From Macrocystis pyrifera (taxonomy: Eukaryota > Sar > Phaeophyceae > Laminariales > Laminariaceae): DNA of 64,000 nucleotides. The translations under genes and the position numbers were made by a program. The stretch covers positions 7,630,523-7,694,522 of the forward strand of contig JASSKH010000024.1 in NCBI GenBank assembly GCA_031763025.1. The letters run 5' to 3'. Each line of letters opens with the position of its first letter. The first letter of the stretch is position 1. A model generated the notes under the pieces. It searched no databases and was not told where the DNA came from. It saw only the letters and a program-made list of their open reading frames with translations. This document shows positions 1 through 64,000 of this stretch, one piece after another.

Positions 1-657
1 TCGTCCGTTTGCGACATGGCCCAACTTCGGTCCGCATATAGGAAACGGGGAGCGGGGGGGGGGGGTGTACCCATTATCAGGGTTGGGGAGGGGGGGGGGG
101 CGTACTCATTGGTTGCTTGCCTTAGTCATTTGACCATTGACTACGCATCCCTTTCGAGACGGAGCACCGTTCCTAGTCCTAATGGGGGGGGGGTAAAGAG
201 CGCGTAAGCGGCGACGGTGCAGCGCATGAGCAGAACCACACGAACTCGTAACCATATCGGCTCATGTGGCGGTAACAACCCGCGGCGTTCGTGGGCAAAA
301 AACGCGAGCACGAAACCCCCAAACGCACGAGGGGAGGCAACGGGGGTGGAGGACTCTCAAAAAACGCCGCGGAAAAAAACATAGTGAGACACCTTCATCC
401 TATTGACTCACTCCGGTTTGCTGTATCTCGCCCAGGAAAGGGCGTGTATATCGAAAATGTCCTGCACGTCCGCCGTGAAGTAAGGATACGCCGGCTTCGA
501 AATCCGAAACGGTCGTACGAGAGCTGGGGGGTCTCCCTCCAGACAAACGCTTTAGTAGGTTGTGCGGGACGAGGACCCTTCGCGGCAGCGCGTGCCGTTC
601 TGACGTAAGCGCATGGACGGTCTCGGCAAAGTCGCGCCAACTACCGGAAATATCGTT

Positions 658-1743
658 CATTTCCGTCGCTTTCTCGACTTCCACACCACTTTATCGGCGT
701 TCGCTTCCGTCGCAGATCTCCCGGACTTGTCGGCGTCTGATTCCGTCACAGATTTCAAGGCGTCGTCGACGTCCGATTCCGTCGTGGATCCGGTGGCGTC
801 GTCTGCGCCCGTTCCGTCGCGAATCGCACGGCATTGCCAGCGCCCGTTTCCGTCGCGAAACCCAAGACGTTGCCAGCGTCCGATTCCGTCGCGAAACCCA
901 CGACCTTGCCGGCGTCCGATTCTGTCGAGGTATTCACATAGCCAAGGGCATCCGATTCCGTCTCGAACCCCAAAGCGTCGTCAACGTCCGATTCGGTCAC
1001 GGATCCAACATATTCTTCAATATTCGATTCCGTCGCGGACCCCACGGCCATGCGAGAGTCCGGTTCCTTTACAATCGCGGATCCCACGGTACGTTCATTG
1101 GCCGATTCCGTCGCGGATCCCATGGCCTTGCTAGAATCCGTTCCAACAACAAGCGTGGATCCCGCGGCCTCGACAGCGGTTGTTTCAGTCGCGGATCCTA
1201 AGACTTCGTCGTCGGCGTCTGTTGTCTGTTCCCGTCGTGGGATCCACAGCCTTATCGGCGTCATCTATCGTCGTGGACGGCCTTACCGATGTCCGATATC
1301 ATCGCGGACACAACAGCGTTGTCGGCGTCCGTTTCCGTCGCAGACCCTACGGCCTTGTCCGCGCCTTCTCCCGTTGCTGATTCCACGCCCACGTCCATGA
1401 ACGATTCCGACGCGGACCTGGCGGCGTCGCCGGCGTCCGGTCCCGTCGCGGACCTCACGGCCTCGTCAGAGGCCGTTTCAGTTGCGGATCCCACGGCTTC
1501 GTAGGCGTGTATTACTGTGGCGGATTCTGCAGTCTTGAAGGCGCCCGTTTCGCCCGCTAGGGTGGATGCGCTCGGTAAGCCATTACCGCGATCATCACAC
1601 CGAGCATGATCGCGGCCGAGTATCGCGGTTGACCACCACGAGCAAACGGCGGCGCACTTGAGCCAGTCGAGTGGCCCGAGGCAGCGGAGAACGCCTTCCA
1701 GCAGTTCGGGCATGCATAGGGCTTTCTGCCCCAAGTGATTCAT
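658..1743 (-). pseudogene. F-box-like protein with 12-residue tandem repeats, frameshifted
   Basis: The minus-strand frame opens at 1743. After about ten residues comes an F-box-like stretch (MPELLEGVLRCLGPLDWL, then a KCAAVCSWW segment), matching the usual pattern of a Leu/Pro-rich helix followed by Val-Cys-x-x-Trp. F-box proteins are SCF ubiquitin-ligase adaptors, but no substrate-binding fold can be recognised here. From about 1510 down to 690 the protein is a string of roughly 23 diverged 12-residue units (consensus like GSATESDADKAV), encoded by a 36-bp minisatellite; some units have 14 residues. The frame breaks near 1225-1290, where the first frame stops at 1261 and the repeat resumes in another frame, and again near 755-800. 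After both shifts the repeat phase runs to a stop at 658-660. This could be a decaying gene, sequence error in repeats, or an intron I cannot place. The F-box call is moderate; the repeat is directly visible. Confidence 0.5.
690..1510. repeat. 36-bp minisatellite (TCCGATTCCGTCGCGGATCC-like units)
   Basis: About 23 imperfect copies of a 36-bp unit run through this stretch on the plus strand, each carrying a variant of TCCGTCGCGGATCCC followed by ACGGCCT or GCGTCG. On the minus strand they encode the 12-residue repeats of the F-box-like gene. Units differ by substitutions and occasional 6-bp length changes. Confidence 0.8.
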
Positions 1744-3540
1744 GGTGCAAACCCCGTGTGCTTCTCAGCGAGCGACGGTGTTCCTGAAGGGCATGGATTG
1801 TGTGCACAACGAGAAGAGGAGCTACGTTAGGAACTTTGATGAGGAACTCTAGCTTGGCAAACAGCAGCATAATGATATATAACTAGCTCTATAAAGTAAA
1901 GAGAATCTACATGCGGTGATAAGGTCGAGGGCACCGGATTGACTTGGCTCTACCGGCAGGACACAAGTGAAACGGGCGTGCGGGACGTTGGTACCGCGTC
2001 TCGTTATCGAGCCATGGGTTATCTCAAAGCTTTTTTTTTCGAGTTTTTCGCACGTTCTTGGTAGCCCACCAACCCCGTCGTGCTATACCGACGTACGTAC
2101 CCCGTATATTATACGTACCAGTTACTTGTAAAGAATAATATCACAGAGTTGGTCAATACGTACCATGTACAAAGCATCGACGAGGGAGGCATGAGGGTGT
2201 GAGGGGTGAGGGAACTTCTACGCACGATGATTCATCGTGCGTTTTTATTGCTAACATGGTCCTTTCTCCTGTACATGTGCAAATACAGCATCCTGAGAGG
2301 CGTCGAACCCTCAAATCAGCGGTGGAGGGCGCCTATTCGGAGGGCGGCTAATCGTATGGACGCTGTTCGATTCTTCTAGCCAACATCAATGGTTACTGCT
2401 CTATACCAGGTACCTGGTAGTACCTGGTATACCGAAGTGCGTGCATGTAGGTGCCTCGTCATCAATTACTGCTGTCTGTGGTCGTCAGGTGATATCCGGG
2501 GAACATCTTGGGTTTCCTAGGTGGATAAGGATCTTGCGGCGGGCATATGTGATACTGCTGCTTGCTGCTGGGAACATCGTGCAGCAGTCAGGGTGTGTCG
2601 CCCACAGAGCATTGGAACGGTTGGAATGGAACGTAATGGTCCCCAAGAATTGCCGCTAATTGGTTATGAATATTTTTCAGTTCATGGATTCCAAGCGTTC
2701 CCACCCTGTCCGTGTTTCTTCGAAGAGGAAGACCAACTTCATGTTTCCTTTCTTTTCTTGACGTTGTGTTTTTTTTTCACCCTTCTTCGTGTTTTTGTTC
2801 TTTCCGTTTCTTCTTTTTTTCGAGTGCACATAAAATATCATGGATATGTTCCTGGGATTTTCGTATTATTGGTTGCAAGTAATACGGAATGGTATGCCAC
2901 GCTAGTTACTAATAGTACCATTCCCTGCTACGTTCTGGTGCCGCGGTGCGCCTTATTTCGTGCATGTACGGGTACGTGTTTTGGTTTTCTCCCATCGAGG
3001 TAAGTGCCTTTTTTGTTTCAGCCTATTTTGTGACCACAGGCAGGATTTCAAGAAGACGAGCTAATATGAGAACATCATCATCATCATCATCATCAATAAC
3101 TTCTAGATTTGTCCCGAGGGTGCCAATTGGATAGCTAGCTCTGCGTGCACTTAGGCATGCCTTGCGCTGTATTCATGTGTGAAGCCGACCTCTGAGCCAA
3201 GAGCACTCACTACCCCCCGTGACGGTTCCCCTGCCCTAGAGTCAACCAAGCACCGCGTCTAGCCGCAAAGAAAAAGTTGGGTTATTTTATTACCAGGTAC
3301 CAGGTATGAAACACGCATAACAACAGCCGTCGACATGGCGTCAACTAACGGAGGGTTACTTTATGTTGAGTCTGTTCAGGGTCGGTTGCAAAACTCCAAT
3401 CGGGCACGAATCCCGAAAAAAAAAACAGCTTGGAATGGAACGCACGATTATACCTCGGACAGATCATAATCTACTGTACAGCAGTAGATAATATAGAACT
3501 CATATAGATGTCTCACTCTCTGAGCGTGCTCGGTTGGTAC
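1744..3540. other. Intergenic, no gene recognised
   Basis: Open frames here are short and carry no recognisable domain or exon-like splice context. The stretch has scattered short palindromic words such as GTACCAGGTAC and CAGCAGTA, a small (ATC)n run near 3075-3095, and pyrimidine-rich DNA at 2750-2825. I see no RNA gene. Confidence 0.5.
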
Positions 3541-3554
3541 ATCCCTGGCCTCTC

Positions 3555-3728
3555 AGAGCCCCAACTCGGTGTGGCCACTTCCAGAGACAGCAATGGGAGT
3601 ACTATGTAACTGCCTCTTGGGTGCCTTATCTTGAACACTACGTGATACGATCAATTCCCTTGTGCAGAGTAAAGGTTCTTTACTTCGCACAATGATCTAA
3701 CTAGACGACCAGCTGTGGGCGACCGCCG

Positions 3729-3759
<31 letters not shown>

Positions 3760-3850
3760 GGTACCCTGGATGTCTAGCTCACGTAGTGAGCGGCATGTTT
3801 TACAGTGTCGTTGCCAACCGACGCCAACCCAACCCATATACGTATGGGAG
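3555..3850 (+). repeat. Family A dispersed element, 3' part
   Basis: Closely matches the 3' half of the elements at 34.8-35.3 kb and 41.0-41.5 kb. It shares the landmarks GTGGCCACTTCCAGAGACAG, a poly-A run (3729-3758), TCACGTAGTGAGCGGCATGT and a CCAACCCAACC end. A G-rich tract follows at once. Confidence 0.8.
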
Positions 3851-3889
3851 GGGGGGGGGTAGGGGGGGGTGAAAGGAGCGCGGTCGCCG

Positions 3890-4935
3890 TTTTCGTGGCT
3901 AGGCATCGCGTGTGCCTCGAGACACGAGGGAAGCATGAATGGGCTCTGTCTGGCCTCCTGGTGTGGTTTCGGTTATACTATGTACGGGTGTATAAGGGTC
4001 GTTTTGATAAGCAAAATAAAATTCAAGCGGTGCTTATTTTCGCAACCAATCTGAAATTCACCGAGAGAACTACGCAGTCTGAGCACCAACATTGTCGAGC
4101 TGGCGAACGAGGTCCACGGTGAGCACCGGGCTTCACGCGAGGCGGGCGGGTGGGACGAGTATATCTGGGCGTCGAGTCCCGCCCCCCAACCTCTCACTTC
4201 TCTACCAGAGCACCTCCTCAGCTCTCGCCATCAATAAGATCTAAATCAGAAGAAGCGAAGCACTGCTTTCCAGCTGCCAGAACAACCTGCGTCCCTTACC
4301 ACTACCCTTACCTCTACCCTAGAGCGGTCACCGCTTCACAGCTCACTGTGGAAGAGAGGGAGGAAAGTTTTACCCGGACCGAATCGGTGGCGATTTGGTC
4401 CCGAGAGGGGCGGGCGGCGTACGAGGCTGAGAGAGAAGCTCTGCTGTTTGGTTTTTTTCTTTTTTTCTTCTTGACCGGTGTAAGGTGTTCAAATCGGGCA
4501 GGAAATTACTCACGAGAGGGGACGGGGATTTTGTTTTCTTTCCGAATTTTTCGGTTTCATTTTCATTGTTTTTGCGGTGCTGCTGGACCGTGCTGTGCTT
4601 GCTCCTACGTACAAACGAGTACACACATAGAGCATATCAAAAGAAGAAAATAACTACGAACCCTACCTGGGGTATGTACGTACATACGGCATGTGAACGA
4701 GCGTAGCGGAAACCCGCCCGCGACGCGAAGCGTAGGTGGCGTCCGAGTTGTTTTCTCCTAAAAGCATGGCGGCGGGACTCTTGGCATTATCAAGTCGCCA
4801 GTTTGCAACTACAATCGTCATGAAAAAAAACTATATTCAATCATAGACCTCTGTCCGTTTCACATAATTTGATGTACTTTGACTTTTCCGTCCTGAGCGA
4901 GCGTAGCGGGCGGCGTAGACCGCCCGCGGAGCGAA
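3890..4935 (+). repeat. ~1-kb dispersed element, inverted partner at 54.0-55.5 kb
   Basis: This segment is repeated in opposite orientation at about 54,020-55,530. Shared landmarks include the stretch around GGCGGGACTCTTGGCATT, the CGTAGCGGGCGGCGTAGACC segment near its right end, and a long shared stretch at 4340-4450. The partner is interrupted by a ~690-bp insertion that is absent here, so this copy shows the uninterrupted arrangement. It contains small hairpins near 4900-4940. No protein is recognised. Confidence 0.8.
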
Positions 4936-5317
4936 GCGCCTTGTACTTCAGCTGTACTGCTGTACAGTGTGTAGTTGCTCACCTGCCGTTGTGAGCGGTT
5001 GCGCAGGATTTGCACAACAGTACAGATCCACAACCCAGATGAGCATGTACTAGTGCTGTAGATCATGCGGATTATACGAGTCCCACCCAGCAGCTTGAGC
5101 TATGACACAGTAAATCATACAAGATCGGGAATACTCGTACTGTAGATCATCTGCATTGATTGAAAGATCTATCTGCAGATCGTGAAGTGATGATCAATTA
5201 TCTGTCCGAACGACCACGAATAATTTCGTTCCATTCCAACTCCAGTTAAACCTGTTGAATGAAGTTATTGTAGGCTCACCGAGTGCATGCTCATAGGGAC
5301 ATTTTCTTGCATAAAAA

Positions 5318-5592
5318 ATTGATACGCGGAAAGCGCGAAAGCGTGAGTTGGCTACATTCGATGAAAATCGACGAGCAGTGGGAATGCTGAACCCTATGCG
5401 CGACAAAAAACAAAGGCACGTACCGGGGGGGAGAAGGGACGACACCTGTGACCACGGCTTGTCCAGAAGAACGTCGAGGGTAAAACCTCCTACGAGTGGG
5501 CTGGAAAGTAAAAGTGATGGATAAAAAAAAAAGAAAAAAAAAAAAGGGCAGGGCAAGGGTTGCCCCGCTGTTCCCTAGGGTTTTACCATATA
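5318..5592 (+). repeat. Dispersed repeat shared with 17.28-17.50 kb
   Basis: The stretch beginning GGAAAGCGCGA and containing ATTCGATGAAAATCGACGAG and GAGAAGGGACGACACCTGTG recurs in direct orientation at 17283-17500. A shorter inverted relative lies near 51,835-51,910. The right end (about 5545-5592, GGGCAAGGGTTGC...TTCCCTAGG) recurs inverted near 22,785-22,840. Confidence 0.7.
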
Positions 5593-6058
5593 ACAAAAGG
5601 TTGGCCGGCGGTATGACAATTCTCTCACGACGTCGATATTTGCCACGTAGAATATTTCTTGTTTGCAGATGCTGCTGTTGCCGCTATTTCGAAGCAAACA
5701 CATAAACAAAACGTCACAGTCGAGCATCGCGCAGATTGCGATGACCTCGACGTGTCGCGAACCCACCCACACCAAATAAAACGCTGCCGTGAAGTCAAAG
5801 ATTACAAAAGGCATACAAGTAGACTTTTCGCCGATGATCGTCACGTACATGCACCCCGTAAACAACAATATGTCCACCGAACAGTTAATACAAATGTAGC
5901 TGTTGAATGAAGTTATACGGGCAGTCTATCTGCCTCGGTCACTCTCTGTCTCGGCATTTCTCTGCTTTACCAGGTATGCTTCTTCTCATGCGTGCGACCC
6001 GGGTGATTATCTCACCAAGGTGCTTCAGCGCGGCTGATCCCGCGCTGAGCTCGTAGGT

Positions 6059-6792
6059 CGTCCAAGCCGTTCCAGCTTGACTCGTGCACGAGTATATAAC
6101 ATCACAAGCAGTTGCAGTGAAGTTTTGAAACTTTGCGCCACGAAAGTCAAGAAGCTCGTAGGAGTACAGGGTACAGCAGTTCTCGTGAACAATGTTCACG
6201 CGTATTCGTTCACCTGGGGATTATTTTTGGGTCTCGACAGGTGTCGATCAGGTTGTCTCGTGCCGTCTCTTCTTCCTGGTACACCAAAATTCATCAACCT
6301 CAACTGCAAGCCGTTTTGACTGCATCTCCCAAGTTGCAGGAAGAAGGAAGGCTTTGTTGTATGAGCAGGTATGATATGCCAGTTATGTCATACATGAGGC
6401 ATTCCGGTTAACTTACCGCCGCCTGGTGTAGATATCACCGTCACCGTCGCTGTGATGGCGCTGATGTCCCGTTGTGCGCTTCGATCCTCTCCGTAGACGG
6501 GAATACTCGGCAAGCTGGGCGTGCCAGCTACGATCAGCGAAAGTAAGCGAAATGGGAAGGGACAACTGGGGCTAAGCTGGCGAGACCCTCCGCATACGGA
6601 GAACAACGGAAAATTACAGGAGCTGATTGAGTAAAGCTGCACTACTGGCTGCTATCTGCTGTGCGCTGCTGCTCCGCGGCTCTGCTGGCTCTGCTGTCTG
6701 CTGTCGCGGTGTTTCTTTGTACCCCGTTTTTCCGGACTAAACAAACAAAACATACATTTGGAACTCCTTGTAGATCTCGGAAGTCGGAAGCG
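6059..6792 (+). repeat. Long direct repeat, copy 1 (734 bp)
   Basis: This block is about 99% identical by eye to 16025-16759. The differences I saw are a few substitutions (for example near 6202), a 2-bp difference near 6409 and a 3-bp difference near 6765. Identity starts abruptly at CGTCCAAGCCG and stops abruptly after GTCGGAAGCG. It lies 276 bp upstream of the start of the transposase/exonuclease gene, so it may hold that gene's promoter. I see no TG...CA ends and no target-site duplication at the outer borders. No protein was recognised inside it. Confidence 0.9.
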
Positions 6793-7068
6793 GCGAGTCG
6801 TTCGTATACCGGGCCAGATCTGCTTAGCATTCTCCAATCATATCGCTCCACTTGCTTCGCATCGTAACGCACGCAATGTTTGGAAACCCATTTTTGCTTA
6901 GCATTGACCAATCAAGAGGTCCATTTTGCTTCACATCGCGCCGCACTTGCTTGGCATCGCGCCGCAAGGCCCGCGCTCACGGCACACACCCAGCAGTTTG
7001 GCTGTGCACCTCCGCACCGCATTCCCATACACGCATCGCCACACAGCGCACCCATACCCACGGCATTG

Positions 7069-10000
7069 ATGAGCGACCTTCCGCGACGGGGGCGCCCCTC
7101 TGGCTCGAAAACGAAGAAATCCGAAGCAAAACGAACTGGGCCTGTCCCAGGTTCGAGGAACAAGCGTCCTTCTCCTGTTCGGCCCAGTCCGTTCTCCGCT
7201 CCGTACGCGAAAACAAGACCACCAGTGGCGAGTACACCCGACAACAGCAGTCGGCGTGCACCAACCGTGGGCGTGACAGCACCAATAACCTGTGCTTCTG
7301 CCGCAGCAGTGAGCGACACATCTAGTGCAAGCGCGGAAGCGAGTAGAGAAGCAGAGGCAAGGGTGCCGACACTAGTGCCGGCCCCGCCTGCAAGCTCTTC
7401 TCCCCCCCAAGGCCCGCAGTCAGTCATGCCCGAAACGGCTGACGAAGGCTCTGGAGCGGACGCAAGTGGCCCTGTTCGAGAAGCGAGTGGGAGGTTTGGT
7501 CCCGGCGTTGATTTTGTGCGGGCGTTGACTCCCCAGGATAGGTTCGCGAAAATGGTGAGGGCAGAAGTCGACGAGCGGATGAAGCGCAAGGGCCATGGGT
7601 CCAAGCACGGCGTGAGTGGAAAGCTTGACCGGGGGTCTCCGTGGTTTTACCCCCCTGATCCGCTTGTATATCAGCAGTACCTGATCGTGCTATTCACATG
7701 ATGGTACCGATTTTCCTCTGCTCGTGGGAGTTCATCGACCCCGACATCAAAGCACCATCGTGTCCGAATTGCCACAGCCCCGACAACGTGAGTTCGACTA
7801 CTGTGGACTATCTCGAGCTTTGAGTTGTTGCTCGTATGACTGCTGTAGTCTAGAGTACCAGTACCGGTAGTTCGTCTTGCAGCTTTGCTATTGCTACCTG
7901 CTCCTGCTTGGTACGTTTGTGGGCGCCAGCACTCGCAAGTACCTTTTGTGTTGGCGTTACGCTCACCTCGTGGACTAAAGTAGCGCATGAAGATGTGTGC
8001 GCCAGCCTGCCGTACAGGCGGCAGATAGTTGCGTTGCGGCGGCCGCTTTGCCAGCTGCAGGGGTTGCCGCGTACAGCAGTCGTATTAATATTATAGCTGT
8101 GAGTCTGTTGCCCTAGGCGCTCCTGCTGTGGCTGTCTGCGATATTGTACTGCACGTATAGACCCACAGTAGTGCTGGAGCTGGACAGCAGTCGGTACGTA
8201 GTCATGTATCGGCAGGCCGGGCCTAAACTCAGTCAGGACAGGAGGAAAGAGCATCCGTACGTAAAAGGCGTTTTCCTTTCTATGCACGTATGTCTCAGGT
8301 GGTCAGCGATGGATGGGATCCGCAACGTCGTACCGTCTACGGGGAGCATTACAACTACGAGCTCCTAGGATTCCAACACAAGTGCACTGCTTGCAGAGAA
8401 ACGCAGGGCAAGGGAAAGAACGCCACGACGTCAAGGTGAGGTTGTTTGAGGACGGGGCAGATGGCGTGGGTGTGTGGTTCGTTGATAGCTCGTTGACTTT
8501 CGAGTGCTGTATTTTGCCCCTCAAGAGACGTGATGCGGGTCACAGTAGACAACTGTAGTAGGGTTTAGTCTACGTATGAATAGTACACGTAAGAGTAGTA
8601 CCTTAATTCTTTATCCTCGTCCCCACCCCACGTCACCACGTCGTGTGCTGTCACACGGTCTTGCTTTCCCCAGCTACAAGTTCGCGCCATGGCATCCAGA
8701 AGCTCTTCGCCAGCTTCCTCGTGACCTGCTGATGCTGTTCCCCGCCATTATTTTACGGCGGTCTGCCGTAGATAAGAGGATCGTCACGCGTATCGAGCAG
8801 GCTGTCGTGCGCGGTGTGGGGTTCAAAGGCGTGGCGGACGACCTTCGCGAGAACCATCTCTTGTATTACCACGAGATGGAGGTGCGGTGAGTGGAACCTT
8901 TGGGTTGCATATGCTCTGCGCGGTAGTAAGCTCAAGCGGCAACCTTCATGTAGTGTTTTATCTTCGAGCCCATGCCCACCCCTTCAGTGAACAATATGCA
9001 TTCATGAGACCGCCTTCGCCTTGTTAATGCCCTCCGTCTAGCTCATGTGTTCGTACTGTTGCGGTGAAATGTATCGTGCAGGTACTATTTCCGGCTGGCG
9101 AGGAAGCGAGCGCAAGGGCAGGCCTCCGTGGTGCCGGACGAAAACGAGAAACTGCGGAACCCTCTTGTCTTTGGAAAATTCGGCGACCCTTTGGGTTACA
9201 ACGGCAAGACTCCTAGCGCGAGCCTCCTCGCCCGCGTGTGGCTCGTCGTGTTTGAGGGAAAGGAGCCGTATTATCATCGACATGCTCAGCGGGTGGATGG
9301 TCAAAATGCCGGTGGGGACGAGTCTCACAAGATGACGAAATCGATCAGAGTCACAGACGACAAGGTTTTCCACGGAGTGTACACCATGGTGAACGAGTTC
9401 GGCCAAGTGATGCTTCAGGTGAGTCCCATATTTATGTTGGGTCGGTACCCGGTGCTTAGTGTATCATCTTGCGTGTAGCTTAGGTGACAGACCTAAAAAT
9501 TGTCTTTGAAGCTATACACTAATCGTTGGCAACCCGACCACCTTGCTCCCTACCGCCCTGCCCTGCTCCGTTTATCTTTTCTCCACATCTCAATTCTAGC
9601 GTCCCAAGCGGCATGTGTCAGTTGGATCTCTCGACGAGATCAAGACGGATCTTAAAGGCCTTGCCCAGCGGTATGTGATGAATGGATTTGATCCCCTCCT
9701 GGTGAGTTTCGTCGTTAGTTTTCCGGAGAGACTACTAACAAACGAAGATTTTAGGGCTATGAGTATATGTCAGGAGGGAGTACTATAGCACCAAGGGAGA
9801 CTATTTGATAGTTCGCAGGTACGGTGCCTCGCATCCGAGTGATGATGTGCTTGCGCTTCTGTGTTTGTCCCAGAAATGGGTCCGTACGGCTTAACACCTT
9901 ATCAACACTTGTCCTTGTCACAACGCGTGACAGGACGACTCGTTCCCTTTCATCACTGCAATACGTAGACGTTTGCTCGTGAACGCATGCGCTTTTAGGA

Positions 10001-13000
10001 CATTGTAGTTTATTAATCATTTTCGATGCTTTGAACATCAGCAATGAATGACGCAGCTTGACCTCCCTTGTGCGCCCTTGGAAACATTGATATAGGTGTT
10101 TTACTCGGACGTTTGCTGCGGCGACAGGAAAACAATCCAGGAAACCCTAGGCCCTGCCTCTCGCGCACTGACCGGGAGCACGACTGCACCGTCGTCAGCT
10201 GCCGCCGGAGAAACGCTACCGCATCTCGCATTCCCTCCGGACGAGCAAGCAGTGAAAATCGTCGTAAGGTCAGAGCGGTGCGACGTGTCAGCCCTGGCAT
10301 GCTCGCAGCTCCTGGCAACGGCGCGGCGATTGGCAAGTAAGGTGGCGGGTCGGGCGACTGTGCTTGGCTTCGATTGTGAGTGGAGCGTGCGGGTAAGCGG
10401 GGTTCGACCAGTGGCAACGATTCAGCTCTCTGCCTTGGAAGGCGACACGGTCGTCTTCCACATCAAGCCGAACGAGAACAGACCTGGGATCGTGCCCAAA
10501 GCTCTTCAAGAGATATTAATGGCCGAGGATGTCCTTCTTGTGAGTAAATCGACTTCGTTTATGCCATGACGTGGTCGATAAAGTTGGCACAGGACGGTAG
10601 ATACGTCAACTACTTGCGGGCCGTCGTTGTCCGACGCGACAGAGGTACTGCTGTAGCTTATCGATTCGTGCACATGCCTTCTCGTGGACATGCCTCCTCA
10701 GGCGGGAGTTACTGTGGGCCATGATCTCACTCTCATCAGGGACAGCTACGACGTGGAGGGCGCCGGGATGGTGGATCTTGGACAGCTGGCGACGAAGCAT
10801 TTGGGAATCGCTGTGGGGTCGCGTTCACTGGGCAGTCTTTCGACGACCCTACTCCGTCGACGACTTTCCAAGGCCAACAGCGTTCGCATGGACAACTGGG
10901 AGAAGGAGCTGACGCCAGAACAGGTGTGTACTGCGACGGTCCCTCCACAGGGCAACAGTGTATATTTCTCGTTTGTCGCCTTTTGGGCTGTTGCAGATCG
11001 CAGGTACGAGGTTTGTTGCGTTTGTACGTGGTATAATATAACGAGAACGGTTGCTGGCATTCGAGAGGGATTGCCAGCAATAAAGTACTGCCATATGAGA
11101 GTTTTAGTGCGACTTGTAAATCAAACGCGCTCCATGGACCGATGCTTATGTATTTTTCTTCATCAGGTACAGCCGTCGTGAGATCTCATGGGTCTCTGCG
11201 CGCGTTTTTTCGATTGTGTATAGGTTAACTATGCGGCGCTGGATGCCCGTGCTTCGGTTCAGCTCTATGCCCATATCTTCACCTGTTCTCGCCCGAGTGT
11301 GCAAGATCTAACCCTGGGCACACTTTTACGCCTGTACACGAGAACGAACTCCCGTTTCGTGGCGGAAGGAACCCTCGTTAGTCACCACTCGGGCGAGAAG
11401 TGGGGCGGCACGCAGATAGTTGTTGGGGCCGGCCGAGCGGTTGTGCAGCTCACCAAGGTTCAGGTGGGGGCTGCTCTCATGCTGTACCCGAACGAGAGCG
11501 GCGGAGCCTTGAGACCACTGCAGGCCGCCCATCTTGGAGAGCAAGTACTGTGGGACGTGGTGAGTTAGACTACGACGAACAGTGAAAGCCATAAATGAAG
11601 TGCTGCTTCAATCGTAGACCACGAGAGAAAGCAGTGGTTGCCGCGGAAACGTTCCACCATGATACCTGCTTCACGTTGCTTCTTGGTACACTGACGTCCT
11701 TAACTTACTGGACGTACAATTTAATTTACGAGAAAATTGTTTCGCCTTACGCAGGTGAACACCAGACTGCCCAAAGACCCGCCTCCTGACCCCATGCTTC
11801 CTGGAAAGGGTGGAAGCCCACCACCTCCTCAGCCTAACGCGAACAGGTTGGAGGTAGAGCAGGAGACAGCATCGCCAATCAATGCTGGAGCGAGTGTCGA
11901 AGTTCCCGCAGGCATTCCCCGTGTCGATCTAGATCTGTGGCACGCAGAGAACCGGCTGGGCGACTCTGGCTGTAAAACGCATGGGGCGCATAGGTCCTTC
12001 ATGGCTCATCTGCGTGATGCGCTTGCAATTTCCGACCCCGTCAAGCTCCAGGCAGTCAAGGACAGGTGGAAGGAGCGACATCCAACTTGGGATGACAGGA
12101 AAATCGACCGCGACATGAGGGCCAACTACACCAACAGCGTCCTGAAGCACGTGCCGCGTACGGTACCTCAGCCACCGATCCTCACGCAGCGGTTTGATGA
12201 TCTGTGTAGCGCTTTCGAAAACGTCCACGATGCAAAGACAGGTGGGCATCAACTCGGATTAATGCTCCACAGCAGTATCGGAATTTTGTGCTCCCTTTCG
12301 AAGCCGCCATCTACCACTGGTTTTGCCCTTGTTTATTTGCACACGATTTTTGTTTGAGCTTATCGACGTATACAGCCCCGCCATATATTTGGTACTGCAA
12401 ATTTAGCTGCTGCTCTGCAGGTTACGATTTACTAGATCCGATTGCCACCCTCCTTGTTTTTGCGCTGCTACAGGTCAGCCATACATCAATGATCGTCTAC
12501 GGAAGAACATGACGAACCTGCGGCCGCATCTTGTGGATGGATGCGTGAGCGATCCAGACCCCCGTGATGTACCCTTGTACCACTGGTCAGGGCGCACTGC
12601 GGACGGGGCGGACACCTACCGCTCATCGCGAGGGACCAACCGGGTGGAGGCATACCACACACCGATTCGTCGTCTTTTTTCCGGCTTCAGGACCTCTCCA
12701 CGTATTGCGCATTCCATCTTACTTGCCTTCAACTACAGGCGGAATCATCGCATGGCAGGTGCTTTAGCCTTGGCTCCGGCGGCTCAGTCGCAACTTGCTG
12801 CGTTTCCGCTTGATTAATGCGATGTGCGACTATTCCTTTCGTGTTGGTATCTTGTTGTTGTCGGAGCTTGTGTTCCCGGAATTTCACTTTCGATGTCGCT
12901 CTCTCGTACGCGGTTCGCAGTCAAGAGGCGAAACGTGCTAGATACCGGCGAGCGTTGCGACGTACCAGGGTAGGGTACACTGCATCAGGTACACTACATT

Positions 13001-14652
13001 ATCCTCGCATGTGTCGCGCTGCTCTTAATTAATACGTAGTTTTGAGCCACGATGGTGTATCCCAACGTTCGGGCAACTCCTAACGCAGCGTGATCTATGA
13101 TACCATATATTAATTATTTTCCAGGAAAGCACAGGGGAGTGGACCCAGAGTTGCTAGGGTTCTACGCACATGAACTGATAGACGATGTTCAGGAGGCTTC
13201 ATCCGGGATATTCTCGACCCCCCTCTATCCCGAGTGGGATTCTACAAAGAACTACCTGGACACCGGGGAACTGACCGGGCTGGTGACCGCGCGGAACCCC
13301 AGCACGGAGTTGGAAGAGTTTTCGCTATCGGAAGCGTGCGGCGGCGGGGATGACCACGCTGGCGATACCGACGACGAGGATGGACCGCAGCGCCAATCAT
13401 GGGGAACTGTGGACGGTCTAACCCCTGCTGCTCGGTAAGGTGCTGTGTTCGTTTTGTTTAGCTGTCGTGCGTACCGTTGACTTTCCATTGTTGGCGCCTA
13501 TCTATATATGGAGTGCTTGCACGTGCTTTGTCTCCGTGTTCTTTACTAAACGAAGCGCTGGTGGTGAGGTCTGAGCGACTGGCACCACTTGATCTCGTTG
13601 AATCGTGCGTTCCCTTCCCCGCTAGGTTTTTCGCGGCGATGCAAGGTGGCCAGTCAGGAGACCGGCCCTTTACCGCCGTCAAGACCCCGGCGGAGAAGGC
13701 CAAGTTTGACCGTGACGCCCTTCGCCACCTTGTGCCCCGAGCCCAGAGACAAGCACACCCCCACATACCCGCTCAGGTACTGGATTGGGATGCGATGGCA
13801 GAGAGCTGGAATGAGGATGTCGCACGCGGAGAACGGAACGTCTTGGCCGGGCGGCTAGAGGTAGACACAAGCGAGAGCAGCCTCATCCACAGGAAAACGC
13901 CAGCCGACCTCAGAAATTACTGGACCGAGTCAAAGAAGGTGGTGAACGAGAAGCGGACAATGGAGCCCCACTGGGGGCGCCTCGCTCAACTGCGCCAACA
14001 CCAACGAGTGGAGCCAATGGCGACAGAAGCTAGTGACGCGCTTCGTGACAGCAGGCCGGCCAGTTTCGGGGTGGGCCAAAGTGGAGACGCCATTGTGTTC
14101 CCGTGCATCCCTTCAGCGCAAACGGCTCGAGCCGCACCAGCACCGTGTGCCTTTGCTCGTGCTGGCCACGGGGCGTTGGCGAACGATGTCGATGTTGACC
14201 GCGGGGGTGATGATGTGGAGGGCAGCGGGGGTGGAGAAGGCGATGGCGTAGGCGAGGTCAATGTAGGAGGGGAACCTGTTGGCGGGGCCCTGCCAACGCG
14301 GACGTGGGACAGTGCCACGGTTGGTGACAGCACGTTCGTTGTTCCTCCGCAGGCGTGTAGCACGCTCCAGCATGTCGCGCCTAGGTTTGGCATTGGTGGA
14401 CCCACCCCTGACCAGCAGCAGGTTTGGAATCCTACCCCCAAACTCCGGACCGCCCCTGCAACGTCACGTCGTCGGATGTGCCAGCAGTGTGGCCACTACA
14501 TGAGCACGATGCGAGCGTTGCATACCGTGACCAATAAAGCGGGTCAAAAGTCAAATTGCCTTGTGCCAGCTGAGGGGCGTAGAGAGGCAGACCATCCAGC
14601 CCGATTCAGGAACCGGTATGAGCCTTGCACTTGTGCAGTGTGTTCAGTTTGA
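7069..14652 (+). CDS. Transposase-like protein with embedded WRN-type 3'-5' exonuclease (1517 aa, 13 exons)
   Basis: I join exons 7069-7665, 7731-7787, 8299-8435, 8674-8886, 9082-9418, 9600-9701, 10096-10539, 10702-10923, 11224-11559, 11755-12241, 12474-12758, 13125-13434 and 13626-14652. All introns are GT-AG, every phase matches, and the 4554-nt total has no internal stop. Residues 1-199 are low-complexity with an AT-hook-like RRGRPSGSK near the start. Residues 200-335 hold paired CxxC motifs (210/213 and 247/250) in a DUF6729-like context. VTDDKVFHGVYTMVNEFGQ (about 426-444) and VFYSDVCCGDR (482-492) resemble the first and second Asp regions of a DDE transposase. Residues about 570-720 are a DEDDy exonuclease: FDCEW (D574, E576), VGHD (D637), YAALD (Y706, D710). 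RGTNRVEAYH (Glu 1036) and the RRNHRMA region resemble a transposase C-terminal end. Exon 13 ends with a Cys/His cluster. Exonuclease: high confidence; transposase reading is inference. Confidence 0.85.
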
Positions 14653-16024
14653 ACGATGGGTTAAGGCTCGTGTGTCTAGAGTTTGAGGACTGCTCGTGTT
14701 TCCAGAATTTGAGGACTAACGCCCAGACGGGTATAGAGGGTAGGGCAACTGGACTCAGTCCGGCGGGGAGGCGGCGTAGCCTGGGTTTTTGTTAGTGGGT
14801 GAGTTCGCGCGATTCCCACACTACCCGGAGAATTATTTTCCGGGTGGCTATCTCCACCGCATCTGATCCCCAGTGGGAGGATCAGGGCGGGTCGACATAC
14901 TCACGCGGCCGCACGTCACGGCAGCACCGTCGTGTTCTACGACCGAGTTAGAATCGACACACGACACAGATGTGGAAGTGTGGTGAGCTTAAGCTTTTTT
15001 TCCCCTTCCTCTGGAGGATAAATAAAATGAAAAAAAGGGGTGTACGCGAGGGTGACCGGGACAGTCTTTTTTTCTGTTTTTCGACACCTCACGAAAAAAA
15101 ATATTAAAATAAAAAACAAACCGGAGCGCTGGGAGCGCTGTGATCACAGGACAATTTAAGACAATTGAAAAAAATACAAAACCAATTTTAGATCACTTGG
15201 TTTAAAAGACGGGGGGGGGGTCTCTACACATGATTTCAACTTCTGTTTTTGTTAGGAAGTCTTCAATCGTCCTGTGTTTTCCATTTTGATCTTGTCATGT
15301 GAGACGTCGAAAAAAGGCTTTTTCGGTCGCCCCGGGTGTACGAGTACCCATTGTGACAAATATATTTTTTTAGTGGACGCTTATTTTTGCGTAGACCGTG
15401 GGAGTCTTCTTCCTCCCCCTCCGCCGTGTTTTATAGATTTCTTCGTGTTTTTCGCGCATAGGGTTCCACATTCCTTCTCGATTGCCACCGAATTTTGCCA
15501 GCGTGCGCTCTCGCACTTTACTTTCATCGGCGGAAGCAGAGTCAGAAAAAGATGAAAAAGAGTACAACAGCAGTTGCAAATCACACGTTATGTCAGGTGT
15601 CAGTATATACCGGTATAGATACTTGTATCATACCTCGTACGTTACATGTTTACCACTATGTACCCACACATACCAGGTGTACAGCAGTATGTAAGGACCG
15701 TTTGATATATAAAATAATTTCTGAACGGTACTTACATTCCCGGACAGAGTGGCGTTCGTAGATGCCCCATGTATTTAGATGTAGAGCTACAAGCAAGCTC
15801 TGATGACGAGTAAAAACACTCAACACTTGCAGCTAACACTGCACAGAACAAATGGATGTAATATCGGGCCACACAGCAGCCTTTGTACCCTACGTAGAAG
15901 CTAGGTAAGTTTTCTCGTTTACTGCGTACTGTCCCAGTTACGTTCAGCGCCGGGTTTCCAAGATTTTTCGCGGGCTTCGCCCGCGGAATTAAATTAATTA
16001 AAAGCTGGCCCGGTACACGAAATA
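14653..16024. other. 3' flank of the exonuclease gene, no gene recognised
   Basis: A near-direct duplication (GAGTTTGAGGACTGCTCGTG / CAGAATTTGAGGACTAACG) sits just after the stop at 14,680-14,720. The rest is AT-rich with mixed homopolymers. A short perfect hairpin, CGCGGGC TT GCCCGCG-like, lies at 15,968-15,983 just before the second long direct repeat. No exon-like segment was found. Confidence 0.5.
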
Positions 16025-16759
16025 CGTCCAAGCCGTTCCAGCTTGACTCGTGCACGAGTATATAACATCACAAGCAGTTGCAGTGAAGTTTTGAAACTTT
16101 GCGCCACGAAAGTCAAGAAGCTCGTAGGAGTACAGGGTACAGCAGTTCTCGTGAACAATGTTCACGCGCAATCGTTCACCTGGGGATTATTTTTGGGTCT
16201 CGACAGGTGTCGATCAGGTTGTCTCGTGCCGTCTCTTCTTCCTGGTACACCAAAATTCATCAACCTCAACTGCAAGCCGTTTTGACTGCATCTCCCAAGT
16301 TGCAGGAAGAAGGAAGGCTTTGTTGTATGAGCAGGTATGATATGCCAGTTATGTCATACATGAGGCATTCCGTAACTTACCGCCGCCTGGTGTAGATATC
16401 ACCGTCACCGTCGCTGTGATGGCGCTGATGTCCCGTTGTGCGCTTCGATCCTCTCCGTAGACGGGAATACTCGGCAAGCTGGGCGTGCCAGCTACGATCA
16501 GCGAAAGTAAGCGAAATGGGAAGGGACAACTGGGGCTAAGCTGGCGAGACCCTCCGCATACGGAGAACAACGGAAAATTACAGGAGCTGATTGAGTAAAG
16601 CTGCATTACTGGCTGCTATCTGCTGTGCGCTGCTGCTCCGCGGCTCTGCTGGCTCTGCTGTCTGCTGTCGCGGTGTTTCTTTGTACCCCGTTTTTCCGGA
16701 CTAAACAAACAAAACATACATTTGGAACTCCTTCTTGTAGATCTCGGAAGTCGGAAGCG
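16025..16759 (+). repeat. Long direct repeat, copy 2 (735 bp)
   Basis: Near-identical to 6059-6792. It ends 74 bp before the start codon of the ZIP transporter, so it probably overlaps the promoter and 5' leader of that gene. Either this is the original location and copy 1 was duplicated in front of the exonuclease gene, or the pair brackets a mobile or recombined 9.2-kb unit. Confidence 0.9.
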
Positions 16760-16833
16760 ATGAGAATGACTAGGAAGGTGCCGTGCCTCACTCTCACTTC
16801 AGGTCGCTGCCGCTGACCTGCGGAGCAGGCACA

Positions 16834-19800
16834 ATGAGCGATGCACCTTCCGCGGACTTGTTTAAGGCCATGGCGGCTCTAATTCTCTTCTTGATTGCCT
16901 TGGTGGGAGGGATCCTGCCCCGAAGATTGCGGAATATCGGCTCTAGAGTGGTCTCGTGTCTGAACTCAGCGGCAGGAGGAGTCTTCTTCGCATCGGCGAT
17001 GGTGAGGACAAATCAGAGGGCAGTCTCTAGGATAGGTCCGTGTCCTTACAAGATCATTGGCATCATGGCCTCGTCATGGTTGATGATGTGGAGCCACGCT
17101 GATCTGTGATCCTCGCGAAGACCTTTGATGATATTACAAGCAATAGTGTCCTATCTCCTCCACGCGTATCTACAAGCTGGCCCAGCCGAGATGCTGATTG
17201 CGTGGTTGATCGCGCATGCCCCGCTCATTTGTTGGGGATGTGATTTTTTTACACCAGCCGTGCAGCGTGATCATTTTGATTAGCGGAAAGCGCGAGAGCG
17301 TGAGTTATTAATAGCTACATTCGATGAAAATCGACGAGCAGTGGGAATGCTGAACCCTAATGCTGAACCCTATGCACGACAAAAAAAATAAAGGCACATA
17401 CCGGGGGGGAGAAGGGACGACACCTGTGACGGCTTGTCTAGAGGATCTCTGAGGGTAAAAACCTGCTCCTACGAGAAAGTAAAAGTGATTATTAAAAAAA
17501 AAAAAAAAAAAAAAAAGCCGTGATCATACACCCAACCAACAAACGGTCACCTTTTTTTTTTTTTTTTTTTTTTTTCGTTTGTTCGAGGGATGTGACCGAT
17601 ACAACGATCCGAAAAATACAACAGCGGCCATAACTTGTCTGGAAAAAACAACAAAAATGGCGGGTTCTCCGTTTGTTTGCACATGCGGTTCAAAAACTGA
17701 GGTTTGCTTTTCGGATCGAAGCTCGCAAAATTGAGCGGGGCATCGCAGAAAAACCCACATTTCTCGTAATTACTTGTTTTATGTATGAAAATCGTGTTTT
17801 GGCAATTTATCTGTTGGTGGGTTGCGAATTGGGCAATGAAAATAATAACGAATCGATCTTGTTCTATAATAGGGTCTTCGGCCACGTCTCCACCAATGTT
17901 CGCTAATGGAGAACGACGATTTTGTTGCGAATTTTGTGTTGAAAAATTGGCGTTTTTGAGTTTCCGCCGATAACTCGTCGAGATCGAGTCGAAATATAAT
18001 AATGTCCTAATTTTAACCTACTTTTTTTTCTGCGCGTGCAGCGTAGTGTCAGGGTCAGTGCCTCCAAACTTCAAGTCCATATTCCCAGTGGTTCACGAGA
18101 TACGACCTTCGGATGGTTTATCCTTTTTTCGGCTGGCCCAGCTCGTACCATATTGAGATCCCCCGCTCTACCTTCCGCTCTGACTTGGTTGCAGTTGGGT
18201 AGTTTTGGCCCCAACACAGCAGTATTTTGCCGCATTGTCTCCGACTATCATATTTGTGTACGGCATGGACTGAACTGAGACACACGAAGTGCGCCAGTGA
18301 CCGTGTGAGCCCTCCCGCTTTATTTGTCCCCCAATGTCTCTCGGCGGAGCACGAGCGTTGCGCGCCTTGCTCTACGCCGTACGTGTTAAATATCTGGTCC
18401 CTGGTATTAATAGCAGCTTGCACGCCGGCCAATACCTCGCGGGTCGTATACATGTATAGTGGTATACGAGCTGCAAAACATACAAACTACAAATTCCTGT
18501 ACACACCCGTGACATGCAAGCGGAATCCTGCTGACATGGGCTCCACGCTGTAAATACATGCTACTGCTGTACAAAAATCCGCAGCCTGTCGCTCTCGCAC
18601 ATACTAGACCTCACCTGTCGGCTAGACAGCGGGGCGAAGCAACCTACGCGAAAGAGGCCCGAAGCCGTCCCGTCCCGTCCGCCTGCCGTTTTTGTCGCCG
18701 TACGGGTGGTACTCAAATATAGTGGGAGAAGCAGGACGGGCATTTACCACCACCACGCCGTCACACCAGATACCAGATGCTGTTGTTGAGGAGGCCGCGG
18801 TGTGAGCCTTCGACTGGCCGCCCCTGGCCGCCCCGGACCCTTCGTGCGTCTAATGCGTGTATTAACCTTTTTAGAACTGCATTCCCGTTTTAGGGACATA
18901 CCACTCAAATTTTCAAGCAGTCGTCTCCTAAACGGGACTGCAGTCCTAAAAGACTTACAACGCCAACATGCCGTAAAGAGCGTCGAGCTCGCACAGAGAG
19001 GGGGTGCGATCGTTTTTCAGCGCTCGATTTTTCCAGAACGGGAAAGTTAAGGTTGCCAATACACCGAATCCTTTTCAGGGCCGCAGTCTCATTTGGGGAC
19101 AACCCACTTGGAATTTGAGTGGTTTGTCCCTAAAACGGGACTGGGGTCCTAAAAAGGGTTGAGGTGATTTCGGAAAGATCTGGTCGAGAGCCTTCCGAAA
19201 ATAAAATGTTGTCGGCTTAAAAGCACCCTTACCACCGTTGTCGAGAGAAAACGAGCTGCTGAAAAACGATCGCACCCCTACGCGACCCTCAACGCTTTTA
19301 GGACCGCAGTCCCGTTTCGGGGACAAACTACTTAGAATTTGAGTAGTCTGTTCTCAAAACGGGACTGCAGTCCTAAAAGGTCTTGACCCGCCGACGAAGG
19401 CCAGCCTCCTTCTCCTGTCATACCACTTTTTCTTTCAACAGGTCGCCGCCGTCGCTACCGGTACGTGAAAGAACCTTCACTCCGCACAAGGGTAATGATC
19501 GTATCACGTACTGTTTAGGAGGCACCCAAGAGGCAGGTACATAAGTACTCCCATTGCTGTCTCTGGAAGTGGCTACACCGGAAATTAAAGTAACTCATTG
19601 AAGCTGTCATCCATATGCAAGTCCGCCTCACACGCGGTTCTTAGTACTGTAGGATGCAGCTCATCCTTCACGTGACTCGCCGGACACCTCACGGCGCTTC
19701 GCGCTTGGTGCAAACAATGTCTGCTTGGTCGGAAAACCCGAGATGCCCCGCCCCGGCATTGTGGGGATGCGAGGGTCTATGGTCATACGAGTACGGCCAT

Positions 19801-22800
19801 GCATGAGATCGAGTACATCTCTCCTATCGAGTACACCCCCCCTTTTCCCTAGCGCATATGCAGATTGAAACAGCAGCATGCAGTGTGCATCGGCAGTGTG
19901 CATCAGCGGTGTGCAGCAGCAGTGTTGCGATGGCGCCGAGGAGGCTATCTGTTTCTTCCTCCCTCCCGCCCGTGCCCTCACGACGCCCTGGGCACATTAA
20001 CGCCGCTCTTCTCTTGTCGGCGAGAGAGAACTTATGAAGACCCCTCTTTGCACGTCGTACGCCGCAGGCTGCCACAGGCTGCGAAGCAGGAAAGGGGAAA
20101 GACGAGCCAAAAGTTTGTATGTACTACGTGGAAACGAAGTAATGAGCGCCCAACTGTTGGAGGGGGCAAAATGAGCAAAACGTTTCTATATAATATGTGG
20201 AAACGAAATAGTGAGCGCCTAACTGTTGGAGGTGTCTCTACTAGGAGTAGGAACGGTGCTCCGTCTCGAAAGGGATGCGTGGTCATTGGTAAAATTACTG
20301 CAGTAACGCGAGCACCCCCCCTCCCCCCGCCTATGGTCGTACGACTACGGCCACGCATGATAATGAGTACACGCCCACCCCCCCTCCCGGCTGATCGACA
20401 GGTTCATATGTTGCCCGAGAGCAGCAACACTCTCCAGGACGCGTGGGGGGATGCTTTTCCATGGGGAGGCTTAATCTGCTCCGTCGGCTTCCTCCTGGTA
20501 AGCTAACCGCGAAACCGCCTAGGCTAATTATTTCTCAAGTGCCGGGCAAACATGCCCCCGTTTCTTGTACTGCAACCCCTACGTACGGTATTACACGCAA
20601 GATAACACCCCCCCCTTGCTGGGATGAATTTCCCGGTCGTTTTTTTTTTCTCTATTAACATGGGAAGCACGCACAACGAAGGTAGTGGCTTTGGAAATAT
20701 CTCGTCGAGATGATCTCTCCACAGACGCTTCGCTCGGCGATTGCATTGTCCCCGTCGTGGCGAAATCAGCTGTAGTCCCAGTGACATTCGTCCGAGTGAG
20801 TGTGGGGGTGTATTATCTTGCGTGTAATGCGGTATACTTGACACCAGTATTTTTTAACTTTGGGATTGCTGGTTACCCTAGCGGCTCTTCAGGCCTGTGT
20901 GGTACTTTCTACCGCTTGGTGTGCGTGTAGTCTGTTTTCCCTCCTCGAGAGGCGGGAGGGGAGGGGGAATCATATCATGCATGACCGTAGTCGTGTATCC
21001 ATACACCCTCGCAGTTTTACGATGCCGGGACGAAGCACGTCGGGTTTGCACCGATCAGGCAGGCATTGCTTGCATCAAGCGCGAATCGAAACATGCCGGG
21101 GGTGGGGGATGCCAAGGGTGTGGTAGGTTCACTACTGCTGTACTTCCGCTCAATGTGCGTCTATTTTCTTTTCCTCCGCTATCAGTTGGGAGAGGGGGGG
21201 GCAAGAGCGTGACGGACTTGTAATTAGCCGGCGCCATCAAGCGGCTCTTGGTACCGCGCAAGAGCCCTGCTGGCGGGAGAATTACGCGGCTTTTTTTGCC
21301 AGCCCAAAGAAAATCCAATGTGACACCCTCATCTGAAGTACTCGTGACGAAGGTCTCTCGTGAACTGGCCCGAGAAAAGGCGGGGTCCGCAGGCTGACCG
21401 CGTTGCCCGCCCGCGGTCTGATTGCACCCGGTTGGAGTAGCGTCTTGTCAGCTATTATCCCGTGGCAATCTGAAACGTTCAGCCTAACAACTCCGTGAGA
21501 CAGTGGGTGGGTTGCAGCCCCCCCGAGACCGGACAAACACCTGATAATCGGCCGACCAACCAGTTTTAGCATCACCTTCGCTATATGGCACCATTACGCT
21601 GGCGCGACCTCCCCCCCCCCCCCTCTCCTCTCATCCTTTCGCCGCGTCCCGTCGCCGTCCCTCCCGCGTGTCTTGTCTGTGTCTTGTCCCACCATTACCC
21701 AACTTGTTTGACGTGTTATTGGCATCGACCAAGCGTCTCCTTGGCTATAAGACGCAACCGCCCCCGCCCCCCATACGATTACGGCCATGCATGACATGAG
21801 TACACCTCGCCCCCCCTCCCATCCTTCCTTTCGCCGCGTCCCGTCTTGTTCGGCAGATTCTTTGCATTGACCAAGCCGTATCGATATCTAACTCCCGTAG
21901 GATAGGGAGGACGGGCCACACCTTGGTGCCAACGGTGAGCGCGAACGAGACCACGCCGTTTTTTCATCAAAGACGAGACGTCTATTGGACGGGCGGGGTG
22001 GGTGCCTTCTTGTACGTCGAGAAAGTGGCGGTCGTAATTGTAGAAGTCGTGACTGCGGTAGGAGTTGCAAACAAGGGTTGCAATCAGGGGTTGAAATTAT
22101 GGGTTGCATTTAGAGGGTTGATTTTTTGAGCCCAACCATTTCTGGCTCGTACGTAGAGGGTGATTGCGAAGAATTTGGTTGGAACCATTTTTGTCGGGTT
22201 TCTTGTGGTCTGTTTCCTGTGTAGTAATGACCCCAATTCCTGCAATCTTCCTGAGGAGTCAACCCAACCCGATATTAGTTGGGTTTAAAGTGGCATTTCG
22301 GCCTCTTGTTGCCACACCCTTGAGAAGAGTCTGAATTTCCGTTCGGCGGGGGTCATCTTTATACAGGAACAACAGACCACAAAAACCCCCCAACTGAATG
22401 TGGGTTTCAACCAAGAACCTCCGCGAAACACCCTGTTTCTTGCTGCGGGGAGCTCTCGTCAAATAATGAGATTTTTCCCAACATTTCTGACATCTGATAG
22501 CACAACCACTCTGTCCCTAGATGTAAGGAATGCTTTGTTTGAATATTAGAGCGACAAAGGTCCTTGGGTTAGAGTTAGAGTTTGGGTAGGGTGATCAGCG
22601 TCCACTGTATAAGCATGCCTGGTATCTCCTGCTGTTATCACTTCTTTCTTCTGAAAAGCCACGCAATGAACAATAAATAGCGTCAACAACAGTAGTAGCG
22701 TCTTGAAACAAGTAAAATTCTACCTAGCAAGTATCTACGTCGCGAGAGAATTTCCATGCCTCAGTCCAACCCTGTATTAAATGGTAACACCTAGGGAACA

Positions 22801-25800
22801 GCAGGGCAACCCTTGCCCTGCTCTACAGTGAATATTTGAGTGATAAAGGTCCTCATATTTAGGTACCTGGTACGTATGATGGTACTGTCCACAATATTGA
22901 TCGTCGATTACCTCATCCTAGGTTGTGGGATTTCTGTATCGGGCCTAGCTTTTACCGTTTTGCTGTGCACAAGTCGACGTACAAGTCGGGTGTCGAGTGC
23001 GGTGTAGATCCTTATGAAAGAAGTACTACATAGTGGGTGGGTGACGAGCGTATTTTGGCCCACTCACTATTGCTCTTTTTACTTAGTTAAGTGTTCACCG
23101 GGATGCATAGTCCCCTTTTTCCTTCTCGTATATTTCCCCTTGCACGTCCCTTTTGGCTCATGCTCGGGGTAAGTATGTATGTGTCTGAGCTTTGGCTTCC
23201 CATTTTATTTATTTATTTGGGATTCTTCTCCTTTTCTTTTTCTTTTTCTTGTTCTTTTTCGGTTTGGTTTTTTTTTCATTGCTTCTCTTTCTTTATGGTG
23301 TATTTTGGTTGCTGGCGTATGTATGTATGTTGTGTCGGCCGCACCTAGTGCGAAGGCATGGTATTACGTAGGCTATTAATGCATTACGGTGTGTTATCTC
23401 TGTGTCGTAATCTGTGACCACAGAGCTCGTATCTTTCTAGGGTGAAGAATCAGCACGGACACTGGGCTTGCTGGATGTCGACGAGTAGAAGAACGGTTTA
23501 ATGTGAAGAACACACACACACACAGCTCAGAGCCTCAGGAGAAGTAGGCCTACCGCAGCACTCGCCTCGTGTTTTTGTAGCCGTGTGTATCGTTGTGCTC
23601 GTTTTTTTTTGTTGTTCGAGACTGCTTTTGGACGAGAGGGGTGGGTGAGTGGGTGGGCGGGTTTCTTTTCCGGCGTCGAGTTTTTTGCGCTCGTGAGATT
23701 TTGTTTGTTGTTGGGGGCGTTGTTTGGATGAGAGGGGTGGGCGATTTTGTTCGACGTCGGAAGTGGCGGTACTGTACTGTAGTGTATTTTTTCTAAAGCT
23801 TTTTTTGGACGGGAGGGGTGGGTGACTTTCATTTTCGACGCCGAGAGTGGTGGTGTTGTAGTTTTGTTGCTGAGACGTTGATTGGACAAGAAGGATGGGG
23901 GATCTGTTTCGGCGTCGAACGTGGCGGTTGTGGATGTTGGTTGTTTTGATTTTTTTGGAGGAGAGGGGTGGGTGTTTTTCTTCACGTCGGAGTGTGGCGG
24001 TCGTGAATGTTTTGTTTGTTTGTTTTGGTTCCTCGTTTGGACCACTGTCTTGTGTGAGGGAGAACAAAGAAACCTACTCCCGGGTGTTGTGTTTTTTGCA
24101 TCTTTGACTTCCTCTTTTACCGCTGGAAATGCTTTCCAACTCTATTTCCAAGTCTTCTGTTTTCCCGAACGTGGATGTGTCTGAAAAGAAGTTACTCTAT
24201 TGCTGCATATACCAGTGTGTCTTTCCAGCCTACCCTTTAGTTCTTTTTTTTGTTTTCGCGTTCGTCGCGACTTTGCCCATTTTTTTTCATGGCTGTTCTG
24301 CGTTTCCTAATGAAAGCATCACCGTCCATCTCGCGGTTTCAGGGTTGCCCGTCTCATATTCGGTTTGTCCATCCCCAGCCCCCTTGCCCCTACATCATAA
24401 CGCCTCTGCTCGGCCTCATGCCCCTCCGGCCTTGTGCCCCCCGCCCGTCTCAACGGGAACTTGCCGCGTCCCGACATCCTACTGTCATCGATATGATGCC
24501 GAGTATACTCCGTCCAAAATCTAGCGCTGATACTTTTTTTTCTCGATTTTTTCCCCGCCCTCCAGCCGCTTGGGGCCTACCAGGTATATTTTTAGTACCA
24601 GACCAGGTATCGTCCCATGAAACACACTTCATGCCCCATCCAGCAAAGAGTGAGGGTGCGGTAAACAATATACGTTCATTGAAGTGCTTGTATGCTTTTG
24701 GTCGCGGCGTCCTTTCTGCTGTAACCCAGCCCGCGCCTTCTGGGTGCCCCCTGCTTGTCGGCGTGCCCTGCTTGCCCTGCTTGTTTGCCGTGCTTCGGCT
24801 GTCCTATTTGTCATGCTTGTCCTGTTTGTCCTGTTTGTCATGCTTGTCCTGCTTGTCCTGCTTGCGTAGGAACCTCCGTCAGACGTCGAGCACCTCTCGA
24901 GTAGCCTCACGGGTGGGGGGCGCCACCACCGGAACACCGACTCGGAAGATTTTGCAGAGCTCGTGAGTGGCGTTGGCTGGCACTTAATATATTCCGCTTG
25001 CTTTTTCGTTTTTTTTAGCTGCGCTTGTTACGCGGTGTTTCGTGCACCCCCCCCCCTCCCCCCCCGCGCGCGGTCCCTTGCAGGATGCAGTTCACGCTTC
25101 ATGCGACTGGCCGAACACGTCACGGCGCTCCGCGCTTGGTGCAAGCAATGTCTGGTCGGTGAAAATCCGACCTCCATCCCGTGATTGTTGAAATGCGAGG
25201 GTTATCGCCTTACTACTGCGGCCATGCATGACACGTGAACACCCCTCCCTCATCACTACCACCGTCACCACCACACCCATCGCCGCTACTACCACCACCA
25301 TCACCACACCCATCGCCACTACCACCACCACTAACAACCACGTCCACCACTCCGCCAGGCTCTTGAGCTCCGTTCCCTCACGATTCGAGGCCAAACCCGC
25401 ACTCCCACCCAACTGGAAAAAGGGCTTGTCCCTAGCCGTGCGGGACGATATTCATCGCGTGGTTGTGTACCTCGTAAAATATGCGCTTATACGGAGCGCC
25501 CACATGCCACCGCTCTTTTCTTGCACCACCGCGCCCTTGACGGCCCCTGTGTTGAGGTTTCTACGCCCTCCCCCCTCCGGCCTCCCCCCTATCCCCCCCG
25601 TCCCCTGGCCTCTCCCACCCCCTCGCCCCCTAATGGTCGGCCGTGACCCCTTGCGCAAGGAGATGAGCGGTATTTCCCCACGGGCCCTTCTGGCTCCCTC
25701 AGCGATAGGACAATCGAGAGACGACGTTTCAGATGACCATGGTGCGGACGGTACCGGCGCTGATGGTGCGGACCGCCGCTTTAGAGGTGGCATTAACAGT

Positions 25801-27249
25801 GGGGATCAGCGGAGGAGGCTGCCATCGAGCGACGGAGGGAGTCCCACCGGAAGAGGAGGACACCAGCACGGGCACAACAACGGGCACGGGCACGGGGGGC
25901 ACTCGCACGGGCTCGGCGGGGAAGGGGACGGGGTGTGGGTTCGGCTGGCCCTCCTCTTGGCGCTGTCGGTGCACTCGGTTATGGAGGGGCTGGGGGTGGG
26001 CGCGAAGTCCGACAAGGCTTACAACTTGCTGTTCGCGATAGGCGTTCACAAGGTGAGAGGCGGGGAGGGGTGGGGTTGGGGGGGTCCCGGAGATGACTGT
26101 TACTAAGTCGACGAGATTCCACGAACTCTAAAGCGTATACTTTTGTTGAATATATACTGTAGCACTACCTGCAAGACCACTCAGTCAGCGCTGACTGAGT
26201 GGTCTATTACGGAGGACCATAGTAAATAGGACCAAATATTGTTGGTAAAAATAGGTAAAATATAGGTTTTTGTTTGTACCGTAGGTCCTGTTAACTATGG
26301 ACCTCCGTAGTAGCAGGTAGTGCGATATAATCAACAGTATGTGTTTTTTTTTTGCGGTTGGCAGGAGCGTTGCGGTGGGATTCAATGTCTGCGGCCATGG
26401 GGGGCGATGTCGACGAACAAAAATCATCGATTTCGGTGTGTTTTCTCGGCAAGACGTGGGGCAGGGCGGGATGTGCTGGTACGACTGCTGGTGCTGTGGT
26501 GGCGGTGGCGTTGCTGCTATTATGGGCCTTGCGTTATTGCGACAAGGAAAACCGTGGGATAGATCGCGCGCACGCCCATGAGGAATGGCTGGAAACGTGT
26601 TGATGCAAGCGCAAGGCTGAGAAATGGCAATGCCCTTGACACGCCCTTGACACGCTTTGCTGTTGAGTGTGCTGGCAATGTCCGGACATGGACAACCATC
26701 TTTTGTGCTGTACCAGGTACATGCTTTCGCAGGCATTGTGTCCGACAAACACCACGACTGCTTGTTTGAGCAATAAAAAGTACGCTTTTCTTTTTACAAG
26801 ACTCCCTTGGGGGTGCCGCATGCCTTGAATTGTGATTGTGTGGACCCATCCAACAATCAATCCCCCCCCCCCCCCCCCCCCCCTCCCCCCCCCCGTTCCC
26901 TGCGTGCTCCTCCCTGCCCTCCCCCCCCCCCCAGGGTTTGGCTGCGTACGCCCTCGGAGCATCGCTCATGCAAACCGGCGTTTCGGGGGAACAGCTCACA
27001 GGATTCGTCGTCGCTTTTTCGGCGATGACGCCGATAGGGATTCTGCTGGGGGATTTGATAGAAAGTGACGGAGAGGATGACACGGCGGGAGCGACGTGCG
27101 TCGCGCTAGCCGCAGGAACTTTCCTTTATGTTTCTTTGATGGAGGTTCTCCCGACGGAGTTGAGTTCCACCCAGCATGGGTGGTCCAAGATCGGATCTTT
27201 GCTCGCGGGTTTCGCTGTCTCGGCAGTCGTTAGTTGGTTGGTGGGATAG
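16834..27249 (+). CDS. ZIP-family zinc/metal transporter
   Basis: ZIP proteins move zinc or other divalent metals into the cytosol across plasma or organelle membranes. The exons I can join are 16834-17001, 20402-20497, 20682-20795, 24870-24962, an exon ending at 26052 (start ambiguous between about 25,660 and 25,810), and 26935-27249. All resolved junctions are phase 0. Exon 1 gives the first membrane helix (KAMAALILFLIALVGGILP) and GGVFFASAM. Exon 2 continues with VHMLPESS and FPWGGLICSVGFLL. The fifth exon has a His-rich loop (HQHGHNNGHGHGGHSHG) and the core HSVMEGLGVG of helix 4. It ends at FAIGVHK, which exon 6 completes as GLAAYALG, the helix 5 metal-site region. The product is about 340 residues, normal for the family. 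Introns 1 (3.4 kb) and 3 (4.1 kb) are full of repeats. The start is the first ATG, just after the long direct repeat. Family call is firm; substrate and subcellular site are not determined. Confidence 0.9.
17283..17500 (+). repeat. Second copy of the 5.3-kb dispersed repeat
   Basis: Matches 5318-5540 with small differences, including a local duplication of AATGCTGAACCCT. It lies in ZIP intron 1 and is followed by poly-A and poly-T runs at 17494-17575. Confidence 0.7.
18868..19383. mobile_element. Composite fold-back element with three nested hairpins
   Basis: Three copies of the fold-back hairpin family lie here, at about 18868-18955, 19072-19162 and 19291-19380. Between them are inverted internal segments (CGATCGTTTTTCAGCGCTCG near 19,008 and its relative GCTGAAAAACGATCGCACC near 19,258). 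The arrangement suggests one non-autonomous element with long, structured, inverted ends, sitting in ZIP intron 1. Relatives of the internal segments occur at 45.72-45.95 kb and 52.98-53.24 kb. Confidence 0.6.
19475..19860 (-). repeat. Family A dispersed element (minus orientation)
   Basis: Reverse-complement match to the 34.8-kb and 41.0-kb copies. Landmarks are CTGTCTCTGGAAGTGGC, the tract GTGACTCGCCGGACACCTCA, and CTATGGTCATACGAGTACGG near the left end, followed by a C-rich run at 19,837-19,845. Confidence 0.75.
20960..21095 (+). repeat. Family A dispersed element, 5' fragment
   Basis: Carries the left-end sequence (ATCATGCATGACCGTAGTCG, then ACGATGCCGGGACGAAGCAC) next to a G-rich tract in ZIP intron 3, then diverges. 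Confidence 0.65.
21096..23100. other. ZIP intron 3 interior, no gene recognised
   Basis: Contains C-rich tracts (21,610-21,624), short family A end fragments (about 21,770-21,805, minus), and one isolated unit at 21,975-22,060 resembling the 23.6-24.0-kb minisatellite. It also holds the inverted partner of the 5.55-kb repeat end at 22,785-22,840. A 97-codon open frame on the minus strand at 21,282-21,575 shows no recognisable domain. Confidence 0.5.
23105..23522 (+). repeat. ~400-bp dispersed repeat, copy 1
   Basis: Nearly the same as 57,918-58,316. It contains CTTGCACGTCCCTTTTGGCT, a CTTTTTC-rich block, CACCTAGTGCGAAGGCATGG, and ends in an (AC)n run. Copy 1 is in ZIP intron 3, and its T-rich block is longer than in copy 2. 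No coding content. Confidence 0.85.
23625..24015. repeat. Degenerate ~80-90-bp minisatellite
   Basis: Five diverged units share the core TTGGACGAGAGGGGTGGGTG, then CGACGTCGGAAGTGGCGGT, then a T-rich stretch. A sixth isolated unit lies at 21,975-22,060. The run yields long open frames on the minus strand, which I read as by-products of the repeat. Confidence 0.7.
24766..24864 (+). repeat. 9-bp minisatellite (TGCTTGTCC)n before ZIP exon 4
   Basis: About ten imperfect copies of TGCTTGTCC/TGTTTGTCC run to within 5 bp of the splice acceptor at 24,869. They supply the polypyrimidine tract of that acceptor. Confidence 0.75.
25080..25240 (-). repeat. Family A dispersed element, left-end fragment (minus)
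   Basis: Reverse-complement match to the first ~150 bp of the element (GCTTGGTGCAAGCAATGTCT and TACTGCGGCCATGCATGAC). It is followed by a (CAC)n-rich stretch at 25,245-25,350. Confidence 0.6.
26204..26313. mobile_element. MITE, CTATTACGG family, copy 1
   Basis: About 110 bp with inverted ends CTATTACGGAGGACCATAGT and its complement at 26,288-26,313. It sits inside a larger inverted arrangement: CACTACCTGC at 26,163 and GCAGGTAGTG at 26,313, plus an adjacent perfect hairpin GACCACTCAGTCAGC/GCTGACTGAGTGGTC at 26,175-26,204. Located in ZIP intron 5. Confidence 0.85.
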
Positions 27250-27715
27250 GAAAATTGTATTTCTTGGCGAGTGCTGAGGTTCTGTTGATCGCTTCAGGCT
27301 ACTCTGGTTTTGGATGATGGGGGGGGGGGGTCATTTGATGCCTATATATTGTGGGGGGCGAGACGCCTTTCATCAAATGTACCATCGAGAGGACATACGC
27401 GTATTGAAGTCTACCGGTGTATGGTTTAAGCAATTTTCCTGTATTTTTTGTATTGAAGCTTTCCTTCCAGGGTCGACGTGATTCTTCCGTGCGCGTGCGT
27501 GCCTCTGGATATATTGTTTTGGCTCGCTTATGCTGCACGACGTGCGGTTGCTGTGTAGACTTAAAAATTTTGTTTTTTTTTTTCCCGATATGTTGCGGTG
27601 TCATTGCCTTTCTGTGCCGTATTCATGTTCAACGCTTCGCAGTAGTAGAACTACGTTTGCATATTCGATGAACGTTTTTTTCGTCACCCCAAGTTTTCGC
27701 ACTTTGAACGAAGGA

Positions 27716-28340
27716 GTTCTGCTGAGGGTTTTGATAGAAAATGACGGCGGGAGCGACGTGCGTCGCGCTAGCCGCAGGAACTTTCCTATATGTTTCTTCG
27801 ATGGAGGCTCTCCTGGCGGAGTTGAGTTCCACCCAGCATGGAGGGTCCAAGGTCGGGTCTTTCCTTGCTCGCGGGTTTCTCTGTCTCGGCAGTCGATGGT
27901 TGTTTGGTGGGATGGGAAAATTGTATTTCTTGACGGGTGCTGAGGTTCTGTTGAGCGCTTCAAGCTACTCAGTTTTGGATTATGGGGGGGGAGGTCCTTT
28001 GATGCCTACATGATGGGAGGCGAGACGCCTTTCATCAAGTTTCTCATCGAGGAGACACCTGGGTATGGTTTAAGCACATTTCGGGTATTTTTTTTGCTCA
28101 AGCTTTCGTTGTAGGGTCGACGTGATTCTTGCGTGCGCGTGCGTTCCTCTGGATATATTGCTCTGGATCGCTTATGCCGCACGACGTAGGGTTGCTGTGT
28201 AGACTATTTTGTTTTGTTCTTTTCGCCCCGTTATATTGCGGTGTCATTGCCTTCCTTTGCCGTGTGTGTGTTCAACGCTTCGCAGTAGTAGAACTACGTT
28301 TGCATAATCATGAAAGTTTTGTCATCACCCCAAGTTCTTA
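27716..28340 (+). pseudogene. Tandem decayed copy of the ZIP last exon and 3' flank
   Basis: Starting at about 27,716 this repeats the sequence of 27,045-27,700: the end of ZIP exon 6 (GATCVALAAGTFLYVSSMEA in one frame) and its downstream flank through the GTCGACGTGATTCTT region. Relative to the functional exon it lacks about 15 bp after GATAGAAA. It also has substitutions and an extra CTT-type insertion, so the frame no longer ends at the native stop. The copy lacks the first part of exon 6 and any acceptor, so it should not make protein alone. Confidence 0.85.
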
Positions 28341-30137
28341 CGCTTCGAGTACTTGTGTTACTCTTACTACGAGCGAATGCGAGTTCTTCTGTTTTTGACG
28401 ACGCCAGCAGATAGGCACTTCGAGTTGCCTGAAGCGTCCGACGTAGTTTGCCGTCCACCACGACACACACAAGTTGACGGCGGTTACAAATATGCTCCTG
28501 CGCGCCACAGAGTATTAGCCTTCACGGCGGTGTCTCTCAACCCTAAGCAACAAATACAGTATCAAATCTACTAAGATTTTTGAGGTGGTCCGCCCATTCT
28601 TAGATTGTCCTCGCGCTCGGGTCGGAGCCTTAACCTGTGGGTTCGGGTTGGGGCTAGTGTTAGTAGGGCTGGATGGGGTCGACGCTCTCTCGTGATGAGT
28701 AAAATAATGGCCACAAGAAAGAACTCATTTAATATGAAGACAACGCACACGCGTAATGTATTTGACACCTTGTCTGGTTCGTGGGTTGAGACCGGCAAAG
28801 GCGCCTCTGTGATGCCGTCTGCTTATTATCCTGCCATATGCTGGTTGGTACATATATATATGAAAAATGTACCGCCATAAATTTTGCAAGAAAAGATCGA
28901 TCTTGCACGGTTCGCGTAGAGTTCTGTACTCTCACAAGTATTTGCTCGCTTGCTCAGCAGCAGCTGCTAGCGGTCCAGTACGTAATTGCTCAGCTGAACA
29001 TGAGCAACGCGATGATCTTGCGCGGTGAGCAACCCTTTCCCTTTCGTTACAACGACGAGAAGAACCAAACAGGACGTGTATACCTGCCGTTTGTATGAGA
29101 TGGGTTGTTTGTCTTGTTGTTGAACAGAGCATCACAGCCACGTCAGTTCGACCACGTCAGTTCAACCTTGAGAACATCGTATCCTGCATTGCCTGATAGT
29201 GGGAGGTGATCTACTTACTACTTATTATGCGGTCAGTGTGACAGGCCCTCTCACCACTACAAAGACGCCGAGAAGAGCCAAGCTAGAGTAAATACCGGGT
29301 AATAATAAATAGCTGTTTGTTACAGCTGTTGTATCTACCGTTCGTTGTCGTCTCGCAGAACCACGTAAGTTCAACCTTGAGAGCACATGGTGATGCTTTT
29401 GGCTTAACAGCAGAGCGTCTTCCAGCTCACTAGGTACGGTGCATATGGTTGTGGGGGCTGTGACGGCAGGGGGGTGGGGGAGTGAGGTAAGTAAGGGTGT
29501 GGAGGGTCGTCACTTCTGCTAAAAATAGGCTGCACTAATTTCAAGTAGTTTTTATCATAATAAAACAAACATGGGTGGGTGCAGTTACTGAATGGAACGA
29601 GAAACAAACTTGTCTTTCTTTGTTCATGTGTTTGATTTCCCTGTGAGGTCCCTCGTCTTTTCTATTCCTATTATCGATCGACATTAAGGCATAGCTACAC
29701 GCACACATCGTTGTAGGGCAAACATGATACTCGTGCGTCGTATGCGCGATGTGAAACATGCGCGACCGCGAACAGCAATGGAGCGAGAGATGCATCCCCT
29801 TCCCCCGTATTTTGACGGATAGGCGTTTTTTTATGTATCTCATGTCACCCACATGATATATGATATATCGGCGAAGCAGATCAAAGTGGCCAACCTCGAG
29901 CTCCTCTTTGGCGTTTGGGGCAGCCTCTGCCAACTGGCTAAGGGACTGCCTGCTTTTGTTCGGTGGCGGGCGAAAGCGAAAAGGAAATAATTCCTGGCCG
30001 AGTGAGAGCCAAACAATATTTGGAAGGAGGCTCCTTCTAAATTCTACCAAGTTCCGCTGCTGCTTCTGTCCTGTCCTGGTTTAAGTTTTTGAGTTTTTGA
30101 CCCACTCTCTCGAAAAAGGGTTGCGCACTCCCTCCCG
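28341..30137. other. Intergenic between ZIP and SAP-domain genes
   Basis: No gene recognised. A frame at 28,838-29,098 (ending FPFRYNDEKNQTGRVYLPFV) has a normal composition but matches no family I know and lacks splice context. The SAP gene promoter should lie in the last few hundred bases. Confidence 0.4.
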
Positions 30138-33100
30138 ATGACAAGGCCTAGGAGGACGGCGGTGGCCGTGGGGCTTTGCCTCGCCACGGCGACGACCACA
30201 CCAGGCCTTGCGTTCCAATTGCATGCTATACGCGGGATATCGACCGCAGGGAGGAGCGGCCGTGGTCATGATCTGGGCGGTCGACGGTCGGCCGCGTGTC
30301 GCCACGCCGTGGTGAGCAACGACGGCCATGGCGACGCAAGGCGACGCTCGCACGCGCTACAGGAGGAGAGCACCGAGGAGCCACCTCCGTTGTCGCCGAG
30401 GGGCTCTGATGGTAGAGGAGGAAGGGCAGGGGGGAGCAAGGACGTCGCCGCCTTGGTGCTATCAGCGCTCCTTCTGGGCAACCCTCAACTTTCGGACGCA
30501 GCGGCGCCCACGACCGCCGCCTCAGCCGGTGCTCAGGGTGCCGACACCGCCACACAGCAGAATCGTCTCATTGCGGACCTCGAGAACAAGCTCACGAGCT
30601 TACACCAGCCAGCCCAAGCACCCCCGAAGACGCAGGCATTGGAAGCACCCGCTTCCGCCTCGGAACAGCAGCAGGCAGGCAGCACTGAATCTCGGCGAAC
30701 CGAAAGTGCAACTGCTTCGCCACAGCAGTCTTCTGCCACGGCCGGCGGCGCACAGCAAGCCTCGCAGCAGGCAGCAGCTGATGCTTCTACGGCCGCAGCA
30801 GGCGCTTCTGCGGCCGCAGCAGGCGCCTACACGGTCGGCGCGCTTGGTACCATCGGGGGGAAACCCATCGTCAAGCTGCAGGAGTACACGTTTTCGGTCA
30901 AGCTTCCTGAACTGAATTTGCCACGGGTTGGGCCCATCACGGTGCCCGCGGAGGGCGGGCTGTTTGGGGCGCCTGGGTCTAGGAAGGTGGAGGCTATGCC
31001 GGGCTTGCCGGGGGCGGAGGTTGTGAGGGACGTTCTGGTGAGGGTACAGAAGGGAGACGACGTGGATGGGCTGCTGCGCTCTATCTCCGCGATGGTGCCC
31101 AAGCAGGCCGATTATAACCGGTGAGTGGACGTAACAGGTATATATATACCTGGTGCACAGCAGTAGTAATAGCAGTCGTGCCGTTCACCAGGTGCTCAAC
31201 AGCAGTGGTGCTAAATTTCTCGAACACCTGGTACATGTAGTCTACTACAGCAGTAGGTGTATACCTGGCATGCACCATGTAAATACGAAGTACTCGTACA
31301 ACATCTATGTACGCAAGAATCCCGTATGAAACACGCTTGCAGCATCCAGTCAACGCGCCACTACAGCACTGCTGCTTGACCAATTACTGTGGTTGTCCCG
31401 GTATCCGTTCTATGTACGGCTCATGGAATGTGTGACACGATGAGGTTTCACGTTTCGCTTATCCAGTTCAGATTAGGAGTAACCAGTCACTCAGTATACT
31501 GGCAGTACCGGCCTGGATGACGCACACACACACTTTTTGTTCCAGGTAAACGATGGCGCTGAACGTTGTGCGATTAGGCGGGTCAATCGCGCGACATCTC
31601 TAGCGTTGCGCGTGCACTCTGCTTGTGTTGCCCTCGACGAGCATCGATTTGACAGCAGTCACCGCCCGCGTCCCGCGTCTGGCCCGCGTCGGGCCCATGT
31701 TGGCAACCGTTTGCGACTGACCACGACTATCGCGCACCCTTTAATCTGCGATGGTACGTATGACTATTTGCTTCGTGACTCGGCGCTATGCCCCCAATCT
31801 TTACGTCGCGTTGCCCCCGGGTTCGCCCCCCTCTCTCCGTTCCCGCCTGGTGTTGTGCCTCGGCGTTCAGGTTCGAGCTGTGTTACAGACCGTAAGCTAG
31901 CTCTACGCAAATCCCTATCATCCTCTTATACCTGAGACATTTACAGCCCGAAACTTCGGCCATTCCTGGCAGCCCCCAACCGCCGACAACCCCCCCCCCT
32001 CCCTCCTCCCCCCCCCCGCCTCAATCCACCTCATGAAACCAAACCCCTTTCCCAACGTATCACACCGCCATCACGCTGCTTCCTGCGCGCAGAGCCATGG
32101 CGGAACTGGAGCAACGCGTTCATGGCAACGTCAGGAGCATGGAAAACCCGCTGTTCGCCCCCGGCGTGCCCCTCGCCACCGAGTTCACGAGCATGCTCGC
32201 ACAGGCTAAAGAGACCGCCTTCGCGGGCGTCCGGCCCTACCTCCCCAAGGGGGTCGAGCCCGAGCTGGCTCTCTTCATGCTCGTGACGCTGCCCGTTCTC
32301 ACGGTGGCCCTGCGCTCCGCCGATGAAAACAGCCGCCGACCCATGCCACCCCCCTCTCCCCAAGGGCGAACCCCTTTCCCCCCGCCCGCGCATCACGCGG
32401 TTCCCTAACTCCCCAGCTAAGGTTGATGCCGCGGCGGTAGCAGAAGCGCGGGCCGCGAGGGAGTTGCTGGAGGCGGAACAAGCGGTAGCGGCAGCGGAGG
32501 CGGAGGCGGAGGCGGAGGCGGCGGCGGTAGCGGCGGCGGCAGCCGCGGCAGCAGTTCCTGTGGTGGGACCCGGGGCGGTGGCGGCGGCGGCGGCGCCGGT
32601 CGGGCCTAACAAGCTGACAGCGGAGCTGGAGAGGCTGCAGGCGGAACTCGCGGCGGCGACGAAGCTGGCCGCGAAGGTGGAGGCACTGGAGACGGCGAAT
32701 GCGCGGCTGATGGCGCAGGTGGCTGATCTGAGCAAGCAGCCCGCGGGCTCGCAACAGGGTGAGGCTGGGGGCAACAGCATCAAGGACGCGGAAGCGAGCA
32801 GGTGCGAATGAGGCTTTTGCGGCTTGAGATTAGGGCGGGTGGGGGGGTGGGAAGGGGGAGGAGGCGGGGGTTGTTCTTTACTGCGGGTTTTGGGGGTTGG
32901 GTTGACGGAGGTTTGCTTGCGCGCGGATGGAGGTATCTAGTACGAGCTGGACGGGTATCGAGGGGGCACAGGGGGGGAGGGGGCGCACTCACTTGCTGCG
33001 TGCCGTAATCAGTTGGCTGGGAAATATAACGATATTTAGCAGCCGCCAGGGGTGGCATGGATACTGCTATAAATACGTAAATACGGGGCCGCGGGTTCGG

Positions 33101-35694
33101 AGTGCGGGTGGATACTTCATCCCCCTGTCTCCCGATGAATACCTCTTTTGCAGATGATAGGTATCCTTGCGGCGTCCGTTGGGCGAGGCGTGCCCGGTCC
33201 GTCTTGAAACTGCCGGCAAAAACAAAACGTCGTGGGCGCTGTTTCATGCCTCACGGTTGTACCTTTCCCCCTGGCCAAGATGTTACTCGTTTTTTTTTTC
33301 CTGGGTGGGGGGTTAGATGCACTCATCCTTTTTGTCAATCGTATTTTATTGCGCGAGTGGGGTTGGGAGCGCTCATGCTGTGTTGTCGCAGCGAGATACT
33401 GTACTTCCGCGGGCGTTCCAGCCCGTAGGCGATTTCTCCCCTCGTCCGTTGGTCCTCCCGTCGGTCGGTGGGTTGATCGTTCGGTCGAGGGCTGTTTAGA
33501 CCTTGGCCCAGGTTCTCTCAACCAAATGGTTGCAATAGGCGTGTTGAGACGTTGACCGTGAAAAAAACTAAGCCCGACGGCCTGGGACAATTATTTCTCG
33601 GGTTGCGGATGTATTGCGCAAATAATTTTTGATTTGCGGTGGACCTTCAGCCGTTTTTTTCGAGGCTGGTTCATGTCGTGAATGCTGCGCGCGAGTCTCC
33701 GGGAAGACCTCCGATGGTGTAAGCGCCGTCTCGTTAGTACTCCAGATAGCTTCATTGTGAAAAACAATAATACCACCAGCCGCCGATGCCGAGTCGGCTA
33801 ACCGCACGCCCCCGCGCTCCCCGCTCCCCAACCACCGCCTTCGCCTACTGTTCTCGAAACCCCTGCTTTGTTTGGCTCGGCTTTCCCCGCAGGGCTGCGC
33901 TGCAAAAGGACCTCGCGATGAAGCAGGCGGCGTCTTTGCGCAACGTCCAGGAGATGACCGTTAAGCTCACCGCGGCTCGCGAGATCATGTCGCAGTCTTT
34001 CCCGGACCGGGGTGGCTCGGCGTCGTTGGAAGACGAGGTTGCGGACCCAGTAGAGGTGTCGGTGGTCCCGGTAGAGGCGAGAGCGGCGGCGGCGGCTCCG
34101 GCTAAGGAGAAGAAGCCGGCAGCGCGAAAGAAAAAGGCTGTGGCGGTGCCGGCGAAAGCTTCGGCCGGCAAGGAGAAGGTAGTAAAGAAGGTAACAGCAG
34201 CAGCGAAGAAGGTACCGGCAGCAGCAAAGAAGGTACCCGCAGCAGCAAAGGAGAAGGAGGAGGCGGTTGCGGTGGGGGGGGCGGCGACGGCAGCGCCGGC
34301 GACGGCGGTGGAGGGTAAGAAACCGGTCGCAGAAAAGAAGAAAAAAGCGACGAAGGTTAAGGCAGCTGCCAAGAAAACACCGGCGAGTCTGGACGACAAA
34401 AATGAGGTGAGGAGTAACGTTGGCGTCGCCGTGGCCGCGGCTCCCACGCAGAACGGGAGCTTGGCTCCGGGGCCTGGATCGCCGGGGGGGGGGAGGCAGT
34501 ATCGGCGGTGGCGGCGCCTCCTGCGGCGCGGTCGGGGGGGCCAGAATCGCCGGACGACTTCGACGACCTGTCCGAGGACCTGTCGAGGGCGCTGCGAGGA
34601 GTGCAGGGGTTCGACCTCGACGCGCTTGACCTGGAGATGGATGACCTCCGCCCTGAGGACCTTGAGGTGTGCATGCGTAGGTGTCAAGTGTCAAAAAAAT
34701 AGTTTTTCGAGTTCAGGCAAGCGTTGTTTTTTCTCGTGAGGGACCAATTTTTCTACGTATTTTTTCGAAGATCAGGCTGGGTTTGTTTTGCGGGAGGGGC
34801 AGGGGCGGGGGGGGGGTGTACTTGATATCATGCGAGGCCGTAGTCTTATGACCATAGACCCGCGCATCCCTACAATGCCGGGACGGAGCACGTCGGGTTT
34901 TCACCGACCAGGCAGACATTGCTTCCACCAAGCGCGAAGCACCGTGAGGTGTTCGGCGAGTCGTATGAAGGGTGAGCTGCATCCTACTAAGAACCGTTTG
35001 TGAGGCGGACATGCATATGGATGAGGGCTTCAATGAGTTGATTTATTTTCCGGTGTGGCCACTTCCAGAGACAGAAATGGGCCACCTGTTGGGTGCCTTA
35101 CCATCTTTTGCCATAAACACACTACGTGATACGATCATCCCCCTTGTGCGGAGTGAAGGTTCTCCAGCCCGCACAAATGATCTGGCTCGATCGCTATCTA
35201 TGACCGACCTCCAAAAGAAAAACTTGGCGAAACCGGTACGCTGGTTGTCTAGCCCATGTATTGAGCGGCATGTTTTACAGTGTCGCTGCCAACCGACGCC
35301 AACCCAACCTATGTATAAAACATGAATTGGAGGGACGACAGCGTCAATGAGTCGGTGTACGAGGGGCTAACATACGTTAATGGGGGGGGGGTGGAGGAGA
35401 TGGCTAACGCTGGTTTGGTACCATTTTTCTCGTATCCCCTGTACACAGGGTGCACCGGATGGTCTGGGCCGGGCCAGGAGCAGATATACCATCAACGATA
35501 GGAGACCGTGGTTTTGCCCCTGTACTGACCGTCCCATCATTCAGTAGGCAGTAGGCAGAGCAGACCCAATAACCCCCCTATTGCCCCCCTCTTAACGCCC
35601 CCTCCGTCTCGAAAGGGATGCGTGGTCAATGGTCGAATGGCTATGGCAAGCAACAAATGAGTACGTCCCCCGCCCTTCTCCCCGCCTCCTGTAG

Positions 35695-35744
<50 letters not shown>

Positions 35745-36448
35745 TAACGCCTCCCTCCAATCCCCCCTCCCACTGCCGCGCTTTTGAAAAACACAAAAGG
35801 AACTCCGCAACTTGGAGCGGGAGATGGGAGACCTGGACATGGCCTCCCTCGAAGCCGAGTTCGACCAGGAGGACGACGAGACCATCACCCACGCGCTTCG
35901 GATGGCGGCGGAGTCTGCCATGGCCCACACGTCTGGGGGGTGGCCGCCGCATCCGTACCGCCTCCCCCGTTGGGGCCACCTCCTCGCGATCGCCGGGAAC
36001 CGCCGGTGGTTTCGTAGGTGGTGGTGACGGCGGTGGTGGGGGGGGTCAGGGGGATGCGGAGCGGGCGCTTCGCATCGGGTCAAACATGTACGACTCCGCG
36101 GGGTTGGGGGGGGGGGGAGAGGAGGGAATGGGGCGGGAATTTTCGTCGCCTCGTTCTGCTCCGCCTCAGGCGGGGGCGGGGGGCGGGCTAGGAGACCTAG
36201 AGGCGTTCAGAAAGATGGAGGCAGAGGTGGGGGGGGAGTTCGGGCGCTGGGGAGCAGGCGGAGGGGTGGGGGGGGGGGAGGGGGAGATGGAGGGTGTGGA
36301 CGATGATTGGGCGGTGCTGTCGCCCGCGGAGCTGAAGCGTAAGACGGTGGCGCAGCTGAAGGGTTACCTAGACGAGGAGGGCGTTGGCTACCCGGGGAAG
36401 GTGAAGAAGGCGGACCTTTTGGACATCGTCACTAGTTTCCTCGCCTAG
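30138..36448 (+). CDS. Predicted plastid-targeted coiled-coil SAP-domain protein
   Basis: Proposed exons: 30138-31120, 32093-about 32303, 32422-32801, 33893-34406, 34496-34666, 35800-about 35939, 36050-36448. The N-terminus is a hydrophobic presequence ending GLAFQLHA, the Ala-Phe cleavage signature of secondary-plastid bipartite leaders. A second hydrophobic Ala-rich stretch lies near residues 110-130. Exon 2 gives a membrane-like ELALFMLVTLPVLT. Exon 3 is an Ala/Glu heptad-type coiled coil. Exon 4 is very Lys/Ala-rich (KKVPAAAKKVPAAAK), DNA-binding in character. Exons 5-6 are acidic. The end, ELKRKTVAQLKGYLDEEGVG plus KKADLLDIVTSFLA, is a SAP fold, known to bind AT-rich DNA. I infer a membrane-anchored plastid nucleoid protein. 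Exon 2's donor has three in-phase candidates. The 34,407-34,495 intron ends after a poly-G run, so a homopolymer error is an alternative. The exon 6/7 junction is also G-rich and unresolved. Confidence 0.75.
34800..35328 (+). repeat. Family A dispersed element, near full length
   Basis: Starts at a G-run, then GTGTACTTGATATCATGC, and ends about 35,325 at ACGCCAACCCAACC. It matches 41.0-41.5 kb over most of its length. It has no protein-coding content and no obvious long inverted ends. It lies inside the intron between exons 5 and 6 of the SAP gene. Confidence 0.85.
35695..35743. repeat. Poly-C run, 49 nt
   Basis: An uninterrupted run of 49 C in the SAP gene intron, about 55 bp before the acceptor of exon 6. 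The true length is likely uncertain. Confidence 0.9.
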
Positions 36449-38784
36449 GGAGGGAGATGTAGCAACTGAGGTGATTTCTGAGGCAAGTGCGGCAGCGGTG
36501 GCGATGGTGGCGGCAGCAGCACCAAGCGATGGCGGCAGCGGCGGCGGCGGAGCTGGCGGCGGGATGTTGATCGGGACACGCGAAAGTGGACTGGGGCGTT
36601 TTGTTTTGTCAGGTTGCCGGGGGGGTGGGCGGGCGGTCGTTGCGGTCCGCAGGGCGGGGGGGAAGGGGGTGGTGACGTTGCACCCCGATAGACAACGCGA
36701 AAGAGGTCGGTGCTGGTCCCAATCATCCAACTGATCGACCGACCGGCCAATAAGCCAAAAAATCGAACCGCTCAAATCCAAAGATCGGACTGGTAACAAC
36801 GAAAGATCGAACAGGTTTAAGCATAATATCGAAACGTTCCGTTTCTTGAGTTTTTTTTTTTTTTTTTTTTTTTTTTGCCTTCGCGGTCGAGGCAGGCCGA
36901 GCTTGGGCTGCTCGAGTTGGCCGAGAGGCCCGCGGCTCTGCAGCAACCGCGTCCAGCTGGGGCGGGTCGTGTTCGGTGGTGGGGGATCCGGGCGGAGCTG
37001 GGTGCTTCGGGCGGGCGGGTGATGAGAGGACGCTTTATTTTTATCCCCCCGCGTTTTTTTTGTATTCTCCGACTTTATCCCTCCCCGGGAACCGCGATAG
37101 CAGTAGGATCAAAGCAGACGGAAAGCCGATTGGATTGTGGGTGCTGTGGGGAGAGAGATGGTTTTCGATTTTAAATTCTCAATTGTGATTTCTCTCTTTT
37201 TTTTTTCTCTATCGTAGCGTGCTGTGCAGAGCGTGTGCTGTGCATTTTGACGTCGTGAAAGGAAGAGGTCCGCTGAAAACCGCGTATTTTGTTTTCCCCC
37301 TCCCTGCCTGCCTTGGTTTCTTGTGAGATGTGCAGGCGTTGCGCTTGGAGGGGGAGAGGGGCAAGAGCGGCGGGTTTTTGAGACTCGCGAATGATCTTAT
37401 TCGGGTGTAATTAGTTGATCAAACCCTACGGGATTCTTATTAGGCCCCGCCCCGTCCCAACTCGGTCTGGTCGAAGAAGTTATTGCCCATTCACTACTGC
37501 CAGGAATGTGCCAACTCAACTTGCACGCAGTTGACGAAAAAAAACGGGTGCAGTGGTGAAAGGCGTAAACAACCAAAAATCTCACATTTTTGTTCTTGAA
37601 CCATCCAAACGCCTCGTGGTTTTTGTTTCATGTCTCTGTGGGAGTTTTGGATTTTCGGTTTGGGTTCTGTTCTTTGTTTTTGTCTGCCCGTGACCCAAAC
37701 AATCTTTGGTTCACGTCGATCACACGGAGTTTTTTTTGTTCAGTTTTTCGCGTTTTTGGTTCACTAGTGCTCTTCATCTGCCTTGAAAAAAGCATGTCTC
37801 TTGTACGCGAGCGAGTCAACAAGAAGCTGTGATACCAGAGGTTTTTTTTTTTTTTTTAGGGAGGTTAAAGAAATCCGGTATCATCGCACATTATCACCGA
37901 GAAACGAGGAACTGTACAACAGCAACCGACACAGGGAAGAGGGGGGGGGGGGGGGGGGGAGGGGGGTGTACTCACGTCTTGCATAGTCGTAGTCGTACGA
38001 CCATAGACCCTTGCTTCCCTACAATGCCGGCACGGAGCGCGTCAGATTGTCACCGACCAGGCAGACAGACATTGCTTGCACCAAAGCGGGGAGGGGAGAG
38101 AGAAGAGAAACAAACCCATCCGATCGAACTTGCTGTAGAGCACAGGCCGGCATGCAGACAGGCCTTGCCGTGCGTGGAGGATTCTCGGCGGCGGCACCTT
38201 TGTTGTTGTTTCAGTAGTTTCATCTACTTTTTGGGCTTTTTTTGTCTTTTCATGTTATGCATTTTTTGAACGGGTCTTCTGGCTGCACGCTCGGAGTTTT
38301 GCGCTCAGCTCGTTTTTTTCTGCTCCCAGTTTTGGTCCTAGGTCTGGGTTTTTTTTTTTCTGTTTGTGTTTTTGTTTTTGTTTTCCGGGTTCTGGTGCTG
38401 ATGCTGATCCTACTTAATTTACGGTTCTGATTCTGTTTCTCTGATGTCGGTTTCGGTTTGTTAGCACTCGCGCGTCACGTACAGTCAGTTGGCGTGGTTT
38501 TTGTCGCGCCTCTGCTCCAAGATGCTCGTACGAGTCGCCGGAGACCGCTGGTTGACCCCCTGACTGGCCGCCCCTCTAGGCTTAAGACACTACCCGTAAT
38601 TTACAACGGCAACGAAGCACGTTTTGGGGAACAAACTTCTCGAAATTCGTGTGGAATTCTGTTTGCAGCGGTCAAGAAAAAGAGTTTCGAGGCCGAAAGA
38701 GGCCTTGACACGCCCTAATAGACTGGTCTATTATTAGCAACAGCATATTTGCCTCTGCCCCCCCCCCCCCCCTTCCCCCCCCAA

Positions 38785-39030
38785 CTCAGTGAAGCTCTCG
38801 TCCATATGCAAGTCCGCCTCACAAGCGGTTCTTAGTAGGATGCAGCTCACCCTTCATGCGGCCCGCCGGACACCGCGCTTGGTGCAAGCAATGTTCTTGC
38901 CTGGTAGGTGAAAACCCGAAATGCTCCGTTCCGGTATTGTAGGGATGCGAAGGTCTCATGGTCATACGACTAGCGCCATGCATGAGATCGAGTACATCTC
39001 GTCTATCCAGTACACCCCCCCTGCCCCCCC
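38785..39030 (-). repeat. Family A dispersed element (minus orientation)
   Basis: Reverse-complement match: TCCATATGCAAGTCCGCCTC, GGATGCAGCTCACCCTTCAT and the left end GCCATGCATGAGATCGAGTA. It is followed by a C-rich run at 39,016-39,036. Confidence 0.75.
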
Positions 39031-39429
39031 CCACGCCCCCCTTTGATGTTTTTTTTGTCTGTGTCGCCTCACCCTTATCATCCATGCGATTTGCACTCGA
39101 CTTTCCTTGTGGAATATGATGGCTCGTGCACACTTGTTTTTCTTCGGCGGGTGAGATCTTTTCAAGACCTTTTACCCGTTTTTTTTTTTTTTTTTTCGCA
39201 CAAGCTTCTCGTAATGGCGACTGCTGTATTGTCTCCAGGTACCGGGTAGATGTTTTACTGTAGGTCGTGATCCTGTCCATGGTGTTTCGCCTTTGGCTGC
39301 CCGTACGAAGGCATGTGTCTGCCGTGAAGCGTGAAGGTAGAGGCGGTCCTAATACAGAAGCGGTCCCTCAAAAAGTGCCGGTTGAGTTATGCCGACTGCC
39401 TGCCACAAGTAGTGTGGCGCCTGTGAAAT

Positions 39430-39648
39430 CGCTTGGCACAGACGGGATTAGCCAGTTGGCGGAGTAAATAGTGCCGGTTGCTGCTAAATAGTGCCGGTAT
39501 CTTGTTGACTGGCGCATACCGGCACTATAGAGAAGATTGGCACAGATGGGATTAGCCAGTGTGCGGAGTAATTAGTGCCGGTTGCCGCTAAATAGTGCCG
39601 GTATCTTATTGGCTGGCGCATATATACCGGCACTACAGAGAAGACCAA
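39430..39648 (+). repeat. Two tandem ~110-bp units with internal palindromes
   Basis: Two units begin TTGGCACAGAYGGGATTAGC, then a TAGTGCCGGTTGC pair, and close with ATACCGGCACTA. That close is the complement of the internal TAGTGCCGGTAT, so each unit can fold. Not seen elsewhere in the window. Confidence 0.75.
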
Positions 39649-40555
39649 TACTTCGATGCAATAACGCTGCTAGCTTGCGTGGCACGGGGTAAGCTTTGGT
39701 TCCGTAGCTTCGGGCACAGCAGCGACGAACGAACGTCACACGATGGATGCGTGAGAGATGTCTGTGCTCGGCTGGCTTCGGGTTGGTTCGACAGTTTGTT
39801 CTATTTTTCGCGCTGGTGCCTGTGGTAGTGGTGCTGCGGATGATTTTTGCTGTGAACGAGGGACGAAGAAAGAACACGAACTAACGTTGCTGACGCTTCT
39901 GCTGCTGCTTGCTTTTGTTGTTGACAACGGAAGACGAAACAGCTACGATAGCTAGCTTGTTACTCATTGTAACAAGAACTCATGCTACCCTATAGAGCTG
40001 CACCTATTCTTTCTGAGGGGTCCCCATTCACAGCAGCAGCTCTCCATAAATCTCAACCCCCAAAATAACTTGGAAAAAAAGAAAGTGCAACAACCCAATC
40101 AACCATGGAATGCCATGGTGCCTAGAAGTACACAACCAAGAACATAGTGAAACACAAATGGTCTCGTATTCCAACGATTTGGACTAAATCCTACCAGGCA
40201 TGTTAAGAAGTCCCATCAGTCAGAAATATGTTGGCCAAAAAGTGCCACTTCTGCTGTCGTAGCGCGTATCGAAGGGAACGCCTTGCGAGGGCGCATCATC
40301 ATCATCATCATCATCGTCCACAGGTGGCCGGGACCCCCCCCCTCCCTGCACGGCGCGAGGAAAAAAACATCCTCAGCCATCTTCTTGTCTTTTGGTTCTT
40401 GTTCTTCCTCCGCCTCCTCTTCTCTCTTCTTTCTTGATCTCTGTCCCCTGCAGTTTTCTTCAAATCTTACGGGGCTAGTGCCAGCCGCCACCCCCACGAC
40501 CACCTCGCGCGCAATGGCGCGAGCTCCCGCCACCCATGGCTCTGGCCAAGGCGGC

Positions 40556-41630
40556 CTACTTGCCGAGTACGTCGATCATCTCCACGCGGAAAACCAAGTC
40601 TTGGTTCGCCGGAATAGGTCCCGTCCCCCGTGCACCGTAACTTGTACCACAAATGAGATACCATGTGTTGGGTAATAAGTACGAGGTACATGTCATGGAA
40701 CGGAGGCGGTAAAGGGGTGGGGGGGAGGGGGGGGAGAAGGGTGTTACACGATGGCTGTGAGGGGACCCGGGGGGGGGAGGCGGGGGGGGTAGGGGGGACC
40801 ATCTACACTCGGAACACACCAAATCTTGTTTCGCTGGAATAGGCCCCGTTCCGCGTGTACCGCAATGGGTATCATGAAGCAGATACCTTGTATCAGGTGT
40901 GGTACAATGGGAGGCGGTAAAGCGCGCGCGGGGGGGGGGGGGGGGTATGGTGGGAGCAGCGCGTGTCACAATGGCGGGGTAAGGGGGCGAGAGGGGGGGG
41001 GTACTTGATATCGTGCATGGCCGGAGTTGTATGACCATAGACCCTTGAATCTCTACAATGCCGAGCTGGAGCACGTCGGGTTCTCACCGACCAGGCAGAT
41101 ATTGCTCGCACCAAGCGCGAAGCGCCGTGAGGTGTTTGGCAAGTCGCTCAAAGGGTGAGCGGCATCCTACTAAGAACCGCTTGTGAGGCGGACTTGCATA
41201 TGGATGACAGCTTCGATGAGTTGATTTATTTTCCGGTGTGGCCACTTCCAGAGACAGCAATGTGGGCACACTATGTAACTGCATCGTGGGTGCCTTACCA
41301 TAAACACTACGTGATCCGCTGATTCCCCTGGTTCGGAATAAAGGTTCTGCACCCTGCACAAACGATCTAACTCGACCGCCAGCTGTAACCGTCCGCCACC
41401 GAAAAAAATATCCGGTAAATACCCTGGTTGTCTAACTCACGTAGTGAGCGGCATGTTTTATATAATAGAGTCGTTGCCAACCGACACCAACCCAACCTAC
41501 ATATAATATATAGGGGGGGAAAGGAGGGGGAAGGGAATCGCGTTCGAGTAAGACCCGTGTACGTAAACGACAAATATCGAGGGGCAACCCTGCAGTACGT
41601 AAATTTCGAAGTACACGCAGTAGTACGTCG

Positions 41631-41667
<37 letters not shown>

Positions 41668-44600
41668 GGAAGACACTTAAGACTGACGCCGTTTCAACCC
41701 CCGTTTATTTTCTGCCAAAAAAACGATCAAATTTTGATCACAAGTAATCTATCACCTCGTAGCAAGCGGGGCGAACGCGGGCAGCTAAGCAACCCGCAAA
41801 ACAAAACTGCACTTTCGTAGTCGTAATGCAGCTCTTAAGCATTCTCAGGCGAGAGCGAAAGCAGTCACACCCAGAGCTACAAAGTATCACCCCGCCACAC
41901 TTGACAACAACCAGAACCGACAAACAGCAGCAGCAGCAAGAAACAAAAAATCGACAAAAAAAAAAAACATCGAAAAATGTACACGACAAACATATATACC
42001 AGCTACGCAGTACTGCTGTACTACTATACGAAACGAACATCGGGTACACAGTACCAAAATATCGTGTATATACGGAGGCATGTGTAGCAGGGGCGAAAGG
42101 GTTCCGGAACTCGTAGGTGGCCCTCCTGCTCACGCCGCGCGCTGATTGACTAGCGACTCATTTACAGAGACTCACGCTAGGGCAGCCGGAATGGCGATCT
42201 CTCTGCTTCCCCCCACCCGCATACCCTCCACGCCCCTGTCCATACCGACAATCACGCTCCGCATGCCTGAAGAGGCAGCGGTCGCAGCAGTGGCGAAAGC
42301 GGTAGCGGCGGTAGCGGCGGCGGCGGCGGCGGCGGCGGCGATCGGAAGGGGAAGCAGAAGCAAAAATTAGAAGAAAAATGCATAACAGCAAAAAAACACA
42401 CATACTTTTAGCCCGAAAAGGACTTGCCACACTATATTTTTGGACACACTTACTACTTAGAACAAGTGTGGGTGACGTTTTGTTCAATACGTAGCGCAAA
42501 GGGTTTTTAAAAACAGCGAGCCCGACGACGCACGCGTGTGACACACCAAGCTTGACAACACAAAAAAAATGAGCCGGAAGCAGGCAGCGCAGCAGCGAGC
42601 GGCAGTGGTGGCGGCAGCCCGTCGAGTGGAGAAGCGAGGTTCGAAATTTGGACAGAAACACAAATAAACACGCAAACAAAAAAACACGATATGGGTTGCA
42701 ATAAGGGGTAGTAGAACTTAGTGGCCAAAACATTTCTGAGTGACGGGGGGGGGGGCTGCTTAGCCCCTATTAAGACTGGAGTCCTGTTTTGGGGACAACC
42801 TTACTTAGAATTTGAGTGGTTTGTCCCCGAAACGGAACTGCAGTCCTGAGGAGCTGCCAATATCCGAATCGTTTTTTTTTTTCTTCAAAAATAATTTTCG
42901 TCACTCGTACATGTTACGGGCATGGGAGGGTTATTGTCGGGTTAAGCGCACACATTTTCTCGAATTCTGGCCCGTGACGATGAGGTATAGTTGCTCCTCA
43001 GGTTAGGAGGAGCCTCGGAAAGTTAAACCCTTTCTAGCACCTCAGAGTCCCGTCCGTTTTGGGGACAAAACTACTCAAAATTTTAGTGGTTTCTCCCCAA
43101 AACGGGACTGCATTTCTAATAGATGGGTCAAGACACATCCTACGATAGAGGTAGCAGGCATTATCGACACCAACAAGGGGATAGGGGTACATACGATAAA
43201 AAACGGTTGGCAGCAACTCCCTCCCGCGCAGGGTAGGTGCGACCACCCCGTCGGTGAAAAAAAGTCCCCGGGTTGTTTGAGTTACTACTGGGAGAGAGCG
43301 GGAAGGCAGGGCGATGAAAATAAATGGGATGGAGAAAAAAAAGAAATAAAACGGAATAAGAAAAAAAAAAAAAGCTCTTTGAAGTGAGCAACCTCAGAAA
43401 ATGCTACGCTTGTGTTACACTGCCCACAAAAAAAACTGATATTGCCAAACGTCCCGACAACAAAGACACTGGAAGCACGTCTGCCGCCGTTTTTTTTTTC
43501 CGAGGACATTTCGTTTGTCTGCTCCAGCTCCGAACGTTTCCATCGAGGAAAAAATTGGAAGGGCAGATATGAGCTCCTTGGTGCACTCCCGTGAGTGTGC
43601 CAAAGCGACATCACTTGTCGTGTCCTCCTTCGGGGCGGACCTCGTCGCTTGAAAATGTGGTTCCAAGCGCTTGAATTTTCGGTTTCTTGTACTGTAGCCA
43701 ACTTTTTTTTTTCTGGCTGTAAAACGAGAATCAGGAACCCAGAAGCCCAGAAGCTGTCATACGAGTACGTTCCTCCTTCTCGTTCTACAACGGAAAAAAA
43801 ATACGTGGCTACAGTAGGACAAGAAACCAAAAATTCAAGCGCCTGGAACCACATTTTCAAACTTCAGCGACGAGGCCCGCCCCGAAGGAGGACACGTCAA
43901 GTGCTGTCGCTTTGGCACACTCACGGGAGTGCACCAAGGAGCTCATATCTGTCCTGCAAAAGTTTGCCTCGATGGAAATGTTCGGAGCGACTGAAGAACG
44001 AGACAAACGAAATGTCCTCGGAAAAAAAAACGGCGTCAGACGTGCTTCCAGTGTCTTTGTTGTCGGGACCTTTTGTTGTGTTTGGTGGGCAGTGCAACAC
44101 AGGCGGCAAGGTTTACCCATATTGTATCCATCACCCCCATCTCCCCCCCCCCCCCCGAACTGAATAAAAACGCCATCCCTACCGATGCGAAACTGTAGCG
44201 GCCGCCTGCGGTTCTGATTCTTGTCGAAGACGCGACCATCCGGGAAACATCCCTCGTAGCAAACCTTGACGTTCTTGCCCGGCACCGCTATCTTCCCGCC
44301 TCCAAAAATTCTGCGAAATCCCCACATGTTTCAAGATGCACGCGAGGGTGCGGTTGGTGACGTGTTGAGATGAGAGCAAGAGCGTCCGTTTAGTCGCTGA
44401 GTCTCACCTAGGATATATTCTACGTGTGTAAAAAAAATGCGTTCCGACAACACTAACAAAATATTATCGTACCGGGTACGTTTTAATAAAACCACCAAGA
44501 AATATCGCCCAACAAAAATATCAACATAATCGTACCGGGGTACCGATACGTTGTAATAAACCCATTGAAACATTGCACGTGTCATCATATTCTCATACGC

Positions 44601-46997
44601 AAGCTGATTGGCTTGCCGATTGCGCCGCACTCACGTGTCCTTGATCTTGAGACCACCCTTTAAGGTCTTGGACCGCGGGTTCTTCAGAGGAATCCCCACC
44701 GGCAGCGCCCCGTCATCATCCTCCATAGCACCAAACGCCTCCTCCAGACCGCGCTTCGCCTCTACCGCCTTCCTGCAGGAGTTGCAAAAACATCCGGGCG
44801 ACGGGGGTAGGGGGTGGGCGAAGGGGTGGGGTGGGTTGAGATTAAGGATGGATGGCGTGGGGGATGGGGTGGGGTCGGCGGTGGGAGCGGGGGTGGGAGT
44901 AAGGGTGGGTACTGGGTAGGGATGAGGGGTTAGGTGGGGTGGGGGTGGGGGTGGGGGACTGGCGACTAGGGACGGGAGAGGCGTACTCATTTGTTGACTG
45001 CCTCAAGTAATTTAACCATTGACCACGCATAACCTTAACCCTAAGACGGGGGGACGGGGGGGGGGGGGGTGGGGGAGGGGGATTAAGGGAGGATGAAGGC
45101 CGGTTGGGGCGGGGAGGTTTTGTTTTTGTGCGCAAGCAGCCGTTAGAGATTGCTTTGCTCTCGGGCGCCACTGCACCGACGTTTCGGGGCAAACCACTCG
45201 GAGTTTCGAGATCATTTTTGCAATTCTAAAGGGGTTCTCAGTCATGTACGCCGCCCCCCCACCCCCTTCCCCCGCCGAGAAAAACAACAAAATCGAAGTA
45301 TGTACGTGCTGAAATGAAAGACGGCCGATTGAAACGGGAAAAACGACAGCAAACCCACTTCTTGTTTTCCCTCTTGCGCTGCCGCTTCCGCTCCTGCTTG
45401 GTGAGCTCGGATTTCTCCGCGTCCGCCTGCCGCAACCGACAACACACGACAAAAAAATCGGATAAGCAAAAAAAAAAAGTCAACATCCGCGCGCGAGCAA
45501 CATGAGCACGGCTACAGCTACCTAGTACGCCAAGGTTGTGAATAAGGCATGCCTCGTTAGGTGACAAAGCTAGCTACCACCGTAAAGAGTTCGTAGCGCT
45601 AACCCTTTTAGCACTGCAGTCACGTTTTGGGGACAATCCACTCAAAGTCTAAGTGGTTAGTCCCAAAAACGCGACTAGTACTGCAGTTTGCCCTGAAAGG
45701 GTTAATGTCGCACGGGGGCAGGTACGTTCGTTTTTCAGCATTCGTTTTCTCTTAACAAGGGTAAAGTCGATCATATTTTTTTTTTTCGGAGACAAGGCTC
45801 TCGACCATTAACACAGACCTTTCCGAAAACACCTTAATGTTGTTCAGTACTGCTGTAAAATGGCAACCTTAACCTTCTCCGTCTGGACAAAACTACGAGC
45901 GCTGAAAAAACAATCGCACCTCTCCCTGCACACGCTCTTTACGGGAACTAACTCTAGACTTTTGCTCTGATATACAGGTACGGGTGGAGTCACCTTGTCC
46001 TCCCCGTCGGGTTTCGATTTCTTCGAAAGCGGGGAAGATGAAGAAGGAGAAACCCCCTTCGCGCTCGCGGAGCCTTTCGATCCCGCCACTTCCTTTCCCC
46101 CTCCCTCGCTCCTCCGTGCCCGCTTCCCCTGAATGGTCAGTGCAAGCGCACAGCAAACAGGCATAGAGGAGGTTTGAACACACGAACATATTATACATCG
46201 GTTGGCATCCGTCGAGGCACTTGCCAACCGGGCGGGTTAGCTTGTGAAATGATGGGGGGACGAACCTCCGCGCTACGTCCGAGTGAAGGGCCGTGCTTAT
46301 CGAAGCAATTTTTTGGTCGAAAATTTCCACTTTTTTCTCTTCTTGGAGCTCGAAATGAACGCCAGAAAAAACGGAAAAAAATGAAAATTCAAAGTGTTTC
46401 TTCCCAGTGTTTTGGGCACCCTGTTGAAAACTTCCAGATTTTTCAATCATTTGCTTTCCATTCATTTCGGGAACCAAACAAAAACAAAAGTGGAGAATTT
46501 CGACAAAACTTGCTTCGATAAACACGGCCCTAACTTAACCCAGGGCGCTGCGCTCAAAGGCCCTTAAAATAGGGGAAAATGTGACGAATAAAAAGACGAC
46601 TGAAACACAGCAACGGTAACACGAAATGAACGTCTGCCCAAACACCCTTTTCGGTGTTAAACGAAAAAAAACCCCGATGGGTTTCTATATACCCGTCTTC
46701 ATTTTCCGCAATGTCCGACCATTCTATCGAGTACACTCCCTCCTTAGACCAACGACAATGCTGAAACATCACAGGTATACCCAAGGGTGTTCGACGAAAA
46801 GAGAAAACGACCTATGCACTCCTTCCTGGTGTCAACCCGATACCGTTTCACTGGTCGCGTCTACCCCGTGACGCCGCTTCCGGCGACTTCCCATATGGCC
46901 CTCCTGATGCCTACCAGAGCATTCACCCCCCCCCCTCCGCCGCCCGACGCTGTAAAACACGCCTCTCACTGCGTGAGCTATAGACAGCCAGGGCGCC

Positions 46998-47030
<33 letters not shown>

Positions 47031-47431
47031 GCGATCACCACGGCTGGCGGTCAAGTTAGATCATTTTTGTGCGGGGAGAACCTTCACTCCGCACAAGGGA
47101 GATAGATGATCGTATCTGTTAGTGTGTATATGGTGAGGCATCCACGAGGCAGTCACGTAGTAAACCCAGTGCTGTCTCTGGAAGTGGCCACACCAGAAAC
47201 TAAGTCAATTCATTGATGCCGTCATCTATATGCAAGAAAGTCCGCCTCTAAAGCGGTTCTTAGTAGGATGCAGCTCACCCTTCATGCGACTCGTCTAAAC
47301 ACCTCACGGCGCTTTGCGCTTGGTGCAAGCAATGTCTGCCTGGTCGGTGAAAACCCGACGTGCTCCGACCCGGCATTGTAGGGATGCGAGGGTCTATGGG
47401 CATACGACTACGGCCATGCATGATAATGAGT

Positions 47432-47484
<53 letters not shown>

Positions 47485-50400
47485 CCCCCCTTGTCCCCCC
47501 CCGTAAAATCGGAAACATGCACGGTACACGCACCTTCTTCCGCTCTCCTCCCTCCTTCTCCTCCTCCTCCTCCTCCTCCTCCTCGGCCTCCGAAGCATCA
47601 TCACCGTGTTCATCACCGTCACGGATGTCTTCGTCTTCCGGCACGTACTCGCTGTCCTCGTCCGAGTCGTCCTCCGGGTGGTCGGCGGCTCCGTCCCGGT
47701 GCCACAGGCTAGTGCTGCCGCTACGGCCTGTCAGTCAGTCAGGCAGTCAGACAGACAGTTGGTTCGTTGGGTGATTTAGTTAGTTAGCTAGCTGAGTTAG
47801 TTGGTTTGGTTAGTTGGTTCGGTTTGGCTAGTCAGTTAGTTAGCAATTGGTTAGGGTTGCTGTAGTTTAGTCAGCTATTACGGGGGTCCATAGTTAACAG
47901 GACCAAATATTGATAGTAAAAATACCTCACTATATATAGGTTTTTATGTATGCCATAGGTCCTGTTAACTATGGACCCCGGTAATAGTTACATATATAGT
48001 TTAATTAACCAGGTAGTTACAGTGAACTCGTAGTTGATTAAAAAAAAGGTAGTTTTGAATAGTTCAGTCAGTAAGAATACTAAGTAGATGGCCAATCAGT
48101 CAGTAAGTCCGTCAATCCATTGATCGATCAGTCTGCCCACCTATAAGTCAATCAGCCAGCAAGTCAGACGGTCACTGGGTCAGTCAGTCGGTCTTATATA
48201 AATAGTCAGTCAGTCCGTCAGTCCGTCAGTCTGTCTATCAATCAGTCAGTCCGCCGGCCAACCGGCCATATAGCCAGTCCGTCAGATGCCCATTCTGCCG
48301 GCCAAGCCAAGCCAAGTCAAGTCAAGCCAAAAAATAATAGGCTACGTAATGCAAGCCAGCACAAGCCACAACACAAACAATTAACAACGCAAGCAAACAA
48401 CACAACACAAGCCAATGCAAGCCAACCCAACCCAACCCACAGCAAAGGCTTACGCAAGCCGATGCAAGCCACGACACAAGCCACACGGCCACAACAAAAA
48501 TCCCAATGCCAGCCACAACACAAGCTAGCACAAGCGACAACACGAAGCCACAAAACACAAAAGACACGGCGAAGCAATGCAATGCAATGCAATGCCATCC
48601 AAGCCAATCCAACGCAGTACTGTTAATAGCAAAAAAATGGTTCCCCAGCGGAAAGCTCACCGCTGATCGCAAGCCCCGCCCCTTCCCAGCCGCAGCCTTC
48701 GACCCCCCCCCTTCACCCGCGCCGTTAGCCTCCTTCGCCCTCCCTCGCGACTTTGCCCGAGCCTTGGACTTGTCCTTCAACACCGCCTTCAGCGCCGCGA
48801 TCTCGGCTTCGCCGCTGTCGTCACTGCCACACTCAGATTCTTCTTCGGAATCTTTCTCGGATTTTTCCTCGGAATCGTCCCCGGAACTTACCTCGCTCGA
48901 GCTGTCGGTCATATCGTCTGCCCGGTTGGTAGGTCCGAACGGCCGTTCGAAAAGAAAAAATGCACGGAAAAATACGCGGAAGGGGAGGGCCGGTGGGGGA
49001 AACAGCGGAAAGAGGGTTGAAACGGGGACATGTTCAATTTTTTCAGTACCGATATTTCCTTGCCTCGTCGCGCACGCAAGAGTTGGAAAAAACGCCTCTG
49101 GCGAACGCAAACCTCCCTCTCCCCCGAGCAAGAGCGGCGCCAACACCAACAGCGACACGGCCACCAGCAGCAGTAACAACAAAAACAAGAACAGCAACAA
49201 AAGCAACATCACTAACATCATAAGAAGCAACAGCAGCAAGAGCAAAAGCAACACCAACAACACCAGCACCACCACCTAGCGACAGCAAGAACAACACCGA
49301 CATCACTAACATACAAGTAGCAACATCAAGAACACCAACACCACCAGCAACAGCAGTAGCAATAGCACCCTCACCTGCACCAAGAACGGCAACAACACCA
49401 ACATCACTCAACAGAGGCAGCACCGCCACTATTACGGAGGGCCATAGTAAATAGCACCTACGGTACACACAAAAACCTATATATTTCCCTATTTTTTGCT
49501 AACAATATTCGGTCCCATTTACTATGGTCCCCCGTAATAGCAACAACACCAACAACAGCAACACCAACACCGCCAGCACCGCCAGCGACGACAATAACGC
49601 GACCATCAATAACAACACCAATACTGCCACCACCAACACCAAAACCAACACCAAAACCAACACCAACATCAACACCAACACCAACACCAACACCACCACC
49701 ACCAACACCAACACCAACACCACCACCAACAACAACAACAACAGTGATTATGGTCTCACCATTTTCGAGGTCCGGGTCGTACTCCCTATTGAAAAACCCC
49801 GTCAGGTGGACAACACCGGTGCCTTCAATCTGCAGAAACGAAGCGGGACAGGCGCGGCAATGCAAAGGCGATTCGACGACGGCAAGAGGGGGAAGGGGGA
49901 GGGGCGTCCTCATTCGTTGCTTGTCTTAAGTCATTAGATCATTGACCGCGTATCCCTTTCCAGGGGAAAAGGGGGGGGCGGGGGGTGTACTCGATAGGAG
50001 AGATGTACTCGATCTCATGCATGGCCGTAGTCGTATGACCATAGACCGGGGGGGTATCATTACGCCCGTCATAACAACCTGTGTGATGCCGTATATAAGT
50101 ACACCTGCACCCTTGTAATACGGAGCGTTTCGGCGAGGCGGGGGCGGGGGGGAGGGGGGGGGGGCGTCATGCCGCACGCCGGAAGCGTGCCACGTCAGGG
50201 GTAGGGGTAGCACATTTTCGGCCATTTTTTATTCTGAATGACGGGGGCTCCTTAAAGCCAAAATCGTCGGGAATGCCATTCTTTTTTTTTTTTTTGCGGT
50301 TTGAAAGTTTTGTCTACCTCAGCCGTGGGATTGTTTTTTCATCGGGTTGCAATTTCTCGTTTTTCTCAAAATATTCAGCTTTTAGGTGTCACCGGGATTT

Positions 50401-52658
50401 TAGTTACTGCTGTTAGTATAGAGCTTGTCAAGTGAGGAACGTCAGAAAAATATCGGTGCGCCTCTACCACCTTGAGCATGTGTCGCCGCAGCCAACTGAA
50501 ATGAGACCGGCGAAGAAAAGCTTGGCAGCCTCCGCCATCTACATACTCTCGTCTTCTTCCACCGGCCTTGGCGACCACGGACTATATAGATTATGGAATT
50601 TGTTGACCCCTTTAGTACCGCAGTCCCGATTTGGGGACAAACCAGTCTAATTCCAAGTGATTTGTCCCCAAAACCGGACTGCGGTAATGAAAGGGTTAAG
50701 GAGGAAAAATAACGACAACAGCAGTAACAGCAGCACCAACACCACCACCATCATCACCAACACCACCACCACCACCACGAACGACAAGCAAGTTATTTTT
50801 GGTGGTACTTAACCCTTGCCGAGCGACCCCAGCGCGATCTCTTACCTCGACGACGACTTCTCCGTCAACGCTGGTAAAGAGGTGTCCCACGGGAATCTGA
50901 GCGCACTGTCCACCACTCTGCTTCCGCGGTGCGCGATCGTGCCGCATAGCATACCAACGGACAGGCAGACCGACCGGAAGGTAAGCGGGACAGGGAGACA
51001 GACGAACATGTAGACGGGCAGACAGACAAACACACACAGAGACAAAATAGTGAGTGAATGGATCGGTTCAGTCGAGTTGAATCGATGCATCGTCTATCGT
51101 AAACCACGCCGCCAGAAGCTACAGCAGCAAGGACTGATCCACCTACCCATCTTCCTGTCTTTCCGCCCATCCATTTATCTACCCATCTATCTATCCACCC
51201 ACCCGTCTATTCATTCACCCACTCACTCACCTGCCCACCAACCCAGCCACACATCCACCAACCCAGCCACACATCCGTGAAGACAAACGGTCCGGCCTAT
51301 AAAACTTACCAGGCACTCTTATTTAATGGCAGGTGTCAAACTACAAGCACCAGACAACTACACCTGAAGGCTGCCCAGGAGAAACCTGCTGTCTCCGATC
51401 TCCCCCTCCACCTGGACCCAAAGCGTCGCCGACGCTTCTTTAGACTGTCGCGTCGTCAACACCGGCAGCGATACGCGGCGGCGGCGGTGGCGGTGGGGGG
51501 GGGTAGTAGGGGGGGGGGAGGAGGGGAGCGATCAACATTAATGGTGCTGGTACGTACTTCAATCGTTTGGGACCGTTCAAGGAAAAAGTTGCTGGTTCAA
51601 GTTAAATGTGCGTGCGCTGTGACCGGACGGACATAAGGGCAGGCAGAGAACGAATATCCGTTCAAGAGACCCCCGTTGACACTCTTTTCTTTTTTTTTCC
51701 CCTCGTTTTAGTTACATTTTTTCCATCATCTCTTTTTCCCTTTTCCCACCTCCCCACTGCTCTCCGCCCTCCCTTCCCCCTCCCCTCCCGTTGTCAAAAC
51801 GCCGCCCTCTGGTCGTATCTAAAGGAGGTGTCACCCTGAGCGAACGGGCGTCTGGACTCTGGACAAGCCGTGTGACAGGTATCATCCCTTCTCCCCCTCG
51901 GTACGTGCCTCCATCTACACTGGTGATGATGATGTTATCACAGTATGAAGTGCTCATTTATCTGACATCCAGCCCCGTGGGCACGAAACAGGCTGAACAA
52001 AAGAAGCGTCTTCGATGGAACATAAAAATGGACGCAGTACCGGCACGCAAGGGAGAGGTACTAACGAGCCGTGCCACAGAGAAAAACTTGCCAAAAAATA
52101 GGGTTTCCACAAACGTATGGAGGTTTTTTTCCACCAGGGGCCAACACAAAAATATCGCAACCGACAAAAAAAATGTAAACCGCATGTGATATTACGGGGG
52201 TCCATAGTAAATAGGACCAAATTTTGTCAGTAAAAAAAGGTAAATATATACCTGGTAGGTTTTTATGTATACCATAGGTCCTGTTAGCTATGGACTTCCG
52301 TAATAGTGAGAACCGCTAAGAACCACGTATCGGTATTGCACATCCCTGGTGCATACTGTATGTACACCCGAAAGAAAAAAAAAACGAAAATTGGGAAAGT
52401 AAATATCCATTTCGGGGTCTTGTAGCACGAAAGTATGTAGCAGGATCGAATACCGTTAACTTGCATAGCACAGCAGCGGAAGCTGCCGTTGTAAGTATTA
52501 ATAGACGCGCGCCAAGGCTGACACTAATATAATGCTGCTGTACGGTCCACAGGCATCGGTCAATCGGTTTTACAGCTCTACTGCTATAGCTCTACTTGCA
52601 AGTGTATGCCTATACAAAACGGTTGCGTGAACACCTCACGCGTCTAGATTTTCTTCAA

Positions 52659-52695
<37 letters not shown>

Positions 52696-55600
52696 CTGCT
52701 GTGACGTGTCAAACCAACGCCTGCCAGTTTCTCTACGCATCCCTTGGTGTGACGCAACAGGGAAGGCGAGATTGCGCGGCGTCTAATTGAAAAAAGGGTT
52801 TGCCTTAACGAGGACCGCTCGTTGCAACTTGTAACACCATGGGCAGACTACAGCAGTACGACTCCGGTGCCAGTTTCAGCAGCTCTACCCGGTACATGTG
52901 AGTCGAAGACAGGCCAAAAATCGGTAAAAGAGTATACACCAGGCACGTATCATGTGCACCGTGTGTCGTTAAGAAAGAGCGTTGAGTTCGCGCAGGAGCG
53001 CAATCGTTTTTCAGCGCTCGATTTTTTCACAACCAAGGGAAGGCAGGTTTCCAATGCCGAACAAGGCGTTTTCGGGAAGATCTCGTCGAGAAATAGATAG
53101 ACTCCCGAACATAGAAAATATTATGTACGACTTTAAAACAGTTGCATCCTTTTTACATTGATACCGTTTTTGATAAAACGAGCGCTGAAAAAATTATCGT
53201 AACCTCTGCGCGATCTCAACGCTCTTTATGGTAGATTACTCTGTCCCTAAATATAAAGACCGTTTGATTTTAATTTTATTATAATAAATGTACTAATATC
53301 TAGGGACATACTGGGTGTCCGTATAGCAGGCAAGATAACACACCCCTCCAATCAATTTCCAAGCTGGTTTTCTCGCTTTCTCGAGAAGTGGGAGAAGGGT
53401 AAACGCTGAGCGCTGGCAGGCAGAGCTTACCACTCATTCGAGATTCGGTCTGATTGGCTTCGGGTGAGGGTCAGGGTTCCTCTGATTGACGTACCGTTAG
53501 GGTTGTCGAGGTTAGTTATATTCGTCTCTTACACAGTGTGTATCAACCATTTTCTCGAAAAAGTATTCGCTTACCGTTAGGGTTGTTGAGGTTAGTTCTA
53601 TTCGTCTCTTACACGGTACGTATCAACCATTTTCTCAAATAAGTACTGGCTTACCGTAAGTTGTTGAGGCTAATTCTATTCGTCTCTTACAGTGTGTACC
53701 AACCATTTTCTCGAATAAGTATTGACATACCGTTAGGGTTGTTGAGGTTAGTGCTATATTCATCTCTTACACAGTGTGTATCAACGATTTTCTCGAAAAA
53801 GTATTGGCATACCGTTAGGGTTGTTGAGGTTAATTCTATTCGTCTCTCACACAGTACGTATCAACCATTTTCTCAAATAAGTACTGACTTACCGTAAGTT
53901 GTTGAGGCTAGTTCTATTCGTCTCCTACAGTGTGTACCAACCATTTTCTCGAATGAGTGGAAAGCAATGCGTCTCATATGGCAAGATACGAGTATAGATG
54001 TTGACTTAATAAGGAATACAAGGCGCTTCGCTCCGCCGGCGGTCTACGCCGCCCGCTACGCTCACTCAGGAAGGAAAAGTCAAGATATGCGAAGCGGACA
54101 CAGGTCCATGATTGAAAACAGTTTTTTTTTATGATTGTAGTTGCAAATTGGCGACTTGACAATGCCAAGAGTCCCGCCGCCATGCTTCAGGGAAAAACAG
54201 CTCGGACGCCACATACGCTTCGCGTCGCGGACGGTTCCGCCCGCTACGCCCACTCACATGCCGTACGTACATACCCCAGGTAGGGTAATCCTTTTCTTCT
54301 TTTGGTATGCTTGCTGCATGTACGAAAGAGAAAGCACGGCACGGCACAGTAGTTAGCAGCACCGCAAAAACAATAAAAATGAAACCGAAGTTTTTGGGAA
54401 GAACAGAAAAAAAACCCCGTCCCCTCATGTAATAATTTTCTGCCTAAATGGATACCCGACCGGGTGGGAGGCGGTTGAGGCGGAACCGGAACCGGAACCG
54501 GGTACCCGGGTCCCGGCAGACTCGGCAGACACGGGTACCCGGGTTACTATACACTGTTTCCTCCACTTTTAGCGTTTGGGCGGCGGCGGGCAAGACGGAC
54601 ACGGCTAAGCGGGTACCCGGGTACACGGTTGACCATACACTATTTGCTCCCCTATTTGTGTTTGAGCGGCGTCGTGGTAAGGCGGACACGGGTACCCGGG
54701 TTTACCATAATATTATCTCATTGCCGCAATCAACATCAGTTTCTCTGCGAACAGCAACAGACATCGAAAGGTTTGGACTTCTTGTGATCGATCTATCTCC
54801 TGGTTCTGGTAAATAAAGTAGGGCCGCTTACGCTGGTAGGGGTATCGCGTGCGTAGCGGGTTGTGCGAAGCCAGGTAGTGGTTTTCTCTATTCTCGGTCT
54901 ATAGTCTGCAGGGGCGAGAGGCAAGAGTCTAGGCGCACAGCCGCTGCAGTGCATGTATAACTCAACGTATATACCCTAGTCTTGGGGGCTCCGTATAGAA
55001 CAATTGACGGGTACCCGGGGTACAAATACCCACGATTCCGTGAGTTGGACCGTGACGGTTCCGGTTCCGACGATTCCGGGTACCCGCCACCGGGTACCCG
55101 GTTCTCAGTCATACGGGGTGCAATTCTAGTCAAAAATGAAAAAAAAAAACGAACAGCAGAGCTTCTCTCTCAGCCTCGTACGCCGCCCGCCCCTCTCGCG
55201 ACCACCTCGCCACCGATTCGATTCGGGTAAAGCTTTCCTCACTCCCTGCCACAGTGAGCCCCGTCGCCCGCCTCGCGTGAAGCCCGGTGCTCACCGTGGC
55301 CGTCGTTCGCCAGCTCGACAATGTTGGTGCTCAGACTGCGCAGCTCTCTCCTTGAGCTTCAGCCCGGTCGCAAAAATAAGCACCGCTTGATTATTATCTT
55401 GCGATCCCGAACGACCCTTAAAAACTCATACATACTCTATTCAAAATCACAAATGGAGGCCAGAGTCCATTCATGCATCCCTCGTGTCTCGAGGCACACG
55501 CGACGCCTAGGCACCAAAGCGATGACCGCGCTCCTTGCAACCCCCCCTCTACCCGCCAGCACTCGCTGACACCCGCGACGGCGCCGGGCTCGCCCGTGTT

Positions 55601-57305
55601 GCAGTGCTCCGAGTAGACGCACGCACACGAAGCGAAAGAAGAAAAACGGAAAAAAGAACCGAAAGTGCCGAACAAAGACTCGCCGGAAAGGTCCGGCAAG
55701 CAATAAAAGGAGGCGATTTCCAAGTGGGAGCTCTGAGAGGCCTGGGATGTATCAACCGAGCACGCCCAGAGAGTGAGATATCTACAAGTACTGTAGTTCT
55801 ATTTCCAAAGCCACACTTTTCGATGGGTTTGTTTGCCCCCCGTTTTGCAGGAAGTGGGCTCCACTCTGTCCGGTATGTAAGAATCGTTTCGGTATTCATA
55901 TGAATACCAAATGGTTCCTATAAATAGACTAAGAGACCGGGTGGTGCAAGGTGTAAATATAACTGGCACACTGCCATGAATATCAAATGATCCTTGCATT
56001 TCCGGACAGGGTGGCGCAAGGTATATATATATATATACCTGGTACACGGCTGGAGTTAGACTACAGGCCAGAACACCGAGAAATGACGGAGATTGGGCAC
56101 AGCCTGAAAAAAACAACCGGAACACGATTTTGCTTCCAATATGTTCAGACCTCGAACAAATCATCGATTCCCACTCGGTGATCTAGATATTTCAAGTATG
56201 GTAGATCTAGATCCTGATCTGTACGTATGATCTAAAGTAGTAGCTCATGTTGCCGGGGTGGGAGCCATAAAACCTGCATCATCTCACGATCTAGGACATG
56301 TTTCCTGGGTTGGACCTGTGCTACACAGAGGTCCTGCACAGCTCCTCAAAAGTGCAGGTTCGGATTAAGATGATCTACAGCAATAGATCGTCATTTGTTT
56401 GATACCAGGTATGTTGCAGTGAGGGTGTGCGGAGGGGACCTTGCTTGGTGTACAGCAGTAGTAGACTCCTCCACTCCTCCACTACATCGAAGATACAGAG
56501 GGAGGCGTTTGGTGTACAGTAGTAGACCCCCCCACTCCTCCACTACATCGAAGACACAAGAGGGAGGCGCTTGGTGTCCAGTATAAATATTAGTACGAAT
56601 TAATATTAATAGTATTAATAGACTCTTGCACTCCTCCACTACTCGTACATCGAGGACACAGAGTGAGGCGGCGAGGGGTGTATTTAGAGCAGTGCGAGCA
56701 GTTTCATGTTTCATGAACAACTGCAACTGCTCACCAGGTATGTTGTACTCTACCAGGTAGCACTGCTGATGGTGTGTATGATACTACAGTGCATACTGTC
56801 TAGCATCGAGCATCAGCAGTGAAGCCCAGGTACCGACACGACACGATGTGCATGGACAGCTTCGCTGCTGATGCGTGTCGGTATAACAGCACGAGCACAG
56901 ACAGCCAGGAGTCGGTCAGCAAGGCACGATAATCAACAGCGGCATAGCACCAGGTCCCACAAACAAGACTACTGCTGTCCTGTCACCTGTCACAAGCCAC
57001 AAAAAAAAACTCCGTATACCATCAGCTCGACCGTTGGTTCCCCGCACCCGCCCGAACCTCTCTTGAAGGCCAAGGCAGCTTATTGTCGAGCACAACTACT
57101 TCCTTTACGAGGCGCTGCTGGTCTGTCACAGGGCACGCAGCTGGCTGCGTCTCATTTGCTTTGCTCTTTGCTCATTACTTCGTTTCACCTTTGATCCTTT
57201 CTTCGCTGGCTCCAGAGCAGCCGTGCAAAGTTGAAGGCACCACCCGGGGGGAACCTCCACGGCTTCCTTCTGCCCAGCCTCGAGCCTCATCCCGAAGAAT
57301 CCCAT
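40556..57305 (-). CDS. Nuclear nucleoplasmin-like FKBP peptidyl-prolyl isomerase
   Basis: Minus-strand exons: 57305-57189, 50917-50846, 49829-49760, 48917-about 48661, 47708-47534, 46128-45994, 45426-45359, 44772-44635, 44310-44183, 42266-42176, 40640-40556. The start MGFFGMRLEAGQKEAVEVPP and the later GTGVVHLTGFF are the nucleoplasmin-like fold of histone-chaperone FKBPs. Next come an acidic stretch (EYVPEDEDIRDGDEHGDD and a Glu run) and basic stretches (KRARRSEGGGK, KQERKRQRKREN). The catalytic FKBP domain runs from KGGLKIKD through VKVCYEGCFPDGRVFDKN, VIVGMDRGVEGMRVGGSREI to YGARGTGPIPANQDLVF and stop. FKBPs isomerise prolyl bonds; this subfamily acts on chromatin in the nucleus or nucleolus. 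The usual Trp of the VIxGW motif is Met. From 47708 to the stop all phases agree. One short nucleoplasmin exon between 57.2 and 50.9 kb is missing, and the 48661/47708 junction is out of phase, so another small exon or a G-run length error is likely. Confidence 0.85.
40798..40870 (-). pseudogene. Relic duplicate of the last FKBP exon
   Basis: On the minus strand this repeats the terminal exon (40640-40556) with many substitutions: TRGTGPIPAKQDLV replaces ARGTGPIPANQDLV. Flanking bases are duplicated too (40,641-40,700 resembles 40,870-40,930). The acceptor AG and Tyr-Gly start are lost and the downstream frame is broken. It lies in the final intron, upstream of the working exon. Confidence 0.8.
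41000..41515 (+). repeat. Family A dispersed element, near full length
   Basis: Matches 34,800-35,328. It begins after a G-run at GGTACTTGATATCGTGCATG and ends at ACACCAACCCAACC. Located in the last FKBP intron, opposite in orientation to the gene. Confidence 0.85.
41632..41666. repeat. Poly-G run, 35 nt
   Basis: An uninterrupted run of 35 G in the last FKBP intron, about 120 bp past a family A element. Confidence 0.9.
42772..43125. mobile_element. Fold-back element pair (GGACTGCAGTCCCGTTTTGG family)
   Basis: Two hairpins (about 42,772-42,850 and 43,026-43,118) frame 175 bp, like the arrangement at 18.87-19.38 kb. Each contains GTTTTGGGGACAA and its complement TTGTCCCCAAAAC around a short AT-rich loop. 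In the FKBP intron between 44,182 and 42,267. Confidence 0.65.
43400..44112. mobile_element. Large palindrome with ~305-bp arms
   Basis: The left arm (about 43,400-43,705) and right arm (about 43,805-44,112) are near-perfect inverted copies around a ~100-bp loop. Matched landmarks are GACACTGGAAGCACGTCTG with CAGACGTGCTTCCAGTGTC, and AAATGTGGTTCCAAGCGCTT with its complement near 43,840. It ends about 70 bp from the FKBP exon at 44,183. It resembles a fold-back or MITE-type element with no coding capacity. Confidence 0.85.
45600..45950. mobile_element. Fold-back hairpin with relatives of the composite element
   Basis: The hairpin at 45,600-45,705 begins CCCTTTTAGCACTGCAGTCA and ends TGCCCTGAAAGGGTT. 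It is followed at 45,727-45,945 by inverted segments (TTCGTTTTTCAGCATTCG and GAGCGCTGAAAAAACAATCG). This matches the internal parts of the 18.87-kb composite. It sits in an FKBP intron. Confidence 0.6.
46981..47440 (-). repeat. Family A dispersed element with poly-T and poly-C borders
   Basis: Reverse-complement match to the 34.8-kb copy, from about 47,035 (GATCATTTTTGTGCGGGGAG) to ACGGCCATGCATGATAATGA at 47,428. Here the internal poly-A of the element appears as poly-T at 47,000-47,029, and the left-end G-run appears as the 50-nt poly-C. Confidence 0.8.
47433..47482. repeat. Poly-C run, 50 nt
   Basis: Fifty C in a row, directly at the left end of the minus-oriented family A element and 52 bp into the FKBP intron that starts at 47,533. 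Confidence 0.9.
47720..48300. repeat. Degenerate tetranucleotide tract (GTTA/GTCA)n
   Basis: Loose tandem tetranucleotides (AGTCAGTCAGTCAGGCAGTC, TTAGTTAGTTAGCTAGCTGA and similar) interrupted by a MITE at 47,875-47,987. Followed at 48,300-48,600 by a (CAAGC)n-like pentanucleotide tract. All within an FKBP intron. Confidence 0.75.
47875..47987. mobile_element. MITE, CTATTACGG family, copy 2
   Basis: Inverted ends CTATTACGGGGGTCCATAGT and its near-complement ACTATGGACCCCGGTAATAG, with the shared interior GGACCAAATATTG and ATAGGTTTTTATGTATGCCA. Confidence 0.9.
49429..49540. mobile_element. MITE, CTATTACGG family, copy 3
   Basis: Inverted ends CTATTACGGAGGGCCATAGT and ACTATGGTCCCCCGTAATAG. The interior is in the opposite orientation to copies 1, 2 and 4 (ACACAAAAACCTATATATTT). 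Located in an FKBP intron. Confidence 0.9.
49541..49745. repeat. Hexanucleotide/trinucleotide tract (ACCAAC)n, (CAA)n
   Basis: Runs of ACCAAC, CACCAA and CAACAA, continuing the similar tract at 49,137-49,400 that copy 3 of the MITE interrupts. It ends 15 bp from the donor of FKBP exon 49,829-49,760. Long open frames here are repeat artefacts. Confidence 0.85.
50608..50697. mobile_element. Fold-back hairpin, GGACTGCAGTCCCG family
   Basis: A single ~90-bp hairpin: CCCTTTAGTACCGCAGTCCC with GGACTGCGGTAATGAAAGGG, and loop-proximal GGGGACAAACC / GATTTGTCCCC. Located in an FKBP intron. Confidence 0.85.
52190..52306. mobile_element. MITE, CTATTACGG family, copy 4
   Basis: Ends TATTACGGGGGTCCATAGTA and AGCTATGGACTTCCGTAATA, with interior GGTTTTTATGTATACCATAG. 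Located in the first resolved FKBP intron. Confidence 0.9.
52660..52695. repeat. Poly-G run, 36 nt
   Basis: An uninterrupted G run. I see no family A left end beside it, unlike several other long G/C runs in the window. Confidence 0.9.
52975..53240. repeat. Internal segments of the composite fold-back element
   Basis: Contains CAATCGTTTTTCAGCGCTCG (near 53,003) and, inverted, ACGAGCGCTGAAAAAATTAT (near 53,178). It is the same pair that lies between hairpins at 18.87-19.38 kb, but without the terminal hairpins. Confidence 0.6.
53492..53958 (+). repeat. Tandem ~80-bp repeat with A-B-C-A-B-C higher-order pattern
   Basis: Six units, each beginning TACCGTTAGGGTTGTTGAGG or the shorter TACCGTAAGTTGTTGAGGC form. 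Units 1 and 4 share CTCGAAAAAGTATT, units 2 and 5 share CTCAAATAAGTACTG, and units 3 and 6 share the short start and TTACAGTGTGTACCAACC. The array therefore duplicated as a three-unit block of about 235 bp. Confidence 0.85.
54020..55530 (-). repeat. Inverted partner of the 3.9-4.9-kb element, split by an insertion
   Basis: Matches 3,890-4,935 in reverse orientation in two parts, about 54,020-54,438 and 55,130-55,530. The interval between them has no counterpart at 4.48-4.50 kb. Confidence 0.8.
54440..55128. mobile_element. ~690-bp insertion rich in GGGTACCCGGG
   Basis: Seven or so copies of CGGGTACCCGG occur here (near 54,506, 54,533, 54,619, 54,690, 55,008, 55,077 and 55,094). The two ends carry related inverted sequence (GGAACCGGAACCGGAACCGG near 54,482 and CGGTTCCGGTTCCGACGATT near 55,055). 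It interrupts an older repeat, so it is probably a younger non-autonomous element. Confidence 0.7.
56455..56680 (+). repeat. Three imperfect ~75-bp tandem units
   Basis: Units share CACTCCTCCACTACATCGA, then GACACAGAGGGAGGCG. The third is separated by an AT-rich insert at 56,582-56,620. Located in the first FKBP intron. Confidence 0.7.
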
Positions 57306-57842
57306 GGTCCCGAGAGCAAGGTGTCGGATGCAAACGGCAGCTGCGGCTACGTTCCTCTTCTCGTACAAAGCGCTGCTGCTGGTGCTTGGGATGTGGGATA
57401 AGCCACACAAAAAATACGTGAAATAAAGGAGTTCCATTCGGTTCTGTTTGCATGTTTCATCCGAACCTTCTGTAGACGGTAAAGATACCAAGATCACGGG
57501 TAACGAACAAACAGGAAACGTTCACGCGAGGACCCATCACGTTAATGAGCACCACTTGGCGTCGTTCACAACGAGTGCTACGGCGTGCTAACACTGGCAC
57601 GTTCGTTGGCGGACGTACGCGCTGAAATCACCCCACACTTATATGCCCAGGGCTATGAGGACACCCTCCACCGACGGCACGTATGCAGGTGTGCCTGGCA
57701 CACGCCCCTCGTTTTTCCCGCCCCGCACTACGCCCAAACATCATCGGTTTCACGTCAAGATTTACAGTACCTGGTAGTGTTTTACCCGCCCAATCTGACC
57801 CGATACGCATCGTGCCGAGACCCGAGATCCACTCATACTCTA

Positions 57843-57921
57843 TTAGAGATACAACCTAACCACTGAGCTAATAGTCAGCGCTGACTGTTAGCATAGTGGT
57901 CAGGGTGTATCTCTAGTACAC
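57843..57921. repeat. Hairpin with tRNA-like arm
   Basis: Two ~38-nt arms (TAGAGATACAACCTAACCAC and its near-complement GTGGTCAGGGTGTATCTCTA) meet at CAGCGCTG. One arm reads TTAGCATAGTGGTCAGGG, which resembles the 5' half and A box of a tRNA. No acceptor or T-arm follows. Confidence 0.75.
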
Positions 57922-58316
57922 TTTTTCCTTCTCGTATATTCCCCCTTGCACGTCCCTTTTGGCTCATGCTCGGGGTAAGTATAGTATGTGTCTTGAGCTT
58001 TGGCTTCCCATTTTACTTATTTATTTGGGATTCTTTTCCTTTTCTTTTTCTTTTTCGGTTTGGTTTCTTCGTTGCTTCTCTTTCTTTATGGTGTATTTTG
58101 GTTGCTGGCGTATGCATGTATGTTGTGTCAGCCGCACCTAGTGCGAAGGCATGGTATTTCGTAGGCTATTAATGCATCACGGTGTGTTATCTCTGTGTCG
58201 TAGTCTGTGACCACAGAGCTCGTATCTTTCTAGGGTGAAGAATCAGCACGGACACTGGGCTTGCTGGATGTCGACGAGTAGAAGAACGGTTTAATGTGAA
58301 GAACACACACACACAC
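57918..58316 (+). repeat. ~400-bp dispersed repeat, copy 2
   Basis: Nearly identical to 23,105-23,522, ending in the same (AC)n run. Differences are mainly in the length of the pyrimidine block. Confidence 0.85.
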
Positions 58317-58748
58317 TCATCGCTCGTAGGGATACGTCTAGCGCGGAGCCATGCCTCCACAGTGCGATCAAGGGGTTACGTTTGGGCCCACATTGTCTTT
58401 CTAGCTGAGGGCTCATCAACTGAGGACCTACCCAGTATCCTGGTACCTGTTTGCACTTACTGTTTGCTGTACCTCTGGTATTATACATGTACCTTTGACA
58501 CAGGCTACGATAGAGGCGCGCCATTTTCTTTCTAGGTCAGTCTCCTCGCATGACCTTAAGGAGCTCTATGCCTCGCCCACAATCTGATGTCGGAGGAAAG
58601 TGAAAGTGTCATACACCCGACGAACAATCCCATGGCCTAATGACAAGGATGCAACGAGAACATACTGCAACACAATAATGAAATTCCGACGATTTTGGGA
58701 AAAGGAGTCCCCTGCCATTCAGAAAGCGTTGCTCCCAAAAAGAGCTAT

Positions 58749-58838
58749 TAACCCTTTCAGGACTGCAGTCTCGTTTTGGGGACAAATTACTTGAAAATTG
58801 AGTGGTTTGTCCCCAAAACAGGACTGCAGTTCCAAACC
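58749..58838. mobile_element. Fold-back hairpin, GGACTGCAGTCCCG family
   Basis: AACCCTTTCAGGACTGCAGT at the left and CCAAAACAGGACTGCAGTTC at the right, with GGGGACAAATTAC / GTGGTTTGTCCCC near the loop. Confidence 0.85.
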
Positions 58839-60260
58839 TCTATCGCAGCACACATACATTGCACCTGTTTTGGAAGCATACTGTAACGACACCCGCTTTC
58901 AGCCGAGGCAGAGCTCAGAGCTGCCCAATATCTATCCATCTACCTGGTACGTTTCGCGTTGTGTTTCACAACTATTAATATATATATACGGGTACATTCG
59001 TTGTGTGCCTATCGTATCGCACGTGAATAGCCCATGAGCTTGTCCATCAGACTGCGCTTTAAATGTACATCTGGTACATTTTTCGTCGCAGTCGGTCTTG
59101 GGGTTTTGGGTGTGACAAGTACACAGGGCTCCTTCGTATTTCGTAGAGGGACCTCCTTGACACAAAACAGATGCCCTTTCTACCGTACGTAGCATGACTC
59201 CGCGAGTTTTCGTACCCACAGCCAAAGGCTCCTAAAAGTGTTTTTGCTTTTGCCACCGCCGTGCTCCACGAGGGAAAAATGACGGCGACGAAACGGAGCA
59301 AAGATACGACAACAGCGAAGCAGTGATGCCGACGCACCAGCACAAAAAATCGAGTGCAATTCCACTCCTGGTACCTCAGTCGAAGCTCAGTAGGTAACAC
59401 CTTCACAGGTATTTGACGTTGTCGAGGACACGGGTTCGAGTCCCCCTTGTAACGTTTCTTTTACCGAAACGCTTGCGTGTGCTTCCTAATAAACGTACGT
59501 CTCCCCGTGGATCGAATCAGTCGCTGTTCTCCATTGCAAGCTGCGTGAGTGCGCGCGAGACGCGTGAGGCGTACTTTTTCTGTGTGGACGTTCGTCAAAT
59601 ATGTTACATCCTTGTCCTTTCCAATAAACAAACCGACTTCAACAAGCCGACCTCAACGAGCGAAGAGCGCGGGCACAACGCGCGCATCAAGAACACGCTC
59701 ATTCCGGCTCGGGAAACGCTGCTTCGCCCCGCAATCGCGTCGTTTACGTCCGCGCGGCAGCATGCAAAACGGTTTGGGCTACAAACGCTTCACTGCGGGG
59801 TGGTGGCAGTACCCAGCAACCGGAGCCTGGCTTCGTAACAGCAAGCAAACGCTTTCGTGCCATCTCTATCCAACTTTCCATCGACCTACAACATCCTGCG
59901 TGAGACCCGGCCAAACTACATACTCTTCGTACGAGTGTCGTAGCCCATGGGAAACGTTCCACAAGGAAACCGGAACACAAAACCACGCGTCGAGCTGCGA
60001 AGTTACCTCCTACTATTAATAGCGACGCGTCGGGGATTGCGATGGCATAAAGAGCTTACTCCTGAAGAGTTCGAGGACAATTCTGTGATACAGCAACAGT
60101 AGGCACTGCTGTAAATATTAGTAGTCACATCTGTGACACAGCAACAGTAAGCACTGCTACAAATATTAGTAGTAGTCATAACGATTAAAAATGACCGGGT
60201 TCTACGCAACGGTGTGCCCGTGCTTCAAACAGAGCCACCCCTCCCCTTCCCCAAGTTGGG

Positions 60261-62525
60261 TTAGACCATCCCTAGCTTCGCCCCCTTGTCGCGCTCGTTG
60301 CTCAAGGAAAACTCCCACTCTCGCAGCCTCCTCTTCATGTCTTTGAGCGCGGCTCCATGGAGGCGATACGCTCGCCATATCAACACCTTAGGCATGGAAG
60401 CGCGAGGCGGAATAATAAGTCATCGTCATCGTTGCCAGAAGCGCAGCGAAACAGCGAAACCGGAAAAAAAAACGGACGCCTCGCCTGAAATAAAAACTAT
60501 GGAACATAGAATGAAACATGTCAGGTAGTTCGTATTAAACAGACAAACCTAAGGGAGGAGAAACGAAACATACGTTTACCAACGACAGCAACAACAGCCA
60601 ACAACAATCATATGGATACGCTTACGGCTGATAGTCTGCAGGCGGAAAAAGCCACATTATGACGTCCAATTTCCGTGTTTCCACAATTCACAGATACGTC
60701 TATTGCCCATTGCAAAAAAAATCGCCAGCTATGACTGCAACTAAACCCACTTGCTAGACCTTCAACTTTGCAGGCAAACTGTTTGCAGGCAAACTGTGAC
60801 AAGTCAGTCACGCGCGTTTGTAAAAAAATAAATACGGCAATCCTCTCGTCGCCATCGAGAGGTCGAAAGCACGCTGGCGACCGCCCCCGACCGACCGCCC
60901 ACCTGCAGAGCCCCACATCCCACGGGAACGGCCCACATCATCGTGAACGCTGCTGCCCTCACGTTGTCAGCCTTGCCTCGCGCGTCACGCACATGCCGCA
61001 GCCAATTGAGGGGGGGAGCAGGGCAGGGAACGGGCAGGGCAGGGCAGGACGGGACAGGACGGGACACGGCAGGACGGGACAGCACAGGACAGGAAGGTAG
61101 AGGACAAGACAGGGTACGGCATGGCACAGAGTTTCATACGCGTGAGTCTCCAGGAAGCCAGCCACTCATTCTGCCACGGTACCTTACCGTGCGCAGCGGC
61201 GGTCAACATAAGTTTTATCGTGCAGCTCTACAGTAGGGCAGCACGCTTGCCGACGCCGACAGGGCCTACTCAGAAGTGCGCGGCGGCTTCCCGTGACGCC
61301 GTCACAAATCATCATGCCTTGTGGCCGTCTCACCTGGAAGGAGCGCTCGATTTGTGGAGGCTGCCCATTGACGCACCAGCAAATGTGGGCACGCCACCAC
61401 CAACGCCACCGGCACCGCCACAAACACCGCAACACCAACACCAACACCAACAACACCACCATCATCAAACAACGAACACATAAACCAACACCAACGTCAA
61501 CAGCACCACCAGCACCATGGCAACAACAAAAACAAAATGCACGTTGGCGGGCGCTCCATGTCACGCCTAAACAACCACGCCCGAACGGCGCGCGACACCA
61601 ATCTCGGCGCAGTGAAAGCGTTTTAGCAAGTCGCGTCAGCATCCCACAGAAGCGACGCACATGCGTGCGCTGCAGCTGGAAACCCTCGTCTCTTCCACTT
61701 CTCACACCCACTTCTCTCCACCACACCGAAACACAAGCAGTGCAGCGCAATTTAAGCTCAAACGACACACCTGTGGGATGGTCATATCGGCTAGTTCGGT
61801 CTTGAGTGAGCCCCTGGGCAGAAACGCCACGCCAAGCATTGGCGCGAGGCTCTGGGCTGGCTTGACAAACAGTGCCTGGACTCCATGGACGGAAACCGAC
61901 ATGCTCTCCGGTCTGCGATTTCGGAGGGTGTCCTCGTCGATCACCTGCCAGCGCGAGAGAAAGGGGGGACATGATTTTCCCGCCGACTCCTCTGTATCTT
62001 CTCCACTTGCACGCCGTGAGTACGTCCCGGAGGTTGCAACAGTAGAGTGCGCATGCGGGTCTCTGAGAGGCTCGGCCGATGCTTACGAGCGACAAAAACG
62101 GGGAATAAAATGAAGCTTCGTCGTCCGGAGGCATACATTCGATGGGTGCGGTTATCAGTAGAGTCGGGGGCCGGTGCGATTCTCCCGATTGGCGTACGGA
62201 CCAGGAATCGGGCATGCCGGGCATGACCCAGAACCTTGTATGATATCCCGGCCTAGCGGTCCATCGCACGCCTTGCCAGGGGGCTAAGAAACAAAACGCT
62301 GTGCCTGTCCCGACATCGTAACACCATGCTTCCTCCATAGCGCCTAACACCGCCTACGAAAACCGAAAGCGTTTCGAAACTCTGGCGCCCTTAGCCTTTT
62401 TACCGCTGCAAGAACAATTTCCACCCTAATCCCAAGAACGTTTGGCCCATAATCGAAGGGTGTACTTCTAAAAGGGTTGACATTTAACACACACAAAACG
62501 CTAACGCCTTAGAATACCACACAGA

Positions 62526-62620
<95 letters not shown>

Positions 62621-64000
62621 TTCCCTCTCTCACATCGGCAAAAGAAAGGTTGTAGAAACCCCATGCCGTAGACGCCAGCCGGTTCCCCAGGAACAGGAGG
62701 GTCCAGAGTGGCCACGCCTGCCCACCAGCAGCCCACATGAGCGACCCCGCAACAAGCTTAAACACCGCTGCCCACATGATCACGCGGTACGTGCCAAATC
62801 GGTCCGCCACAGGCGTGAGCACCTGGGTCATGACCTTTATTCGTTGAGCGAGAGCCAGTAGACGCACGGGAGGCCGGGGGGAGGAGAGAGCAGGAGGTGT
62901 ACTAATGTCATGCATGGTCGTAGTCGTACTTAAGACCATAGACCGTCGCACTCCTACAGTATAATAACGGGACGGAGCACGGCGGGTGTTCGCTGATCAG
63001 AAAGACATTGCTTGCAGCAAGCACCAAGGGGATGGGATCGGTACGTGCCCTTATGCCGATTTTGATCTAATCCGATTGGCTTGTGTATGCTGAAACGGCT
63101 TTATAGCGTTATTTCTGCCAGACGACCAGACAGGCAAGAGTGAACTACAAAACAAAGCCCTCGCTGAAGGGGCTAACTGTCTCATACCGCCTCACGCCAC
63201 AGTAAGTACCGAACCAAAACCGCTAAACAAGCATAGTACGTTCTATAGGAAAATACACGCATACAACGAGGCTACAGGGGTCATTAGCTTCGCTGCGAAA
63301 CTCCAAGCTATCGGCCGCGGTGTACCTTCGGCAAGTATAGGCAGAGGGCGGTCAGGACACCATGTGATCTCCGCGGCACGGCCTGGGCGAAGAGCTTGGT
63401 GTCCAGGAAGACGAAAAAGGATTGATCGAACAGCGCGTTGAAGTTCTCCACGAAGTTCATCGACACGTACCTTGACATGGACACAAACATCAGCGACAGC
63501 GCGGAAAGCACGGGCGTGATGGTGTACCATAATGCATTAATGCACACGTACAAGGGGGAGAGTACCAGCGGGGGCGGGGGGGGGGGAAGGGGGTCGGGGT
63601 GGGGTGGGGTGGGGTGGGGTGGAGAGGATTGGAGGAGGCCAGGCCAGGTTCGGTTGAGAACCAATGCTGTTGCCTAAGAGACATGGTAGCCCGAACTCGC
63701 TGAAGGCAACGGCCCGACACTCACAGCCAAAAGTTCCCGTGAGAGATTAGCTGTTTCGCGAAGCCCCAGAACGAAAGATCGCGTCCCCCCCTGGCCGCCG
63801 TCGTCCCCGCGGCGGACACTGCCTCTTCTGCCGTAGAAACCCCGCGTCTTCCAGTATTCGTGGAGTCACCCGCTCCCGCCTCCGCTGTAGCTTCTTCCTT
63901 GCGGCGCGAACGGCGGCCCACAAGGGCGTCTCCCGCTTCAGCGCCACTGCCCGGTGTGTTAGAGGATCTAGACCGCATGCCGTCGCCAGCCAAGTCCTTA
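60261..64000 (-). CDS. TMEM180/MFSD13-like major facilitator transporter, C-terminal half (partial)
   Basis: Minus-strand exons: >64000-63725, 63470-63326, 62834-62634, 61944-61771, 60971-60903, 60386-60261. All junctions are GT-AG with matching phase, ending in a stop at 60,261-60,263. The first exon has an Arg/Ala-rich cytosolic loop, then FWGFAKQLISHGNFWL. The next gives YVSMNFVENFNALFDQSFFV; the third VADRFGTYRVIMWAAVFKLV and NRLASTAWGFYNLSFAD; the fourth VIDEDTLRNRRPES and ALFVKPAQSLAPMLGVAFL. These match the order of the TMEM180/MFSD13A family (NF helix, sDlvDED, KPxQSlAPmlG). The last exons give a membrane segment and a short tail, RAYRLHGAALKDMKRRLREWE. The N-terminal six helices must lie beyond the window. 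The transported substrate of this family is not known to me, so none is assigned. The 62,633-61,945 intron contains a 93-nt poly-C run. Confidence 0.85.
61010..61115 (+). repeat. Degenerate (GGGACAGGAC)n minisatellite
   Basis: Tandem 5- and 10-bp units of GGCAG/GGACA/GGACG in an intron of the TMEM180-like gene, about 40 bp upstream (in transcript order) of the exon at 60,971. Confidence 0.8.
61383..61525. repeat. (ACCAAC)n-type tract
   Basis: CACCAACGCCACCGGCACC and CACCAACACCAACACCAAC runs, similar to the tract at 49.55-49.74 kb. Confidence 0.75.
62528..62620. repeat. Poly-C run, 93 nt
   Basis: The longest homopolymer in the window: 93 C in a row, starting 14 bp inside the intron after the exon ending at 62,634 (poly-G in the transcript). 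Confidence 0.9.
62875..63030 (+). repeat. Family A dispersed element, 5' fragment
   Basis: Left-end landmarks after a G-rich stretch: TGTACTAATGTCATGCATGG, ACCATAGACCGTCGCACTCC, GGACGGAGCACGGCGGGTGT, CATTGCTTGCAGCAAGCACC. Located in an intron of the TMEM180-like gene. Confidence 0.7.

What the first reader, a model, noticed from the sequence alone, without database searches (positions are those of the whole stretch)
9082..12758. A DEDDy 3'-5' exonuclease placed between the presumed catalytic Asp and Glu of a DDE-transposase-like protein
Seen: an intact 13-exon frame in which VTDDKVFHGVYT and VFYSDVCCGDR come first. A complete WRN-type exonuclease follows (FDCEW, VGHD, YAALD; residues about 570-720), then RGTNRVEAYH and RRNHRMA. 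Known: DDE transposases often carry insertions between the second Asp and the Glu, and RGTxxxE-type ends occur in transposase-like proteins. Inference: the exonuclease is such an insertion, giving a transposase able to trim DNA ends, or a domesticated nuclease. All four exonuclease acidic residues and Tyr are kept, so it looks active.
Basis: partly seen in the sequence, partly recalled or inferred. Interest (0 to 1): 0.85.

Follow-up and report, generated by a model that had tools for sequence, protein, structure and literature searches.

The report
Dada transposon with built-in exonuclease
This is very probably a jumping gene of the known Dada type, whose transposase carries a DNA-end-trimming enzyme inside its cutting domain; the same arrangement was published in 2013 for a mushroom and a brown alga, so the main claim is right but not new.

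Summary
A 13-exon frame (7069-14652, +, 12 GT-AG introns) gives 1517 residues: DUF6729 region with a CCCC finger, Asp427/428 and Asp486, a complete DEDDy exonuclease (D574, E576, D637, Y706, D710), DLWH (875-878), E1036 and a C-terminal CCHC finger. One exon (10096-10539) holds both D486 and the first exonuclease motif. What I add: the gene fills a 9.2-kb unit (about 6798-16024) with a 16/17-matching inverted repeat near its two ends, flanked by two 735-bp direct repeats (98.9% identical) beside a ZIP-transporter gene; no Rfam RNA gene was found there, although Dada elements with definable ends are reported in small-RNA genes. The flanking duplication is unexplained.

The parts
6798..16024 (+). 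transposon unit (ends uncertain by about 8 bp on the left, 1-3 bp on the right), 9.2 kb
   Evidence: bounded by the inverted repeat and by the two direct repeats; no second copy of it in the window
6801..6817 (+). left copy of the 17-nt inverted repeat
   Evidence: 16 of 17 match the right copy; the only 2 sites in the window at up to 3 mismatches (0.28 expected, 4 of 100 shuffles gave 2 or more at that loose limit); best of 4000 random position pairs 13 of 17
16005..16021 (-). right copy of the 17-nt inverted repeat
6822..6957 (+). five copies of GCTTnRCAT just inside the left end, possible transposase-binding repeats (inference)
   Evidence: 5 of the 7 window occurrences lie here; the pattern was chosen after seeing them
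7069..7665 (+). exon 1 (start codon, RGRP stretch resembling an AT-hook; 3' boundary uncertain)
   Evidence: the AT-hook label is recalled, no Pfam match
7731..7787 (+). exon 2 (first half of the CCCC finger, C210/C213)
8299..8435 (+). exon 3 (second half of the CCCC finger, C247/C250)
8674..8886 (+). exon 4 (DUF6729)
9082..9418 (+). exon 5 (first catalytic Asp candidates D427/D428)
9600..9701 (+). exon 6
10096..10539 (+). exon 7 (second catalytic Asp candidate D486 and exonuclease motif I D574/E576 in one exon)
10702..10923 (+). exon 8 (exonuclease motif II D637)
11224..11559 (+). exon 9 (exonuclease motif III Y706/D710 and linker)
11755..12241 (+). exon 10 (DLWH = DxxH candidate, residues 875-878)
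12474..12758 (+). exon 11 (RGTNRVEAYH, catalytic Glu candidate E1036)
13125..13434 (+). exon 12
13626..14652 (+). exon 13 (C-terminal CCHC finger C1461, C1464, H1475, C1487; stop)
6059..6792 (+). left direct repeat abutting the unit
   Evidence: 98.9% identical to 16025-16759: 3 substitutions and 5 gap columns in 737; only these two copies in the window at E up to 1e-3
16025..16759 (+). right direct repeat abutting the unit, ends 75 bp before the ZIP start codon
16834..17001 (+). first exon of a neighbouring ZIP zinc-transporter gene (host side, not part of the transposon)
   Evidence: open frame, GT donor; three separated pieces of this gene match consecutive parts of PF02535 (profile 3-52, 54-88, 106-217; E 0.14, 0.036, 1.9e-6), each below the family cut-off alone

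Best explanation
The gene is the transposase gene of a Dada-type cut-and-paste DNA transposon. Shown: a single long spliced gene model in a 9.2-kb unit with matching inverted repeats near its two ends; a protein with the published Dada landmarks in order and a DEDDy exonuclease with all its key residues between the second Asp and the DxxH motif. Inferred: the N-terminal zinc finger and AT-hook-like stretch bind the ends or the target; D427 (or D428), D486 and E1036 form the DDE centre that cuts the element out and joins it to the target; the exonuclease trims 3' ends exposed during cutting (at the donor site, or extra bases on the element) before joining or repair. The two 735-bp direct repeats are most likely host sequence upstream of the ZIP gene, duplicated when the two element ends joined two sites 735 bp apart (sister-chromatid or one-ended transposition), or by recombination between two copies.
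For: Gene model and motif positions; exonuclease with five key residues aligned to EXD2 and WRN (which residues are catalytic is recalled); D486 and exonuclease motif I in one exon; CCCC finger C210/C213/C247/C250 (pattern in 0 of 5000 shuffles of residues 151-400), CCHC finger at 1461-1487 (pattern in 0.94% of 5000 shuffles), DLWH at 875. Published Dada: DDE, DxxH, N-terminal CCCC, C-terminal CCHC, introns (11 exons, 1402 aa in Dada-U6_DR), 4666-10979 bp, and a DEDDy exonuclease between second D and DxxH in L. bicolor and E. siliculosus. Unit ends. An Ectocarpus TE survey lists one Dada family with 15 copies, 1 intact (PMC12477816).
Against: No Dada protein could be aligned (none found in the collections searched; the paper's alignment is a supplement I could not open). 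DxxH alone means little (63% of shuffles have one). Published Dada-U6 and Dada-U1 lack terminal inverted repeats, Dada makes 6-7 bp target duplications, and families with definable ends sit in small-RNA genes; here there is a 17-nt inverted repeat 2-8 bp from the ends, no 6-8 bp duplication at the stretches compared at the inner or outer borders (only a 5-mer, misplaced), no tRNA and no Rfam match at gathering score. The two halves of the presumed RNase H domain match no solved structure (best E 0.73 and 0.72) and no transposase profile in Pfam.
Confidence: 0.9

Rival explanations
1. A domesticated host gene derived from a Dada transposase, kept for its exonuclease or DNA-binding function and no longer mobile.
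For: Only one copy of the gene in the window; copy number in the genome is unknown. Domesticated Dada (dDada) exists in cyprinid fish (PMC8869645, passage).
Against: The gene still lies between matching inverted repeats and the candidate residues of both catalytic centres are kept, whereas in the fish dDada the two D residues are often mutated and DxxH has become DxxQ.
Confidence: 0.06
2. The 735-bp direct repeats belong to the element itself (long terminal direct repeats, as in KolobokP), so that the mobile unit is 6059-16759.
For: Near-identical direct repeats at both sides; KolobokP has terminal direct repeats of around 450 or 660 bp (PMC9587614, passages).
Against: KolobokP repeats have their own inverted-repeat ends; here the inverted repeat lies between repeat and gene; no shared 5-8 bp in the outer-border stretches compared; no further copy of the repeat in the window; the right copy ends 75 bp before a ZIP start codon.
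Confidence: 0.12
3. The direct repeats are an assembly artefact: two haplotypes joined end to end.
For: About 1% difference between the copies is of the size of heterozygosity in many algae (general knowledge, not tested).
Against: A clean join next to both inverted repeats would need a coincidence or breakpoints set by the element (inference).
Confidence: 0.15
4. The exonuclease exons are a separate gene and the transposase-like parts belong to another.
For: No transcript data were available.
Against: Exon 7 holds D486 and exonuclease motif I in one open stretch of 148 codons; phases fit across all 13 exons; the same fusion is published in two other organisms.
Confidence: 0.02

Closest known systems
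Dada-1_ES (Ectocarpus siliculosus) and Dada-1_LB / Dada-2_LB (Laccaria bicolor), Kojima & Jurka 2013, PMC3706591
   Same: DDE transposase with DEDDy exonuclease between second Asp and DxxH; CCCC and CCHC fingers; introns; size class (as described in the text).
   Different: No target or ends are given for them in the text I read (figures and supplements not seen); this copy has recognisable ends and flanking 735-bp direct repeats beside a ZIP gene. Sequence identity could not be measured. If the window is from an Ectocarpus it may be the same family.
Dada families of fish, Daphnia and Perkinsus (Dada-U6, -U1, -t; PMC3706591)
   Same: DDE, DxxH, both zinc fingers; introns except in Perkinsus; Dada-U6 and -U1 have short inverted repeats near their ends.
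   Different: The paper names the exonuclease only for L. bicolor and E. siliculosus; these families are inserted in small-RNA genes with 6-7 bp target duplications (some copies with odd flanks at one end).
KolobokD and KolobokE (PMC9587614, passages)
   Same: DNA transposons that also encode an exonuclease.
   Different: KolobokD has a DEDDh (TREX/ERI1-like) and KolobokE a lambda-type nuclease; neither is described there as a DEDDy domain inside the DDE core.
KolobokP (PMC9587614, passages)
   Same: DNA transposon with long direct repeats at both sides.
   Different: Its direct repeats carry their own inverted repeats; a His-Me nuclease instead of an exonuclease.
WRN / EXD2 exonucleases (PDB 2fbt, 6k17)
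   Same: Same exonuclease family and aligned catalytic residues.
   Different: Not fused to a transposase (general knowledge).

Membership tests
Dada superfamily | catalytic DDE triad in an RNase H fold | tested here: inconclusive
Dada superfamily | DxxH motif after the second D | tested here: met
   DLWH 875-878, between exonuclease and E1036; weak evidence, 63% of shuffles contain a DxxH
Dada superfamily | N-terminal CCCC zinc finger | tested here: met
   C210, C213, C247, C250; Dada-U6_DR C389, C394, C429, C432. First pair lies next to the uncertain exon 1/2 junction but is in both readings
Dada superfamily | C-terminal CCHC zinc finger | tested here: met
   C1461, C1464, H1475, C1487; Dada-U6_DR C1359, C1362, H1372, C1381
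Dada superfamily | intron-containing gene in an element of 4666-10979 bp | tested here: met
   13 exons, unit of about 9.2 kb
Dada superfamily, exonuclease-bearing lineage | DEDDy exonuclease between second D and DxxH with all four acidic residues | tested here: met
Dada superfamily | 6-7 bp target site duplication | tested here: inconclusive
   none in the stretches compared at the inner or outer borders, but the flanks have been duplicated, which can hide it
Dada superfamily | no terminal inverted repeats, short sub-terminal inverted repeats (stated for Dada-U6 and Dada-U1) | tested here: inconclusive
   17-nt inverted repeat 2-8 bp from the left and 3 bp from the right border: longer than the published 9 and 7 bp, and terminal or sub-terminal depending on where the ends are set
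Dada superfamily | insertion in a multicopy small-RNA gene (families with definable ends) | tested here: not met
   no tRNA, no Rfam match at gathering score in the window, only sub-threshold matches at the borders. The paper states this for families with definable termini; Dada-1_ES and Dada-1_LB bear no target in their names
Dada superfamily | sequence relationship to other Dada transposases | not testable with these tools
   no relative in the collections searched, which are viral, phage and prokaryotic
KDZ (Kyakuja-Dileera-Zisupton) | match to a KDZ profile | tested here: inconclusive
   no such match in Pfam-A at E up to 10; that Pfam-A holds a KDZ profile is recalled
KolobokP | terminal direct repeats that carry their own inverted repeats | tested here: not met
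   the inverted repeat lies between direct repeat and gene

The most novel reading that the evidence does not exclude
Exonuclease-bearing Dada elements have left the small-RNA-gene niche: they insert near ordinary genes, end in true inverted repeats, and can join their two ends to sites hundreds of base pairs apart, leaving very long target duplications that carry a host promoter region with them; the built-in exonuclease would be part of that altered joining and repair.
Probability: 0.1. Interest if true: 0.6.

Novelty: new member of a known kind. Interest (0 to 1): 0.3.

Why it matters
The copy is useful: its frame looks intact and its ends can be read, so it could let the ends and insertion site of an exonuclease-bearing Dada be examined, and make the untested idea that the exonuclease trims cut ends open to experiment. 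The link between DUF6729 and the N-terminal region of a Dada-type transposase would, if confirmed, re-label a family now called 'unknown function'.

Tried and rejected
LTR retrotransposon: considered because of the direct repeats; rejected because the gene product has no reverse transcriptase or integrase match in Pfam (the rest of the unit was not scanned for them in six frames), the gene keeps 12 introns on the + strand, the repeats do not begin TG or end CA, and an inverted repeat sits inside them.

KDZ giant transposon: considered because such elements are abundant in Ectocarpus (PMC12477816); no KDZ match in Pfam.

Insertion in a small-RNA gene array (the direct repeats as array units): ARAGORN (bacterial settings) and Rfam found none; with a lax threshold 3 sub-threshold matches near the left border (best mir-127, E 0.034, 21.9 bits against a cut-off of 60) and 1 near the right.

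Relatives: 3 scans of viral contigs and 1 of genome contigs, all by exact 8-residue patterns from this one protein, and tblastn of 657 residues against phages gave no relative. By their descriptions these collections are viral or prokaryotic, so this says nothing about how widespread the family is. I recall, from memory only, fungal proteins with a similar order of motifs.

Literature: DUF6729 is in 0 papers of the held library. Searches were broad searches (5 and 0 papers). PMC3706591 was already in the listing, which showed that it mentions an exonuclease domain and WRN, led me to open it; searches came after. In the 2022 fish Dada paper the word exonuclease does not occur in the main text (term search). 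I did not see the flanking 735-bp duplication described, but no search was aimed at it.

Structure: not predicted. Copy number in the host genome: not obtained.
Full report
Observation. I rebuilt it from splice sites: exons at 7069-7665, 7731-7787, 8299-8435, 8674-8886, 9082-9418, 9600-9701, 10096-10539, 10702-10923, 11224-11559, 11755-12241, 12474-12758, 13125-13434, 13626-14652, all 12 introns GT-AG, 1517 residues, no internal stop. The finding's coordinates 9082-12758 cover exons 5-11 only. The exon 1/2 junction is the weak place: two readings score alike against DUF6729 (28.3 and 27.9 bits). No transcript data were available.

Domains. DUF6729 (PF20499) matches at 28.3 bits, cut-off 27. 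The exonuclease (PF01612) matches at 46.2 bits, E 5.9e-12, and its best matches among solved structures are EXD2 (6k17, 1.3e-15) and WRN (2fbt, 2.9e-13); the alignments place D574, E576, D637, Y706 and D710 on the conserved acidic residues and Tyr (that these are the catalytic residues is recalled). Otherwise Pfam-A gave only two sub-threshold zinc ribbons (E 0.089 and 0.81) for residues 192-1517 at E up to 10 and nothing for residues 1-199. The presumed transposase halves matched no solved structure (best E 0.73 and 0.72).

The fusion is real at the DNA level: exon 7 (10096-10539) carries D486 and the exonuclease's first motif in one open exon, and exon 9 carries the last exonuclease motif and the sequence after it.

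Identity. Kojima and Jurka 2013 (PMC3706591; Results and Discussion sections read whole, abstract; figures and supplements not seen) define the Dada superfamily: DDE transposase, DxxH motif after the second D, N-terminal CCCC and C-terminal CCHC zinc fingers, introns except in Perkinsus, 4666-10979 bp, 6-7 bp target duplications, and, for families with clearly definable ends, insertion in snRNA or tRNA genes. [quoted passage not shown] The protein here has C210/C213/C247/C250, D427/428, D486, the exonuclease, DLWH 875-878, E1036 and C1461/C1464/H1475/C1487 in the published order. In 5000 shuffles each, the CCCC pattern occurred in none, the CCHC pattern in 0.94% and a DxxH in 63%, so the fingers and the exonuclease carry the argument, not the DxxH. 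I could not align it with a Dada protein.

The unit. A self-comparison of the window showed a direct repeat of 737 columns, 98.9% identical, at 6059-6792 and 16025-16759, on either side of the gene; these are the only two copies in the window at E up to 1e-3. Just inside them lies an inverted repeat, TTCGTATACCGGGCCAG at 6801-6817 (+) and TTCGTGTACCGGGCCAG at 16005-16021 (-), the only two such sites in the window at up to 3 mismatches (at that loose limit 0.28 are expected and 4 of 100 shuffles gave two or more, but both sites fit exactly). Placed against the borders, the best match among 4000 random pairs of positions searched in the same way was 13 of 17, against 16 of 17 here. So the gene sits in a 9.2-kb unit with inverted repeats near its ends, inside a duplicated stretch. 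The part of the unit after the gene has one ATG-started frame of 60 codons or more (69 codons). Five copies of GCTTnRCAT lie in the first 160 bp (pattern chosen after seeing them). A stretch at 15441-15519 resembles (72%) part of a dispersed repeat outside the unit.

The flanks. To the right is a ZIP transporter gene: three separated pieces match consecutive stretches of PF02535 (3-52, 54-88, 106-217), though each below the curated cut-off. Its start codon (16834) is 75 bp after the right repeat. The direct repeats are therefore most simply host sequence upstream of ZIP (inference). The arrangement is what two element ends joined 735 bp apart would give (sister-chromatid or one-ended transposition; the Dada authors invoke one-ended transposition for odd flanks), or what recombination between two copies would give. 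Long terminal direct repeats as in KolobokP (PMC9587614, passages) and a haplotype join are alternatives. There is no 6-8 bp duplication in the border stretches compared and no small-RNA gene was recognised, so two habits of well-defined Dada families are not seen in this copy.

Mechanism. Most likely a cut-and-paste Dada transposase whose DEDDy domain trims 3' ends made during excision. The domain order and residues are shown; DNA cutting, joining and trimming are inferred from the family.

Host. GC is 52.9%. My impression is a brown alga or a relative, and a 2025 survey of Ectocarpus lists one Dada family with 15 copies, one of them intact (PMC12477816, section 5 read), but the organism was not established. 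The host genome could not be searched (13 busy answers).

Verdict. Observation confirmed; interpretation supported; architecture already published. What is left of interest is a copy with an intact-looking frame and readable ends, and the unexplained 735-bp flanking duplication.

Noticed in passing
16834-26055 (+): A ZIP zinc-transporter gene in several exons starts 75 bp after the right direct repeat; the element separates it from the sequence left of 6059.
   Followed up: partly
19470-19843, with similar stretches at 34817-35163, 38783-39022, 40988-41348, 47077-47433: A dispersed repeat of about 250-360 bp, 81-82% identical to the first copy; possibly a non-autonomous element.
   Followed up: no
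5319-5546 and 17276-17517: A second pair of direct repeats (79% identical) lies just outside the 735-bp repeats; a short piece recurs inverted at 51857-51910 and a weak one inside the unit at 15441-15519, so it is probably another dispersed repeat.
   Followed up: no
23108-23523 and 57914-58316: A 93% identical direct repeat of about 418 columns, far apart in the window.
   Followed up: no
6002-6070 and 6957-6989: Sub-threshold Rfam matches: a hairpin at the left border of the left direct repeat (mir-127 model, E 0.034, 21.9 of 60 bits) and a twister-sister-like stretch (18.2 of 34 bits) just inside the unit; probably chance.
   Followed up: no
43863-44330 (-): FKBP-type prolyl isomerase fragment (PF00254, 25.3 bits, cut-off 21.1); open frames on opposite strands at 43288-43863 and 43595-44164 contain very similar peptide stretches, suggesting an inverted repeat.
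   Followed up: no
35573-36445 (+): Open frame ending in a HeH/LEM-type domain (PF12949, 31 bits, cut-off 28.9).
   Followed up: no
479-1764: Imperfect internal repeats with long open frames on both strands, next to an F-box-like match in 1267-1764 (-) below its cut-off.
   Followed up: no
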